Source: Gemmatimonadaceae bacterium
GTDB taxonomy: Bacteria > Gemmatimonadota > Gemmatimonadetes > Gemmatimonadales > Gemmatimonadaceae
Direction: 5' to 3'
DNA: 46,931 nucleotides
Assembly: GCA_025362035.1 (NCBI GenBank)
Contig: JANYIN010000065.1
Location: forward strand, 1-46,931
Made by a program: the position numbers and the translations under genes. The notes beneath the pieces were generated by a model. It had not been told where the DNA came from and ran no database searches. It saw nothing but the letters and a program-made list of their open reading frames with translations. This document shows positions 1 to 46,931 of this stretch, piece by piece. Numbering within the stretch: the first letter of the stretch is position 1; every line of letters begins with the position of its first letter.

Positions 1-2141
1 GGCGTGGCGGTGAGTGTGAGGACGTCAGTTTCAAGCTTGAGTTGTTTGAGCCGCTCCTTGTGCTTCACTCCGAAGCGGTGCTCCTCGTCCACGATGATGA
101 CGCCGAGGTCCGCGAATTTCACGTCGGGGCTGAGCAGCCGGTGGGTGCCGATGACGATGTCCACCTTCTTCTCCGCCAGCTCCACCAACGTGGCGGTTTG
201 CTCCTTGGCGGTCTGGAAGCGACTCATGACCGCCACCTTGATGGGGAAGTCAGCGAGGCGTTCCTGAAATGTGCGCGCATGCTGATCCGCAAGGATGGTC
301 GTTGGAACCAGCACCGCCACCTGACGCCCGCTCTGCACGGCCTTGAAGGCGGCGCGCACAGCAATCTCCGTCTTGCCGTATCCAACGTCGCCCACGAGGA
401 GACGGTCCATGGGGCGGGTGCTCTCCATGTCGGTCTTCACGTCAGTGGTGGCCTTGCGCTGATCCGGCGTGTCCTCGAACAGGAAGCTGCTTTCGAGTTG
501 GCGCTGCCACGCGGTATCCGGCACGTGCGCGGGTCTCGACGCAACCTTGCGCCGCGCATACAGATCGAGCAGCTCCAGCGTCATCTCCTGGATGGCGGCG
601 CGCGTGCGATCTCGTTGCGCTGCCCAGCGCTTGCCGCCGAGGTGATGCAGTCGGGGCGGCGGCGCGACGTCGGTGATGTCGTCGGCGGATCGATAGCGCT
701 CGACCTGATCGATGCGGTACAGCGGAACGTTGAGGCGGTCGCCTCCCTCGTACTCGATGACCGCGACCTCGATCGTGCTCTGCCCAACGAAGATCGTCTC
801 GATGCCCTTGAAGATTCCGACGCCGTGCTCGAGGTGCACGACGTAGTCGCCGAGCTTGAGCGCCAATGAATCGACGCCGCCGCTGACGTACCGGCGCGCG
901 CGGCGCACGCGCCGCTCCCGCCGGAAGATCTCGTGGTCCGTGAGCACGCGCATACCGTGCTCGTGGTCTCCGGGAGGCAGCACCCATCCGCCACCCAGCG
1001 CGCCTACCACCAGCGCGGCGGGGGAGGGATCGCGCGTGTCTTCGTTCAGAAGCTCATCGAGACGCTCGCATTGACCCTCATTGTCGCAGAGGATGACCGT
1101 GGGCAGGCCGTCGCGGACCAGGCGGCGCAAGCGCTTGATGTCGCGATCGATGGGTTCAGGTACGCGAAGGGGAAAGACCACATCGGCCGCTTCCGCCAAA
1201 GGGTCCACCAGCCGCAGTGTGCCGAACGCGGCCAGCGCCGCGCCGGCGCGTTCGGGCGCTTCAAACAGCTCCTCGCGCGAGTCCACTTCTTCGCCGCGGC
1301 GACGCGCGAGATCCAGGTGGTGCTCGGCCTCATCCCATGTGCGCTTGAGCTCCGGCAACAGGTGGGTGCCGGTGGGGAAGACGAACATCGTGTCGGGCGG
1401 AAACAACGCCGACACGGAAAGCCGCTCTCCGCTGGTGGCGTCTTCGCGCACCTGTCCATCCACCGGGAGCACCACGGCGAGTGACACCTCGCGCGTGGAT
1501 CGCTGCGACGAGAGTTCGAAGTGCCGAAGGTCCACGACTTCGTCGCCCCAGAACTCCATCCGTACCGGGTCCGTCATGCCGAACGAATACACGTCGAAGA
1601 TGCCGCCTCGCAGGGAGAACTGCGCGACGTCCTCCACCATTGGCACGCGCTCGAAGCCGATGCGTTCCAGGTGGTCCGCGAGCTCGCGTGGACGACGCAC
1701 GTCGCCGCGGCGCAGTTCAATGCGCAACTCAGCCAGCGCGGCGGGCAGCCGCGTACGCTCGAGGAGCGCGCGCGGTGTGGTGAGCAGCACCTTGATGTCG
1801 CCGCGGCTCAGCCGCTCGAGCGTTTCTACGCGTTCACCGGCCACCTCCACGTGCGGCTCCATCTCGCCGAACCCCTCGCGGGGCGGGTAGAGCGCCACCG
1901 GTCCCTCGTCCAGCAGCGTGTTCAGGTCAGCCAGCAGTCGCTCCGCCTGCGGCACGCCGTCGGCGACGACGACGAGGAAGCGCGTCGGTAATCGCCGGGT
2001 GAGCGCGGCGATGAGTGCGGCGTCGGCGGACCCCGGCAGGCCGGCGATACGAAGCTGTCGTGCGGGAGCGGGCAGCGTATTGAACACGCGCGCAAACGCC
2101 GGCAGGCGTTCGATGGCGTCGAGCAGACTTGGGAGCGACAC
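1..2141 (-). CDS. mfd: Transcription-repair coupling factor Mfd (3' end cut by window)
   Basis: Mfd is the ATP-driven translocase that pushes stalled RNA polymerase off damaged DNA and recruits UvrA. About 713 codons are visible; the TRG motif and C-terminal domain lie outside the left edge. The first ~400 residues match the UvrB-like module. Residues ~431-446 read GDYVVHLEHGVGIFKG, typical of the CarD-like RNA-polymerase-interaction domain. The helicase half follows, with Walker A GDVGYGKT at ~584-591, the segment VIGTHRLL, the DEEH box at ~685-688 and motif III LTATP near the edge. The GTG start at 2139-2141 shares one base with the TAG stop of the upstream VWA gene, so it is probably the last gene of a DUF58-VWA-mfd run. 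The frame stays open to base 1, so truncation is by the window and not by mutation. Confidence 0.96.
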   Translation of the reverse strand, partial: MSLPSLLDAIERLPAFARVFNTLPAPARQLRIAGLPGSADAALIAALTRRLPTRFLVVVADGVPQAERLLADLNTLLDEGPVALYPPREGFGEMEPHVEVAGERVETLERLSRGDIKVLLTTPRALLERTRLPAALAELRIELRRGDVRRPRELADHLERIGFERVPMVEDVAQFSLRGGIFDVYSFGMTDPVRMEFWGDEVVDLRHFELSSQRSTREVSLAVVLPVDGQVREDATSGERLSVSALFPPDTMFVFPTGTHLLPELKRTWDEAEHHLDLARRRGEEVDSREELFEAPERAGAALAAFGTLRLVDPLAEAADVVFPLRVPEPIDRDIKRLRRLVRDGLPTVILCDNEGQCERLDELLNEDTRDPSPAALVVGALGGGWVLPPGDHEHGMRVLTDHEIFRRERRVRRARRYVSGGVDSLALKLGDYVVHLEHGVGIFKGIETIFVGQSTIEVAVIEYEGGDRLNVPLYRIDQVERYRSADDITDVAPPPRLHHLGGKRWAAQRDRTRAAIQEMTLELLDLYARRKVASRPAHVPDTAWQRQLESSFLFEDTPDQRKATTDVKTDMESTRPMDRLLVGDVGYGKTEIAVRAAFKAVQSGRQVAVLVPTTILADQHARTFQERLADFPIKVAVMSRFQTAKEQTATLVELAEKKVDIVIGTHRLLSPDVKFADLGVIIVDEEHRFGVKHKERLKQLKLETDVLTLTAT

Positions 2142-3952
2142 TAGGCGGCAGTTGGACGTGTGGTGCGAACGGCGATGGCTTCGGCAGCGAACAGCAGCAG
2201 CGCAAGCAGGAGCAATGGAGTAACGGCCGGGCGGCGCGATCCCGAGGAGAAGGTGTCGTGCACCCACGCATCGGCCGTTACGGACGGCCGGCCGCGAGCG
2301 CCGGCCAGCCGAGGCGCGAGCGCTTCCGCCGGCCATCGTGCCAGGGAGGACTCTTCAGGCGGCGCATTCACGACCACGGCCCCGATTCTCTTGGCTCCCC
2401 GCAAAATGAACCAGACGCCCCGCTCGTCGGGCGCGTTGATATGATCGCCGGTGACGGCGCGGCGCGTGCCCGCTCCATTCTCGAGTGCATCGGCGCCGGC
2501 GGGAATGCGAATCGCGGCGCCAGCGCGCGCCTGAATCGGCGCGCCGGCGTCACCTGTGGGAGCCGCCAGCCGCGTGGCAATCATGTCGGCCAGCCAGGGC
2601 ACGAACGCCGCGCGTATCGGCAGTTGCGTGGCGGCCGGATCCAGGCGCGAGGCGAGCAGCACATAGCCAGGCCCCGAGACAATCCACGGCTCGCCGGCAA
2701 CGGTCGCCAACGTATCGGTGGCGCCCACGCCTTCGCGAACCAACCGATAGCGCGCCGATACCGCAATGCCGTCCATGCGGGTGCCGCGCGCCGCGACGGG
2801 CAGCGTGTCCACCGCGCCAAATCGCCACGGGACGCCGAGCCGCGCGAGCGCACGGTTCGCCGCACCAAGCCGCACCGCGTCGCCCGGTGGCGTCATGAGC
2901 GCAGGAAGCGCGGCAACAGCATCCGCGGCCGCGACGCGGACATCGCTGCCCGTTCCGGCGCGACCGTCGGCGATGAGTGTGTTCACGGCGGTCGTCGCAA
3001 ACGAGCCGGCCGATGGATCGACCATCACGCCGGGCGGGGCGCCGATCCACGCCGCAGCATATCGAACGTCGTCAGCGGCATAGTCGTCCGGTTCCAGCTC
3101 GACTCGGATTGCCTGCCAGCCGCGCTCGGGCGGTGACACCGAAAGCTGCACCGGTTCCCCGCGCGCCACGGCGCCGCGCGCCAGTGTGCGCGAGCCAAGG
3201 AGGACGCGAAAACCCACCGAATCGGTCGCGTCGATCCGCGCGTTGATTGTGCCGCGGGGCGTCCACCGTGCGGGTGTTGCGTCCACCGCAAGCACGGCGC
3301 GATTGCGCGGCGGGTCGCCACGCGGAGTCAGAAGCGCCAGCGGAACATCCACCGGCGAGGACGACACCCAGGCGCTTCGTTGGCCATCGGTGGCCACGGC
3401 TACGACGCGCGACGGCAGCGCGCTCCCCTGCACCGCCGCTGCGGCGCGGCGCACGGCGAGTGGGAGATCGCCGGCATCCTGCTCCGGAGCCATGCGCATG
3501 AGCTCTGCGACCAGCGCGTCCTTCGTCCCACCTCGCACGCGTCCGTTCGCCGAAACGAGCCAGAGGTGATCGCCCGCACCGCTGGACTGCAGCAATCGCC
3601 GCGCCGCATCGCGCAATTGGGCGAACGCGGGTACGCCGCCACTCATGGCGGTGGTGGACAGCGAATTGTCCAGCACCACCGCGACCGCCGTTGGGCCGTG
3701 TCCAGCCCCCATCCCCGCCACGAACGGCTGCGCGGCGGCGAGCGCGAGCGTCAATATCAATAGTACGCGCAAGAGCATCAGGAGCAGGTTGCGCAGTCGC
3801 AGCGACCGGCTGTGCTCCTGTTCCGCGCGCTGCAGATAGCGGGCCGCGGGGAAGTCCACGCGCGTTCCGATATTTCGCCTGAGGAGATGGAGCAGCAGTG
3901 GAATACCAGCGGCAGCGCCGAGGAGCAGATAGAGCGGTGCGAGAAGACTCAC
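2141..3952 (-). CDS. BatA-type membrane protein with von Willebrand A domain
   Basis: A 603-residue membrane protein. The N terminus (residues ~1-75) has the BatA/aerotolerance layout: a first hydrophobic helix, the segment IPLLLHLLRR, and a second helix rich in Leu. A von Willebrand A-like domain follows, starting near residue 90 with VVLDNSLST, which fits a DxSxS metal-ion (MIDAS) motif. Residues ~575-590 form a third hydrophobic helix close to the C terminus. Families of this type work with MoxR ATPases and DUF58 proteins in envelope or metalloenzyme maturation; the exact client is unknown. The ATG overlaps the end of the DUF58 gene by four bases, and the stop overlaps the mfd start by one, indicating co-translation. 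No moxR gene is visible beside it. Confidence 0.85.
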   Translation of the reverse strand: MSLLAPLYLLLGAAAGIPLLLHLLRRNIGTRVDFPAARYLQRAEQEHSRSLRLRNLLLMLLRVLLILTLALAAAQPFVAGMGAGHGPTAVAVVLDNSLSTTAMSGGVPAFAQLRDAARRLLQSSGAGDHLWLVSANGRVRGGTKDALVAELMRMAPEQDAGDLPLAVRRAAAAVQGSALPSRVVAVATDGQRSAWVSSSPVDVPLALLTPRGDPPRNRAVLAVDATPARWTPRGTINARIDATDSVGFRVLLGSRTLARGAVARGEPVQLSVSPPERGWQAIRVELEPDDYAADDVRYAAAWIGAPPGVMVDPSAGSFATTAVNTLIADGRAGTGSDVRVAAADAVAALPALMTPPGDAVRLGAANRALARLGVPWRFGAVDTLPVAARGTRMDGIAVSARYRLVREGVGATDTLATVAGEPWIVSGPGYVLLASRLDPAATQLPIRAAFVPWLADMIATRLAAPTGDAGAPIQARAGAAIRIPAGADALENGAGTRRAVTGDHINAPDERGVWFILRGAKRIGAVVVNAPPEESSLARWPAEALAPRLAGARGRPSVTADAWVHDTFSSGSRRPAVTPLLLLALLLFAAEAIAVRTTRPTAA

Positions 3953-4854
3953 GGTCGCCGCTGCCTGGCGTCGAAGGCCTTTCGAAGGGGCACCGCGTAC
4001 GGCTGATCGGTGATCACCAGCTCGTAGCTGGCTCCAACCACCGCCAGTGCATCACGCCATTCGCCAACCACCTCCGCCACCGTCGCTTGATAGGCGGTCC
4101 GCACGTCAGAGGCGGTTGCGGGCACCGCAAGCGACGATTCAGTATCGGCGTACTGCGCTTCGCCCTCGAGGCCGAAGTCGCGTTCAGCGGGGTCCATCAC
4201 GTGGAAGACGATCACGTCATGTCCGGCCGCGCGCAGCCCGCGAACGGCGGCGATGACCGGCTCGCGATCGACCAGAAGATCGCTGACGAGCATGACCATG
4301 CCGCGGCGGGTAACCAGGCGGGACGCCTGCGCGATGGCTGCCGCAAGATCGGAGGCACGCCCGCCGGCCGGCTCGGCGAGCGCCGCGATCACGCGGCGCC
4401 ATTGCGTGGTGCGGGCGCGCGGCGGCACGCTCGTGCGCACCGCGTCATCGAACCGGATGAGCCCCACGGCGTCCCGCTGGCGGAGGAGCAGCAGCGCCGT
4501 GGCGGCAACCAGCTGCTCGGCAAAGACGCGCTTGGTGAGCAGCGCCGGCCTGGACCGCCACTCCATCGACTTGCTGACGTCCAGCACCAGCGTGGCGCGG
4601 AGGTTGGTCTCCTCCTCGTACTGCTTGACCACCCAGCGATCAGCCCGCGCCGCGATCTTCCAGTCCACGTAACGCAGATCGTCACCAGGCTGATAGGGAC
4701 GAAAATCGGCGAACTCCACCGAAAACCCCTTGCGGGGTGAGCGGTGCAGTCCGCTGAGGAAGCCATCGACGATCCATCGGGCGACGACTTCGATGTGTCC
4801 CAGCGACGCGAGCGCCGCCGGGTCGAACAGATCCGCGCGGAGGTTCGACTCCAT
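3949..4854 (-). CDS. DUF58 domain protein
   Basis: A 301-residue protein of the DUF58 family, the usual partner of MoxR-type AAA ATPases and BatA-type VWA proteins. The hallmark stretch lies around residues 50-95: RPYQPGDDLRYVDWKIAAR, followed by the EEETNLRATLVLDVSKSMEW region, in which DVSKSM is a VWA-like metal-binding motif. A second recognisable stretch is the VMLVSDLL segment near residue 190. No signal peptide or membrane helix is evident, so it is probably cytoplasmic and binds the membrane-bound neighbour. It is the first gene of the minus-strand run, divergent from lepA across about 150 bases. The role of the complex in this organism cannot be read from sequence. Confidence 0.88.
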   Translation of the reverse strand: MESNLRADLFDPAALASLGHIEVVARWIVDGFLSGLHRSPRKGFSVEFADFRPYQPGDDLRYVDWKIAARADRWVVKQYEEETNLRATLVLDVSKSMEWRSRPALLTKRVFAEQLVAATALLLLRQRDAVGLIRFDDAVRTSVPPRARTTQWRRVIAALAEPAGGRASDLAAAIAQASRLVTRRGMVMLVSDLLVDREPVIAAVRGLRAAGHDVIVFHVMDPAERDFGLEGEAQYADTESSLAVPATASDVRTAYQATVAEVVGEWRDALAVVGASYELVITDQPYAVPLRKAFDARQRRP

Positions 4855-5005
4855 TACCTGCGCAAACTAGATGGCCGGCGCCGCGAACGGCAGTCAGGGA
4901 ATGACGGCACCTGACAACCGCGAACCCTGCTCGGCGAGGGCCCGCGGTTGGACCCCAGACTATATTTCAAGGCTGTATCGCGTTCTCGCCTCGACCCGCC
5001 AAGCC

Positions 5006-6802
5006 GTGAATCTGGACCATATTCGCAATTTCTGCATCGTCGCGCACATCGACCACGGGAAGTCCACGCTGGCCGACCGCCTCATCGAGGAGACGGGGAT
5101 GCTCCAGAAGCGCGAGATGAAGGCGCAGGTCCTCGATACCCTCGACCTGGAGCGCGAGCGCGGGATCACGATCAAGCTCAACGCGGTGCGCATGACGTAC
5201 CGTGCCGCCGACGGGCAGGACTACGAGCTGAATCTCATCGACACGCCGGGACACGTCGATTTCACATACGAAGTCTCGCGGAGCCTGGCTGCGTGTGAGG
5301 GCGCCATCCTTGTGGTGGACGCGTCCCAGGGCATTCAGGCGCAGACGCTGTCCAACCTGTTTCTCGCCATGGACGCCGGGCTCGAGATCATCCCGATCCT
5401 GAACAAGATCGATCTGCCGGGCGCCGAACCCGAGCGGCGCGCGCAGGAAGTGGCGGATCTTCTGGGCGTCGATCCCGACGCGATTCTTCGCGTGAGCGCA
5501 AAGGCCGGTATCGGCATTCGCGAGTTGCTCGAGGCAGTGGTGGACAAGGTCCCCGCCCCGGTGGGCGATCCGTCGGCGCCGCTGCGTGCGCTCATCTACG
5601 ACTCGTATTACGACAAGTATCGTGGCGCCATCCCGAGCGTGCGCGTGGTGGACGGCGTGCTCAAGAAGGGAACGAAAATCACGTTCGGCGCTTCCGAAGC
5701 GGTATACGAAGTAGACGAGGTGGGGTACAACCAGCTGCGCCAGGTGCAGACCGAGCAGCTCGGTCCGGGCGAAGTGGGGTACGTCGTGGCCAGCGTGCGC
5801 TCGGTGAGCGAGACGCGCGCCGGCGACACGATCTTCGACGCGGAGAATCACGCCGCCGAAGCCCTGCCCGGCTATCAGGAGGTGCGGTCGTTCGTGTTCG
5901 CGGGCATGTATCCCACCGACACGCAGCAGTACGAAACGCTGCGCGACGCGCTGGAGAAGCTCAAGCTGAACGACGCCTCGCTCAACTATCAGCCCGAAAC
6001 ATCGACCGCGCTGGGCTTCGGCTTCCGGTGCGGATTTCTCGGACTGCTGCACATGGAAATCGTGCAGGAGCGGCTCACGCGCGAGTACGAGCTGGATCTC
6101 GTACAGACCGTGCCGAGTGTGGAGTACAAGGTCTACAAGACCGACGGGACAATGGAACTCGTGGAGAATCCCGCGCTCATGCCGAACACCGCCGTGATCG
6201 ACCGCATCGAAGAGCCGTACGTCAAGGCTCGCATCATGGCGCCGTCCGACTACATCGGACCGATCATGACGCTTGGCACCGAGCGGCGCGGCGTCTACCG
6301 GAACATGACGTATCTCGACCAGCAGCGTGTGGAGTTCGACTGGGAGTTTCCGCTGGGCGAAATCATCCTCGATTTCTTCGACCGCCTCAAGTCGATCAGT
6401 CGAGGGTACGCGTCACTCGACTACGAAATGCTCGAATACCGGGCGAGTGACCTCGTCCGCCTGGACATGCTGATCAACGGCGATTCGATCGACGCCTTCA
6501 GCGTCATCTGCCACGAGGACAAGGCGTACGACTGGGGCCGCAAGATCGCGGACAAGCTGAAGGAATTGATCCCACGGCAGTTGTTCGAGGTCATCATCCA
6601 GGCGGCCATCGGTACGAAGGTGATCGCGCGTACCACAGTGAAGGCCGTGCGCAAGGACGTCCTCGCCAAGTGCTACGGAGGAGACATCAGCCGTAAGCGC
6701 AAGCTCCTGGAAAAGCAGAAGGAAGGAAAAAAGCGCATGAAGCAGGTGGGGTCGGTCGAGATTCCACAAGAAGCGTTTCTCGCGGTTCTCCAGGTCGACT
6801 AG
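5006..6802 (+). CDS. lepA: Elongation factor 4 (LepA), ribosome back-translocating GTPase
   Basis: LepA is a translational GTPase that acts on ribosomes and affects initiation and elongation under stress. G1 reads AHIDHGKST at residues ~10-18, followed by the switch region RERGITIK, G3 DTPGHVD and G4 NKIDLPGA. The LepA-specific C terminus ends with [16 protein letters not shown] and [15 protein letters not shown] chose the GTG at 5006 because it gives 598 residues starting [16 protein letters not shown], almost exactly the standard LepA length and N terminus; an in-frame ATG at 4871 would add 45 unlike residues. No clear Shine-Dalgarno precedes 5006. An AT-rich TATATTTC at 4961-4968 is the only promoter-like patch upstream, without a well-spaced -35. 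The next gene begins 14 bases after the stop. Confidence 0.97.
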
Positions 6803-6816
6803 CCGGAGTCGGCGTC

Positions 6817-7839
6817 GTGCCCTCCTCGCTCGTCATTCAGACGTCTTTTCTTGGCGACACGGTGCTCACCACGCCGTTGCTGGTGCAACTCGCACGCCGA
6901 GGGGCCGTGGACGTCGTGACCACGCCCGCGGCGGCGGGACTGCTGGCCAACCATCCCGCCGTACGCGAAGTGATCGTGTACGACAAGCGCGGCGCCGATC
7001 GCGGTCTGGGTGGAATGATGGCGATGGCGCGCCGACTACGCGCCGCGCGCTACGAGGTGGCGTTTCTGGCGCAGGGTTCGTGGCGAAGCGCGACGCTCGC
7101 CTTGCTGGCGAGAATCCCATCGCGAGTGGGCTTCGCCACCTCGGCCGGGCGATGGCTGTACACGAAGCGCGCGACCTACCCCGCGGAAATGCACCATGCC
7201 GCGCGCCTGCTCATGCTGGCGCGGCCGAACGGACGGGAACCGTTGCCCGACGAGTTGCGCCCCACGCTGTTCCCTGGCGACGCCGAACGGATCGAGGTCT
7301 CGGCACTGCTGGCGTCACATGGCGTGGCAGCGGGAGAGCGATTGATCGCGTTCGCGCCAGGAAGCGTGTGGGCCACGAAGCGATGGCCCTACTTCGAGGA
7401 ACTGGCGTCGCTCCTCGCCGCGGATGGACGGCTGGTGATCGTCGGCGGCGCCGACGACTCGGAACTGGCCGCTGGGATCGTGGCCGCGCAGCCGGCGGCC
7501 GTCAACGCGACGGGGCGCTTGTCGCTGCTCGCGTCGGCAGAGTTGATCGCACGCGCCAGCGTCCTGGTCACGAATGACTCAGCGCCACTGCACCTCGCGT
7601 CGGCCACGGGAACGCCCACGCTCGCCGTGTTCGGCCCCACGGTACCCGCGTTCGGATTCGGCCCATTGGCGCCGCGCGCCGTCGTGGCCGGGTCCGAGAC
7701 GCTCGCCTGCCGCCCTTGCGACAAGCACGGACCCCAGCGTTGCCCACTCGTTCATTTTCGCTGCATGAAGGAGCTGGTCCCCGCGGGAATCGCCGAGCAG
7801 GTGCGGTCACTTCTCCTTCCACCGGACGCCACGTCATGA
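6817..7839 (+). CDS. Glycosyltransferase family 9, lipopolysaccharide heptosyltransferase II-like
   Basis: A 340-residue GT-B fold enzyme resembling WaaF, which adds heptose from ADP-heptose to the lipopolysaccharide inner core. The N terminus SLVIQTSFLGDTVLTTPLL is the standard family 9 opening. The mid-protein segment APGSVWATKRWP and the region around residues 250-275 (VLVTNDSAPLHLASATG, then FGPT) are the nucleotide-sugar binding signatures. A cluster of cysteines near the end (CRPCDKHGPQRCP) is common in this family. It starts with GTG 14 bases after lepA and overlaps the ROK kinase by four bases. The donor could be another sugar if this phylum has unusual lipopolysaccharide, so I leave the symbol empty. 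Confidence 0.88.
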   Translation: MPSSLVIQTSFLGDTVLTTPLLVQLARRGAVDVVTTPAAAGLLANHPAVREVIVYDKRGADRGLGGMMAMARRLRAARYEVAFLAQGSWRSATLALLARIPSRVGFATSAGRWLYTKRATYPAEMHHAARLLMLARPNGREPLPDELRPTLFPGDAERIEVSALLASHGVAAGERLIAFAPGSVWATKRWPYFEELASLLAADGRLVIVGGADDSELAAGIVAAQPAAVNATGRLSLLASAELIARASVLVTNDSAPLHLASATGTPTLAVFGPTVPAFGFGPLAPRAVVAGSETLACRPCDKHGPQRCPLVHFRCMKELVPAGIAEQVRSLLLPPDATS

Positions 7840-8840
7840 ACACCAGCGCGCGGGAGCAATACATCGTCGGCGTGGACCTTGGCGGTACCAACATCGTGGC
7901 GGGCGCGATGCCAGCTGATGGAACCCGGCATCTCGCCATGCGCAGCATCGCCACCAACCCCGCGGTGGGCGACGAGGGCGTGGCGGAGCGCATCGTGGGA
8001 CTGGTGGAAGAAGTGATTCTCGACACCATGGGTGAGACCGGCGTGTCGCGACGCGACTTCATCGGCATCGGCGTCGGGGCGCCGGGACCGCTGGATCGTG
8101 AACGCGGCATCGTGATCGTCGCGCCCAATCTCGGATGGAAGGACTTCCCGCTGCGCGACCGCATTCAGAGCCGCGTCAATCTGCCCACCACGCTGGACAA
8201 CGACGCGAATTGCGCGACGTTCGGGGAGTGGTGGCAGGGTGCGGCGCGCGGCGGCCGCAACGTGGTCGGTCTCACCATCGGGACGGGCATCGGCGGTGGG
8301 CTCATTCTGAACGGCGCGCTGTACCACGGTTCGTCCGACATGGCGGGCGAGATCGGGCACACCACGATCGACCTGAACGGACGCCATTGCAAGTGCGGCA
8401 ACTACGGCTGCCTGGAGGCGTACGCGAGCGCACCGGCCATCGCCACACGCGCGCGCGAAGTGCTCGTGCGCGAAGAGGGAGAGTCGGTGATCCCCACCAT
8501 GGTGAACGGCAACTTCGACGACATCACGGCGCAGATCGTGTATGATGCGGCCCAGAAGGGCGATCAGGTGGCCGGCGAGATCGTGCGCGACACGGCGCGG
8601 TACCTCGGCGCGGGCGTGGCGAACCTGCTGAACATCTTCAATCCCGACATCGTCGTCATCGCGGGCGGTGTGACCGCGGCGGGTGACGCATTGTTCGTCC
8701 CGTTGCGGGCGGAAGTGCGGCGCCGTGCATTCAGCCCCGCCGTGCGCACCGTGAAGATTGTCGCTGGAGAACTACCCGGCATCGCCGGCGTGGTCGGCGC
8801 GGTGGCGAGCTTCAAGCAGCAGCACCTCGGTGGGGTGTAG
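7836..8840 (+). CDS. ROK family sugar kinase, probable glucokinase
   Basis: A 334-residue ROK (repressor, ORF, kinase) family enzyme, most likely phosphorylating glucose with ATP. The phosphate-binding loop GVDLGGTN is at residues ~12-19, the catalytic aspartate lies in LDNDANC, and GEIGH and CKCGNYGCLEAYAS match the ROK zinc site (Cys-x-Cys-Gly...Gly-Cys-x-Glu). No helix-turn-helix precedes the kinase domain, so it is an enzyme and not a NagC-type repressor. The ATG at 7836 overlaps the preceding TGA as ATGA; longer in-frame starts would run into the glycosyltransferase. Its neighbour is a second sugar kinase of a different fold, suggesting a carbohydrate-activation pair within the lepA transcription unit. 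Confidence 0.92.
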   Translation: MNTSAREQYIVGVDLGGTNIVAGAMPADGTRHLAMRSIATNPAVGDEGVAERIVGLVEEVILDTMGETGVSRRDFIGIGVGAPGPLDRERGIVIVAPNLGWKDFPLRDRIQSRVNLPTTLDNDANCATFGEWWQGAARGGRNVVGLTIGTGIGGGLILNGALYHGSSDMAGEIGHTTIDLNGRHCKCGNYGCLEAYASAPAIATRAREVLVREEGESVIPTMVNGNFDDITAQIVYDAAQKGDQVAGEIVRDTARYLGAGVANLLNIFNPDIVVIAGGVTAAGDALFVPLRAEVRRRAFSPAVRTVKIVAGELPGIAGVVGAVASFKQQHLGGV

Positions 8841-8871
8841 TGCCGTCGGCGCGCTGGCGGATGCGAATCGG

Positions 8872-9885
8872 GTGAGCCGCCCCGGGTCAGTAAAGCACCG
8901 AGTCGGCGTGATCGGCACGTTCGTCTGGGACGTCATTCATGGTCGGGATGCGCGAAGTGTTGCCGTGGAGGAATGGGGCGGCATCACCTATACGCTGGCG
9001 GGACTGGATGCCGCTCTGACCGACGACTGGGAGATCGTGCCGATCATGAAAGTCGGCTACGATCAGGCCGCGAAGGCGCGCGAGTTCCTGCGGACGTTGA
9101 CACACATCGCGCCGGATGCCGCGCTCGTGGAGGTGCCGTACGCCGGCCAGCGCGTGGAGCTTCGCTACATCGACGACGAACGCCGCACCGAAGTGCTCAC
9201 CGGGGAGATTCCCGGGTGGAGCTGGCTGGGACTCAAACCGTTGCTGGACGAGGCGCGGCTCGACGCGCTGTACATCAATTTCCTGAGCGGCTGGGAGCTC
9301 GACCTCGAAACGGCGCAGCTGGTTCGGCGGCATTTTCCGGGCGCCATCCACTGTGATCTGCACATGAAGGTGATGGCGGTGCAGCCCAACGGGCTGCGCA
9401 CGCCGCGCGCCATTCCGAATGTGGCCGAGTGGTGCGGATGTTTTGATTTCCTGCAGATGAACGAAGACGAGATGGCGACGATCGCGCCGGACTCGATGAG
9501 TCTGGCGGCGACCGCACTCGCGAGCGGCGTGTCGTGCCTTCTGGTGACGCTGGGGCAGCGTGGCGCGATCTATGTCGCCGCGCCGGGTTTCGATACGATT
9601 TGTGATCTTCCTCCTCGCACCGGGTTGGCCACCGCGCCACGCGGCGGCACGGGCGCGCTGGGCGCGGTGCGCACCGCATTGGTGCCCGCGGAGAATGTCA
9701 ATAGGCCGGGCGACCCCACCGGATGTGGCGATGTTTGGGGCGCGACCTATTTCTCTCGGATGGTTGCCGGTGATAAGTTATCTGACGCGATGATCGCGGC
9801 CGCCCGGGCCGCCGCGCGGAATGTCGGCCACCGCGGCGCCTCAGGGCTCGCGGCTCACCTGCGCGGAGAACTCAGCCTCTCGTGA
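8872..9885 (+). CDS. PfkB/ribokinase family carbohydrate kinase
   Basis: A 337-residue sugar or nucleoside kinase of the PfkB fold. The N-terminal beta strand reads RVGVIGTFVWD, and the C-terminal signature near residue 280 is GDPTGCGDVWGA, where Asp of CGD is the expected catalytic base and the GCG turn forms the anion hole. The substrate cannot be inferred; the TGCGD variant of the usual TGAGD differs from classical ribokinases. I placed the start at GTG 8872 because upstream in-frame codons lie inside the ROK gene and encode low-complexity Ser/Arg sequence. The stop overlaps the next gene by four bases (GTGA), tying this kinase to a STAS/ATPase regulatory pair. Confidence 0.85.
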   Translation: MSRPGSVKHRVGVIGTFVWDVIHGRDARSVAVEEWGGITYTLAGLDAALTDDWEIVPIMKVGYDQAAKAREFLRTLTHIAPDAALVEVPYAGQRVELRYIDDERRTEVLTGEIPGWSWLGLKPLLDEARLDALYINFLSGWELDLETAQLVRRHFPGAIHCDLHMKVMAVQPNGLRTPRAIPNVAEWCGCFDFLQMNEDEMATIAPDSMSLAATALASGVSCLLVTLGQRGAIYVAAPGFDTICDLPPRTGLATAPRGGTGALGAVRTALVPAENVNRPGDPTGCGDVWGATYFSRMVAGDKLSDAMIAAARAAARNVGHRGASGLAAHLRGELSLS

Positions 9886-10775
9886 CGAGCGTCATCACAG
9901 TCCCACCGTCGCTGGACGATCATACGTTCGAGCAGGTGGTGGAGCAGCTCGCCGCCGTGCCGCGTGACGGCAAACTGCTGGTGGATGCGCGCCACACCAC
10001 GTGGGCGTCGCCGTACGGACTCACGGCGCTGCTCACGCTCGGCCAGACTCTCGACGAGCGCGCCTCGTTCGCGGTGCCGGAAACCGAGAAGACCGCGTCG
10101 TACTGGGCGCGCACCGGCTTCTTCAAGTATGCCGACGAGCTCTACGATCTGCGCGGCTCAGTCCCGAAAGGACGGGGCGGCGAGTCGAGCGTGCTGCTCG
10201 AGATCACACCCGTGATCAAGAGCGAGGACGTCCACGACGTGGTGGGGCGCATCCAGCAGAAGGCGCAGCAGATTCTCTCGTCGGAGCTCAGCATCGACGC
10301 GAAGGCCACGGTCGGGTTCGCGATGACGTTGTCCGAGATCTGCCAGAACATCGTGGAGCACGCGGGACGCGGTGGATGGGTGGCCGTGCAGACGTACACC
10401 TGGCGCCGTCGCCTCGCAAACCGCCGAGTGGTGGTGATCGCGGTGTGCGATGCGGGACAGGGGTTCCGTCAGTCGCTCGAGTCCGCGCCCAGCTTCGTCC
10501 GGAACGATCGATGGGACGACGCCGCAGCGCTCGAAGCCGCGGTCATCCGTGGCGTCAGCCGCTTTCGTGATCCAGGTCGCGGCCAAGGGATCGCCGGCGT
10601 GCGACGTTACCTTTCGCGGTGGGACGGAAAGCTGAGTGTTCGCAGCGGCACCGCAAAGATCGCCATATTACCCAACTGGGACGATGATGTCCCGCTGGCC
10701 GAAAAGTTGGCTCCGTTTCCAGGAGCACAGATTCAGGTCACAATACCCGAGCGGGTCTCCGGGGGCCCGCGCTGA
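9882..10775 (+). CDS. STAS-like domain fused to GHKL ATPase (anti-sigma/phosphorelay-type regulator)
   Basis: A 297-residue protein in two parts. Residues ~1-95 look like a STAS domain: DARHTTWASPYGLTALL has the Asp-strand and Ser-helix layout of SpoIIAA-type anti-anti-sigma factors. Residues ~120-290 form a GHKL ATPase of the RsbW/SpoIIAB style: N box LSEICQNIVEHAG near 150, G1 box CDAGQGF near 189, and G2-like GRGQGIAGVRRYL. There is no membrane segment or dimerisation His box, so it is not a classical sensor kinase. It could phosphorylate the STAS protein encoded by the next gene, which overlaps it by one base. Partner switching between them is inference; no sigma factor is encoded nearby. 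Confidence 0.75.
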   Translation: MTSVITVPPSLDDHTFEQVVEQLAAVPRDGKLLVDARHTTWASPYGLTALLTLGQTLDERASFAVPETEKTASYWARTGFFKYADELYDLRGSVPKGRGGESSVLLEITPVIKSEDVHDVVGRIQQKAQQILSSELSIDAKATVGFAMTLSEICQNIVEHAGRGGWVAVQTYTWRRRLANRRVVVIAVCDAGQGFRQSLESAPSFVRNDRWDDAAALEAAVIRGVSRFRDPGRGQGIAGVRRYLSRWDGKLSVRSGTAKIAILPNWDDDVPLAEKLAPFPGAQIQVTIPERVSGGPR

Positions 10776-11341
10776 TGATGCACATCGACGTCAGTTCCGT
10801 GCTGCGGCAGACGCTGTCATGCGAACTGTATTCCAATCTCGTTACGCGTCCCACCGGCGCCGCCGTGCGGACGCAAATCGAAGCGCTGCTCGCGGACTCG
10901 CACGAGCGGTCGCTGACCGTGATCGATTTTTCCCATGTGGGAATGATCGACTTCTCCTGCGCCGACGAGGTGATTGCGAAGCTGTTGTTGCGCTATGTCG
11001 CGGAGGAGCGCGTCGAGCGGGAGGCATACTTTCTGTTTCGCGGCGTCACCGACGATCACTGGGATGCCATCGAGACGGTGCTCGAGCGGCACGGTCTGGC
11101 CCTGGTGATGGAGACGGACGACGGCGCGCGCGTGGTCGGCATCGTGAATGACGGCGAGCGCGTGGCGTGGGAAAAGGTGTACGAGCTGGGGCGTACGCAG
11201 CCCGCCGATCTCGCCGACGCGCTCGGGTCGGGGCCCGACCACGCGGCGCGGATGCTGGACGGCCTGCATCGGCGGCGGCTGCTCATGCGGTTGGATGGTT
11301 GTTATATCGCCGTCGGTGGACTCGGGGAGCCTCATGGCTGA
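10775..11341 (+). CDS. STAS-like domain protein with C-terminal helical (winged-helix-like) tail
   Basis: A 188-residue protein. Residues ~40-75 read LTVIDFSHVGMIDFSCADEVI, which fits a STAS or DUF4325-like core with a Ser in the position phosphorylated in anti-anti-sigma factors. Residues ~130-188 are short helices with the pattern ADLADALGSGPDHAARMLDGLHRRRLL followed by a strand, which looks like a small winged helix; this part is an inference by eye. The ATG at 10775 shares a base with the preceding TGA; a second ATG lies directly after it. It is probably the target or partner of the STAS/ATPase protein immediately upstream. Confidence 0.65.
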   Translation: MMHIDVSSVLRQTLSCELYSNLVTRPTGAAVRTQIEALLADSHERSLTVIDFSHVGMIDFSCADEVIAKLLLRYVAEERVEREAYFLFRGVTDDHWDAIETVLERHGLALVMETDDGARVVGIVNDGERVAWEKVYELGRTQPADLADALGSGPDHAARMLDGLHRRRLLMRLDGCYIAVGGLGEPHG

Positions 11342-11642
11342 GGACGCGCGCAATCGCGTCCTGCGCGTTGCGGCGTTCGTTGGGACGCGTCTCTCCGACC
11401 CGGACCGTGGTCCCCAGGTGCGCCTGAACGCGGGTGAGGCGCACACGCGGTTGCTGGTGGACGGCGAGCTGGCGTGGGTCCACGGTCCCCGGCGTCAGGA
11501 GCTGGCCACCGTGGTGATCGACGACACGATCAAGCGCGGCGACGTGGGGCTGCGCGACGTCGCGGGTGTGTCGCTGTCCGAACTCGTCCGCGTGGTCAAG
11601 CCCGATCTCGACTCGCATACGCGCCGCGGGCATTTCGCCTGA
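11334..11642 (+). CDS. Small hypothetical protein, 102 residues
   Basis: I do not recognise this family. The ATG at 11334 overlaps the end of the STAS gene by eight bases. The product is all-soluble with alternating hydrophobic strands (VLRVAAFVGTRL, TRLLVDGELAWVHG, ATVVIDDTIKRGDVGLRDVAG, ELVRVVKPDLD). The second half resembles the small beta-barrel found at the C terminus of molybdopterin oxidoreductases, where a strand is followed by xxGDVGL; this is only a shape resemblance. Coding is supported by the overlap, codon use like the neighbours, and a 23-base gap to the next gene in the same transcription unit. Confidence 0.6.
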   Translation: MAEDARNRVLRVAAFVGTRLSDPDRGPQVRLNAGEAHTRLLVDGELAWVHGPRRQELATVVIDDTIKRGDVGLRDVAGVSLSELVRVVKPDLDSHTRRGHFA

Positions 11643-11665
11643 CGCGACGCCCTACCCAGACTCCC

Positions 11666-12829
11666 GTGGCAGCATCTCGACGTCCGCGCGCACACGCTCT
11701 CCCAACACTGGCCGTACACGCCGGCGAAGAGGCGCACGACGCCGACACTCCGGTGGTGACTCCGCTCTACCAGAGCGTCAATTTCGTGCAGGAGCCCGGG
11801 CAAAGCGACGGGCTTCGCTATCCGCGCTACGGCAACGCGCCGAACGCGGAACTCGTTCAGAAGCGGCTGGCGGCGCTTGACAAGGCCGAAGCAGGCATCG
11901 TGCTCTCCAGCGGCATGGGGGCAACGGCGTGTGCGCTGCTCGCGCTGCTCAGACCGGGCGACCACCTGCTCGCCTGCCGCTGGCTATACGGAGGCACCCA
12001 CCGGCTGTTGATGGAGGAGTTCGCCACACTCGGGATCGACGTGACGCTGGTGGATCCATTCGAGCAACGCGGCTGGCGACGGTCGCTTCGCAAGCAGACG
12101 CGCGCCGTGTTTCTCGAGTCGCCAGTGAACCCTACATGCCGCGTGATCGACCTCAAGCCGGTGAGCTACCTGACGCAAGAGCTCGGCATTGCGCTGGTCG
12201 TCGATTCCACGTTCGCGAGCCCGGTCAATTTCCGTCCACTGGAGCATGGCGCCGACGTCGTGATCCACTCCGCCACGAAGTATCTGAACGGACACCATGA
12301 CGTCCTGGGCGGGGTGGTGCTGGGCACGACACCGTATGTGGAGGAAGTTCGCCAGAAGATGATTGTCTGGGGGCAGGCTCCCGATCCCTTTGCCTGCTGG
12401 CTGCTCGAGCGCGGACTCAAGACGCTGGACGTCCGGGTCACGCGGCAGAACGAGAACGCGATGCGACTCGCCGAGTGGAGCGCTGACCGGAAGGAGGTGC
12501 GTGTGGTGCATTATCCTGGGCTGCCGTCGCATCCGGATCACGAGGTGGCCAAGTCGCAGATGGACGGCTTTGGCGGGATGGTCGGGTTGGAGCTCGTCGG
12601 CGCAGGCCGCGCAGCGGACCGATTCGTGCGAAAGCTTCGCCTCATTCGCCACGCGCCAAGCCTTGGCGGTGTGGATTCCCTGGTGAGCGAACCACGGCAT
12701 TCGTCGCACGCGCAGTTCACCGCGAGTGAGCGCGCGAAGCTGGGCATTCCCGAGGGCTTCCTGCGCATCAGCGTGGGCATCGAGGATGCGGATGATCTCA
12801 TTGCCGACGTGGAGCAGGCATTGCACTGA
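11666..12829 (+). CDS. Cys/Met metabolism PLP-dependent enzyme (cystathionine gamma-synthase/lyase type)
   Basis: A 387-residue fold-type I PLP enzyme of the trans-sulfuration family. Seen motifs are TPLYQSVNF at the N terminus, the substrate/PLP stretch LSSGMGATACALLALL, VDSTFASPVNFRPLEHGADVVIHSATKYLNGH with the Schiff-base Lys at about residue 205, and the C-terminal SLGGVDSLVSEPRHSSH and LRISVGIEDADDL. These fit cystathionine gamma-synthase, gamma-lyase or O-acylhomoserine sulfhydrylase; I cannot separate them by eye. The GTG at 11666 gives a normal length; an upstream frame would run through the previous gene. The stop overlaps the AI-2E permease gene by one base. Confidence 0.9.
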   Translation: MAASRRPRAHALPTLAVHAGEEAHDADTPVVTPLYQSVNFVQEPGQSDGLRYPRYGNAPNAELVQKRLAALDKAEAGIVLSSGMGATACALLALLRPGDHLLACRWLYGGTHRLLMEEFATLGIDVTLVDPFEQRGWRRSLRKQTRAVFLESPVNPTCRVIDLKPVSYLTQELGIALVVDSTFASPVNFRPLEHGADVVIHSATKYLNGHHDVLGGVVLGTTPYVEEVRQKMIVWGQAPDPFACWLLERGLKTLDVRVTRQNENAMRLAEWSADRKEVRVVHYPGLPSHPDHEVAKSQMDGFGGMVGLELVGAGRAADRFVRKLRLIRHAPSLGGVDSLVSEPRHSSHAQFTASERAKLGIPEGFLRISVGIEDADDLIADVEQALH

Positions 12830-13962
12830 TGAGCGACTTGATCATCGGGCCCGCCACGCCCGGAGAAGGGGAGCGGCGTCGGGTCGAGCGTCGCGGCAAT
12901 TCCGCGATTGGCGAGCTCACGCTGCCTGAAGTCCGGCGCATCCTGATCACCACATTGCTCAGCGCTGTGGTGCTCCTGCTGTTTCTGTGGATGGTGCGCA
13001 CCGTCGTCATTGCCGCCATCATGGGGTTGATCATCGGATTCTACCTGCGGCCACCGCACCTGCTGCTGGTGAAGCGAACCAACAAGCCGACACTTTCGGC
13101 GATCCTGACGCTGCTGGCCGTGATCGTGCCGATTCTCGCGGTGCTCGCGTACAGTTACAGCGAGCTCTCCGACGTGGTGTCGTATGCCAGCGTCCACCAG
13201 GCGGAGATCGTGACCAAGGTAGACGCCGCCGTGCGGCGGCTTCCCTTCCTCACCAGTGCCAGCGCGTCAGGCGCGCTGGGCAAGTTCGTCGTTGGCGCCA
13301 CCGCCTACGGCACGCGATTGCCCGGGCTGATCAAGGACGCGTTGGCCGGCTTCGCTGTGTCGGCCACGATCTTCATGTTCACGGCGTTCTACATCATGAT
13401 CGAAGCGGACGCGATCGGAACGTATTTGTCGAGCAAGGTCGCACCGCGCTACGGCGAATTGCGGCGGGCCCTGGAGGTGAACGTCCGCGGGGTGCTCTAC
13501 GGCGCGATCTATTCCACCCTCGTGACCCAGTCGCTCAAGTCGCTCATCATCCTCGGGATGAATCTGGCGTTCCACGTTCCGTTGGCGGGAGCGCTGGCGG
13601 TGGTCTCATTCATCATCGGCTTCTTCCCCATCGTCGGCTCGTGGAGCGTGTACCTTCCCGTGGCGATCTGGCTGATCATCTTCCGTGATGCCATGGGCCA
13701 GGCGATCGCGATGCTGGTAATCGGCACGCTGGTGAACACGATCTTCATTTCGACCTATCTTCGACCGAAGATTGCCGCCGATCGTTCGAAGGTGCTGAAT
13801 TTCTACTGGATGTTCGTGGCGCTCATCACCGGTGTCTATACCTTTGGGCTTGCCGGCATTCTGCTCGGACCGATTCTCATCGGGTTGTTGAAGGCCATTG
13901 TGGACACGGTCACGTCGGGCTCGAGCTGGAAACTGATCGAGTTGGGCGACGACGAGGTATAA
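12829..13962 (+). CDS. AI-2E family transporter (permease)
   Basis: A 377-residue polytopic membrane protein of the AI-2E/PerM family, members of which have been linked to autoinducer-2 export or Na+/H+ exchange; the substrate is not determined by sequence. A charged N-terminal stretch of about 38 residues precedes paired helices (IRLLTT-type start at ILITTLLSAVVLLLFLW, then VIAAIMGLIIGFYL). A periplasmic loop (~100-160) follows, then a bundle of helices including VVSFIIGFFPIVGSWSVYLP, a family landmark, and a C-terminal pair around FGLAGILLGPILIGLLKAI. It begins on the stop codon of the PLP enzyme gene (TGATG). It ends 17 bases before ftsE. Confidence 0.9.
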   Translation: MSDLIIGPATPGEGERRRVERRGNSAIGELTLPEVRRILITTLLSAVVLLLFLWMVRTVVIAAIMGLIIGFYLRPPHLLLVKRTNKPTLSAILTLLAVIVPILAVLAYSYSELSDVVSYASVHQAEIVTKVDAAVRRLPFLTSASASGALGKFVVGATAYGTRLPGLIKDALAGFAVSATIFMFTAFYIMIEADAIGTYLSSKVAPRYGELRRALEVNVRGVLYGAIYSTLVTQSLKSLIILGMNLAFHVPLAGALAVVSFIIGFFPIVGSWSVYLPVAIWLIIFRDAMGQAIAMLVIGTLVNTIFISTYLRPKIAADRSKVLNFYWMFVALITGVYTFGLAGILLGPILIGLLKAIVDTVTSGSSWKLIELGDDEV

Positions 13963-13979
13963 GCGCCAGACATGCACGC

Positions 13980-14675
13980 ATGATCCGCATCACCCACGCG
14001 ACGAAGGTCTACCCGCGCACGGGTACCGCCGTCGACGACGTCAGCCTGCATATCGGAAAGGGAGAATTCGTCTTCTTCACGGGCCCCAGCGGCGCGGGGA
14101 AGACGACGCTGCTCAAGATGGTGTACATGGAGGAGCGGCCCACCAGTGGCGAAGTGAAGGTGAGCGGCACGAGTTCGATCACCGCGCGCGACCGGGACGT
14201 GGCACAGCTGCGCCGCCGGCTGGGCATCGTCTTCCAGGATTTTCGGCTGCTCGAGAATCGGACCGCCGAACAGAACATCGCCTTCGCGCTGGAAGTCACG
14301 GGTACGCCCGCCAACCTGGTCGCGCCCAAAGTGTCGCGCGTGCTCACCCAGGTGGGCCTGGCCGGCAAGGGCACGGCCTTTCCGCGCGAGCTCTCCGGGG
14401 GTGAACAGCAACGGGTGGCAATCGCGCGCGCGCTGGTGAACGATCCCTTCGTGCTGATCGCGGACGAGCCGACGGGCAACCTGGACGACCGCGCGACGCG
14501 CGGCATCTTTCAGCTGTTGCGGGACATCAACGCCGGGGGCACGGCGGTGATGATGGCGACGCACAATCTCGAGCTGATTCGCCGGCAGGAATTTCGCACC
14601 ATCGAGATGAACCGCGGCGCCGTGGTCTTCGATACAGCGGAAAACGGTGGCGCTCCGGCGGCGCGGGCCGAGTGA
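13980..14675 (+). CDS. ftsE: Cell division ATP-binding protein FtsE
   Basis: A 231-residue ABC ATPase that pairs with FtsX at the division septum to control peptidoglycan hydrolase activators such as EnvC. Walker A is GPSGAGKT at residues 35-42, the ABC signature LSGGEQQR is near 139-146, and Walker B plus D-loop reads LIADEPTGNLDD near 158-169. The Q-loop is in VFQDFRLL. The order AI-2E permease, ftsE, ftsX, then a LytM protein supports the assignment over LolD or MacB-type ATPases. GAGG lies about 23 bases before the ATG, inside the end of the previous gene. The stop shares one base with the ftsX ATG. Confidence 0.93.
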   Translation: MIRITHATKVYPRTGTAVDDVSLHIGKGEFVFFTGPSGAGKTTLLKMVYMEERPTSGEVKVSGTSSITARDRDVAQLRRRLGIVFQDFRLLENRTAEQNIAFALEVTGTPANLVAPKVSRVLTQVGLAGKGTAFPRELSGGEQQRVAIARALVNDPFVLIADEPTGNLDDRATRGIFQLLRDINAGGTAVMMATHNLELIRRQEFRTIEMNRGAVVFDTAENGGAPAARAE

Positions 14676-15520
14676 TGCGCTCTCTTCGAGACGCTCTCAT
14701 CACTTTCCGCCGGTCGCCGCTGCTGAGCGCGTTGAGTGTGACCACCATCGCATTTTCCTTGTTCGCGTTCGGTCTCTTTGGACTCGTCACGCTGAACATC
14801 CGCGTGGCGCTCGAGCGGCTGGAAGACCGCGTCGAGATCCGTGCGTTCATCGCCGAGACGGCCTCGCCGGAGTCGATGGGGCAGGCCGCTGGCGACATCT
14901 CGGCGTATCCTGAAGTGTCCAGCGCCCGGATCGTCACGCAGGAACAGGCCCTTGGGCGCGCGCAGAAGGAACTGGGTGACTTCCGCGACGTATTCGAGGG
15001 CGCCGTGCTGCCCGCCTCCATCGACGTGACCCTCAAGTCAGGCTTCCGCGATCCCGCGACCGTGAAGCGCGTGGCGGGACGCATCAAGGCCTTCTCGTTC
15101 GTGGACGACATTCGCTACGGCGAAGAGTGGATCGAGAAGCTCTATCGTCTGCGGAACATCGCCGGAGTGGCCGGCGTGGTGCTGGGCACGGCGTTCGCCA
15201 GTGTGTCCATGATCATCATCGGCGCGACGATTCGCATGGCGGTCCTCGCGCGCGCGAGGGAAATCGCCATCATGCGACTGGTCGGCGCGACGGACGCCTA
15301 CATCCGACGTCCGTTCCTGATCGAGGGGCTCACGAAGGGCATCATGGGCGGGCTGCTGGCTCTGCTGTTCACGTACGTGGCGCGCTCCATCATCGATCGG
15401 TATCTGATCGAGACCGTGTTCTTCGACCGTAAAGTGGCGCTGCTTGGCCTGGTGTTCGGCGCGATGATCGGCCTCGTGGGGAGCGCGGTGTCGGTTGGCA
15501 GGCATTTACGCCGCATCTAG
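14675..15520 (+). CDS. ftsX: Cell division permease FtsX
   Basis: A 281-residue inner-membrane protein with the FtsX plan. A cytoplasmic N terminus starts RSLRDALITFRRSPLLSALSVTT, followed by TM1 (~20-42), a periplasmic domain (~43-165) and three C-terminal helices. The cytoplasmic loop between TM2 and TM3 contains AREIAIMRLVGATDAYIRRPF, the coupling-helix region characteristic of FtsX. The ATG at 14675 overlaps the ftsE stop by one base; a GTG three bases earlier is an equally possible start that adds one residue. The expected partner, a degenerate LytM protein, is encoded 206 bases downstream, separated by a large palindrome. Confidence 0.93.
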   Translation: MRSLRDALITFRRSPLLSALSVTTIAFSLFAFGLFGLVTLNIRVALERLEDRVEIRAFIAETASPESMGQAAGDISAYPEVSSARIVTQEQALGRAQKELGDFRDVFEGAVLPASIDVTLKSGFRDPATVKRVAGRIKAFSFVDDIRYGEEWIEKLYRLRNIAGVAGVVLGTAFASVSMIIIGATIRMAVLARAREIAIMRLVGATDAYIRRPFLIEGLTKGIMGGLLALLFTYVARSIIDRYLIETVFFDRKVALLGLVFGAMIGLVGSAVSVGRHLRRI

Positions 15521-15550
15521 AGTGGCGGTGCGCCAGGCGGCGTGCGGATA

Positions 15551-15705
15551 ACAGCCACTGCAGACGTGAGTACGGGACTGGAGCAGTATCTGGACTTGCA
15601 TCCAACCTCCCAAAAAGCCAGGAGAGCATCTGTCCACTCGTTTTGGGGGCTAGTATGCCAGTCCAGGTACTGCCGTTGTCCCCTACTCCCTTCTGCAGTG
15701 GCAGT
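15551..15705. repeat. Long imperfect palindrome between ftsX and the envC-like gene
   Basis: Left arm 15551-15615 and right arm 15641-15705 are inverted copies of each other. By hand alignment 51 of 65 positions match without any gap, and three further positions would pair as G-U in RNA, around a 25-base centre (15616-15640). The outer end has an 11-base uninterrupted block (GCCACTGCAGA) and the inner end pairs CCCAAAA with TTTTGGG. I see no flanking direct repeat of clear length and no transposase. It may be a palindromic MITE-like element, a decayed inverted-repeat transposon end pair, or a structured RNA acting in the ftsX-envC leader. Confidence 0.85.
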
Positions 15706-15726
15706 TCAAGTGCGGCATAGCCGCTT

Positions 15727-16929
15727 GTGATTCTCGTCCATCGTAATTCCCTGCTCGCCCTGCTCCTCGGGTGTGCGCTGCTCGCGCCGCTCCCGGCGCG
15801 CGCCCAGACGGCCGACGTCCGCCTTCGCACGCAACGCGAGGAACTCGACCGGATCCGACGCGAGCGCGCTGATCTGGAGCGGCGCATGGCCAATCTGCAA
15901 GGGAACGTGCACGATCTGCGCGAGGAGGTGGCCAATCTCGACCGGCAGCGTGCGGCAACGGAACTCGTGCTCGAGACGCTCGATCGACAGCTCGCCGCCA
16001 TCAGCAACGACGTCGCCGAGGCGACGAATCGTGTGGCGCTGGCCGAGGGGGACCTGCAGTATCGTCGCGCCACGCTGCAGAAGCGGCTGGTGGACATCTA
16101 CAAGCGCGGCCCGCTCTACTCGGCGGAGGCGCTGCTCACCGCACGCTCGTTCGGCGAGCTCGTGGCGCGCTACAAGTACCTGCACGAAATCGCGGTCTAC
16201 GATCGGGCCCTCGTTCACCGTGTTGAACTCCTGCGCAACGATATCGTGCGCCAGCGGGGTGAGTTGGTCAAGTTGCGCGACGCCGTGGAGGAGAATCGGA
16301 GCGACAAGCAACGCGAAGAGGAGCGCCTGGCGCTTCTCACGCGCGACCGGTCGCAAAGCCTGACACGCGCGCAGCTGACGACCCAGGACATTCAGCGGCG
16401 GCTGGCGCGAATCCGCGAATCCGAGTCGCGACTGGGAGGCGTCATCGCCTCACTGGATGCAGAGCGCCGCCGCGCTGAGGGGACACGGCCAAACGCGCCT
16501 CGCGTGGCGAGTACGTTGAGGACGAGCGACTTGGGCCACCTCGACTGGCCGGTGGACGGAACATTCCTCTTCCGGTTCGGTCGCGTGATCAATCCCAACA
16601 ACACCACGACGCGGTGGAACGGCGTCGGGATTGCGGCGCCGACCGGAACGCCGGTAAGGTCGGTGGCCGCCGGCACCGTGCAACGCGCCGAGCCGCTCGG
16701 CACATACGGACTGACCGTCATCCTCGATCATGGCGGCGGGTTCTTCTCCATCTACGCCTCGCTCAACTCGGCGTCGGTGCGGAAGGGGACGATCGTACGA
16801 AAGGGGGATGTCATTGGCACGGTGGGCGTGTCCGATCCGGACCTCAAGCCGCATCTGCACTTCGAGATTCGCACGCCGCCCGACGGCAAGGCCGTCGATC
16901 CGGAAGCCTGGCTGCGCGGAGCGCGTTGA
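15727..16929 (+). CDS. EnvC-like murein hydrolase activator (coiled coil plus degenerate LytM/M23 domain)
   Basis: A 400-residue secreted protein. A signal peptide (~1-27, ending PARAQ) is followed by long coiled-coil heptads (~28-260, rich in Arg, Glu and Leu) and a LytM/M23 domain (~280-395). The M23 site is damaged: the first HxxxD motif reads WNGVGIAA, and the second-site His after the Tyr of FFSIYASL is absent, although HLHFEIR is kept. This is the pattern of EnvC and NlpD, which activate amidases and do not cut peptidoglycan themselves. Together with ftsE and ftsX it forms the expected septal hydrolase control module. The GTG start directly precedes the hydrophobic signal sequence. Confidence 0.85.
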   Translation: MILVHRNSLLALLLGCALLAPLPARAQTADVRLRTQREELDRIRRERADLERRMANLQGNVHDLREEVANLDRQRAATELVLETLDRQLAAISNDVAEATNRVALAEGDLQYRRATLQKRLVDIYKRGPLYSAEALLTARSFGELVARYKYLHEIAVYDRALVHRVELLRNDIVRQRGELVKLRDAVEENRSDKQREEERLALLTRDRSQSLTRAQLTTQDIQRRLARIRESESRLGGVIASLDAERRRAEGTRPNAPRVASTLRTSDLGHLDWPVDGTFLFRFGRVINPNNTTTRWNGVGIAAPTGTPVRSVAAGTVQRAEPLGTYGLTVILDHGGGFFSIYASLNSASVRKGTIVRKGDVIGTVGVSDPDLKPHLHFEIRTPPDGKAVDPEAWLRGAR

Positions 16930-16933
16930 CGTG

Positions 16934-17143
16934 ATGACGTCCATCACCAAACGGTGCGCGGTCTGCGGCCGCTTCCGCGCGTACCATGCTGATGACCTCC
17001 ATTGCATCGTGTGCGGCAACGACGAGCTCGAAACCGCGTGCTCTTGCGGCCGTGCGTTCGACTACGCGCTGGCAGAGGAAGGCGACATCCACTGCCCCAG
17101 GTGCGGACGCGCGCTGCGCGGCCTGCCTGCCATCATCCAGTGA
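16934..17143 (+). CDS. Small zinc-ribbon protein, 69 residues
   Basis: A short protein with four Cys pairs: KRCAVCG, LHCIVCG, TACSCG and IHCPRCG. This spacing could bind two zinc ions as rubredoxin-like knuckles. No further domain is visible and I do not know a family name. The ATG at 16934 is preceded by an in-frame GTG three bases earlier. It lies four bases after the envC-like stop and overlaps the nfo start by four bases (GTGA), so translation of nfo may be coupled to it. Conserved cysteines in a short, gene-dense setting argue for a real gene. Confidence 0.75.
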   Translation: MTSITKRCAVCGRFRAYHADDLHCIVCGNDELETACSCGRAFDYALAEEGDIHCPRCGRALRGLPAIIQ

Positions 17144-18027
17144 GTCCCGCTCGCAAGCGTCGCGCACCATCGTCCAACGGCCCGACGCTCCAGCTCGGCG
17201 CGCATGTCAGCGCCGCCGGGGGTACGCCGGAAGCGCCGCCGCGCGCGATGGAGATTGCCGCGACCGTCATGCAGTTCTTCACCAAGATGGCCAGCCGATG
17301 GGCAGAACGGGATTGCTCGGATGACGAGCGCACGAGCTTCCGCGCCCGCCTTGCGGAAACCAAGGTGGCCACGACGATGGCGCACGATTCCTATCTGATC
17401 AACCTGGCCAGCCCTGATCCGGTGTTGCGCGCGCGCTCGATCGAGTCCTTCGCGGCTGAGTTGCGTCGCTGCGCGGCACTCGGCCTGAATTTTCTCGTGT
17501 CACATCCCGGGAATTTCATGGACGACCATGATGCGGGCATCGCGCGAAACGCCGATGCCATCAACCGGGCGTTCGCGGTGAGTCAGGGCGACACGATACT
17601 GTGTCTCGAAACGACCGCCGGATCGGGCACCGCCCTCGGATCCACTTTCGAGGAGCTGGCGGCGATCATCGCGCGCATCGATCCCGCCTATCGGAACCGG
17701 GTGGGTGTCTGCCTGGACACGTGTCACGTGTACTCGGCGGGATACGACCTCGTTGGTGACTATGAGGGCGTGATGGCGCGATTCGACGACGTGCTCGGGC
17801 TGGATCGCCTGCGTGTAATGCATCTCAACGATTCGAAGACCCCGTTCGCGTCCAGACGGGACCGGCACGAGCTCATTGCCGAGGGCTCACTGGGCGAACA
17901 TCCCTTCCGCCGGATCATGACGGACCCGCGGCTCGTGGCCGTGCCCAAGGTGATCGAGACGCCCAAACTCGATGATGCGGCGGTGACGGACGCGCGAATG
18001 CTCACCTTGCTGCGAAGCTACCTCTAG
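17140..18027 (+). CDS. nfo: Endonuclease IV (apurinic/apyrimidinic endonuclease)
   Basis: A 295-residue TIM-barrel enzyme of the Nfo family, which cuts DNA at abasic sites in base-excision repair using three metal ions. Landmarks are LGAHVSAAGG at the N terminus, LVSHPGN, the LETTAGSGT segment (family LENTAGxGT, with Asn replaced by Thr here), VCLDTCHVYSAGYDL, VMHLNDSK and RDRHELIAEGSLGE. The metal-ligand His, Glu and Asp residues in these motifs are present. The GTG at 17140 overlaps the zinc-ribbon stop; longer starts would lie within that gene. The TAG stop overlaps the convergent yaeQ stop by four bases (CTAG centre). Confidence 0.93.
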   Translation: MSPARKRRAPSSNGPTLQLGAHVSAAGGTPEAPPRAMEIAATVMQFFTKMASRWAERDCSDDERTSFRARLAETKVATTMAHDSYLINLASPDPVLRARSIESFAAELRRCAALGLNFLVSHPGNFMDDHDAGIARNADAINRAFAVSQGDTILCLETTAGSGTALGSTFEELAAIIARIDPAYRNRVGVCLDTCHVYSAGYDLVGDYEGVMARFDDVLGLDRLRVMHLNDSKTPFASRRDRHELIAEGSLGEHPFRRIMTDPRLVAVPKVIETPKLDDAAVTDARMLTLLRSYL

Positions 18028-18566
18028 CGCGGCAGCGGGTGCCGGACGAGGTCGCCTTCGATGGTGGCTTCGCCGATGGCGACGTACACGTGCTTCTCCT
18101 GCACGCTCACCGACCACGCATTGCGGCGCTCGAGGCGGCCGACGAGTCCGTCGATGAGCTGGCGATCGATGGCATAGAGCTCGAGCTCGGCAGCGCGGTG
18201 GATACGCTCGCCAGACAGTTGCGCCACGAGGCGTGCCGGGTCGCGATGGGTGTAGATCGCCACGCGCGGTGCCGCCTTGCTCGCCTTGTGCAGGCGCGCG
18301 GCGTCTGGAGCTCCCACGTCGATCCAGACCTGAAGGGCTCCGGTCAGGTCACTCACCGACAGCGCAGGCACGTCTGGCTCGGCGATACCGCGCGAGAAGC
18401 CGATGCCTTCACGGTATTCCAGGCAATACGCCAGCACGCGCGAGATCAGATACTCCTCGGTTTCCGAGGGCTGGCAGGCGACGCGGAACGCGAGCGTCTG
18501 GTAGACGCCCCGATCCATGTCGGCGAGTTGAATGTCGAAGTTGTAGACGGTTGCCGTGAGTGCCAT
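18024..18566 (-). CDS. yaeQ: YaeQ family protein
   Basis: A 180-residue protein that matches the YaeQ family in length and pattern: MALTATVYNFDIQLADMDR at the start, then the segments YLISRVLAYCLEY and VWIDVGAPDAARLHKASKA. The family fold is related to PD-(D/E)XK nucleases, but a cellular function is not established; early claims that it acts as an RfaH substitute were not upheld. I start at 18566 because upstream in-frame codons are unlike the family. It converges with nfo, sharing four bases at the stops. Confidence 0.92.
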   Translation of the reverse strand: MALTATVYNFDIQLADMDRGVYQTLAFRVACQPSETEEYLISRVLAYCLEYREGIGFSRGIAEPDVPALSVSDLTGALQVWIDVGAPDAARLHKASKAAPRVAIYTHRDPARLVAQLSGERIHRAAELELYAIDRQLIDGLVGRLERRNAWSVSVQEKHVYVAIGEATIEGDLVRHPLPR

Positions 18567-18629
18567 GCAGCGGAAGTTCGTACGACGCAGCGCGGCACGC
18601 CACCGACGACTCACCGCCGACCGGCGATT

Positions 18630-18908
18630 TCACGCGTCGAGATCGACGGCGCGCAGGGCGCGCATCAGGGTGGACAGATCGGCCGAGGCGAGGTCCGGAC
18701 GGTGCATCTCGCCGCTCTCAACCGAATGGAGATAGCGCGCCACCTGCGTGGACGAGGCGCCCCGGGCGAGCAGGCCGTACACCGCCTTCGCATGCGTCGA
18801 GTACTCCACGTGCGGGCCGGGCTGATCTTGCAGGCCAAGCGGGTCCCACTGGGTGAGCAGCAGATCACCGATCGTGCGGAGTGCGCCGCTGTGCTCGTGC
18901 TGGGTCAT
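18630..18908 (-). CDS. Small conserved hypothetical protein, 92 residues
   Basis: The pattern TIGDLLLTQWDPLGLQDQ, then YSTHAKAVYGLLARGAS and ARYLHSVE, is familiar from a widespread but uncharacterised family of short bacterial proteins (consensus WDPIG...Y..YA..I..LL..GA). No catalytic motif or membrane helix is seen. The ATG at 18908 is used; another ATG at 18932 would add eight residues. It lies 63 bases upstream of yaeQ on the same strand and is divergent from the desaturase gene. Confidence 0.7.
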   Translation of the reverse strand: MTQHEHSGALRTIGDLLLTQWDPLGLQDQPGPHVEYSTHAKAVYGLLARGASSTQVARYLHSVESGEMHRPDLASADLSTLMRALRAVDLDA

Positions 18909-19050
18909 GGTGCCCCCGTTGAAATTCGTCATCGAAAGAGGACTTGTCCGGTGGCGCGAAGTCAAGACTCTGCGTCGGACCGCCGAGCGTGCCGGAGGGG
19001 ATAATTCCCGGGGACGCTGGACCCTGCGGCTTCCAGTCGCCAGATTTGAC

Positions 19051-20019
19051 ATGATGACACCACAAGACGCGGCGACCCTCGCCAAGGTCGAGGTTCTGGC
19101 AGACCTGGAGCCAGTCGTTCAGGAACTCATGGCCACCCACGAAGCCAAGCGCGTGCTCTGGTTTCCCAGTGAGCTGCTGGCACCGGCGCCGGACTCGGAC
19201 CCCGACGCCCACATCCGAGAACTGCGCAGTCGCGCCGATGGCATCAGTCTTCCCGCGCGCGTTGCCCTTGCGCTGAATCTCCTGACGGAAGAGGGCCTTC
19301 CCCACTTTCATCGGCTGCTGGCCACCTACCTGGGCGGCGACACCTTCTGGGCGAAGTGGACCAACCTGTGGACCGCTGAAGAAGACCGTCACGGGGCGGT
19401 GCTTCACGACTACATGCACGACAGCAGGATTCTCGAGAGTCCGGTGCTGGAACGCATGCAGTTCGAGTATCTCAAAGCAGGGTTCGAGCCCGCATGGGAC
19501 AAGGATCCCTACCGCGTCTTCATCTACACGACCCTCCAGGAACGCGCCACGCAGGTGAGCCACTCGAACACCGGGAAATTGGCCGGGAAATACGAGCCAA
19601 CCATCGGCACAGTACTCTCTAACGTCGCGAAGGAGGAGGCGCGTCATTACACTTTCTATCGCTCGATTTTCAAGGAGGTGCTGGCGCGCGATCCGAACAC
19701 GGCGCTGGCGTCCGCGGCCGAGATCATGCCGGCCATCGACATGCCTGGTGTGAACATGCCCAACTTCCGCGAGATGGCCGACGTGATTCGTCGCGCCGGC
19801 ATTTATGGCCCCCGGGACTACCTGACCATCGTCGAGGAACAGATCAAGTACTGGGCGATCGAAACGCTCACGGGACTCGATGAGATCGGCAAACGCGCGC
19901 AGGAAAAGATCCTCGGCATTCCCCGGCGCCTGGAACGCGTGGCCGATGCAATGGAGAGCCGCACCAGGCAGAAGACTTTCTCGTTTGCCGTCACGTTCGC
20001 GCACGAATTCGAGATGTAG
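19051..20019 (+). CDS. Acyl-ACP desaturase (di-iron fatty acid desaturase)
   Basis: A 322-residue soluble member of the stearoyl-ACP desaturase family, which inserts a double bond into acyl-ACP using O2 and reduced ferredoxin. The di-iron ligands appear as Glu in LLTEEGLPHF (~78-87), EEDRHG (~110-115, ExxH), ERATQVSH (~164-171) and EEARHYTF (~195-202, ExxH). The C terminus ends FAVTFAHEFEM. Two adjacent ATG codons at 19051 and 19054 can serve as start; no strong Shine-Dalgarno is seen. It appears to be a single-gene unit in a 142-base divergent spacing from the small gene on the other strand. Its presence suggests aerobic synthesis of unsaturated fatty acids. Confidence 0.92.
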   Translation: MMTPQDAATLAKVEVLADLEPVVQELMATHEAKRVLWFPSELLAPAPDSDPDAHIRELRSRADGISLPARVALALNLLTEEGLPHFHRLLATYLGGDTFWAKWTNLWTAEEDRHGAVLHDYMHDSRILESPVLERMQFEYLKAGFEPAWDKDPYRVFIYTTLQERATQVSHSNTGKLAGKYEPTIGTVLSNVAKEEARHYTFYRSIFKEVLARDPNTALASAAEIMPAIDMPGVNMPNFREMADVIRRAGIYGPRDYLTIVEEQIKYWAIETLTGLDEIGKRAQEKILGIPRRLERVADAMESRTRQKTFSFAVTFAHEFEM

Positions 20020-20066
20020 TTCGCCGGTCGCGCGCCGGATGTGCGCGTCGGTCCCTGAGAATCAGA

Positions 20067-20546
20067 TCAGCCCGCGTCGCCAAGCGAGAGAATCGCCCGC
20101 GCTAACGCGGGCTGACGCTTTCCCGCCAGCAGCGCGCCCGCCAGGATCTGTGCGGTCAGCGTGTCCCATGGGACGTTCACGGAGCTAGCCACCAGCCCCG
20201 GCATCGACTCCACGGCGGTTGCGTAGGCCAGGACGAGGTCATCCGGAATGGACGGCGCGCCGGTGAGGTGACGGAGCGTTTCGATTTGCGCGATCACGTG
20301 CAGCGCCGCGACCAGGTCCTGGCCGCCACGATTCGCGCCGATGGCCAGCAGGTGCGGCGCGGCGGCGAACGCGGCGGAGTATATCGAATCGCCGGGACAA
20401 AGCGTTGACCAGACACCGAACCAGAGCTCGGAGCGCTCTGTCTCGCCGTCGACTGCCGCCAGCGCTTCAATCAACCGAGGGATATCCTCGGCGGTGCCGT
20501 GCGCCTGGAGTAAATCAGACCAATGAGGACTATCGAGTTGGAGCAT
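20067..20546 (-). CDS. Hypothetical protein, HEAT-like helical repeats
   Basis: A 159-residue, all-helical product starting MLQLDSPHWSDLLQAHGTAED. Recurrent helix pairs (IPRLIEALAAVDG, WSTLCPGDSIYSAAFAAAPHLLAIG, AALHVIAQIETL) suggest short HEAT-like repeats; the pattern of a TrpSer-Leu start and an IYSAA.AAAPHLL segment occurs in uncharacterised bacterial proteins, often near SUKH or contact-toxin loci. The start at 20546 was taken because longer in-frame codons overlap the BaiN gene and are Arg-rich. A 7-base-pair perfect stem (20095-20112) sits near the 3' end and could serve the opposite-strand desaturase transcript as a terminator. Confidence 0.6.
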   Translation of the reverse strand: MLQLDSPHWSDLLQAHGTAEDIPRLIEALAAVDGETERSELWFGVWSTLCPGDSIYSAAFAAAPHLLAIGANRGGQDLVAALHVIAQIETLRHLTGAPSIPDDLVLAYATAVESMPGLVASSVNVPWDTLTAQILAGALLAGKRQPALARAILSLGDAG

Positions 20547-20569
20547 TGGACCGCTGGCGTAAGGGTTTA

Positions 20570-21796
20570 CTACCGCGAGCGCGCTGCGCCGAGTCCCGCC
20601 GCCCTCCCCGTGACCCACGCCCAGAGAAAATTGTAGCCACCGATGGGACCGAACGCGTCCAGCACCTCGCCGCAGATGTAGAGTCCAGGACAGCGACGGC
20701 TTTCCATCGAGCGCGGGTCGATTTCGGCGAGGCTCACGCCGCCCCCGGTCACCTCCGCTTTCTTGTAGCCTTCGTCGCCGTTCCATGGTAATACTCCGCG
20801 AACGAGCATCTCCGTCAACCGAAGACGTTCGTCACGGGGGAGCTCGGACAGCATGCGATCGGGCGCGACGTTCGCGGTCTGGAGCAGCGCTGCCGCGAGC
20901 CGGTCCGGCAGTTCCATCCGCAACGCGCCGAGCACTGTGCGCGCGCCGCGCGGCTTGAGGCGCTCAGCCCAGCCAGCGTCGTCCAGCGGTGCCCAACGCA
21001 CCGTGACGCAGGCGGGCGGGTCCTGGTGCTCAGCGCGAGAGCGCACCGCCACGTGCGACACGTCGAGCACTGCCGGTCCGCTGTATCCCACGTGCGTGAA
21101 GAGGAAGCCCCCGGTGGCAGCCGCGACGCGGCCGTGTCCGGTGGCCGTGAGGGTCACCGGCAGCGACACGCCGGAAAGGCCGGCGTAGGGTGCAGGAGAC
21201 GAAACGAGGGGCGTGAGGGCGGCGTACGTCGCATGCATCGTGTGACCCAGCTTCGCGAGGATTCGGAGGCCCGCGCCGTCGCTTCCGGTCATCGGTACGG
21301 ACAGCCCTCCGCAAGCGATGATCACCGCATCCGCGTCCAGCGAAGGCCCATTGCCGACGCGCACCGACCATCCGGTTCCCGACGGAACGACATCCGTGAT
21401 CATCGTGTCCATGCGCACCTCTGCACCGCGCATGCGCGCCAGATCGAGCAGGCCGTCGCGGACATCCCGCGCCTTGTGCGACGCCGGGAAGAGCTTGACC
21501 GACTCCGCTTCCTCCACCAGCGGAATGCCCACCTGCTGTTCGAAGAAGGCGACCTGCTCCGCCAGCGGCCAGCTGCGCACGATCTTGCGGAGTGAGTTGG
21601 GCGAGGAGTCGGAAACGAAGCGCGTCTCGTCGAGCCGGGCGGGAAGCACATTGCATCGTCCCCCGCCGCTGATGAGGATTTTCCGTCCCCCGTCCCGTGT
21701 GCGTTCCAAGAGGACCGTGTCGGCTCCGGCCTCGGCGGCGAAGATGGCTGCCATTGTGCCGGCCGCGCCCGCGCCGATGACGACGACGCGCGTCAC
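20570..21796 (-). CDS. BaiN/RdsA-type NAD(P)/FAD-dependent oxidoreductase (HI0933 family)
   Basis: A 408-residue flavoprotein. The dinucleotide-binding motif VVVIGAGAAGTMAA is at residues ~4-17, ERTRDGGRKILISGGGRCN at ~32-50 is the family hallmark, and the C-terminal FAD contact is LYICGEVLDAFGPIGGYNF. Family members were annotated as AhpF-like or BaiN, a bile-acid flavin reductase, but for most of them the natural substrate is unknown. The GTG at 21796 overlaps the stop of the upstream membrane protein gene by four bases, so the two are probably co-translated. Longer in-frame starts would lie inside that gene. Confidence 0.9.
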   Translation of the reverse strand: MTRVVVIGAGAAGTMAAIFAAEAGADTVLLERTRDGGRKILISGGGRCNVLPARLDETRFVSDSSPNSLRKIVRSWPLAEQVAFFEQQVGIPLVEEAESVKLFPASHKARDVRDGLLDLARMRGAEVRMDTMITDVVPSGTGWSVRVGNGPSLDADAVIIACGGLSVPMTGSDGAGLRILAKLGHTMHATYAALTPLVSSPAPYAGLSGVSLPVTLTATGHGRVAAATGGFLFTHVGYSGPAVLDVSHVAVRSRAEHQDPPACVTVRWAPLDDAGWAERLKPRGARTVLGALRMELPDRLAAALLQTANVAPDRMLSELPRDERLRLTEMLVRGVLPWNGDEGYKKAEVTGGGVSLAEIDPRSMESRRCPGLYICGEVLDAFGPIGGYNFLWAWVTGRAAGLGAARSR

Positions 21797-22302
21797 GGTG
21801 CGATCCGCTCGAACGACAGTTGACCTTCCCACGTCGCACCCGAGTTGGGTTCGGGCAGTAGCGCGAGACGATATCGGCCACGGTACAGCACGACGCGCCA
21901 CGGGACCGCGTGGCCGTCACGCCAATGCGCGATCATCGAACCATCGGGCGCGCGGCCCCAGGTGCCGGCGGCGCCGAAGCCGGTGCATCCGGTACTACGG
22001 CAGGTGTACGTGCCGTCGCGTGCCAGGAGCAGCGTGTCTGCTCCGTCACGCCAGGTGCCGGCCACGTGCGCCACGTCCGACGCCTGGGCATCGAGCACGA
22101 GCGGGCCATGGTTCGTGATCTGTGGCCAGAGCAGCGAGAGGGCCGCGCCGAGCAGCGTCGCGACCGCCACGAGTCGTCGCGCGCGACGCGGCCGATTGCG
22201 CCATCCGCCGGGCGCCAGCGTGGCACCGAACGCGCCCAGCGCGAGCAAAGCGAGAATCGCATATGCGCCAGCCGGCTCTGCCCACAGCGTCCGTTCGGTC
22301 AT
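21793..22302 (-). CDS. Membrane-anchored hypothetical protein with lipocalin-like C terminus
   Basis: A 169-residue protein with two hydrophobic helices in the first ~62 residues (AGAYAILALLALGAFGATLA and VAVATLLGAALSLLW). The soluble remainder has strands such as VAGTWRDGADTLLLARDGTYTC and WRVVLYRGRYRLALL, resembling a small lipocalin or DUF-type barrel. A Cys pair (CRSTGC) could form a disulfide. I do not recognise the family. It overlaps the BaiN-type gene at its 3' end and lies seven bases downstream of the metal efflux pump gene, so it may be transcribed with that operon. Confidence 0.65.
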   Translation of the reverse strand: MTERTLWAEPAGAYAILALLALGAFGATLAPGGWRNRPRRARRLVAVATLLGAALSLLWPQITNHGPLVLDAQASDVAHVAGTWRDGADTLLLARDGTYTCRSTGCTGFGAAGTWGRAPDGSMIAHWRDGHAVPWRVVLYRGRYRLALLPEPNSGATWEGQLSFERIAP

Positions 22303-22309
22303 CGTATCG

Positions 22310-25300
22310 TCAAACTTCGAGTGTGTCGCCCTCCCGCGCCACGGCGACGTAGAGAACGGGCATCAGCAGCACGCTGATGAGCAACCGTGAAAACAGGCCA
22401 CCGACGATCACGAGCGCGAACGGCCGCTGCGAATCCGACCCTACACCCGTAGAAAACGCCGCGGGAAGCAGCCCCAGCGCCGCGACGAGACCGGTCATCA
22501 GAATCGGCCGCAACCGAAGCAGCGCAGCCTGACGCGTGGCATCGACGATACTTCGGCCCTGCTGGCGCAGCTCGTTCGCGTACGAGATGAAGACCACGGC
22601 CGTTTGCACGGAAACCCCGAAGAGCGCAAGGAACCCGATTCCCGACGACACTGAAAATGGCGTGCCCGTGATCCACAACATGAGGATGCCGCCAATCGGT
22701 GCGGAAAGCAGCACGCCGGCCACGGTGATTGCCGGGAACTTGAAGTTCTGATACAGCGCGAAGAGCAGCAGAAAGATGAGCGCCAGTGTGACGGGCACGA
22801 CGACGCGCAGTTGTCCGCGGGAGTTCGTGTACTCTTCGTACTCGCCGCCCCACACGACGCGGTACCCGGTGGGCAGTTTCACCCGGGCGGCGACCCGTTG
22901 CTGCGCGTCCTTTACGGCGCTCGCGAGATCCCGCCCTTCCACCGAGTACTGCACGCCGATGTACCGGGAGTTGTCCTGCCGGTAGATGAACGACGCGCCC
23001 GTGTTGACGGCGATTGCCGCGAGTTCTCGCAACGGCACCTGGGCGCCGCTCGGCGTGGCGACGAGAATGTTGCCGATCTGTTCCGGCGTTTGACGGTACT
23101 CCGGCTTGAGGCGCACGACGAGGTCGAACGTGCGCTCACCCTGCACCACCTGCGTGGCTGCCTTGCCGCCGACCGCCGCTTCGATGAGTCCGTTCACGTC
23201 CGCGACGTTCACGCCGTAACGTGCAATCTTCGCCCGATCAACGTCGATCGTCAGACTGGGCTGACCGAGCTCCTGCACCAGGGTGACGTGCGTGATGCCC
23301 GGTACGCCGTCGAGCACCTTCTTCATTTCTCGGCCACGCGCCTCGAGCGTGTTCAGATCGGTGCCGAACAGCTTGACGTCCAGCGAGCTCTTGAGGCCGG
23401 TCTCGGCCTCGTCCACCGCGTCTTCCGCCGGCTGCGTGTAGTTGAAGTTCACGCCGGGAAACATCCCGAGCTTCTTGTCGATGTCGGCGATCAGATCCTT
23501 CTTCGAACGGTGCGCCCCGTTCCAGTCGGCGTACGGCTTCAGTCCGACGTAGAATTCGGCGTTGAAGAAACCCGTGGGATTGGTCCCGTCGTCCGGACGA
23601 CCGTGTTCCGACGCGACGATCGTGACTTCGGAAAACGACCGCAACGCATCCCGAATCTGCGGCACCAGCTTGGACGACTCGTCGAACGAGATGGTGTACG
23701 GCATCGTCGCGCGCACCCACAGCGTTCCTTCGTCGAGCTTCGGCATGAACTCCGCGCCGATGGCGGCGAACACCAGCATCGCCGCGGCGAAGAGGGCGAC
23801 GGACCCGCCGATGATCCACTTCGGACGCGCCATGCTCCATGCAAGGTTGCGCTCGTAGAGGGAAAGTAGCTTGCGGAAGACGACGTTGCCGCGCTCGACT
23901 CGACCCGGCTTGAGAAACACAGCGCACAAGACCGGCACAACGGTGAGCGTGACAAGCAGGGATCCGATCAGCGCAAAAATCGTCGTGTCCGCCATGGGCC
24001 TGAACAAGCGGCCTGACGGTCCGGCCAGCACGTAGATGGGGATGAAGCTCGCGACGATCACGCCCACGGCGTACACGATCGGACGATCCACCTCGGACGC
24101 TGCCGCCGCGATGATCTGTTTCACGCCCAGGTGCTCGTGCCCTCGATGCGCGAGCTGACGGTAGATGTTCTCCACCATGACCACGGCGCCGTCCACGAGA
24201 ATGCCGAAGTCGATCGCGCCGATCGACAGGAGGTTCGCTGGAATGTGCTTCAGGTCGAGACAGATGAAGGCGAACAGCAGCGACAGCGGAATGGCCGTCG
24301 CCACGATCAGGCCGGCCCGCACGTCGTACAGGAAGAAGATCAGTACGACCACCACGAGCACGATGCCGAGCAACAGGTTGTCACGAACCGTGTGCGTGGT
24401 GAGTGCGACCAGCTCGCTGCGATCGTAGAAGGGCCGGACCTTTACGTCCGACGGAAGAATGCCGTTGTTCAACTGCGTCGTCTTCGCTTCCACCCGCTTC
24501 AGTACGGACTGCGCCTGTTCGCCTGTGCGCATGAGCACAATGCCCTCGACGGCATCGTTCTGCGACATGAAGCCGAACTGGCCCAGACGGGGCGGGTGGC
24601 CGATGGCGACATCGCCCACGTCCTTCACCAGCACCGGCGTGCCGTTGTGCACCTTCAGCACGATGTTGGAGATGTCTTCCGTGGTCACGACGCGCCCCAG
24701 GCCACGCACGTAGTAGAATTGACCGCCCTCGGCGTAGAATCCTCCTCCGGCGTTGCCATTGTTCGCATCCAGCGCGGTCGCCACATCGCCAGCGGACAGG
24801 CCCTGGCCCGCAAGCCGTGCCGGGTCGAGGAGCACCTCGTACTCCATGGTCTCGCCGCCCAGTGAGGACAGGTCCGCCACGCCCGGCACGGAACGATACG
24901 CCTTGTCGAGCACCCACTGCTGCAGCACGTGCAGCTCCATCGCCGAACGATCCGGACTCTCGAGGACGTAGCGATAGACCAGCCCCGACGGCGATGTGAG
25001 CGCTGTCATGCCCGGCGTCACACCGGGCGGCATCGATATGTTCGCGATGCGTTCAAACGCCTGCTGTCGCGCGAAGTAGTTGTCCGTTCCATCCTCGAAC
25101 GTGAGGCGCACGTCGGACAGCCCATACAAGGAGATCGAGCGGGACACCTTCAGGTTGGGCAGTCCCGCCATCCCGTTTTCGACCGGCACGGTGATCAACC
25201 GCTCCACCTCTTCCGCCGCGTGGCCGGGCCACTGGGTGACCAGCTCCACCAGTGGCGGCGAGATGTCGGGATACGCATCCACCGGCAGTCGCGTCAGCGA

Positions 25301-25480
25301 CCACCAGCCCACGCCGATGACGCTTGCCGTAATCAGCAGGATCAAAAGCGGCTGCCGCAACGACGCGCGCACGATGCGATGGACCGCCGACGGCGACATG
25401 TGCGTCGCGAACTCGTCGGCGGTAGACCTCTGATCGTTGCCGCGGTAATCGTCGGGAGGCACTGCCGTGGGATCGCTCAC
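22310..25480 (-). CDS. Heavy-metal efflux RND transporter, CzcA/CusA family
   Basis: A 1056-residue inner-membrane pump of the HME-RND family, which moves metal ions out of the periplasm using proton influx. TM1 (~45-65) is followed by LPVDAYPDISPP, a family landmark. The TM4 motif IDFGILVDGAVVMVEN is the DFGxxxDGA...EN type known from divalent-cation exporters such as CzcA, unlike the Cu/Ag type of CusA; preference for Zn, Co, Ni or Cd is therefore inferred. The pump domains include the expected GGEYEEYTNSRGQL segment. The reading frame is intact with 12 plausible helices. It overlaps the fusion-protein gene by four bases, indicating a stoichiometric operon. Confidence 0.94.
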   Translation of the reverse strand: MSDPTAVPPDDYRGNDQRSTADEFATHMSPSAVHRIVRASLRQPLLILLITASVIGVGWWSLTRLPVDAYPDISPPLVELVTQWPGHAAEEVERLITVPVENGMAGLPNLKVSRSISLYGLSDVRLTFEDGTDNYFARQQAFERIANISMPPGVTPGMTALTSPSGLVYRYVLESPDRSAMELHVLQQWVLDKAYRSVPGVADLSSLGGETMEYEVLLDPARLAGQGLSAGDVATALDANNGNAGGGFYAEGGQFYYVRGLGRVVTTEDISNIVLKVHNGTPVLVKDVGDVAIGHPPRLGQFGFMSQNDAVEGIVLMRTGEQAQSVLKRVEAKTTQLNNGILPSDVKVRPFYDRSELVALTTHTVRDNLLLGIVLVVVVLIFFLYDVRAGLIVATAIPLSLLFAFICLDLKHIPANLLSIGAIDFGILVDGAVVMVENIYRQLAHRGHEHLGVKQIIAAAASEVDRPIVYAVGVIVASFIPIYVLAGPSGRLFRPMADTTIFALIGSLLVTLTVVPVLCAVFLKPGRVERGNVVFRKLLSLYERNLAWSMARPKWIIGGSVALFAAAMLVFAAIGAEFMPKLDEGTLWVRATMPYTISFDESSKLVPQIRDALRSFSEVTIVASEHGRPDDGTNPTGFFNAEFYVGLKPYADWNGAHRSKKDLIADIDKKLGMFPGVNFNYTQPAEDAVDEAETGLKSSLDVKLFGTDLNTLEARGREMKKVLDGVPGITHVTLVQELGQPSLTIDVDRAKIARYGVNVADVNGLIEAAVGGKAATQVVQGERTFDLVVRLKPEYRQTPEQIGNILVATPSGAQVPLRELAAIAVNTGASFIYRQDNSRYIGVQYSVEGRDLASAVKDAQQRVAARVKLPTGYRVVWGGEYEEYTNSRGQLRVVVPVTLALIFLLLFALYQNFKFPAITVAGVLLSAPIGGILMLWITGTPFSVSSGIGFLALFGVSVQTAVVFISYANELRQQGRSIVDATRQAALLRLRPILMTGLVAALGLLPAAFSTGVGSDSQRPFALVIVGGLFSRLLISVLLMPVLYVAVAREGDTLEV

Positions 25481-26694
25481 TGGTTGCCCGCGAATTGGAG
25501 GAAGAGCGCGCCGTCCACCACGATGCGATCGCCGGCTGCCAGTCCGCTCTTCACTTCATACTGGTCGCCGAGGCGCGACCCGATCGTGATGGACCGACGG
25601 GCGAAATGATTGTCAGGCAGCGCGAGGTAGACGAAGGGCAGGTTCTGGTCGTCGCGTAGCACCGCCGATGTCGCCACGAGGATGCCGTTTCGGCTCCGGC
25701 TCGCACGAATGGTCACGTTCACGAGCATGTCGCGCTTCAGGGCATCGTGCGGATTCGACGCGAGAATGCGTACGGCGGTGGCCTTCGACGATGGATCGAC
25801 CAGTGAACCAACGTACACCACCTTGCCCCCGATCGCCGTCGGCAGCGCGCCCGTGACGATACTCGCGTCCTCACCGGGGGAGACGGCGGCGAGATCGGAC
25901 TCGAACACATTGGCCATGACCCACACTGTCGCGAGGTCCGCAATGGTGAAGCACGCCGTGCTCCCGGCCTGGATGAGCTGGCCCGGATTGACGAGCTTCT
26001 CGACGACCGTCCCGCTGATGGGTGCGCGAATCACTGCGGCAAGTGGTCCGGTGGGCTTGTTGTCCCGGACCGCGGCGATCGCGGCTTCGTCCACGCCGAG
26101 CGCGCGCATCTGCTCGATGGCGGCATCGCGGTCCGCCGCGGCTGCTGCCGCATCGGTCTGCGCCTGCTCTACCTCTCTGCGCGAGATCGCGTCGTTCTTG
26201 AAGAGCTGTTCGTCCAGGTCCGCAATGCGCTGCATGTTGCGGAACGACGACTGCGCCTTGCGATACGACGACATCGCCGTCGCAAAATCCGGCGAGGTGA
26301 CGGTCGCCAGCGGATCGCCCTTTCGTACGACTGAACCCGGGGTCACCAGAATCCTCGTGATCGGACCCGAGAGCGGAGCGAGCACCTGAGTGGAACGGTC
26401 GCCATTGAATGCCACGGTGCCGGTGGTCGTCACCGCGGCCTGATATGCACTGATGGCGACGTCCGCCACGTGGATGCGACCGGCTTGCTCCTTGGTGACG
26501 GTCACGTCCTTCGCCTTCACGAGCGAGTCCGGCCGTGCGCCCGCGCGCGCCGTGTCTCCGTTCGCGCTGGCCGGCGAGCCCGAGCCGCACCCGACCAGCA
26601 TGCCAAGCACCGGAAGTGCGACCGCCGCGCGCCGAAGGCGCGACTGACGCGCCGCATGGCGCGCCGCGACGATAGGATGGCTCACGACGTTCAT
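25477..26694 (-). CDS. RND efflux periplasmic adaptor (membrane fusion) lipoprotein, CzcB-like
   Basis: A 405-residue periplasmic adaptor that links the pump to the outer-membrane channel. The N terminus has a long basic n-region, a hydrophobic core and a lipobox GMLVGC (Cys near residue 36), so it should be a lipoprotein. A barrel-sandwich (biotinyl-lipoyl-like) segment includes VLAPLSGPITRILVTPGSVVRKGDPL and its second half VIRAPISGTVVEKLVNPGQLI. A helical hairpin lies between them, and beta-barrel and membrane-proximal parts follow. No His-rich CusB-type metal-binding N terminus is obvious. It overlaps both neighbours by four bases. Confidence 0.93.
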   Translation of the reverse strand: MNVVSHPIVAARHAARQSRLRRAAVALPVLGMLVGCGSGSPASANGDTARAGARPDSLVKAKDVTVTKEQAGRIHVADVAISAYQAAVTTTGTVAFNGDRSTQVLAPLSGPITRILVTPGSVVRKGDPLATVTSPDFATAMSSYRKAQSSFRNMQRIADLDEQLFKNDAISRREVEQAQTDAAAAAADRDAAIEQMRALGVDEAAIAAVRDNKPTGPLAAVIRAPISGTVVEKLVNPGQLIQAGSTACFTIADLATVWVMANVFESDLAAVSPGEDASIVTGALPTAIGGKVVYVGSLVDPSSKATAVRILASNPHDALKRDMLVNVTIRASRSRNGILVATSAVLRDDQNLPFVYLALPDNHFARRSITIGSRLGDQYEVKSGLAAGDRIVVDGALFLQFAGNQ

Positions 26695-27968
26695 GGTGTT
26701 CTCCGGGGGCCGAAGCGTGTGAGGGGAGTGGCGGCCGCGCGCTCGAGATCGGCGCGGGAGCTGTTGGCAGCCGTGAGCGCATCCGCATATTGCGTTTCCG
26801 CATTGAGCAGATCGGTGCGCGCGGCAAGTACTTCGAGGGCAGAGGAACCGCCCAGGCCATAGCTGACCGAGGCGACGCGGTACGCCTCCCGTACCGACGG
26901 AAGCAGGGCGTCGCGGATGAACAGGGCCTGCCGCAGCGCTGCATCGGCCGCGGCATAGCTGGATCGAACATCCTGCGATACCTGCGCCCGGAGGTCGCGA
27001 TAGGCGGCGGCCAACTCCCGCTCGCGATGCTGGTCTTGCGCGATTTCACCCTTTGCGTGCTGCCAGAAGAAAATGGGGAACGGCATCGTGATTCCAGCCG
27101 CGAAGAGCGCGCTCCCGCTGTCCGCCGCAAAATCCTTCTGTGCCGACAACGTGAAGTCCGGAACCCAGAACTGTTTAGCCAGACTCGTTGCCGCCTTCGC
27201 CCCCTCTTGTTGGCTCGCCAGCCCCCCCAGTTCGGAGCGGCCCGTAAGCGCGGCCTGCTCCAATAGCTCGAGTTCGGGCAGTGTCGGGGGAATGCTCAGG
27301 GAATCTCGCGTGGCCACCGGCGTACCGACGGGCCGTCCGATGAATCGGTCCAGCGCGTTGGACGCCGTCTGAATGTCTCGCTCCGCGCCGATCAGTTGGT
27401 TCTCCGCCTGCGCGACGGCGACCTGGGCGCGCACGACGTCAAGCTTTGCCGCCGTGCCCCCGTCGAACCTGGCCTGGGTCTTCCTCAGAAAGTCCTGCGC
27501 CAGGCCGCGGCTCGTCAGAAAGATCTCGCGATGACGAAACGCCGCGAGCAGCGTGTCGTACGAGCTCGAGGTCTGCGCGGCCAACTGCTGACGCAGACCC
27601 GTATACGAGTACTCGGCAGAGTGCACGTCGGCGGCGCCGATTCTGTTGCGCAACGCGAACCTGTTGGGAAACGGCACCAGCAGGGTGACCACCGCGTTCC
27701 TGTTCGCGGCGGTGCCGAGGCCGAGGAATCGCGTCTGGTTGTCGTAGGAGTACGTGAACGTGGGATCGGGAATCGAGACTGCCTGGACCTGGCGCGCGCG
27801 CGCCTCGGCCGTCTGCTCCCGAGCCACGTCGAGTTGGGGATTGCTGGCGAGGGCCGCAGCGACAGCTGCAGCGCGTGTCAGCACGAGCGAATCGCGCCGC
27901 GGGGGCGCTTGTGCGGCGACGGTCGCGGCATAAGACGCCGCGACGATGCATATCGTCGGAATTTTCAT
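26691..27968 (-). CDS. TolC-family outer-membrane efflux channel, CzcC-like
   Basis: A 425-residue outer-membrane factor. The signal peptide is MKIPTICIVAASYAATVAAQ; I therefore start at 27968, although the frame extends upstream with Arg- and Pro-rich residues. Two internally repeated helical halves are visible, each with long Ala- and Gln-rich alpha segments (for example LDVAREQTAEARARQVQAV and LDVVRAQVAVAQAENQLIG). This is typical of the OEP fold whose trimer forms the trans-periplasmic tunnel. The stop overlaps the adaptor gene ATG by four bases. It lies 61 bases after the small Cys/His gene that heads the cluster. Confidence 0.92.
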   Translation of the reverse strand: MKIPTICIVAASYAATVAAQAPPRRDSLVLTRAAAVAAALASNPQLDVAREQTAEARARQVQAVSIPDPTFTYSYDNQTRFLGLGTAANRNAVVTLLVPFPNRFALRNRIGAADVHSAEYSYTGLRQQLAAQTSSSYDTLLAAFRHREIFLTSRGLAQDFLRKTQARFDGGTAAKLDVVRAQVAVAQAENQLIGAERDIQTASNALDRFIGRPVGTPVATRDSLSIPPTLPELELLEQAALTGRSELGGLASQQEGAKAATSLAKQFWVPDFTLSAQKDFAADSGSALFAAGITMPFPIFFWQHAKGEIAQDQHRERELAAAYRDLRAQVSQDVRSSYAAADAALRQALFIRDALLPSVREAYRVASVSYGLGGSSALEVLAARTDLLNAETQYADALTAANSSRADLERAAATPLTRFGPRRTP

Positions 27969-28029
27969 TGGTTCTCGCGTGAGATGGGGCGTCTGCCGCA
28001 CAAGACAGGCGGCAACGCCGGCTATCGGA

Positions 28030-28389
28030 TCACGACAAGACGGGCGGGGCGCGAGACGAGTTGGACGGAACCAGCGTGGCGCCATGCGAATGCGACGCAG
28101 CAGTCGGTGCGGTGGCACTCTCTTCGAGCACCAAGTCGGGCAAGCCCGCGCGTTCGGCTACGCGTCCGTGCAGCGAAAGGAGTTGGCATGCCGGGCACGA
28201 ATCTGCCCGATGCTGGCCAGGATGCGGCGCCGACTGTGGGGCTTCGACGTGCGCGCCAAGCACTCGATCGGAATGACTCTCCGCAATCGGCGCAAGCAGC
28301 ATCACCAACTGCACCCCGAAAGCCATGAAACGGCCGAAGTGCCAAAGCCAGCGGCGATGCGCGAAAAGGGAGCGAAGGGATGTTGTCAT
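28030..28389 (-). CDS. Small DUF2946-like secreted or membrane protein with Cys/His motif
   Basis: A 119-residue product beginning MTTSLRSLFAHRRWLWHFG. A hydrophobic segment (FMAFGVQLVMLLAP) is followed by a soluble tail with HPGQHRADSCPACQLLSL. The C-x2-C pair with nearby His residues and the single N-terminal helix resemble DUF2946-type proteins found at the head of copper or other metal efflux loci; the assignment is by pattern. The tail contains SHSHG, another possible metal ligand group. It is the first gene of the minus-strand efflux run, and its first ATG is at 28389. A metal-sensing or metal-handing role is inference. Confidence 0.6.
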   Translation of the reverse strand: MTTSLRSLFAHRRWLWHFGRFMAFGVQLVMLLAPIAESHSDRVLGAHVEAPQSAPHPGQHRADSCPACQLLSLHGRVAERAGLPDLVLEESATAPTAASHSHGATLVPSNSSRAPPVLS

Positions 28390-28579
28390 GCGGCCACATG
28401 GAGAATACCCCGAAGCGGGCTGGTTGGCCAGCAGGCCCGCGGTCCTCATGGACGCAGCGCGGACCGGACGCTCGCAGTCGCACGTCTCCGCATTATCATT
28501 GGTTGCCGGACCCACCCACCGGCCCGATGAACGCGACGACTCGTTGAACGCAAACGTGGACACATTCCGAGACGCACGA
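28390..28579. promoter_or_regulatory. Divergent intergenic region between metal efflux and UnbV operons
   Basis: The 190 bases separate divergent operons and must hold promoters for both. On the minus strand GATAAT at 28494-28499 is a fair -10 box for the efflux operon, but no matching -35 is found at 16-18 bases. On the plus strand TTGAAC at 28544-28549 is -35-like without a clear -10. I see no convincing operator palindrome. Confidence 0.35.
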
Positions 28580-31500
28580 ATGACCAGGACTGGCCCTCGC
28601 GCCATGCGCGTGGTCTTGCTCGCCGCCCTGACATGCGCCGCGAACGGCTGCCGGTCCGAGCCGCCGAAGATCGACGAGATGTTCAGCACGCGCATGCAAG
28701 GGCTCAACTTCCTGCAGCGGGGCCAGCTGCCGGAGGCGGAAGCACAGTTCACCAAACTCGTCGCGTTGGCGCCGAGAGAACCGATGGGCTATGCGAACCT
28801 GGGCCTCGCCTACCTGCAAGGCGGCCGCTACGCCGAGGCCGAGCCGCACTTGCGAAAGGCGCTGGATCTCGACCCGACGGCCACGGATGTCGTCCTGATG
28901 CTCGCCAAGCTCCATACGCTCACGGGACGAGCCCCGCTGGCCCGTGAAGAGCTCGAGAAGCTGCCACACGGCGGGCCCGACGATGCACGCGTGCTCTTCG
29001 CACTCGCCGAGCTCGAAGCACAGACGACGGGCGGGACGCACAGTCGGCGATATGGAGACCTGCTGGCTCGAGCACTCGTGCTCAAGCCGACCAACCTGGC
29101 CGTGCGGCTCTCGCTGCTGCAGGTGGCCGTTCGTCAGGGGCAGTCCGACAGCGCCGTGAGCGCGCTGGAAGAGATCCGGCGGCTACCGCCGGAGCCGCCG
29201 AAGGAGGCCAAGCCGGCACTCGAGGAGACCATTCAGCATCTGCGCGCCGGGCAGCTCGACGAAGCGCGCGCGTCGCTGAGCCGCTTTCTCGCGATCATGG
29301 AAGTCACGTCGCAGTACCAGGTGGCGCTGCGCGATGTGAAGTGGGTGGAGGCACCGCTCGCGGGTCGCCCCGTGCTGACGTTCGAGCCGCAGTCGGTCAT
29401 CACGATGCTCGGCTCCGGCGTTGTGTCGCGCGCCGCCACTTCGCTGCGATTTGTGGACATGACTCGCGACGCCGGGCTGCCGGAGCCCGGGGCGGCCCCC
29501 GCGGCCGACGCTTCCGCACCCTCGCCGTCCGGCGCGCCGGTAGCCATCGCCGTCGGCGATGTGAACGGCAGTGGCACCGAGGACCTGTTCGCGTCGTCAC
29601 GACTGTATCACGTCCAACGGGGATATCTGGCCGATTTCACCGTCAGGGCGGGCCTGGCCGGTGTGGGCGGCGCCGCGCTCGCAACATTCGGGGACTTCGA
29701 CAACGATGGATGGCTGGACATGTTCGTCGTGGGCGCGGACGGCCGAGGCCGACTCCTTCGCAACCTGGGCGGCGAGAAGTTCGAGGACGTCACCGCGAAG
29801 GCCGGTGCGTTCGACGTTGCTGGTGCGCGTCAGGCCATGTTCGTCGATCTCGACCACGACGGTGATCTGGACCTGCTGATCGTGGGCCGCGAGAAGCGAC
29901 TGCTCTATCGCAACAACATGGACGGCACCTTCACGGAGTCCGCGGAACGCATGGGGATCGGGGGACGCGGCGACGCGCGGTCCGTTCACTTCGCGGATTT
30001 CGATGGCGACGGCCGCATCGACCTGTTCATCACGAACGCCGACGGAAGCGACGTGCTTTACCGCAATCTTGGCGGTGGTCATTTCGCCGATGTCACGCAG
30101 GCCAGCGGGCTGGCGACGCACGGGGGCTCGGGCGCAGCGGCGGTCGGCGACTTCGATAACGATGGCCTGCCCGACATCTTCGTGACGCGCGTCGATGGAG
30201 GAGAGCCGACGCTCTGGCACAACAACGGAAACGGCACCTTCACGCGCGACGTGCGCTCCGCGGGCGCGCTGCGGACGATGCGCGGCATGAACGGACTGGG
30301 CGCGCAGTTCGTGGACGTGGACAACGACGGATGGCTGGATCTGGTCGTGGCGGGAACGCCCACCACGCCCGGAGGTCGCGGCGTGTTCCTCCTGCGAAAC
30401 GACGGCACCGGCAAGTTCGACGACAGCTCCAGTTTGCTGCCGACCACTTTCCGATCCGCTACGTCGGTGGTCGCGAGCGACGTGGACGACGATGGCGACA
30501 TGGACCTCGTGTTCGGCGTGCCAGGCGGCGTTCGCATCCTCCGGAACGATGGCGGCAACGCACACCTCGCCACGAAGATTCAACTCGTTGCGCTGCGGGA
30601 CGGGAGCGGAAAGAACAACAGCTTCGGCATCGGCGCGAAGCTCGAGCTTCGGTCTGGTGAGCTCTTTCAGACTCGGGTGGTCACGAGCCGCACCACGCAC
30701 TTCGGGTTGGGGCCACACCTGAAGGCGGACGTGCTCCGGATCGAATGGCCGAATGGCGTTCCACAGACCGTGCATTTCCCCGGGACCGACCAGGACGTGC
30801 TCGAGGTCGAGGGGCTCAAGGGCTCGTGCGCGTTCCTGTATGCGTGGAATGGCACTGGCTTCGGGCTCGTCACCGACGTGATGTGGCGCAGCGCGCTGGG
30901 GATGCCGATGGGTATCATGGGTGGCGGCCGCATGGGCTACGCGCCGGCGGGGGCGTCACAGGAGTACCTGAGAATTCCGGGCAGCGCGCTCAAACCTCGG
31001 GATGGCCGGTACGTGGTCCAACTCACCGAGGAACTCTGGGAAACGGCGTACGCGGACCAACTCAAGCTGATGGCGGTGGACCATCCGGATTCAGTGGAGG
31101 TCTTCGTCGACGAGCGCTTCGTACCGCCGGCTCCGGTGTCACTGCGCATGTTCAAGGTCGTTCGTCCGCGTCCCCCAGTCTCGGCCACGGACGAGCGCGG
31201 CAACGATGTGCTACCGGCACTGCTGAAGCGGGACGACGTATACGTCTCGAACCTCACCCCCCTCGAATACCAAGGGTTGGTCCAACCCCACGACCTGGTG
31301 CTCGACCTCGGGGCCGACGTCGGTCGCGCCGGGACGTACCTGTTCCTCCGCGGGTGGATCTACCCGACCGACGCGAGCATCAACGTCGCGCTCTCGCAGC
31401 AGTCCGCGGTAAAAGTGATGATGCCGTCGCTGGAGGTGCGCGACGCGCGCGGACAGTGGACCACCGCGACCGCGAGCATCGGATTTCCATCCGGGAAGAA

Positions 31501-32164
31501 CAAGACCCTCGTGATCGATCTGGCCGGTAAGTTCCCCACGGCCGATCATCGCGTGCGGATCCGCACGAACATGCAGATCTACTGGGACCAGGCGTTCGTC
31601 TCGAACGATGTGTCCTCGGCACCCGTGCAGGTGACCGAGCTCGCGCCATTGTCGGCCGACCTCCATTTTCGTGGGTTCTCGAGAACGTATCGAAAGGGCG
31701 GTCGGTACGGCCCCTACTGGTTCGACTATGACGACGTGAGCCCCACCTCGCCGTGGCGCCCGATCCAGGGCGCGTTCACGCGATTCGGCGACGTCCTGTC
31801 ATTGCTCAAGAGCCCCGATGACATGTATGTCATCATGGCACCCGGCGACGAGACGACCCTGCAGTTCGACGCCCGGTCGGCGGACTCCCTGCCCAAGGGT
31901 TGGTCGCGCGACTTCCTGCTCTATACCGACGGGTGGATCAAGGACTCGGATCTCAATACGGCCTACGGAACAACGGTCGAACCACTTCCGTTCCACCGAA
32001 TCAAGTCCTATCCGTACGCCCCTGACGATTCCTATCCGTCGGACCCTGCGCATCAGCAATACCTGCGGGAGTACAACACGCGGCGGATCGACGCGGCGGC
32101 GGTAGCCGCGGGGCAGCGCGAGCGGCGCCGGACCGCCGAGAGCAAGGCGTCCAGCTCGAAGTAA
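28580..32164 (+). CDS. TPR plus FG-GAP/VCBS and ASPIC-UnbV lipoprotein with long unknown C terminus
   Basis: A 1194-residue exported protein. A lipoprotein signal peptide (MRVVLLAALTCAANGC, lipobox AANGC) opens it. TPR-like helices (~35-180) follow, for example GLAYLQGGRYAEAEPHLRKAL. Then come FG-GAP/VCBS calcium-loop repeats (DFDNDGWLD, DLDHDGDLD, DFDGDGRID, DFDNDGLPD, DVDNDGWLD, DVDDDGDMD) between ~325 and ~650, predicting a beta-propeller. An ASPIC/UnbV domain (~660-730) has the pattern IGAKLELRSGELFQTR...LRIEWPNG. The last ~450 residues have no domain I recognise but contain a conserved-looking segment around WSRDFLLYTDGWIKDSD. I chose ATG 28580; the ATG at 28604 is a shorter option. The next gene starts 11 bases after the stop. 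Confidence 0.85.
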   Translation: MTRTGPRAMRVVLLAALTCAANGCRSEPPKIDEMFSTRMQGLNFLQRGQLPEAEAQFTKLVALAPREPMGYANLGLAYLQGGRYAEAEPHLRKALDLDPTATDVVLMLAKLHTLTGRAPLAREELEKLPHGGPDDARVLFALAELEAQTTGGTHSRRYGDLLARALVLKPTNLAVRLSLLQVAVRQGQSDSAVSALEEIRRLPPEPPKEAKPALEETIQHLRAGQLDEARASLSRFLAIMEVTSQYQVALRDVKWVEAPLAGRPVLTFEPQSVITMLGSGVVSRAATSLRFVDMTRDAGLPEPGAAPAADASAPSPSGAPVAIAVGDVNGSGTEDLFASSRLYHVQRGYLADFTVRAGLAGVGGAALATFGDFDNDGWLDMFVVGADGRGRLLRNLGGEKFEDVTAKAGAFDVAGARQAMFVDLDHDGDLDLLIVGREKRLLYRNNMDGTFTESAERMGIGGRGDARSVHFADFDGDGRIDLFITNADGSDVLYRNLGGGHFADVTQASGLATHGGSGAAAVGDFDNDGLPDIFVTRVDGGEPTLWHNNGNGTFTRDVRSAGALRTMRGMNGLGAQFVDVDNDGWLDLVVAGTPTTPGGRGVFLLRNDGTGKFDDSSSLLPTTFRSATSVVASDVDDDGDMDLVFGVPGGVRILRNDGGNAHLATKIQLVALRDGSGKNNSFGIGAKLELRSGELFQTRVVTSRTTHFGLGPHLKADVLRIEWPNGVPQTVHFPGTDQDVLEVEGLKGSCAFLYAWNGTGFGLVTDVMWRSALGMPMGIMGGGRMGYAPAGASQEYLRIPGSALKPRDGRYVVQLTEELWETAYADQLKLMAVDHPDSVEVFVDERFVPPAPVSLRMFKVVRPRPPVSATDERGNDVLPALLKRDDVYVSNLTPLEYQGLVQPHDLVLDLGADVGRAGTYLFLRGWIYPTDASINVALSQQSAVKVMMPSLEVRDARGQWTTATASIGFPSGKNKTLVIDLAGKFPTADHRVRIRTNMQIYWDQAFVSNDVSSAPVQVTELAPLSADLHFRGFSRTYRKGGRYGPYWFDYDDVSPTSPWRPIQGAFTRFGDVLSLLKSPDDMYVIMAPGDETTLQFDARSADSLPKGWSRDFLLYTDGWIKDSDLNTAYGTTVEPLPFHRIKSYPYAPDDSYPSDPAHQQYLREYNTRRIDAAAVAAGQRERRRTAESKASSSK

Positions 32165-32175
32165 GCGCGGGCCAT

Positions 32176-34002
32176 ATGTCCCTGCACCGATCGGGAAATC
32201 CGACAGGTGCTGCGGTGGAGCGGAGCGGTAGTTATTCTTTTCGAATGCTCTCTCCCACGCTTCGGCGCGCCATGATTGCCGTGCCGTTTTTCGGCGCCAT
32301 CGGTCTGGCGATTCGTCTGGATCGCGGACCGATGCGGTCGGCTGCGGACGCCGTGCGTCCCGGGTTCACGCTGAACGACGAAACCGCCGCCGCGGGCATT
32401 CATTTCGTGCACCACCGCGCCGAATTCGATCCGAAGATTCGCAATGTGGAGCCACATGTGGCCGCGCTGGGCGCGTCCGTTTCCGTCGCCGATTTCGATG
32501 GCGACGGATGGCCCGACCTGTACTTCACCAACAGCCACTTCGGGCAGCCAAATGCGCTGTACCACAATCGTGGCGACGGCACGTTCGAAGAGGTCGCGGC
32601 GAGCGCGGGACTCGCAGATCTCAATCGGCCGGGTGAGGGCGTGTCGATGGGAAGCGTGTGGGGCGACTTCGACAATGACGGTCGCGAGGACGTACTGGTG
32701 TACCGCTATGGATATCTGGCGCTGTTCAAGAACATGGATGGCCGGCACTTCAAGGACGTCACGGAGGAAGCAGGGTTGCGGCGCTGGGTCAATTGCAACA
32801 GCGCCATCTGGTTCGACTATGATCGGGACGGCCTGCTCGATCTGTATGTCACCGCATACTTTCGCGACGACATCGATCTCTGGCACCTGAAGAACACACG
32901 CATCATGCACAACAGCTTCGAGTTCGCCACCAACGGCGGCAAGCACATGCTCTTCCACAACCTCGGCGGCGGCAAGTTCGAGGACGTCACCGAGCGCATG
33001 GGCCTCGGCAGTACGCGCTGGACACTCGCGGCCGCATCGGCGGATTTCAACGAAGACGGATGGCCAGACCTCTACCTCGCCAATGACTACGGCCCGGAGG
33101 AAGTGTTCCTCAACGATCACGGGCGTCGATTCGTCCGGGCAACGGCCGGTCTCGAGAGCGAATCGAAGAGCGGCATGGCGGTGGCGCTCGGAGACGCGTA
33201 CAACCGAGGTCGTCTCGACGCCTTCGTGACGAACATTTCGGAACGCGGCTACCTGTTCCAGAACAACAACCTGCGGCTGAACCAGATGCCGGATGAGCAT
33301 CGGTTCCACAACGTGGCGGATGCCACCGTGGCCAATGCCGGATGGGCGTGGGGAGCGCAGTTCGGCGACTTCAACAACGACGGATTCAACGAGCTGTTTG
33401 TCGCCAACGGGTTCATCTCCGCCGACAAGAACAAGAGCTACTGGTACGCGATGTCGAAAATCGCGGGCGCGACGGGACAGCTGTTCGAAGACGCGGCGAC
33501 GTGGCCCGCGTTCGGGGATGCGAGCCTGTCCGGGTACGAGCGCGCACGCGTCTTTCTCAACCGCGGCCTGTCGGGGTGGGTGGACGTCGCCAGCGCGGTG
33601 CATGTCACCGACAGTTACGACGGACGCGCCGTCGCGCTGGCCGACCTGTCGAATCGCGGTTCAGTGGACGTGATCGTGGCGAACCAGAACCAGCGCGCGG
33701 TCTTGTACCGCGACTACCCGGACAGCGCCAACCACTGGGTCGCGTTCCACCTCGTGGGAACGCGCAGCAACCGCAGCGCGATTGGCGCCGAGATCGTGGT
33801 GGAGGCCGGCGACATTCGGCAACGACGCGTCATCGACGGCGGCATGGGCTTCGCAAGCCAGAACGACAGACGGCTGCACTTCGGGCTCGGATCACACGAG
33901 TGGGTGGACCGTGCCGTAATCCACTGGCCATCGGGTACGCAGCAGGTGCTGCGGCATCTCGCCGTGGATCGCTTTCATACCATCACCGAGCCGGGGCGCT
34001 GA
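32176..34002 (+). CDS. FG-GAP repeat and ASPIC/UnbV domain protein (CRTAC1/UnbV family)
   Basis: A 608-residue exported protein. A hydrophobic anchor or signal (RRAMIAVPFFGAIGLAIRL) lies near residues 30-48. FG-GAP loops follow (DFDGDGWPDLYF, DFDNDGREDVLV, DYDRDGLLDLYV, DFNEDGWPDLYLA, DFNNDGFNELFVA), and a C-terminal ASPIC/UnbV domain carries IGAEIVVEAGDIRQRRVIDGG and AVIHWPSG. UnbV-type proteins were named from enediyne antibiotic clusters, but are widespread outside them, and their biochemical role is unknown. ATG 32176 is used; an internal ATG at 32245, directly before the signal-like segment, is a good alternative. It is followed two bases later by an UnbU-like membrane protein gene, the same pairing as in enediyne clusters. 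Confidence 0.88.
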   Translation: MSLHRSGNPTGAAVERSGSYSFRMLSPTLRRAMIAVPFFGAIGLAIRLDRGPMRSAADAVRPGFTLNDETAAAGIHFVHHRAEFDPKIRNVEPHVAALGASVSVADFDGDGWPDLYFTNSHFGQPNALYHNRGDGTFEEVAASAGLADLNRPGEGVSMGSVWGDFDNDGREDVLVYRYGYLALFKNMDGRHFKDVTEEAGLRRWVNCNSAIWFDYDRDGLLDLYVTAYFRDDIDLWHLKNTRIMHNSFEFATNGGKHMLFHNLGGGKFEDVTERMGLGSTRWTLAAASADFNEDGWPDLYLANDYGPEEVFLNDHGRRFVRATAGLESESKSGMAVALGDAYNRGRLDAFVTNISERGYLFQNNNLRLNQMPDEHRFHNVADATVANAGWAWGAQFGDFNNDGFNELFVANGFISADKNKSYWYAMSKIAGATGQLFEDAATWPAFGDASLSGYERARVFLNRGLSGWVDVASAVHVTDSYDGRAVALADLSNRGSVDVIVANQNQRAVLYRDYPDSANHWVAFHLVGTRSNRSAIGAEIVVEAGDIRQRRVIDGGMGFASQNDRRLHFGLGSHEWVDRAVIHWPSGTQQVLRHLAVDRFHTITEPGR

Positions 34003-34003
34003 C

Positions 34004-34948
34004 ATGGCACACGCCACTGTGTCGGAGCGGCATCCGATGGCGCGCTGGTGGGAGCGAGGACATCTGCTCGACCCGCGCTACCTGATCGCCTTTCTCATCT
34101 CGCTGGTCCTCGTGGCCGGGCAGCTGCGCTACCATATGTTGGGCGGCTACGAGCGACTGGTGCTGGCGCTCCTCACCTGCACCGCCACCGAAGCCCTGCT
34201 GTCGTGGTTCGTCCGCGGTCAGGTCGTGAACCTCCAGAGCGCGTACATCAGCGGCCTCAGCCTCAGCTTGCTGCTCAAGCCGCAGGGCGCCGCGCTCTGG
34301 CCCTTCGCGCTGGGCGGATTCCTCGCGATTTCTTCCAAGTACGTGTTGCGGTATCGAGGCAACCACCTCTGGAATCCCACGAACTTCGCGATCGTCACTC
34401 TGCTCCTGGCCGCGCCCAACCGAGTGACTGAGCTGAGCCACCAGTTTGGCAGCGACATCTGGACCAACCTCGTGATCTGGGGTTTCGGTCTCGCCATCGC
34501 CGCCCGCGTGCGAACGTTGCACATCACGCTCACGTACGTTGCCAGCTTCCTGGTGCTCAACACCTTGCGAAGCCTGGCGCTCGGAATGCCCATCGCGCCC
34601 GAGATCGCCCCGATCACCGGGCCGATGTATCAGCTGTTCGTTTTCTTCATGATCACCGATCCGCGCACGGTGGTTCGCGAGCGGCGGTGGCAAATGGTGG
34701 TGGCCGTGCTCATTGCCACGACGGAGGCGCTCATCCGGTTTGCGTCTGATAGCGGGTGGCCGCTGCCGACCGCGTTCAACGCGGCCCCCGCACTCATGGC
34801 GCTGGCGATGGTGGGGCCGGTGGCAAAGTGGATCGATCTTCGGCGCGCCGGTCGCGGAATACCGGCTCCGGCGACATCCCTCGCAACGCCGGCAGCGCCT
34901 GCCTCACTTGATCACGGGTCATCCCCAGTAACGCGTGCCGGCGCATGA
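34004..34948 (+). CDS. RnfD/NqrB-like integral membrane protein (UnbU-like)
   Basis: A 314-residue polytopic membrane protein with about eight hydrophobic segments. Two stretches are diagnostic of the NqrB/RnfD/RnfE superfamily: GNHLWNPTNFAIV, near residue 120, and FFMITDPRTV, near 215-225. In true Rnf and Nqr subunits a Thr in the SGAT-type motif carries covalent FMN; I do not see that motif here, so flavinylation is not supported. No other rnf or nqr subunit genes lie nearby. UnbU of enediyne clusters belongs to this superfamily and sits beside UnbV, as here. The last ~50 residues are Ala/Pro-rich and overlap the opposite-strand flavoprotein gene. Confidence 0.8.
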   Translation: MAHATVSERHPMARWWERGHLLDPRYLIAFLISLVLVAGQLRYHMLGGYERLVLALLTCTATEALLSWFVRGQVVNLQSAYISGLSLSLLLKPQGAALWPFALGGFLAISSKYVLRYRGNHLWNPTNFAIVTLLLAAPNRVTELSHQFGSDIWTNLVIWGFGLAIAARVRTLHITLTYVASFLVLNTLRSLALGMPIAPEIAPITGPMYQLFVFFMITDPRTVVRERRWQMVVAVLIATTEALIRFASDSGWPLPTAFNAAPALMALAMVGPVAKWIDLRRAGRGIPAPATSLATPAAPASLDHGSSPVTRAGA

Positions 34949-36464
34949 GCACGTCGAGGTCCAGCGGATACAGATTGTGCCGTGCCGGATCCGCCAGGCC
35001 GGCGATGTTTCGTGGGGCAATCGAGCGCGATACCCAGGTCGCATAGCGCTCGCGGTCGTCCGCGCTTCCGGTGTGGCTGCGACCGCCGGTAATCTGTCGA
35101 AGCCGACGAAGGGCGTGCGCCGGTAGCGGTTCCAGTACCGGGTCGCCCACGCCGATGAAGCCGCTCCACGCCGCGTCGTCATCCGGCGCAAGTCGCTGGC
35201 GGACCTCACTGAATGAGACGGTCCCGAAATAGATCATCGCGTGAGCGGCGAAGAGATCGAAATGGGCCATCGCCTCATACGCACCGGCAACCAGCCAGTC
35301 GATCTGATCCGCTTCGGCGGAAAGTAGCGCGTCGTATCGCGTGAGCTCGTCAGCGCGTGGAGCGTGTCGGCCGCGCGCGTCCGGTTCGAAACACAGCGCC
35401 AGTCGCTCGACGGCTCGGAGGCTCCACGAGATGCCTGTGGAGAACAGCGGGTCCACGAATGCGTACGCGTGCGGTAGGAGCGCCCATCGCTCACCCACCG
35501 CGCGCGTAAGGCGGTGTTGGATGCCAGCGTGAAACGCGAGCGGCATGCGCGGCGTGGCATGTGCGAACGCACTGCCGATGGAGGGATAGCGAGCGAGCAA
35601 TGTGCGCCAGTGAACGTCCGGCGCGTCCGATGAGGACAGCTTCAGGCCGGCGAGCCCGCGCGGCGTGAGCGCGAACCCCGCGCTCGTGACTCCGTCGTCG
35701 AACCGAAGGCAGTAGGCCCAACCCTCGTCGATCAGATGATGCACCGCCGCACAATCCTCCGGATATGGTCCTTCTGGTAAGCCGGGGACGACGTCGCTCA
35801 ACTTGCGTACGCCGCTGAAGTGTCCGAACACCAGCGCCGAGCGCGTCTCCGTACGACTCAAGCCCGAAGGAATGGAGAACTGGCGCGCCAGGAACCCGCC
35901 GGGCCCCGATGCGTCGATCACGAAGTCCGCCTGCAACTCGAACGACGAGCCGTTCCGCTGCCCACTGAGGCGCATCCCCGTCGGCCCCGCTTCCGCAGCA
36001 GTCAGCTCGACGTGGTCACGATAGTCGACGCCGGCGGCGACCGCCTCGCGAACAAAATGGTGGTCGACGTCGGCACGATACCAGTGCGTATCGGACGTGG
36101 CATCGTTCGGACTGGCCGCGACGAGCAGGCGTTCTGAATCCAGTCCGCGATCAGCGAACGTCTCCTCCGGGTGGTGGCGATAGAACGTGAATCCCCGCTT
36201 CAACCCGCGACGAACGGCGGGAAAGTGTTCGAGCCAGCGCCCGTGCGCCGCCAAGCGGTAACAGTCGGCGAGTCCATACCGGCAGCCAAGGCGCTCGAGC
36301 GACAAGTTGGCGAGCGGCGTTGTCGATTCGCCGATGGCGAACCGTGGATGTGACCCGCGCTCGATCAGTACGACGTCGTAGCCCATCACTGCCAGGACGC
36401 GCGCGAGGAGAGACCCGGCGTAGCCGCTGCCGATGACCGCGACCTCGCAACGACGCGCTGTCAT
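34794..36464 (-). CDS. FAD-dependent oxidoreductase, flavin-dependent halogenase-like
   Basis: A 556-residue flavoprotein. The FAD motif VAVIGSGYAGSLLARVL (~8-24) is followed by IGESTTP (~44-50), a signature of flavin-dependent halogenases and related monooxygenases. The second FAD contact appears as AFVDPLFSTGISWSLRAVERL. The halogenase WxWxIP motif is replaced by GWAYCLRFDDG, so halogenation is not assured; a monooxygenase or oxidative decarboxylase role is as likely. The ATG at 36464 overlaps the radical SAM stop by four bases (ATGA). Its 3' end overlaps the RnfD-like gene on the other strand by 155 bases. Together with the two upstream genes it suggests modification of a small molecule or peptide. 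Confidence 0.85.
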   Translation of the reverse strand: MTARRCEVAVIGSGYAGSLLARVLAVMGYDVVLIERGSHPRFAIGESTTPLANLSLERLGCRYGLADCYRLAAHGRWLEHFPAVRRGLKRGFTFYRHHPEETFADRGLDSERLLVAASPNDATSDTHWYRADVDHHFVREAVAAGVDYRDHVELTAAEAGPTGMRLSGQRNGSSFELQADFVIDASGPGGFLARQFSIPSGLSRTETRSALVFGHFSGVRKLSDVVPGLPEGPYPEDCAAVHHLIDEGWAYCLRFDDGVTSAGFALTPRGLAGLKLSSSDAPDVHWRTLLARYPSIGSAFAHATPRMPLAFHAGIQHRLTRAVGERWALLPHAYAFVDPLFSTGISWSLRAVERLALCFEPDARGRHAPRADELTRYDALLSAEADQIDWLVAGAYEAMAHFDLFAAHAMIYFGTVSFSEVRQRLAPDDDAAWSGFIGVGDPVLEPLPAHALRRLRQITGGRSHTGSADDRERYATWVSRSIAPRNIAGLADPARHNLYPLDLDVLMRRHALLGMTRDQVRQALPALRGMSPEPVFRDRRAEDRSTLPPAPPSPAP

Positions 36465-37411
36465 GCCTCGCACACCGAGCAATCGACGCGTGGCTCCGCA
36501 ATGCCGGAGGCGTTTTGGCGACGCAGCCGGCCGATGCGCGCCTCTCCACACGATGCACAGGTGGGGAGACGATGAAGGTCCCAGAGGTCGGCGGTCACCA
36601 CAGTGTGCGTCAGGTGCAGACATCCGTCGAGCGCGGCCTCCAGCTGGCGCAAGGTGGGCGGCGCGAAGTGACCGAGCGACTGGAGCCGCTCCATTTCACC
36701 GTTGCCGCCACGGACCGGAATGATCGAGGCGAACGACGCGCCCCGCTGGGCCGCGTACTCCACGGTGCGCACCGCCCATTCGACCGCCTCTTCGGCCGGT
36801 ACGTACGGCGCGCCCAGGAGCACGAAGACGCGTAAGTCCATCTGATTGTCGGACAGAAAGTGCGCTGCCCGGTCGAATTGGGCGAGGTCGAGGCGCTTGT
36901 TGAGCTGCGCTGCCGCCGTGGGATGTATCGTCTCGAGCCCGACCGCGACTTCGAGGCGTCCAGGGATCCGCTGCGCGAAATCGAGCGCGAGCGTACCGAC
37001 GGTGTTGGCATGCGATTCGACCGTCACACCTGCGAACGGCGCGGCCAGCTCGGCGATGGCCGGCACGTCGACCGCGGGGACGGCGCGCCGGTCGAAGAAG
37101 TTGCTGGCGTTGTAGAGTTTCAGGCGGTCCGGACGCGGCGATCCCGCCTGAACTTCGCGGAGCACGTCCGACACTTGCTGGGTCACGGCGCCCGGGGGCG
37201 TGGGACCGTCGATGGTCCAGCGCCAGAGATCGCAGAAGGAGCAGGTGAACGGACACTCCGCACCCGCAAGGAACACCGTCAGGGCGAATTCGATTCGACC
37301 GTCCGGCCTGCGCTCCTCTTCGACAATCGACCCGTGCGCTTTCCACGGGTTCACGGCCGGCTTTGGAGTTCGCAGCCCGCGAATGCGTCGGTCGGTGTCT
37401 GACCCGCTCAC
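36461..37411 (-). CDS. Radical SAM protein with C-terminal CxxC pairs
   Basis: A 316-residue radical S-adenosylmethionine enzyme. The cluster-binding motif is CPFTCSFC with Cys at 53, 57 and 60. The central pattern (LKLYNASNFFDRRAVP, then VTVESHANTV and VAVGLETIHPTAAAQLNKRLDLAQF) is close to the uncharacterised TIGR01210-type family, distantly related to Elp3 and MiaB-like barrels. The C terminus carries TCASCG and DCSVCEA, two CxxC pairs that may bind zinc or an auxiliary iron-sulfur cluster. No peptide-recognition RRE domain is visible. It is joined to the asparagine-synthetase-like gene and to the flavoprotein gene by four-base overlaps, so the three should act in one pathway. The reaction is unknown. 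Confidence 0.85.
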   Translation of the reverse strand: MSGSDTDRRIRGLRTPKPAVNPWKAHGSIVEEERRPDGRIEFALTVFLAGAECPFTCSFCDLWRWTIDGPTPPGAVTQQVSDVLREVQAGSPRPDRLKLYNASNFFDRRAVPAVDVPAIAELAAPFAGVTVESHANTVGTLALDFAQRIPGRLEVAVGLETIHPTAAAQLNKRLDLAQFDRAAHFLSDNQMDLRVFVLLGAPYVPAEEAVEWAVRTVEYAAQRGASFASIIPVRGGNGEMERLQSLGHFAPPTLRQLEAALDGCLHLTHTVVTADLWDLHRLPTCASCGEARIGRLRRQNASGIAEPRVDCSVCEA

Positions 37412-38739
37412 ACGCCCGAAGCGTGGAGCACTTGGAAGTGTCGCCGGTATCGAGCCTCGTTTTGTGGTCCGAGCCGGGAGACCTGCTCGGCAGGCACTGA
37501 TCCATGCTGAAATCGGCGCTTTGGGAACACCGGCATCTCGAGGCCGAGCACGGACCGGATGCCGGCCGCGACGATCTCACCTTTCAGAGCGTAGAGCCGC
37601 TCGTGCGATCCCTGTGTCAGTTCGGCGAACGGAATCGCTTCCGCCACGGCGATGACGGACGGGCGGGTATAGGGACTGAAGCCCTCGAATCCGTACTCGC
37701 GCGCACAGGCGTAGCTACGGACACACCCTCGGCTGTACCCGCCCGAGTAGGTCAGCGAGTGCTTGATGGAGTCCACGCCCCAGCCCTCCTGGTACAGCAT
37801 CCGATTGTTGACGACGCTCCGGATGGTCAACTCGCTGTTCTCCTCGATGGGATAGTCCTTGAGGTTCTCGTCACCGCCGTCGCCGTCCACGAACAGGCGC
37901 CACGTTGGGTAGCGCTCGCGAATGGCCGCGAGCAGCCCGAGACTCACGGCCGCGCATTCCACGTCCAGCGGCTTGTAGTCCTCAATGACGGCCACGGCAC
38001 GCAGGGGATCCAGTGCACTGGAGGGGACGTCGATGATTTCGCCCAGCATCTCGAGCTGTGAATGCCGCAGAAACTCGCGCGCCTGGCGCGCGTCGTCTCC
38101 TGCGCCGTCCACGCTGAGCGTGAACGCCTTGAGACGGGCGGGCGACTGTCCGTTGTTCAACAGGAGTTTGTACAGGCAAAGCAGCACAGCGCCGCTGTCG
38201 ATGCCGCCGGAAAACATGACGGCCAGCGGAGCCGCGGGCTCTTGGGCGGCGAGCCAGCGTCGGAGCTCTTCATAGACGGCTTCGACGTACTGACGACCGA
38301 TGAGGGCGAGATTTGGCGGCAACGTACCGCGTGGCGGGTCGAAGAAGCGCCGGTGCACCGGATTCGGGTCGGGACACCCGACCAGACGCAGCGTCGTCAC
38401 GTGGTGGGCCGGCACCATGCGGGTGTAGCTCGGGTGGAACTGGTCCGACCATCCGTGACGCGCGAGCTCCGCGGCGATTTCGTCAATGCGCTCCGCGACG
38501 ATCAGTACCGGTCCTTCGGCGGCCTTCGCAAGGAAATAGCGAAGGGGGCGGTCGAGGCTTCGCGCCAGCAGCACGCGGTCTTCCTCCTGGGCCACGAGCG
38601 CGAAGGAGCCATCGATGTCCAGCACAGCGCCCGCGTCGGCGTCGAGAAGTCTTCGTTGGGCGTCCACTTCATCCGACCGCCAGAATCGCTGGGAGTCCCG
38701 AGGAATCAGGTTGATGACGCGGGCAATGGGATAGGTCAT
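37408..38739 (-). CDS. Asparagine synthetase-related protein lacking the glutaminase cysteine
   Basis: A 443-residue enzyme of the AsnB fold. The N-terminal half keeps the scaffold (IDGSFALVAQEEDRVLLARS, then DRPLRYF) but begins MTYPIARVIN, with no Cys at position 2, so glutamine hydrolysis is not expected. The synthetase half has the ATP PP-loop FSGGIDSG (~176-183) and DGDGGDEN (~285-292). Relatives lacking the Cys include beta-lactam synthetases, which form amide bonds by adenylating a carboxylate; lasso-peptide cyclases share the fold. The start at 38739 best fits the fold; ATG 38763 is an alternative. It heads an operon with a radical SAM enzyme and a flavoprotein. The substrate is unknown. 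Confidence 0.82.
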   Translation of the reverse strand: MTYPIARVINLIPRDSQRFWRSDEVDAQRRLLDADAGAVLDIDGSFALVAQEEDRVLLARSLDRPLRYFLAKAAEGPVLIVAERIDEIAAELARHGWSDQFHPSYTRMVPAHHVTTLRLVGCPDPNPVHRRFFDPPRGTLPPNLALIGRQYVEAVYEELRRWLAAQEPAAPLAVMFSGGIDSGAVLLCLYKLLLNNGQSPARLKAFTLSVDGAGDDARQAREFLRHSQLEMLGEIIDVPSSALDPLRAVAVIEDYKPLDVECAAVSLGLLAAIRERYPTWRLFVDGDGGDENLKDYPIEENSELTIRSVVNNRMLYQEGWGVDSIKHSLTYSGGYSRGCVRSYACAREYGFEGFSPYTRPSVIAVAEAIPFAELTQGSHERLYALKGEIVAAGIRSVLGLEMPVFPKRRFQHGSVPAEQVSRLGPQNEARYRRHFQVLHASGV

Positions 38740-39264
38740 GGAAGGCCGAGGCTGAGGAGTCATGTGCGGCGCGGAGCGAAACCCGTTGCGGCGAGGTCGC
38801 GAGAGGGCGCGGTCCACCCTCAAGCCGATTCGCGGCGCGAGCATACCTGCAAACTATCCAATCGGCCCGCCGACCATGAGGTACGGGCGGGTGCCCCGGA
38901 CGGCCAACGGTGACATCGCTGGTACCGTCCGGTCTTGACAACATTGCCCGCAAGAAGTAATTGAGGTCGTCCGAGTTGCGCGGCGATGCGCCACTCGGGT
39001 TGGCGATTTGAGGCGAGAGTCTGCTCGCCTTCCCTTCAACGGGATTCTTGTACGCGGCCGCTTCCCTCCTGCGCTTTGCCGCTGTGTGGTTCGTCCTGGA
39101 CCGGCCCCGCTAATTCATGCGACCTGCCGGGACGGGTGCTTCCGCCGTTCCCAGATGGGCCCCGCGGCAGCTATCCGCATGCGGCCCCCAGGAGTTCCTG
39201 ACGTACGGCTTCGCTTCGAGATGCAAAGCTTGAACACCATGCAACAACCCGGAGGATAGAACGC
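38740..39264. other. 525-base intergenic region between AsnB-like and susC genes
   Basis: This is the longest stretch without a supported gene. On the plus strand a good -35-like TTGACA lies at 38935-38940, but the -10 region after it (TAATTG at 38958-38963) is poor; it would give susC a leader of about 290 bases. On the minus strand GATAGTTTG (38850-38858) is a possible -10 for the AsnB-like operon. A minus-strand frame of 61 codons (38854-39039) encodes an Arg-rich peptide with CGQCC; its coding status is doubtful. I see no riboswitch that I recognise. Confidence 0.4.
39251..39256 (+). promoter_or_regulatory. Shine-Dalgarno of susC
   Basis: GGAGGA lies eight bases before the ATG at 39265. 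It is one of the few strong ribosome-binding sites in the window, where most genes rely on overlap with the preceding gene, and it fixes the susC start. Confidence 0.8.
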
Positions 39265-42200
39265 ATGCGCTTCATTGGGAGGAGTGTCATACAAACGACT
39301 CTGCGCGGAATGCTGCTTACCGCGGTTCTGAGCGGAGCGGCCTCGGCTCAACCAAGGCCCGTGGCCGGCACGGTGTCCTCGCCATCCGGCGGCCCGCTTG
39401 TGGGAGTCGTCGTTCGCGTCAAGGGGACAGAAACCCGCGCGACGACGGGCCAGAATGGGCGGTTCTTCATTACGGCGCCCGGAGACGGAGTCCTGAGTTT
39501 TACGCACGTCGGTCGGCATCCAGTGGACGTCGCGATTGGCGGCAACAACACCGTGAACGTCACGATGGCGCCCATTGCCTATCTGGAAGAGGTGCTGGTG
39601 ACCGCGTACACGGAACAGCGGCGAGCCGATATCACTGGGGCCGTCGCCAGCGTGAACGTTGAAAGCGCGGACCGGCAGACCTCGGCCAGTATCCTCCAGC
39701 GGCTGGACGCTGCGGTCCCCGGCATAACTGTCGCCACGAGCGGGTCGCCCGGCGCACGTGCTACGGTTCGAATCCGCGGCATCAGTTCCTTTCAGAACAA
39801 TGATCCGCTGTATGTCGTCGACGGCACACCGGTACAGGATTCCTACGTCAATTTTCTGAACCCCGACGATATCACCTCCATCCAGGTTCTGAAGGACGCA
39901 TCGGCCGCATCCATCTACGGCTCGCGCGCCAGTAATGGCGTGATCGTCATCGAGACGACGAAGCGGGGAGAAGCAGGACCGCCACGGAGCACGCTGCGGG
40001 TGCGCACCGGCATCGCCCGACCCATCCGCGGTTATGATGATTTCCTCATCACCAACTCGCTGGACTACTTCCAGGTAGAAAAGCAGAGCTATCTCAACGC
40101 GGGCCTGCCGGTTCCGAGCAACATTTTCGGAGACCCGAACAACCCGACGATCCCCGCCTACATCTTCGCAGCGCCCGGCACAGTGACCGGCACCGACCAA
40201 TATGGCCGGCCCACCTCGGTCAACACCGCCAAATACTCCTACCCCAACAGTCTGATCATGCCCGGGAGCGCCGGCACCGATTGGTGGAAGGCCGTCTTTG
40301 GACCGGCGTCCTTGGGGGACTACAACCTGGATGTCAGCGGTGGCAGCTCGGAAAATGCGTACAACGTCTCCTTCAATTACTTCAATCAGGACGGCACGGC
40401 GAAGTACAATAATTTCCAACGGGGCAGTGTTCGCGTCAACACGTCGTTCACCCGGGGCAAGGTGGATTTCGGTGAAAACATCGCGCTGTCACTCGACCGG
40501 CATTACGGCGGACTTCCGGATGATCCGGGTGGCTACGCGGAAGACGGCATTCTTGGCAAGAACATCCTGATGCAGCCCGTCATCCCGTTGTACGACATCA
40601 ACGGCAATTATGCGGGCGGCAAGTCTACCGGCCTGGGCAACCAAGCCAATCCGCTCAAGGAAGCCTTTTTCGCGAAGGACAACATCGCCAAGAACAATCG
40701 GGTCTTCGGTAATGTGTTTGCCGGCCTCGACCTGACCCACGCGCTCGCCTTCAAGACCAGACTTGGGTTCAGCCTCGCGCAGGGCGCATTCGCGGGGTTC
40801 GGTCCAATCTTTCCGGAGAACGCGGAAGCGACGTTCATCAATTCCATCAATGAGAACACGAGCCAATCAACTGATTGGACCTGGACGAACACCATGCGGT
40901 ACGTCAAAGCTGTGAACGACCACTCCTTTGACTTTCTGGTGGGAGAGGAGGCCAACGCCAACACCAACCGGTTCATCACGGCGTCGATGTCCAACCTCCT
41001 CTCCGACGACGTGGCCTCCAGATATCTGCAGGACGCCCTCGGTGACCCCAGCACGAAGAATGTGTCCAGCAGCGGCGGTCAGAGCGCCCTGTTGTCGTAT
41101 TTTGGAAAGGCCGGGTACAATTACGCCGACAAGTACGTGGCGAGCGTCACCATCCGAAAGGATGGTTCGTCGCGGCTTGGGCCAACCAACAAGTGGGGAA
41201 CGTTCCCGGCGTTCGGTCTGGGATGGAGAATCTCGAAGGAGCCCTTCCTGGCAAACAACAAGACGTTCTCCGACGTCATGCTGCGCTATGGGTGGGGCGT
41301 CACCGGAAACCAGCTCATCCCGCCCGGACGCATCGTCTCGCAATTCGGTGGCGACCGCGGCGATACGTTCTACGATATCGGAGGAGGCAGCAGCGGCCTG
41401 GTGGCGGGCTTCCGCCAGACGTCGCTTGGGAACCCGAACCTGAAGTGGGAAGAGAATCGATCCCAGAACCTGGGTACGGACATCGCGATGTTCAACGGCA
41501 ACGTCAACGTCGTGGTCGACGTGTACAAACGCGAAACGAGCAATCTGCTGTACAACCCGGCCACCCCCGCCACGGCAGGCATCGCGGCGCCGCCGATCGT
41601 CAATATCGGTCAGATGAAGAACACGGGCATTGATTTCTCCATCGGTCACCAGGCGGCGAGCTGGAACGTGACCGTCAACGGAAGCCACTACAAGAACGAG
41701 ATCGTGTCCATCGACGGAGTCCAGAACTTCTTTTACGGCCCGATCGCGACGCGTTTTGGAAATCAGGTCATCAACAAGGTTGGCTATCCGATCGGCTCGT
41801 TCTACGGCTATGTCGCGGATGGTTTCTTCAAGGATGCGGCCGACGTGGCGAGCAGTCCGAAACAGGACGGCGCTGCGCCGGGCCGGATCAAGTTCCGTGA
41901 CGTCAATGGCGACGGAAAGATCGATCTTGCAGACCGGACGGTGATCGGCAGTCCGCATCCGGATTTCACGGGCAGCCTCGATATGGGAATACGGCGCGGC
42001 CTGTGGGACGTGAACGCCACCGTATTCACCTCGCACGGGAACAAGATCTTCGACGTGCAAAAGGAGTTCTACATCTTCCAGAACTTCTCCACGAACGTCC
42101 GGCAGGATCTGCTGGCCAACTCGTGGACCCCCACGAACCAGAACGCGCTGTACCCGCGGCTGGACGTGAGCGACAACTACAGCCACGCGATCAGCAGTTT

Positions 42201-42474
42201 CTACGTGGAAGACGGGTCGTACACCAGGCTGCGCAACGTGCAAATCGGGTACAGCGTTCCGGCCACCCTGGCACGGTGGATATCGGCCTCCAGAATCTAT
42301 TTGCAGGCAGAGAACCTGTTCACCATCACCGGTTACAGAGGGCTCGATCCGTCACTGCCAGCGGCAAACGTCACGGGAGCGGCCGGAGACGTGCGAGATC
42401 AGTATCGCGGCGTTGACCGCGGTTCATATCCCACCAGCCGGACGTTCAGTGTTGGCCTCGTCGGCTCGTTCTAA
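39265..42474 (+). CDS. SusC/RagA family TonB-linked outer-membrane protein
   Basis: A 1069-residue outer-membrane importer. A signal peptide (~1-28, ending ASAQ) is followed by a carboxypeptidase-D regulatory-like domain (~30-105, with PLVGVVVRVKGT and ATTGQNGRFFI). The SusC plug follows, with EEVLVTAYTEQRRADITGAV, VRIRGISSFQNNDPLYVVDGTP and KDASAASIYGSRASNGVIVIETTK. The remainder is a 22-strand-type barrel ending in an aromatic residue (VGLVGSF). SusC partners with a SusD lipoprotein lid; the substrate (glycan or peptide) cannot be read from sequence. No TonB, sugar hydrolase or ECF sigma gene lies inside the window. The strong Shine-Dalgarno at 39251-39256 supports this start. Confidence 0.95.
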   Translation: MRFIGRSVIQTTLRGMLLTAVLSGAASAQPRPVAGTVSSPSGGPLVGVVVRVKGTETRATTGQNGRFFITAPGDGVLSFTHVGRHPVDVAIGGNNTVNVTMAPIAYLEEVLVTAYTEQRRADITGAVASVNVESADRQTSASILQRLDAAVPGITVATSGSPGARATVRIRGISSFQNNDPLYVVDGTPVQDSYVNFLNPDDITSIQVLKDASAASIYGSRASNGVIVIETTKRGEAGPPRSTLRVRTGIARPIRGYDDFLITNSLDYFQVEKQSYLNAGLPVPSNIFGDPNNPTIPAYIFAAPGTVTGTDQYGRPTSVNTAKYSYPNSLIMPGSAGTDWWKAVFGPASLGDYNLDVSGGSSENAYNVSFNYFNQDGTAKYNNFQRGSVRVNTSFTRGKVDFGENIALSLDRHYGGLPDDPGGYAEDGILGKNILMQPVIPLYDINGNYAGGKSTGLGNQANPLKEAFFAKDNIAKNNRVFGNVFAGLDLTHALAFKTRLGFSLAQGAFAGFGPIFPENAEATFINSINENTSQSTDWTWTNTMRYVKAVNDHSFDFLVGEEANANTNRFITASMSNLLSDDVASRYLQDALGDPSTKNVSSSGGQSALLSYFGKAGYNYADKYVASVTIRKDGSSRLGPTNKWGTFPAFGLGWRISKEPFLANNKTFSDVMLRYGWGVTGNQLIPPGRIVSQFGGDRGDTFYDIGGGSSGLVAGFRQTSLGNPNLKWEENRSQNLGTDIAMFNGNVNVVVDVYKRETSNLLYNPATPATAGIAAPPIVNIGQMKNTGIDFSIGHQAASWNVTVNGSHYKNEIVSIDGVQNFFYGPIATRFGNQVINKVGYPIGSFYGYVADGFFKDAADVASSPKQDGAAPGRIKFRDVNGDGKIDLADRTVIGSPHPDFTGSLDMGIRRGLWDVNATVFTSHGNKIFDVQKEFYIFQNFSTNVRQDLLANSWTPTNQNALYPRLDVSDNYSHAISSFYVEDGSYTRLRNVQIGYSVPATLARWISASRIYLQAENLFTITGYRGLDPSLPAANVTGAAGDVRDQYRGVDRGSYPTSRTFSVGLVGSF

Positions 42475-42490
42475 CGAATCGCCTCTTACC

Positions 42491-42496
42491 AGGAAG
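42491..42496 (+). promoter_or_regulatory. Shine-Dalgarno of susD
   Basis: AGGAAG lies eight bases upstream of the susD ATG at 42505, within the 30-base gap after susC, consistent with a two-gene transcript translated from independent sites. Confidence 0.65.
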
Positions 42497-42504
42497 ACGC
42501 AACG

Positions 42505-44292
42505 ATGAAAACGGTATCCAGAAACCCTCTGGTTCTCGGAACGGCGTCACTGATTCTTGCGAGCGCCACGATCTACGGCTGCAAGGATTTCTTGACGGAC
42601 GCGTCCCAGCCACAAGGGGTATTGAATGCACAAACGCTTGCGAATCGCGGCGGCGTAGAGGGCACGCTCATCGCCGCCTATCGGACGTTGGATTGTACGG
42701 ACTCGGTGGGCGCGTGGGGCTGCGCGGCCAGCAACTGGGTGTGGGGGAGTGTCGCGAGCGACGATTCCTACAAGGGATCGAATGCCACCGACCAGCCACC
42801 GATCAACGACATCGAGGCCTACCATTGGGGTACGCCCGATGCCGATAGCTATCTCCAGCAAAAGTGGGTGATCGTGTATGAAGGGATATCCCGGGCCAAT
42901 TCGGCGCTGCGCCTCCTCCACGAGACGGTGGCGGCGAAGCCGAGTGAGCTGAGCGCCGCGGACGCGGCCAGCATCGAAGGAGAAGCCCTGTTCCTGCGGG
43001 CCCACTATCACTTCGAAGCGTACCGGATGTGGGGGAATATTCCGTACTATCGTGAGACGGATACGGATTTCCGCAAAGCGAATCTCGCCGCCGCAGACGT
43101 GGTCACGGAGCTCGTGAAGGACCTCGATGCGGCCATCGCGAAGCTACCGACGACCCCGCGGAACGGGCAGAAGGGACGCGCGTCGCAGTGGACGGCCAAA
43201 GCCTACAAGGGACGCGTGCAGATGTACGCCGGCCAGTATGCCGCGGCGTTGGCGACCCTGCGGGATGTGCAGGCGAATGGCCCGTACGGGTTGGAAGCGA
43301 GCTTTGACAAAGTCTGGACAGGGTTCAAGGACGCAGAGAACGGCAAAGAGACGATTTGGGCGTATCAGGCCTCCGCCAACGACGGCGAACCGAATGGGAA
43401 CAATGCCAACTTTGGGGAACGCCTGAACTTTCCGTACTCGGCAAGCCACTTCGGTTGCTGCGGGTTCAACCAGCCGTCGCAGAACTTGGTCAACTTCTTC
43501 CAGGTTGACGCGAATGGACTGCCGCTGGCCTTGTCGAATCCAAACTGGAATGCGTCGGACGCTGATTTCAAGGCGGGAAACATGCAGCCGGTGGATCCGC
43601 GACTGGACTATACCGTGGGTAGAGATGCGGTACCGTACAAGGACTGGGGACTGTACGACGGTCCGGGCGGTTGGGTCAGGGACCCGGGTAACGGCGGATT
43701 CTATAGTCCCAAGAAGAACGCCCATGAAAAGGCGAGCGGCGCGGAGAGCACGGTTGGCTGGCAGCCCACGCAATTGAATTCCGTGAACATGCACCTGTTC
43801 CGGTATGCTGACATGCTCCTGATGCTTGCCGAGGCCGAGGTCGAGGCGGGCTCAGTGGCGAACGCCCTTACGATCGTCAATCAGATCAGGGCGCGGGCTG
43901 GGGTGACGGCGCAGGGCACGGGTGTCGATCGCGCGCACATCGCGGTGCCGCTCAATGACCCCTCCATCACCTGGGCAACGTATCTGATCGGACCGTACCC
44001 CTCGTTTCCGTCTCAGCAATATGCCCGTGACGCGGTGCGAAATGAACGGCGGCTCGAGCTGGCGATGGAAGGTCAGCGGTTCTTCGACTTACGGCGCTGG
44101 GGAGTCACCGGCACGGTTCTCAACGCGTACGTGAACGGCGTCGGGGGGGGAGCCGAGAAGACTAGAAGACTCTACAAGGGGAACGCCGAGGCGATTGCGG
44201 CCCGCCACCAGTGGTTCCCCATCCCCAGCTTGGAGGTTGAATTGAGCAAAGTGGGCGGTACGCCCATGCTCAAGCAGAATACCGGCTGGTAG
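42505..44292 (+). CDS. SusD/RagB family nutrient-binding outer-membrane lipoprotein
   Basis: A 595-residue surface lipoprotein that caps SusC and binds its cargo. The signal peptide ends at the lipobox ATIYGC, with Cys near residue 27. TPR-like helices of the SusD fold begin with GVEGTLIAAYRTLD. The family C-terminal motifs are MLLMLAEAEVEAGS, IVNQIRARAGV and AVRNERRLELAMEGQRFFDLRRWG. The length is normal for SusD. It follows susC by 30 bases. A convergent FG-GAP/UnbV gene ends 31 bases beyond the stop, with a perfect hairpin starting 32 bases after it. Confidence 0.95.
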   Translation: MKTVSRNPLVLGTASLILASATIYGCKDFLTDASQPQGVLNAQTLANRGGVEGTLIAAYRTLDCTDSVGAWGCAASNWVWGSVASDDSYKGSNATDQPPINDIEAYHWGTPDADSYLQQKWVIVYEGISRANSALRLLHETVAAKPSELSAADAASIEGEALFLRAHYHFEAYRMWGNIPYYRETDTDFRKANLAAADVVTELVKDLDAAIAKLPTTPRNGQKGRASQWTAKAYKGRVQMYAGQYAAALATLRDVQANGPYGLEASFDKVWTGFKDAENGKETIWAYQASANDGEPNGNNANFGERLNFPYSASHFGCCGFNQPSQNLVNFFQVDANGLPLALSNPNWNASDADFKAGNMQPVDPRLDYTVGRDAVPYKDWGLYDGPGGWVRDPGNGGFYSPKKNAHEKASGAESTVGWQPTQLNSVNMHLFRYADMLLMLAEAEVEAGSVANALTIVNQIRARAGVTAQGTGVDRAHIAVPLNDPSITWATYLIGPYPSFPSQQYARDAVRNERRLELAMEGQRFFDLRRWGVTGTVLNAYVNGVGGGAEKTRRLYKGNAEAIAARHQWFPIPSLEVELSKVGGTPMLKQNTGW

Positions 44293-44323
44293 GGAAAAAC
44301 TATTGTTGGTAGGACGGCGACAC

Positions 44324-46931
44324 TCACGGCACTGGTACAGCGGTACCAGTGCCGTGTTGCCGTTTCCTGATGGTGAACGTCTGCAGTGAATCGCCGGTGT
44401 TCGCGACGAGCACGGCCTTTCCCGCCGCCGTCTTGATCAGCGCCAACCCCGCAACGTTGAGCGGCGTGAGCAAGCCGCTTTCGAAGGGCGGCACGGCGCT
44501 GAAGTGGCCTCGGCCGTCTCCCTTCAACCAGAGCCCGTTGCCCGCATCGGCTCGCGGTGTATTTGGCTCGGTCTCGTAAAGATTGCCGGCCACGATCAGG
44601 TCGAGATGGCCGTCACCGTCCACGTCGTCCGCGATGATCCCCTTGATGGGTGCAATCTGCGCGACGTTGGGTAGCGCCACCGAGCTGAAGATGCCTCCAC
44701 CCTCGTTGTGCAGATAGACACTCGCAAAGGTGTCCGTCTGGTAATGGAGCGCTTGCGTCAGTTGGGCGGCAGTGAACATCTGGTTGACGGATGCCTGGGC
44801 AAATGATCCGTAACTCGGAAATTTCACGGGCAGCGAATACATCGCGCGGCCGAGTGACGCCAAGCCGGCAACCGGGAACTCCGTGCCGTTCGATTCCTGG
44901 GTGAGAATGATGTCCGTGGTCTGGCTCCCGTTGAAGGCGGCCGCGTAGACGCCGAACCTGCTCGCATTCGATGTAGTGTAGGTGTAGTTCAACCCCAGGT
45001 TCCCCACGACCAGATCCGGACGACCGTCGTTGTCGAAGTCCCCGACCGCAATGCTGCTCCACCAGCCGCGCATCGGCGGAAGGTGCGTGGACTTCGTCAC
45101 GTCGCGCAGCCGGTTTCCTTCGTGACGAAAGAACTGGATGGGCATCCACTCCCCGACGGTGATGAGGTCCAGCCGTCCATCACCGTCGAAATCGACCCAG
45201 GCCGCATCCGTGATCATGCCCCCAGGATGCATCAACTCCGGCGCGACTTCTTCGGTAACGTCCGTGAAGTGGTCGCCGTCATTGCGCAGCAGGAAGCTCC
45301 GGGTAGGAGCTGGATAGTTGCGCGGCGTCAGCCGGCCCCCAACGAAGAGGTCGAGCCGGCCATGTCCGAAGAAGTCCCCGGCGCGCACGACGGCCTTGCT
45401 GGTGAGCATCGGTGGCAGCGCTTGCGGAGCACGCACAAATCTGCCGCCGCCCTGGTTGAGATAGAGGCGATCCTGAAGCAGCGGAGAGTTCGGTGCGAGC
45501 TGATACCCGCCGCTCGCCACATAAAGGTCTGGACGTCCGTCCCCGTTGGCGTCGAAGAACAGGGCGCCCCAGTCCTCGTGCGCCTTGTCGGCCTCCCAGG
45601 GCTGCCCAACGGTCGACTCCACGAACGTGCCGTCCTTGCGCTGCAGGAAAAGCTTGCCGGGAACGCCTGCCCCGCCGCCGATGAAGACGTCATCCAGACC
45701 ATCGCCGTTCACGTCCGCGACGGCGACGGGAGGGCCCTGCCGCGAGAGCATGTAGGGCAGCAGGGGCTGTACGTCGAAATCCACGCGCGTGGAGGCCTGA
45801 TGCTTGTAGCCAATCGCGTGCCCCGCATCGGCCGGCCCGAACACGTGTTCCGCATTGGCGAAGCCTTCTGCCCGTCGTCTCGTCTCGGTTGCACTGGCCT
45901 CGTGCACGACAATCATCTGGTCCGACACCAGATTCGTCAGCACCTGAGCACGGCCGCTCGGCCAGACGACTTGCAGGCTGTCCACACGGCGGGCCCGACC
46001 GAGTCCGAAATGCACGGGATCGTCCATGCTGGACATGTATCCCCGGACCGGGGTGAAGTAGACGTGCTGTCGCTGCCCACCGGCGGTCACGATCAGCGTC
46101 GATCCCACACCGCGCGTATTGGGAGACTTCCCATCGAGCTTGATGCGGAGATAGTGATGGTCGTCGTCAATCGGCAGAACATTCTGATAGATGAAGGCCG
46201 GTCCGTCGATGTTGTTGACCACCAGGTCGAGCCTGCCGCTGTTGTCGAGGTCCGCGTATGCCGCGCCGTATGAGAACGCCGGCACATTCATCCCCCACTC
46301 CAGGCTCTTGTCGGCGAACGTCAGGTCGCCATTGTTCCGAAAGACGTGACTCGGCACATGGTACGCATACACGTCCTTGAGGAGTCGCCGCGCCTCCCGC
46401 GTGTCCCCTCTCCGCAGCGCGGCGCCCGCGACGATTTCGTAATCGAGATCGTTCACCGCCTTGGGATAGCCGCTGCCGATGAAGATGTCCTTGTAGCCGT
46501 CGTTGTCGAAGTCCGCAAAGAGGGCGCTCCAGCTCCAATCGGTCGCCGAAACGCCCGCCATCCGCGCGATCTCGCTGAAGATGACGTCACCATGGCTCGT
46601 GACGCCGTTGTTCAGTTGCAGGCTGTTGATGTCGTAGTCATCGCGCAACCCACGACTACGCGAGTCGAGGACCCTGCCGTACGTAGCGAATCCGCTCATG
46701 CGTTTGCGGGCACTCGGGTCGGCGGGCATCATGTCCACCTGCAGTATGTCCGGCCGACCGTCGTTGTTGAAATCGGCGATGTCCACCCCCATGCCCGCGA
46801 AGCTCGTGTGCTTGAGCCAGCGGGAGGCCTTGTTCGTAAACGTCCCATTCCCATTGTTGATGTACAAGACGTCGTTGGGCGCCCCGTCGTTGGAGACGTA
46901 GATGTCGGGCCACCCGTCCCCATTGAGGTCC
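44324..46931 (-). CDS. FG-GAP/VCBS repeat and ASPIC/UnbV protein (5' end cut by window)
   Basis: At least 868 codons, open at the right edge, so the signal peptide and first repeats are missing. Multiple calcium-loop repeats are visible (DLNGDGWPDIYVS, DFNNDGRPDIL, DFDNDGYKDIFI, DLDNSGRLDLVV, DVNGDGLDDVFI, DANGDGRPDLYVA, DFDGDGRLDLIT, DFDNDGRPDLVVG). An ASPIC/UnbV domain sits in the middle (around 46000-46200, with LRIKLDG and VVWPSGRAQ), so propeller repeats lie on both sides of it. The segment VDMMPADPSARKRM is typical of large VCBS proteins encoded beside SusC/SusD pairs in Bacteroidota. It converges on susD; its function, perhaps surface binding, is unknown. Confidence 0.88.
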   Translation of the reverse strand, partial: DLNGDGWPDIYVSNDGAPNDVLYINNGNGTFTNKASRWLKHTSFAGMGVDIADFNNDGRPDILQVDMMPADPSARKRMSGFATYGRVLDSRSRGLRDDYDINSLQLNNGVTSHGDVIFSEIARMAGVSATDWSWSALFADFDNDGYKDIFIGSGYPKAVNDLDYEIVAGAALRRGDTREARRLLKDVYAYHVPSHVFRNNGDLTFADKSLEWGMNVPAFSYGAAYADLDNSGRLDLVVNNIDGPAFIYQNVLPIDDDHHYLRIKLDGKSPNTRGVGSTLIVTAGGQRQHVYFTPVRGYMSSMDDPVHFGLGRARRVDSLQVVWPSGRAQVLTNLVSDQMIVVHEASATETRRRAEGFANAEHVFGPADAGHAIGYKHQASTRVDFDVQPLLPYMLSRQGPPVAVADVNGDGLDDVFIGGGAGVPGKLFLQRKDGTFVESTVGQPWEADKAHEDWGALFFDANGDGRPDLYVASGGYQLAPNSPLLQDRLYLNQGGGRFVRAPQALPPMLTSKAVVRAGDFFGHGRLDLFVGGRLTPRNYPAPTRSFLLRNDGDHFTDVTEEVAPELMHPGGMITDAAWVDFDGDGRLDLITVGEWMPIQFFRHEGNRLRDVTKSTHLPPMRGWWSSIAVGDFDNDGRPDLVVGNLGLNYTYTTSNASRFGVYAAAFNGSQTTDIILTQESNGTEFPVAGLASLGRAMYSLPVKFPSYGSFAQASVNQMFTAAQLTQALHYQTDTFASVYLHNEGGGIFSSVALPNVAQIAPIKGIIADDVDGDGHLDLIVAGNLYETEPNTPRADAGNGLWLKGDGRGHFSAVPPFESGLLTPLNVAGLALIKTAAGKAVLVANTGDSLQTFTIRKRQHGTGTAVPVP
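44325..44356. terminator. Perfect hairpin between convergent susD and FG-GAP genes
   Basis: CACGGCACTGGTAC (44325-44338) pairs perfectly with GTACCAGTGCCGTG (44343-44356) around a four-base AGCG loop. It ends two converging transcription units and overlaps the last codons and stop of the minus-strand gene. The T tract after the plus-strand stem is weak (TTGCCGTTTCC), so termination strength is uncertain; on the minus strand an AATAGTTTTT run follows some distance downstream. Confidence 0.65.

Follow-up and report, generated by a model that had tools for sequence, protein, structure and literature searches.

A conserved AsnB-like, radical SAM and flavoprotein gene trio facing a polyketide synthase-free UnbV-UnbU operon in Gemmatimonadota

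The window analysed here, the 46,931-nucleotide contig JANYIN010000065.1 of a Gemmatimonadaceae bacterium, carries two operons that face each other. The plus-strand operon (28580-34948) comprises UnbV1 (28580..32164, starting at ATG 28580 or 28604), UnbV2 (32176..34002) and UnbU (34004..34948), separated by 11 nt and 1 nt, respectively. The minus-strand operon (38739-34794) encodes an AsnB-like amide ligase (37408..38739), a radical SAM enzyme (36461..37411, with a GTG start) and a flavoprotein (34794..36464), referred to here as the trio, with stop/start overlaps of GTGA and ATGA; the flavoprotein ATG at 36464 overlaps the radical SAM stop codon, and its reading frame is open to 36623. UnbU and the flavoprotein gene overlap tail to tail by 155 nt (34794-34948). 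The gene content and coordinates of both operons in the initial annotation hold on re-analysis. Additional to that gene set are a SusC/RagA TonB-linked outer-membrane protein (39265..42474, plus strand), a SusD-like lipoprotein (42505..44292, plus strand) and UnbV3 (44324..46867, minus strand), which has FG-GAP and UnbV_ASPIC domains; these recur together with the locus in relatives. As the window is a whole contig, UnbV3 has probably lost its 5' end at the contig end. The trio order recurs in dozens of loci and three of the six UnbV domain matches in the genome fall in this locus, which argues for more than a chance assembly.

UnbV1 is lipoprotein-like, with a lipobox-like AANGC read by eye after the first hydrophobic stretch, and combines TPR and FG-GAP repeats with a UnbV_ASPIC domain (Pfam, 4.5e-6; 26.9 bits against a cut-off of 23.4) and a long C-terminal region that has no Pfam match. 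UnbV2, the counterpart of the enediyne UnbV, contains FG-GAP repeats and a UnbV_ASPIC domain (Pfam, 1e-20). UnbU resembles RnfD and NqrB in its NQR2_RnfD_RnfE domain (PF03116; 1.5e-11, 44.6 bits against a cut-off of 27.7). It differs in falling far below the cut-off of the NCBIfam rnfD model (32 bits against 207), in having no further Rnf or Nqr subunit among the window genes given to Pfam, and in the motif [ST]GA[TS], found in none of 11 aligned proteins; SGAT is the covalent FMN threonine motif of RnfD and NqrB. No solved-structure relative of UnbU was found at E<=0.01.

The AsnB-like protein matches PF00733 (37.5 bits, cut-off 21) and has the PP-loop SGGIDS, the SGG.DS pattern being invariant in the 15 aligned rows. 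Glutamine-hydrolysing AsnB enzymes carry a catalytic cysteine at N-terminal position 2; at the starts chosen, this residue is absent from all 15 rows. Solved asparagine synthetases gave only weak matches (best 0.0033), from which the AsnB-like proteins stand apart as a highly conserved family of their own, aligned rows from outside the window's clade being 55-67% identical to the window's protein. In the radical SAM enzyme the CxxxCxxC cysteines (C53/C57/C60) are invariant in 17/17 rows; the protein is distantly RaSEA-like, scoring 52.2 bits on TIGR01210 (cut-off 212.15), and its profile returned only three chance-level rows from solved structures at E<=1. The NCBIfam matches for the trio include the QhpG, GoxB and LodB maturases and RaSEA, all far below cut-off, with the flavoprotein reaching 74.2 bits on QhpG (cut-off 240). 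The closest solved structure to the flavoprotein by sequence is PltM (2.6e-73), and tetracycline 7-halogenase is also among its best solved relatives. GWxWxIP and FxxPxxSxG are motifs of FAD-dependent halogenases; the second is present in 14/14 rows, and the first is not matched, all 14 rows reading GWx[YW]xLxF (Y in 12) where PltM has GWLWVIPF. Lys142 (numbered from the ORF start at 36623) is invariant in 14/14 rows and aligns with Lys87 of PltM, loss of which is reported to give an inactive enzyme (PMC6424973). The flavoprotein is best described as a PltM-like FAD-dependent halogenase/monooxygenase, halogenation itself being putative, and the earlier view of the minus-strand genes as a natural-product-like set stands. 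A defence-system reading was set aside, as none of the four proteins given to PADLOC produced a match.

Order and strand of the trio are kept across at least three phyla, namely Gemmatimonadota, Acidobacteriota and Planctomycetota. In a comparison of 70 loci, including two same-sequence pairs (L049/L166 and L081/L164), the AsnB-like gene lies upstream in 59/63 and the flavoprotein gene downstream in 55/60 loci with room. The trio is found in 57 of the 147 genomes of one acidobacterial class (E<=1e-50), which makes heterologous expression practical. Its flanks vary between lineages in the 16 out-of-clade loci with sampled neighbours; outside the window's clade a tmk-holB-DsbA-like run (families named from L060) recurs downstream, the DsbA-like family occurring in 10, holB in 8 and tmk in 7 of 26 clustered loci. 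This run and the frequency of the trio are at least as compatible with the modification of a cofactor or macromolecule as with a secondary metabolite. The transporter that the initial annotation proposed to seek did not emerge, none being common to the trio flanks. When ORFs of 25-130 aa lying up to 2.5 kb from the trio were scanned, most of the families listed were shadow-like, antisense or out-of-frame to larger genes, and among them no precursor peptide was distinguishable from noise. The trio neighbours given to Pfam contained no leader-peptide protease or recognition domain. In the open-access literature we found no paper on the three enzymes combined.

Of the 30 loci with a trio of the window's type (including L059, L071 and L085, too short for the tree and placed by 67-68% identity), 25 have a UnbV or UnbU gene as a neighbour, against 1 of 40 others, and the linkage is a Gemmatimonadota trait. 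When co-occurrence was examined across 295 genomes of the class, as the initial annotation had suggested, 23 carried the radical SAM gene and 27 carried UnbU (E<=1e-80). Both were present in 15 genomes where 2.1 were expected, and at the level of genera trio and UnbU coincided in 8 against an expected 1.6, in Fisher tests that treat genomes and genera as independent and ignore species phylogeny. Of the 295 genomes, 12 have UnbU but no trio and 8 have the trio but no UnbU; among the 24 genomes that fall outside the window's trio clade, 19 gave no UnbU match. Where a genome has both, which is so in 15, the trio and UnbU are on separate contigs in 7 (G036, G051, G240, G289, G202, G136 and G152), a count in which nearness may be hidden by contig breaks. 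Most linked trios belong to one clade (28 rows, SH-aLRT 99, 'quick' tree). In G189 (L155), a divergent trio from another branch adjoins UnbU-UnbV2, the two having come together independently there. The SusCD-UnbV3 block is retained with its orientation flipped between loci, and at L142, a UnbU-only locus, it is kept together with UnbV2-UnbU in the absence of the trio. The proposal that the two operons form one system is thus upheld only in part: the independent occurrence named beforehand as evidence against it was found, each operon also existing alone and neither being obligate to the other, and the joint neighbourhood is nonetheless conserved in the window's relatives.

Redox genes recur near UnbU and UnbV in relatives, in the form of multihaem cytochromes and an AhpD-like protein with an in-frame TGA. 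An RND-MFP-TolC pump (22310-28118) was rejected as part of the system: in six trio-bearing relatives (L203-L208), for which 8 to 18 kb upstream of UnbV1 was fetched, it is not beside UnbV1, a single RND match, of 27%, lying some 14 kb off.

The initial annotation related UnbV-UnbU to the pair in enediyne clusters and saw no enediyne polyketide synthase, and both points are borne out. Compared with S. clavuligerus, UnbV2 is 28% identical over 530 aa and UnbU 33% over 175 aa, and neither PKSE nor DUF1702 accompanies them, no match being found at 1e-10 in the window or the fetched window-type loci. DUF1702 is absent from the window's own genome (G000) and matched in 6 of the 295 class genomes. 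That genome has only three PKS matches, all partial, 33-36% identical and on other contigs, against 50-59% for the true PKSE of G246 and G298 in the same search; in the PKS search of the 11 genomes with window-type UnbU, eight gave nothing and a further two gave a single partial match apiece. Window-type UnbU forms a PKS-free clade separate from the enediyne pair in a tree built by a 'quick' method with a long-branch warning, where the 'V1' label was given to every UnbV1 match longer than 400 aa, UnbV2-like genes thus being counted as well. With neither PKSE nor DUF1702 present, an enediyne cluster was rejected for this locus. We know of no role assigned to UnbV and UnbU in enediyne clusters. 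Open-access searches found no paper on UnbV with UnbU or on enediyne with UnbV; those on UnbV with ASPIC were not about the pair, going by their titles and the start of their abstracts, and a search on enediyne, UnbL and RnfD gave off-topic papers only.

Our preferred reading, held tentatively and at less than even confidence, is that of two separable modules, the trio making a small aromatic amide and a Gemmatimonadota envelope module handling the product. That the trio makes such an amide is moderately supported; that the envelope module acts with it is suggested by their co-occurrence. The trio would be a self-contained cytoplasmic pathway in which the AsnB-like enzyme activates a carboxylate at the expense of ATP and joins it to an amine other than glutamine-derived ammonia. 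The radical SAM enzyme would then act on the joined molecule by radical chemistry, perhaps removing the amine's carbon part as its distant relative RaSEA suggests, and the PltM-like flavoenzyme would halogenate (or hydroxylate) an electron-rich aromatic ring. The envelope module would consist of UnbV1-UnbV2-UnbU, SusC-SusD and UnbV3, combining propeller proteins located outside the membrane with an RnfD-like membrane protein and a TonB-linked porin. The trio would be its frequent but non-obligate guest in Gemmatimonadota, most simply because the envelope module captures, moves or redox-changes the trio product.

The operons may instead be functionally unrelated, the trio having entered the UnbV-UnbU-SusCD locus at a variable position in a single lineage and been inherited from there. 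Genomes with one operon alone, loci of the L142 type and the confinement of most linked trios to one clade speak for this, yet the separate joining in G189, the neighbourhood kept through rearrangement of its blocks and the co-occurrence even across contigs in seven genomes lead us to consider it rather unlikely. Modification of a protein or RNA in place of a free small molecule, by a maturase set or RaSEA-like base modification, is in our judgement unlikely: the flavoprotein matches PltM much more strongly than QhpG (9.4e-21 for the latter, from a different type of search), the halogenase lysine is invariant and no common target gene was recognised next to the trio. It draws on the maturase and RaSEA matches, all sub-threshold, with QhpD/QhpG, which we take to be maturases of a tryptophylquinone enzyme, as the model, and on the tmk-holB-DsbA-like run, the flanks without shared transporter or recognisable precursor, and the high AsnB identity outside the window's clade.

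A ribosomal peptide pathway, with a lasso-type AsnB-like cyclase and a short precursor tailored by the other two enzymes, seems very unlikely; an AsnB fold without the glutaminase cysteine resembles lasso cyclases, but most of the short-ORF families listed near the trio look like shadows of larger genes and the neighbours given to Pfam supply neither protease nor recognition domain. That the locus is a remnant or variant enediyne cluster is extremely improbable, the UnbV-UnbU homology being set against the missing PKSE and DUF1702, the partial PKS matches elsewhere in the genome and the separate UnbU clade.

Two things are new: the conserved trio, whose three enzymes form a compact set with known chemistries, and a group of PKS-free UnbV-UnbU loci for comparison. 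We think it quite unlikely, though of wider consequence, that the trio represents a hitherto undescribed amide pathway, cofactor-like or signalling in nature and of ancient origin in Acidobacteriota, Gemmatimonadota and Planctomycetota, and that UnbV-UnbU handles its halogenated aromatic product. If this were true, UnbV-UnbU would serve generally as an envelope module for the redox chemistry or transport of reactive aromatic metabolites, and the long-unsolved part of the pair in enediyne clusters would be explained as well. Because the PKS-free clade has partners of its own and occurs in a class that also contains genuine enediyne cassettes, it offers a comparison that separates a general role of the pair from an enediyne-specific one.

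Among known systems, the AsnB-like protein shares with beta-lactam synthetase and lasso cyclase-type amide ligases, with which we would group it, a PP-loop synthetase domain that has lost the glutaminase cysteine. The ArcS-RaSEA pair of archaeosine synthesis likewise couples an amine-joining enzyme to a TIGR01210-like radical SAM enzyme; it differs in that ArcS is not known to be AsnB-like, the RaSEA match here is far below cut-off and no tRNA link is seen for the trio. The flavoprotein shares the catalytic lysine, FxxPxxSxG and a partly aligned C-terminal region with PltM and tetracycline 7-halogenase, a likeness known at the sequence level, and differs in having no adjoining polyketide genes. 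The DUF1702-UnbV-UnbU-PKSE cassette on the S. clavuligerus plasmid NZ_CP065235 (L190) resembles the window in having homologous proteins with UnbV directly followed by UnbU, whereas the window, without PKSE or DUF1702, has an additional TPR-containing UnbV1, SusCD and UnbV3, and a UnbU from a clade of its own.

Pfam and NCBIfam matches, read together with the open reading frames, place UnbV1, UnbV2 and UnbU on the plus strand at 28580-34948 and, facing them on the minus strand at 38739-34794, a trio encoding an AsnB-like amide ligase, a radical SAM enzyme and a PltM-like flavoprotein; all six genes stand as the initial annotation had described them. UnbV1 and UnbV2 are separated by 11 nt and UnbV2 and UnbU by 1 nt, and within the trio stop and start codons overlap at GTGA (AsnB-like/radical SAM) and ATGA (radical SAM/flavoprotein). 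Because of the ATGA overlap, 36464 is the most likely start of the flavoprotein. The facing operons overlap tail to tail by 155 nt. Beyond the trio come a SusC and a SusD gene and then UnbV3, the third UnbV gene, which reaches the contig end; of the six UnbV domain matches in the assembly (212 contigs, 4.64 Mb), three are at this locus. Further UnbV3-like genes occur in tandem in L154 (genome G136) and on contig C65 of the same genome as the window (L030), where SusC matches adjoin, so the UnbV/SusC pairing is wider than the present locus. An RND-MFP-TolC pump divergent from UnbV1 (22310-28118) was rejected as part of the locus, as it is not conserved beside UnbV1 in six relatives.

The trio is a conserved unit. 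The radical SAM enzyme has homologues in 12 members of a set of 60 relatives that includes the window's own genome, in 23 of 295 class genomes and at 58 loci in a bacterial and archaeal genome collection; these 58 and 12 loci from the class-genome matches gave a sample of 70, with two pairs identical in sequence. AsnB lies no more than 500 bp upstream, in the same orientation, at 59 of the 63 loci with at least 1.4 kb of upstream DNA (not counted at L075, L078, L087 and L158), and the flavoprotein lies downstream at 55 of the 60 with at least 1.7 kb downstream (not counted at L056, L075, L086, L158 and L043, where the match starts 542 bp off). By record titles, the loci belong to Gemmatimonadota, Acidobacteriota and Planctomycetota. 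One recorded as Deltaproteobacteria, L060, was grouped by the genome tool into the class of the acidobacterial genome G316, where the radical SAM search matched 68 of 147 genomes at E≤1e-3, of which 57 also pass E≤1e-50.

We compared this distribution with that of the envelope module, UnbV1-UnbV2-UnbU. Window-type trio loci number 30, comprising 27 in a 28-row clade (the window being the remaining row) and three short loci placed by identity. A UnbV or UnbU match (at least 40% over 100 aa) was found at 25 of these, and UnbU itself at 14; no such match was counted at L032, L033, L037 or L085, whose contigs are 4 to 10 kb long, or at L047, where the only trace is a 97-aa piece of UnbV1. Among the remaining 40 trio loci one (L155) had a match at the same threshold, with weaker UnbV-like matches at L063, L073, L086 and L157. 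UnbU occurs in 27 of the 295 class genomes at E≤1e-80 (45 at E≤1e-3). Counting genomes as independent units, radical SAM and UnbU occur together in 15 against 2.1 expected (Fisher test, p 1e-12; n=295), and counting genera, in 8 against 1.6 (p 7e-6). All 12 genomes whose radical SAM match is close (E<1e-150) carry UnbU, against 3 of the 11 whose match is distant. Seven of the 15 genomes with both (G036, G051, G240, G289, G202, G136, G152) have the two genes on separate contigs, and in G189 a trio of another branch is joined to UnbU-UnbV2.

Counting against the link, 12 of the 295 class genomes have UnbU without the trio and eight the trio without UnbU, and of the 24 trio-bearing genomes from outside the window's clade (one titled Gemmatimonadales), 19 have no UnbU match; two of the other five, G328 and G331, have a UnbU copy linked to an enediyne polyketide synthase (PKSE). 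Of the possible joint system initially raised, the conserved neighbourhood holds in the window's relatives; the 12 UnbU-only and eight trio-only genomes speak against an obligate pairing. The two operons form two modules, both built from known protein families, in a partnership that is conserved yet facultative, and a joint role is plausible.

The trio is best read, tentatively, as a small-molecule pathway. Outside the window's clade its flanks vary by lineage (Pfam on 16 sampled loci), and include tmk, holB, a DsbA-like gene, M1 and M16 peptidases, ThiC, fatty-acid hydroxylase, a Mg-chelatase-like ATPase, lumazine synthase, a methyltransferase, GT87 and a solute-binding protein, among others. 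A tmk-holB-DsbA-like run lies 3' of the trio in L060, L062, L084 and further loci outside the clade. When 26 such loci were clustered, the downstream DsbA-like family (F3) recurs in 10, holB (F5) in eight and tmk (F6) in seven, the families being named from Pfam matches at L060; the trio therefore has a stable chromosomal place in part of Acidobacteriota, and this shared flank slightly lowers our confidence in the small-molecule reading. A short-ORF scan around the trio (25-130 aa, within 2.5 kb) gave no recognisable precursor peptide among the matches listed.

Several redox proteins neighbour the envelope genes in relatives. Multihaem cytochromes adjoin UnbU/UnbV in L048, L045, L059, L152 and L063; a c554-like one lies beside a UnbV2-like gene at L045:8496-13300 and L063:3713-8418, with TPR repeats in L063. 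P0007 (L035:12208-12858), a histidine-rich and apparently membrane-bound protein of no known family, is conserved near UnbU in L035, L036, L043 and L059. An AhpD-like gene beside UnbV/UnbU (L035:13183-13755, L042:13030-13608, other relatives and own-genome contig C65, L030) is split into two small ORFs by an in-frame TGA at CxxU in 15 of 16 distinct copies (L147 and L211 counted as one), the other having TGC. Judged from sequence, its product is likely a selenoprotein. SelB matches exceed the family threshold in 42 of the 60 relatives (the window's genome being one of them) versus 2 of 14 control genomes. No neighbour from the relatives that served as a query matched in the window.

The trio enzymes resemble known systems in part. 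The AsnB-like protein matches PF00733 above cut-off and has an invariant PP-loop; Cys2 is absent, at the start codons chosen, in all 15 aligned rows, so glutamine is not its expected nitrogen source. The radical SAM enzyme has CxxxCxxC in 17/17 rows, and RaSEA is the closest named family, with a score well under cut-off. According to PMC11298593, a joining enzyme first adds lysine to preQ0 in tRNA, and RaSEA then turns the lysine-bearing base into archaeosine; the likeness is one of analogy only. The flavoprotein, whose nearest solved protein by sequence is PltM, keeps the FxxPxxSxG motif and an invariant lysine aligned with the catalytic lysine of PltM (PMC6424973, available text), but has GWx[YW]xLxF where halogenases have GWxWxIP (see also PMC7876137 and PMC8269204).

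UnbV2 shares 28% identity over 530 aa with the enediyne UnbV of S. clavuligerus, and UnbU 33% over 175 aa with its UnbU. The [ST]GA[TS] motif is the covalent-FMN motif of RnfD/NqrB. It was found in none of 11 UnbU rows, so this FMN is not expected on UnbU. The window's UnbU falls in a 25-row clade (SH-aLRT 99) with no PKSE in the DNA fetched for those rows. A second clade of 10 rows (SH-aLRT 100; L140 and L200, both in it, are one gene) has PKSE in nine; the tenth is from a Serratia plasmid, which carries another kind of KS-containing cluster. There (L187, Serratia proteamaculans, NZ_MT039191.1) DUF1702-UnbV-UnbU sits within a non-enediyne cluster of KS, ACP, aminotransferase, glycosyltransferase and histidine N-methyltransferase genes. 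The window's class also holds true UnbV-UnbU-PKSE cassettes, in L199 (G298), L200 (G246) and L201 (G284; short contig), and another lies on S. meliloti pSymA (L188), a Sinorhizobium symbiotic plasmid; DUF1702 accompanies those of L199, L200 and L188, and is present as just a fragment in G284.
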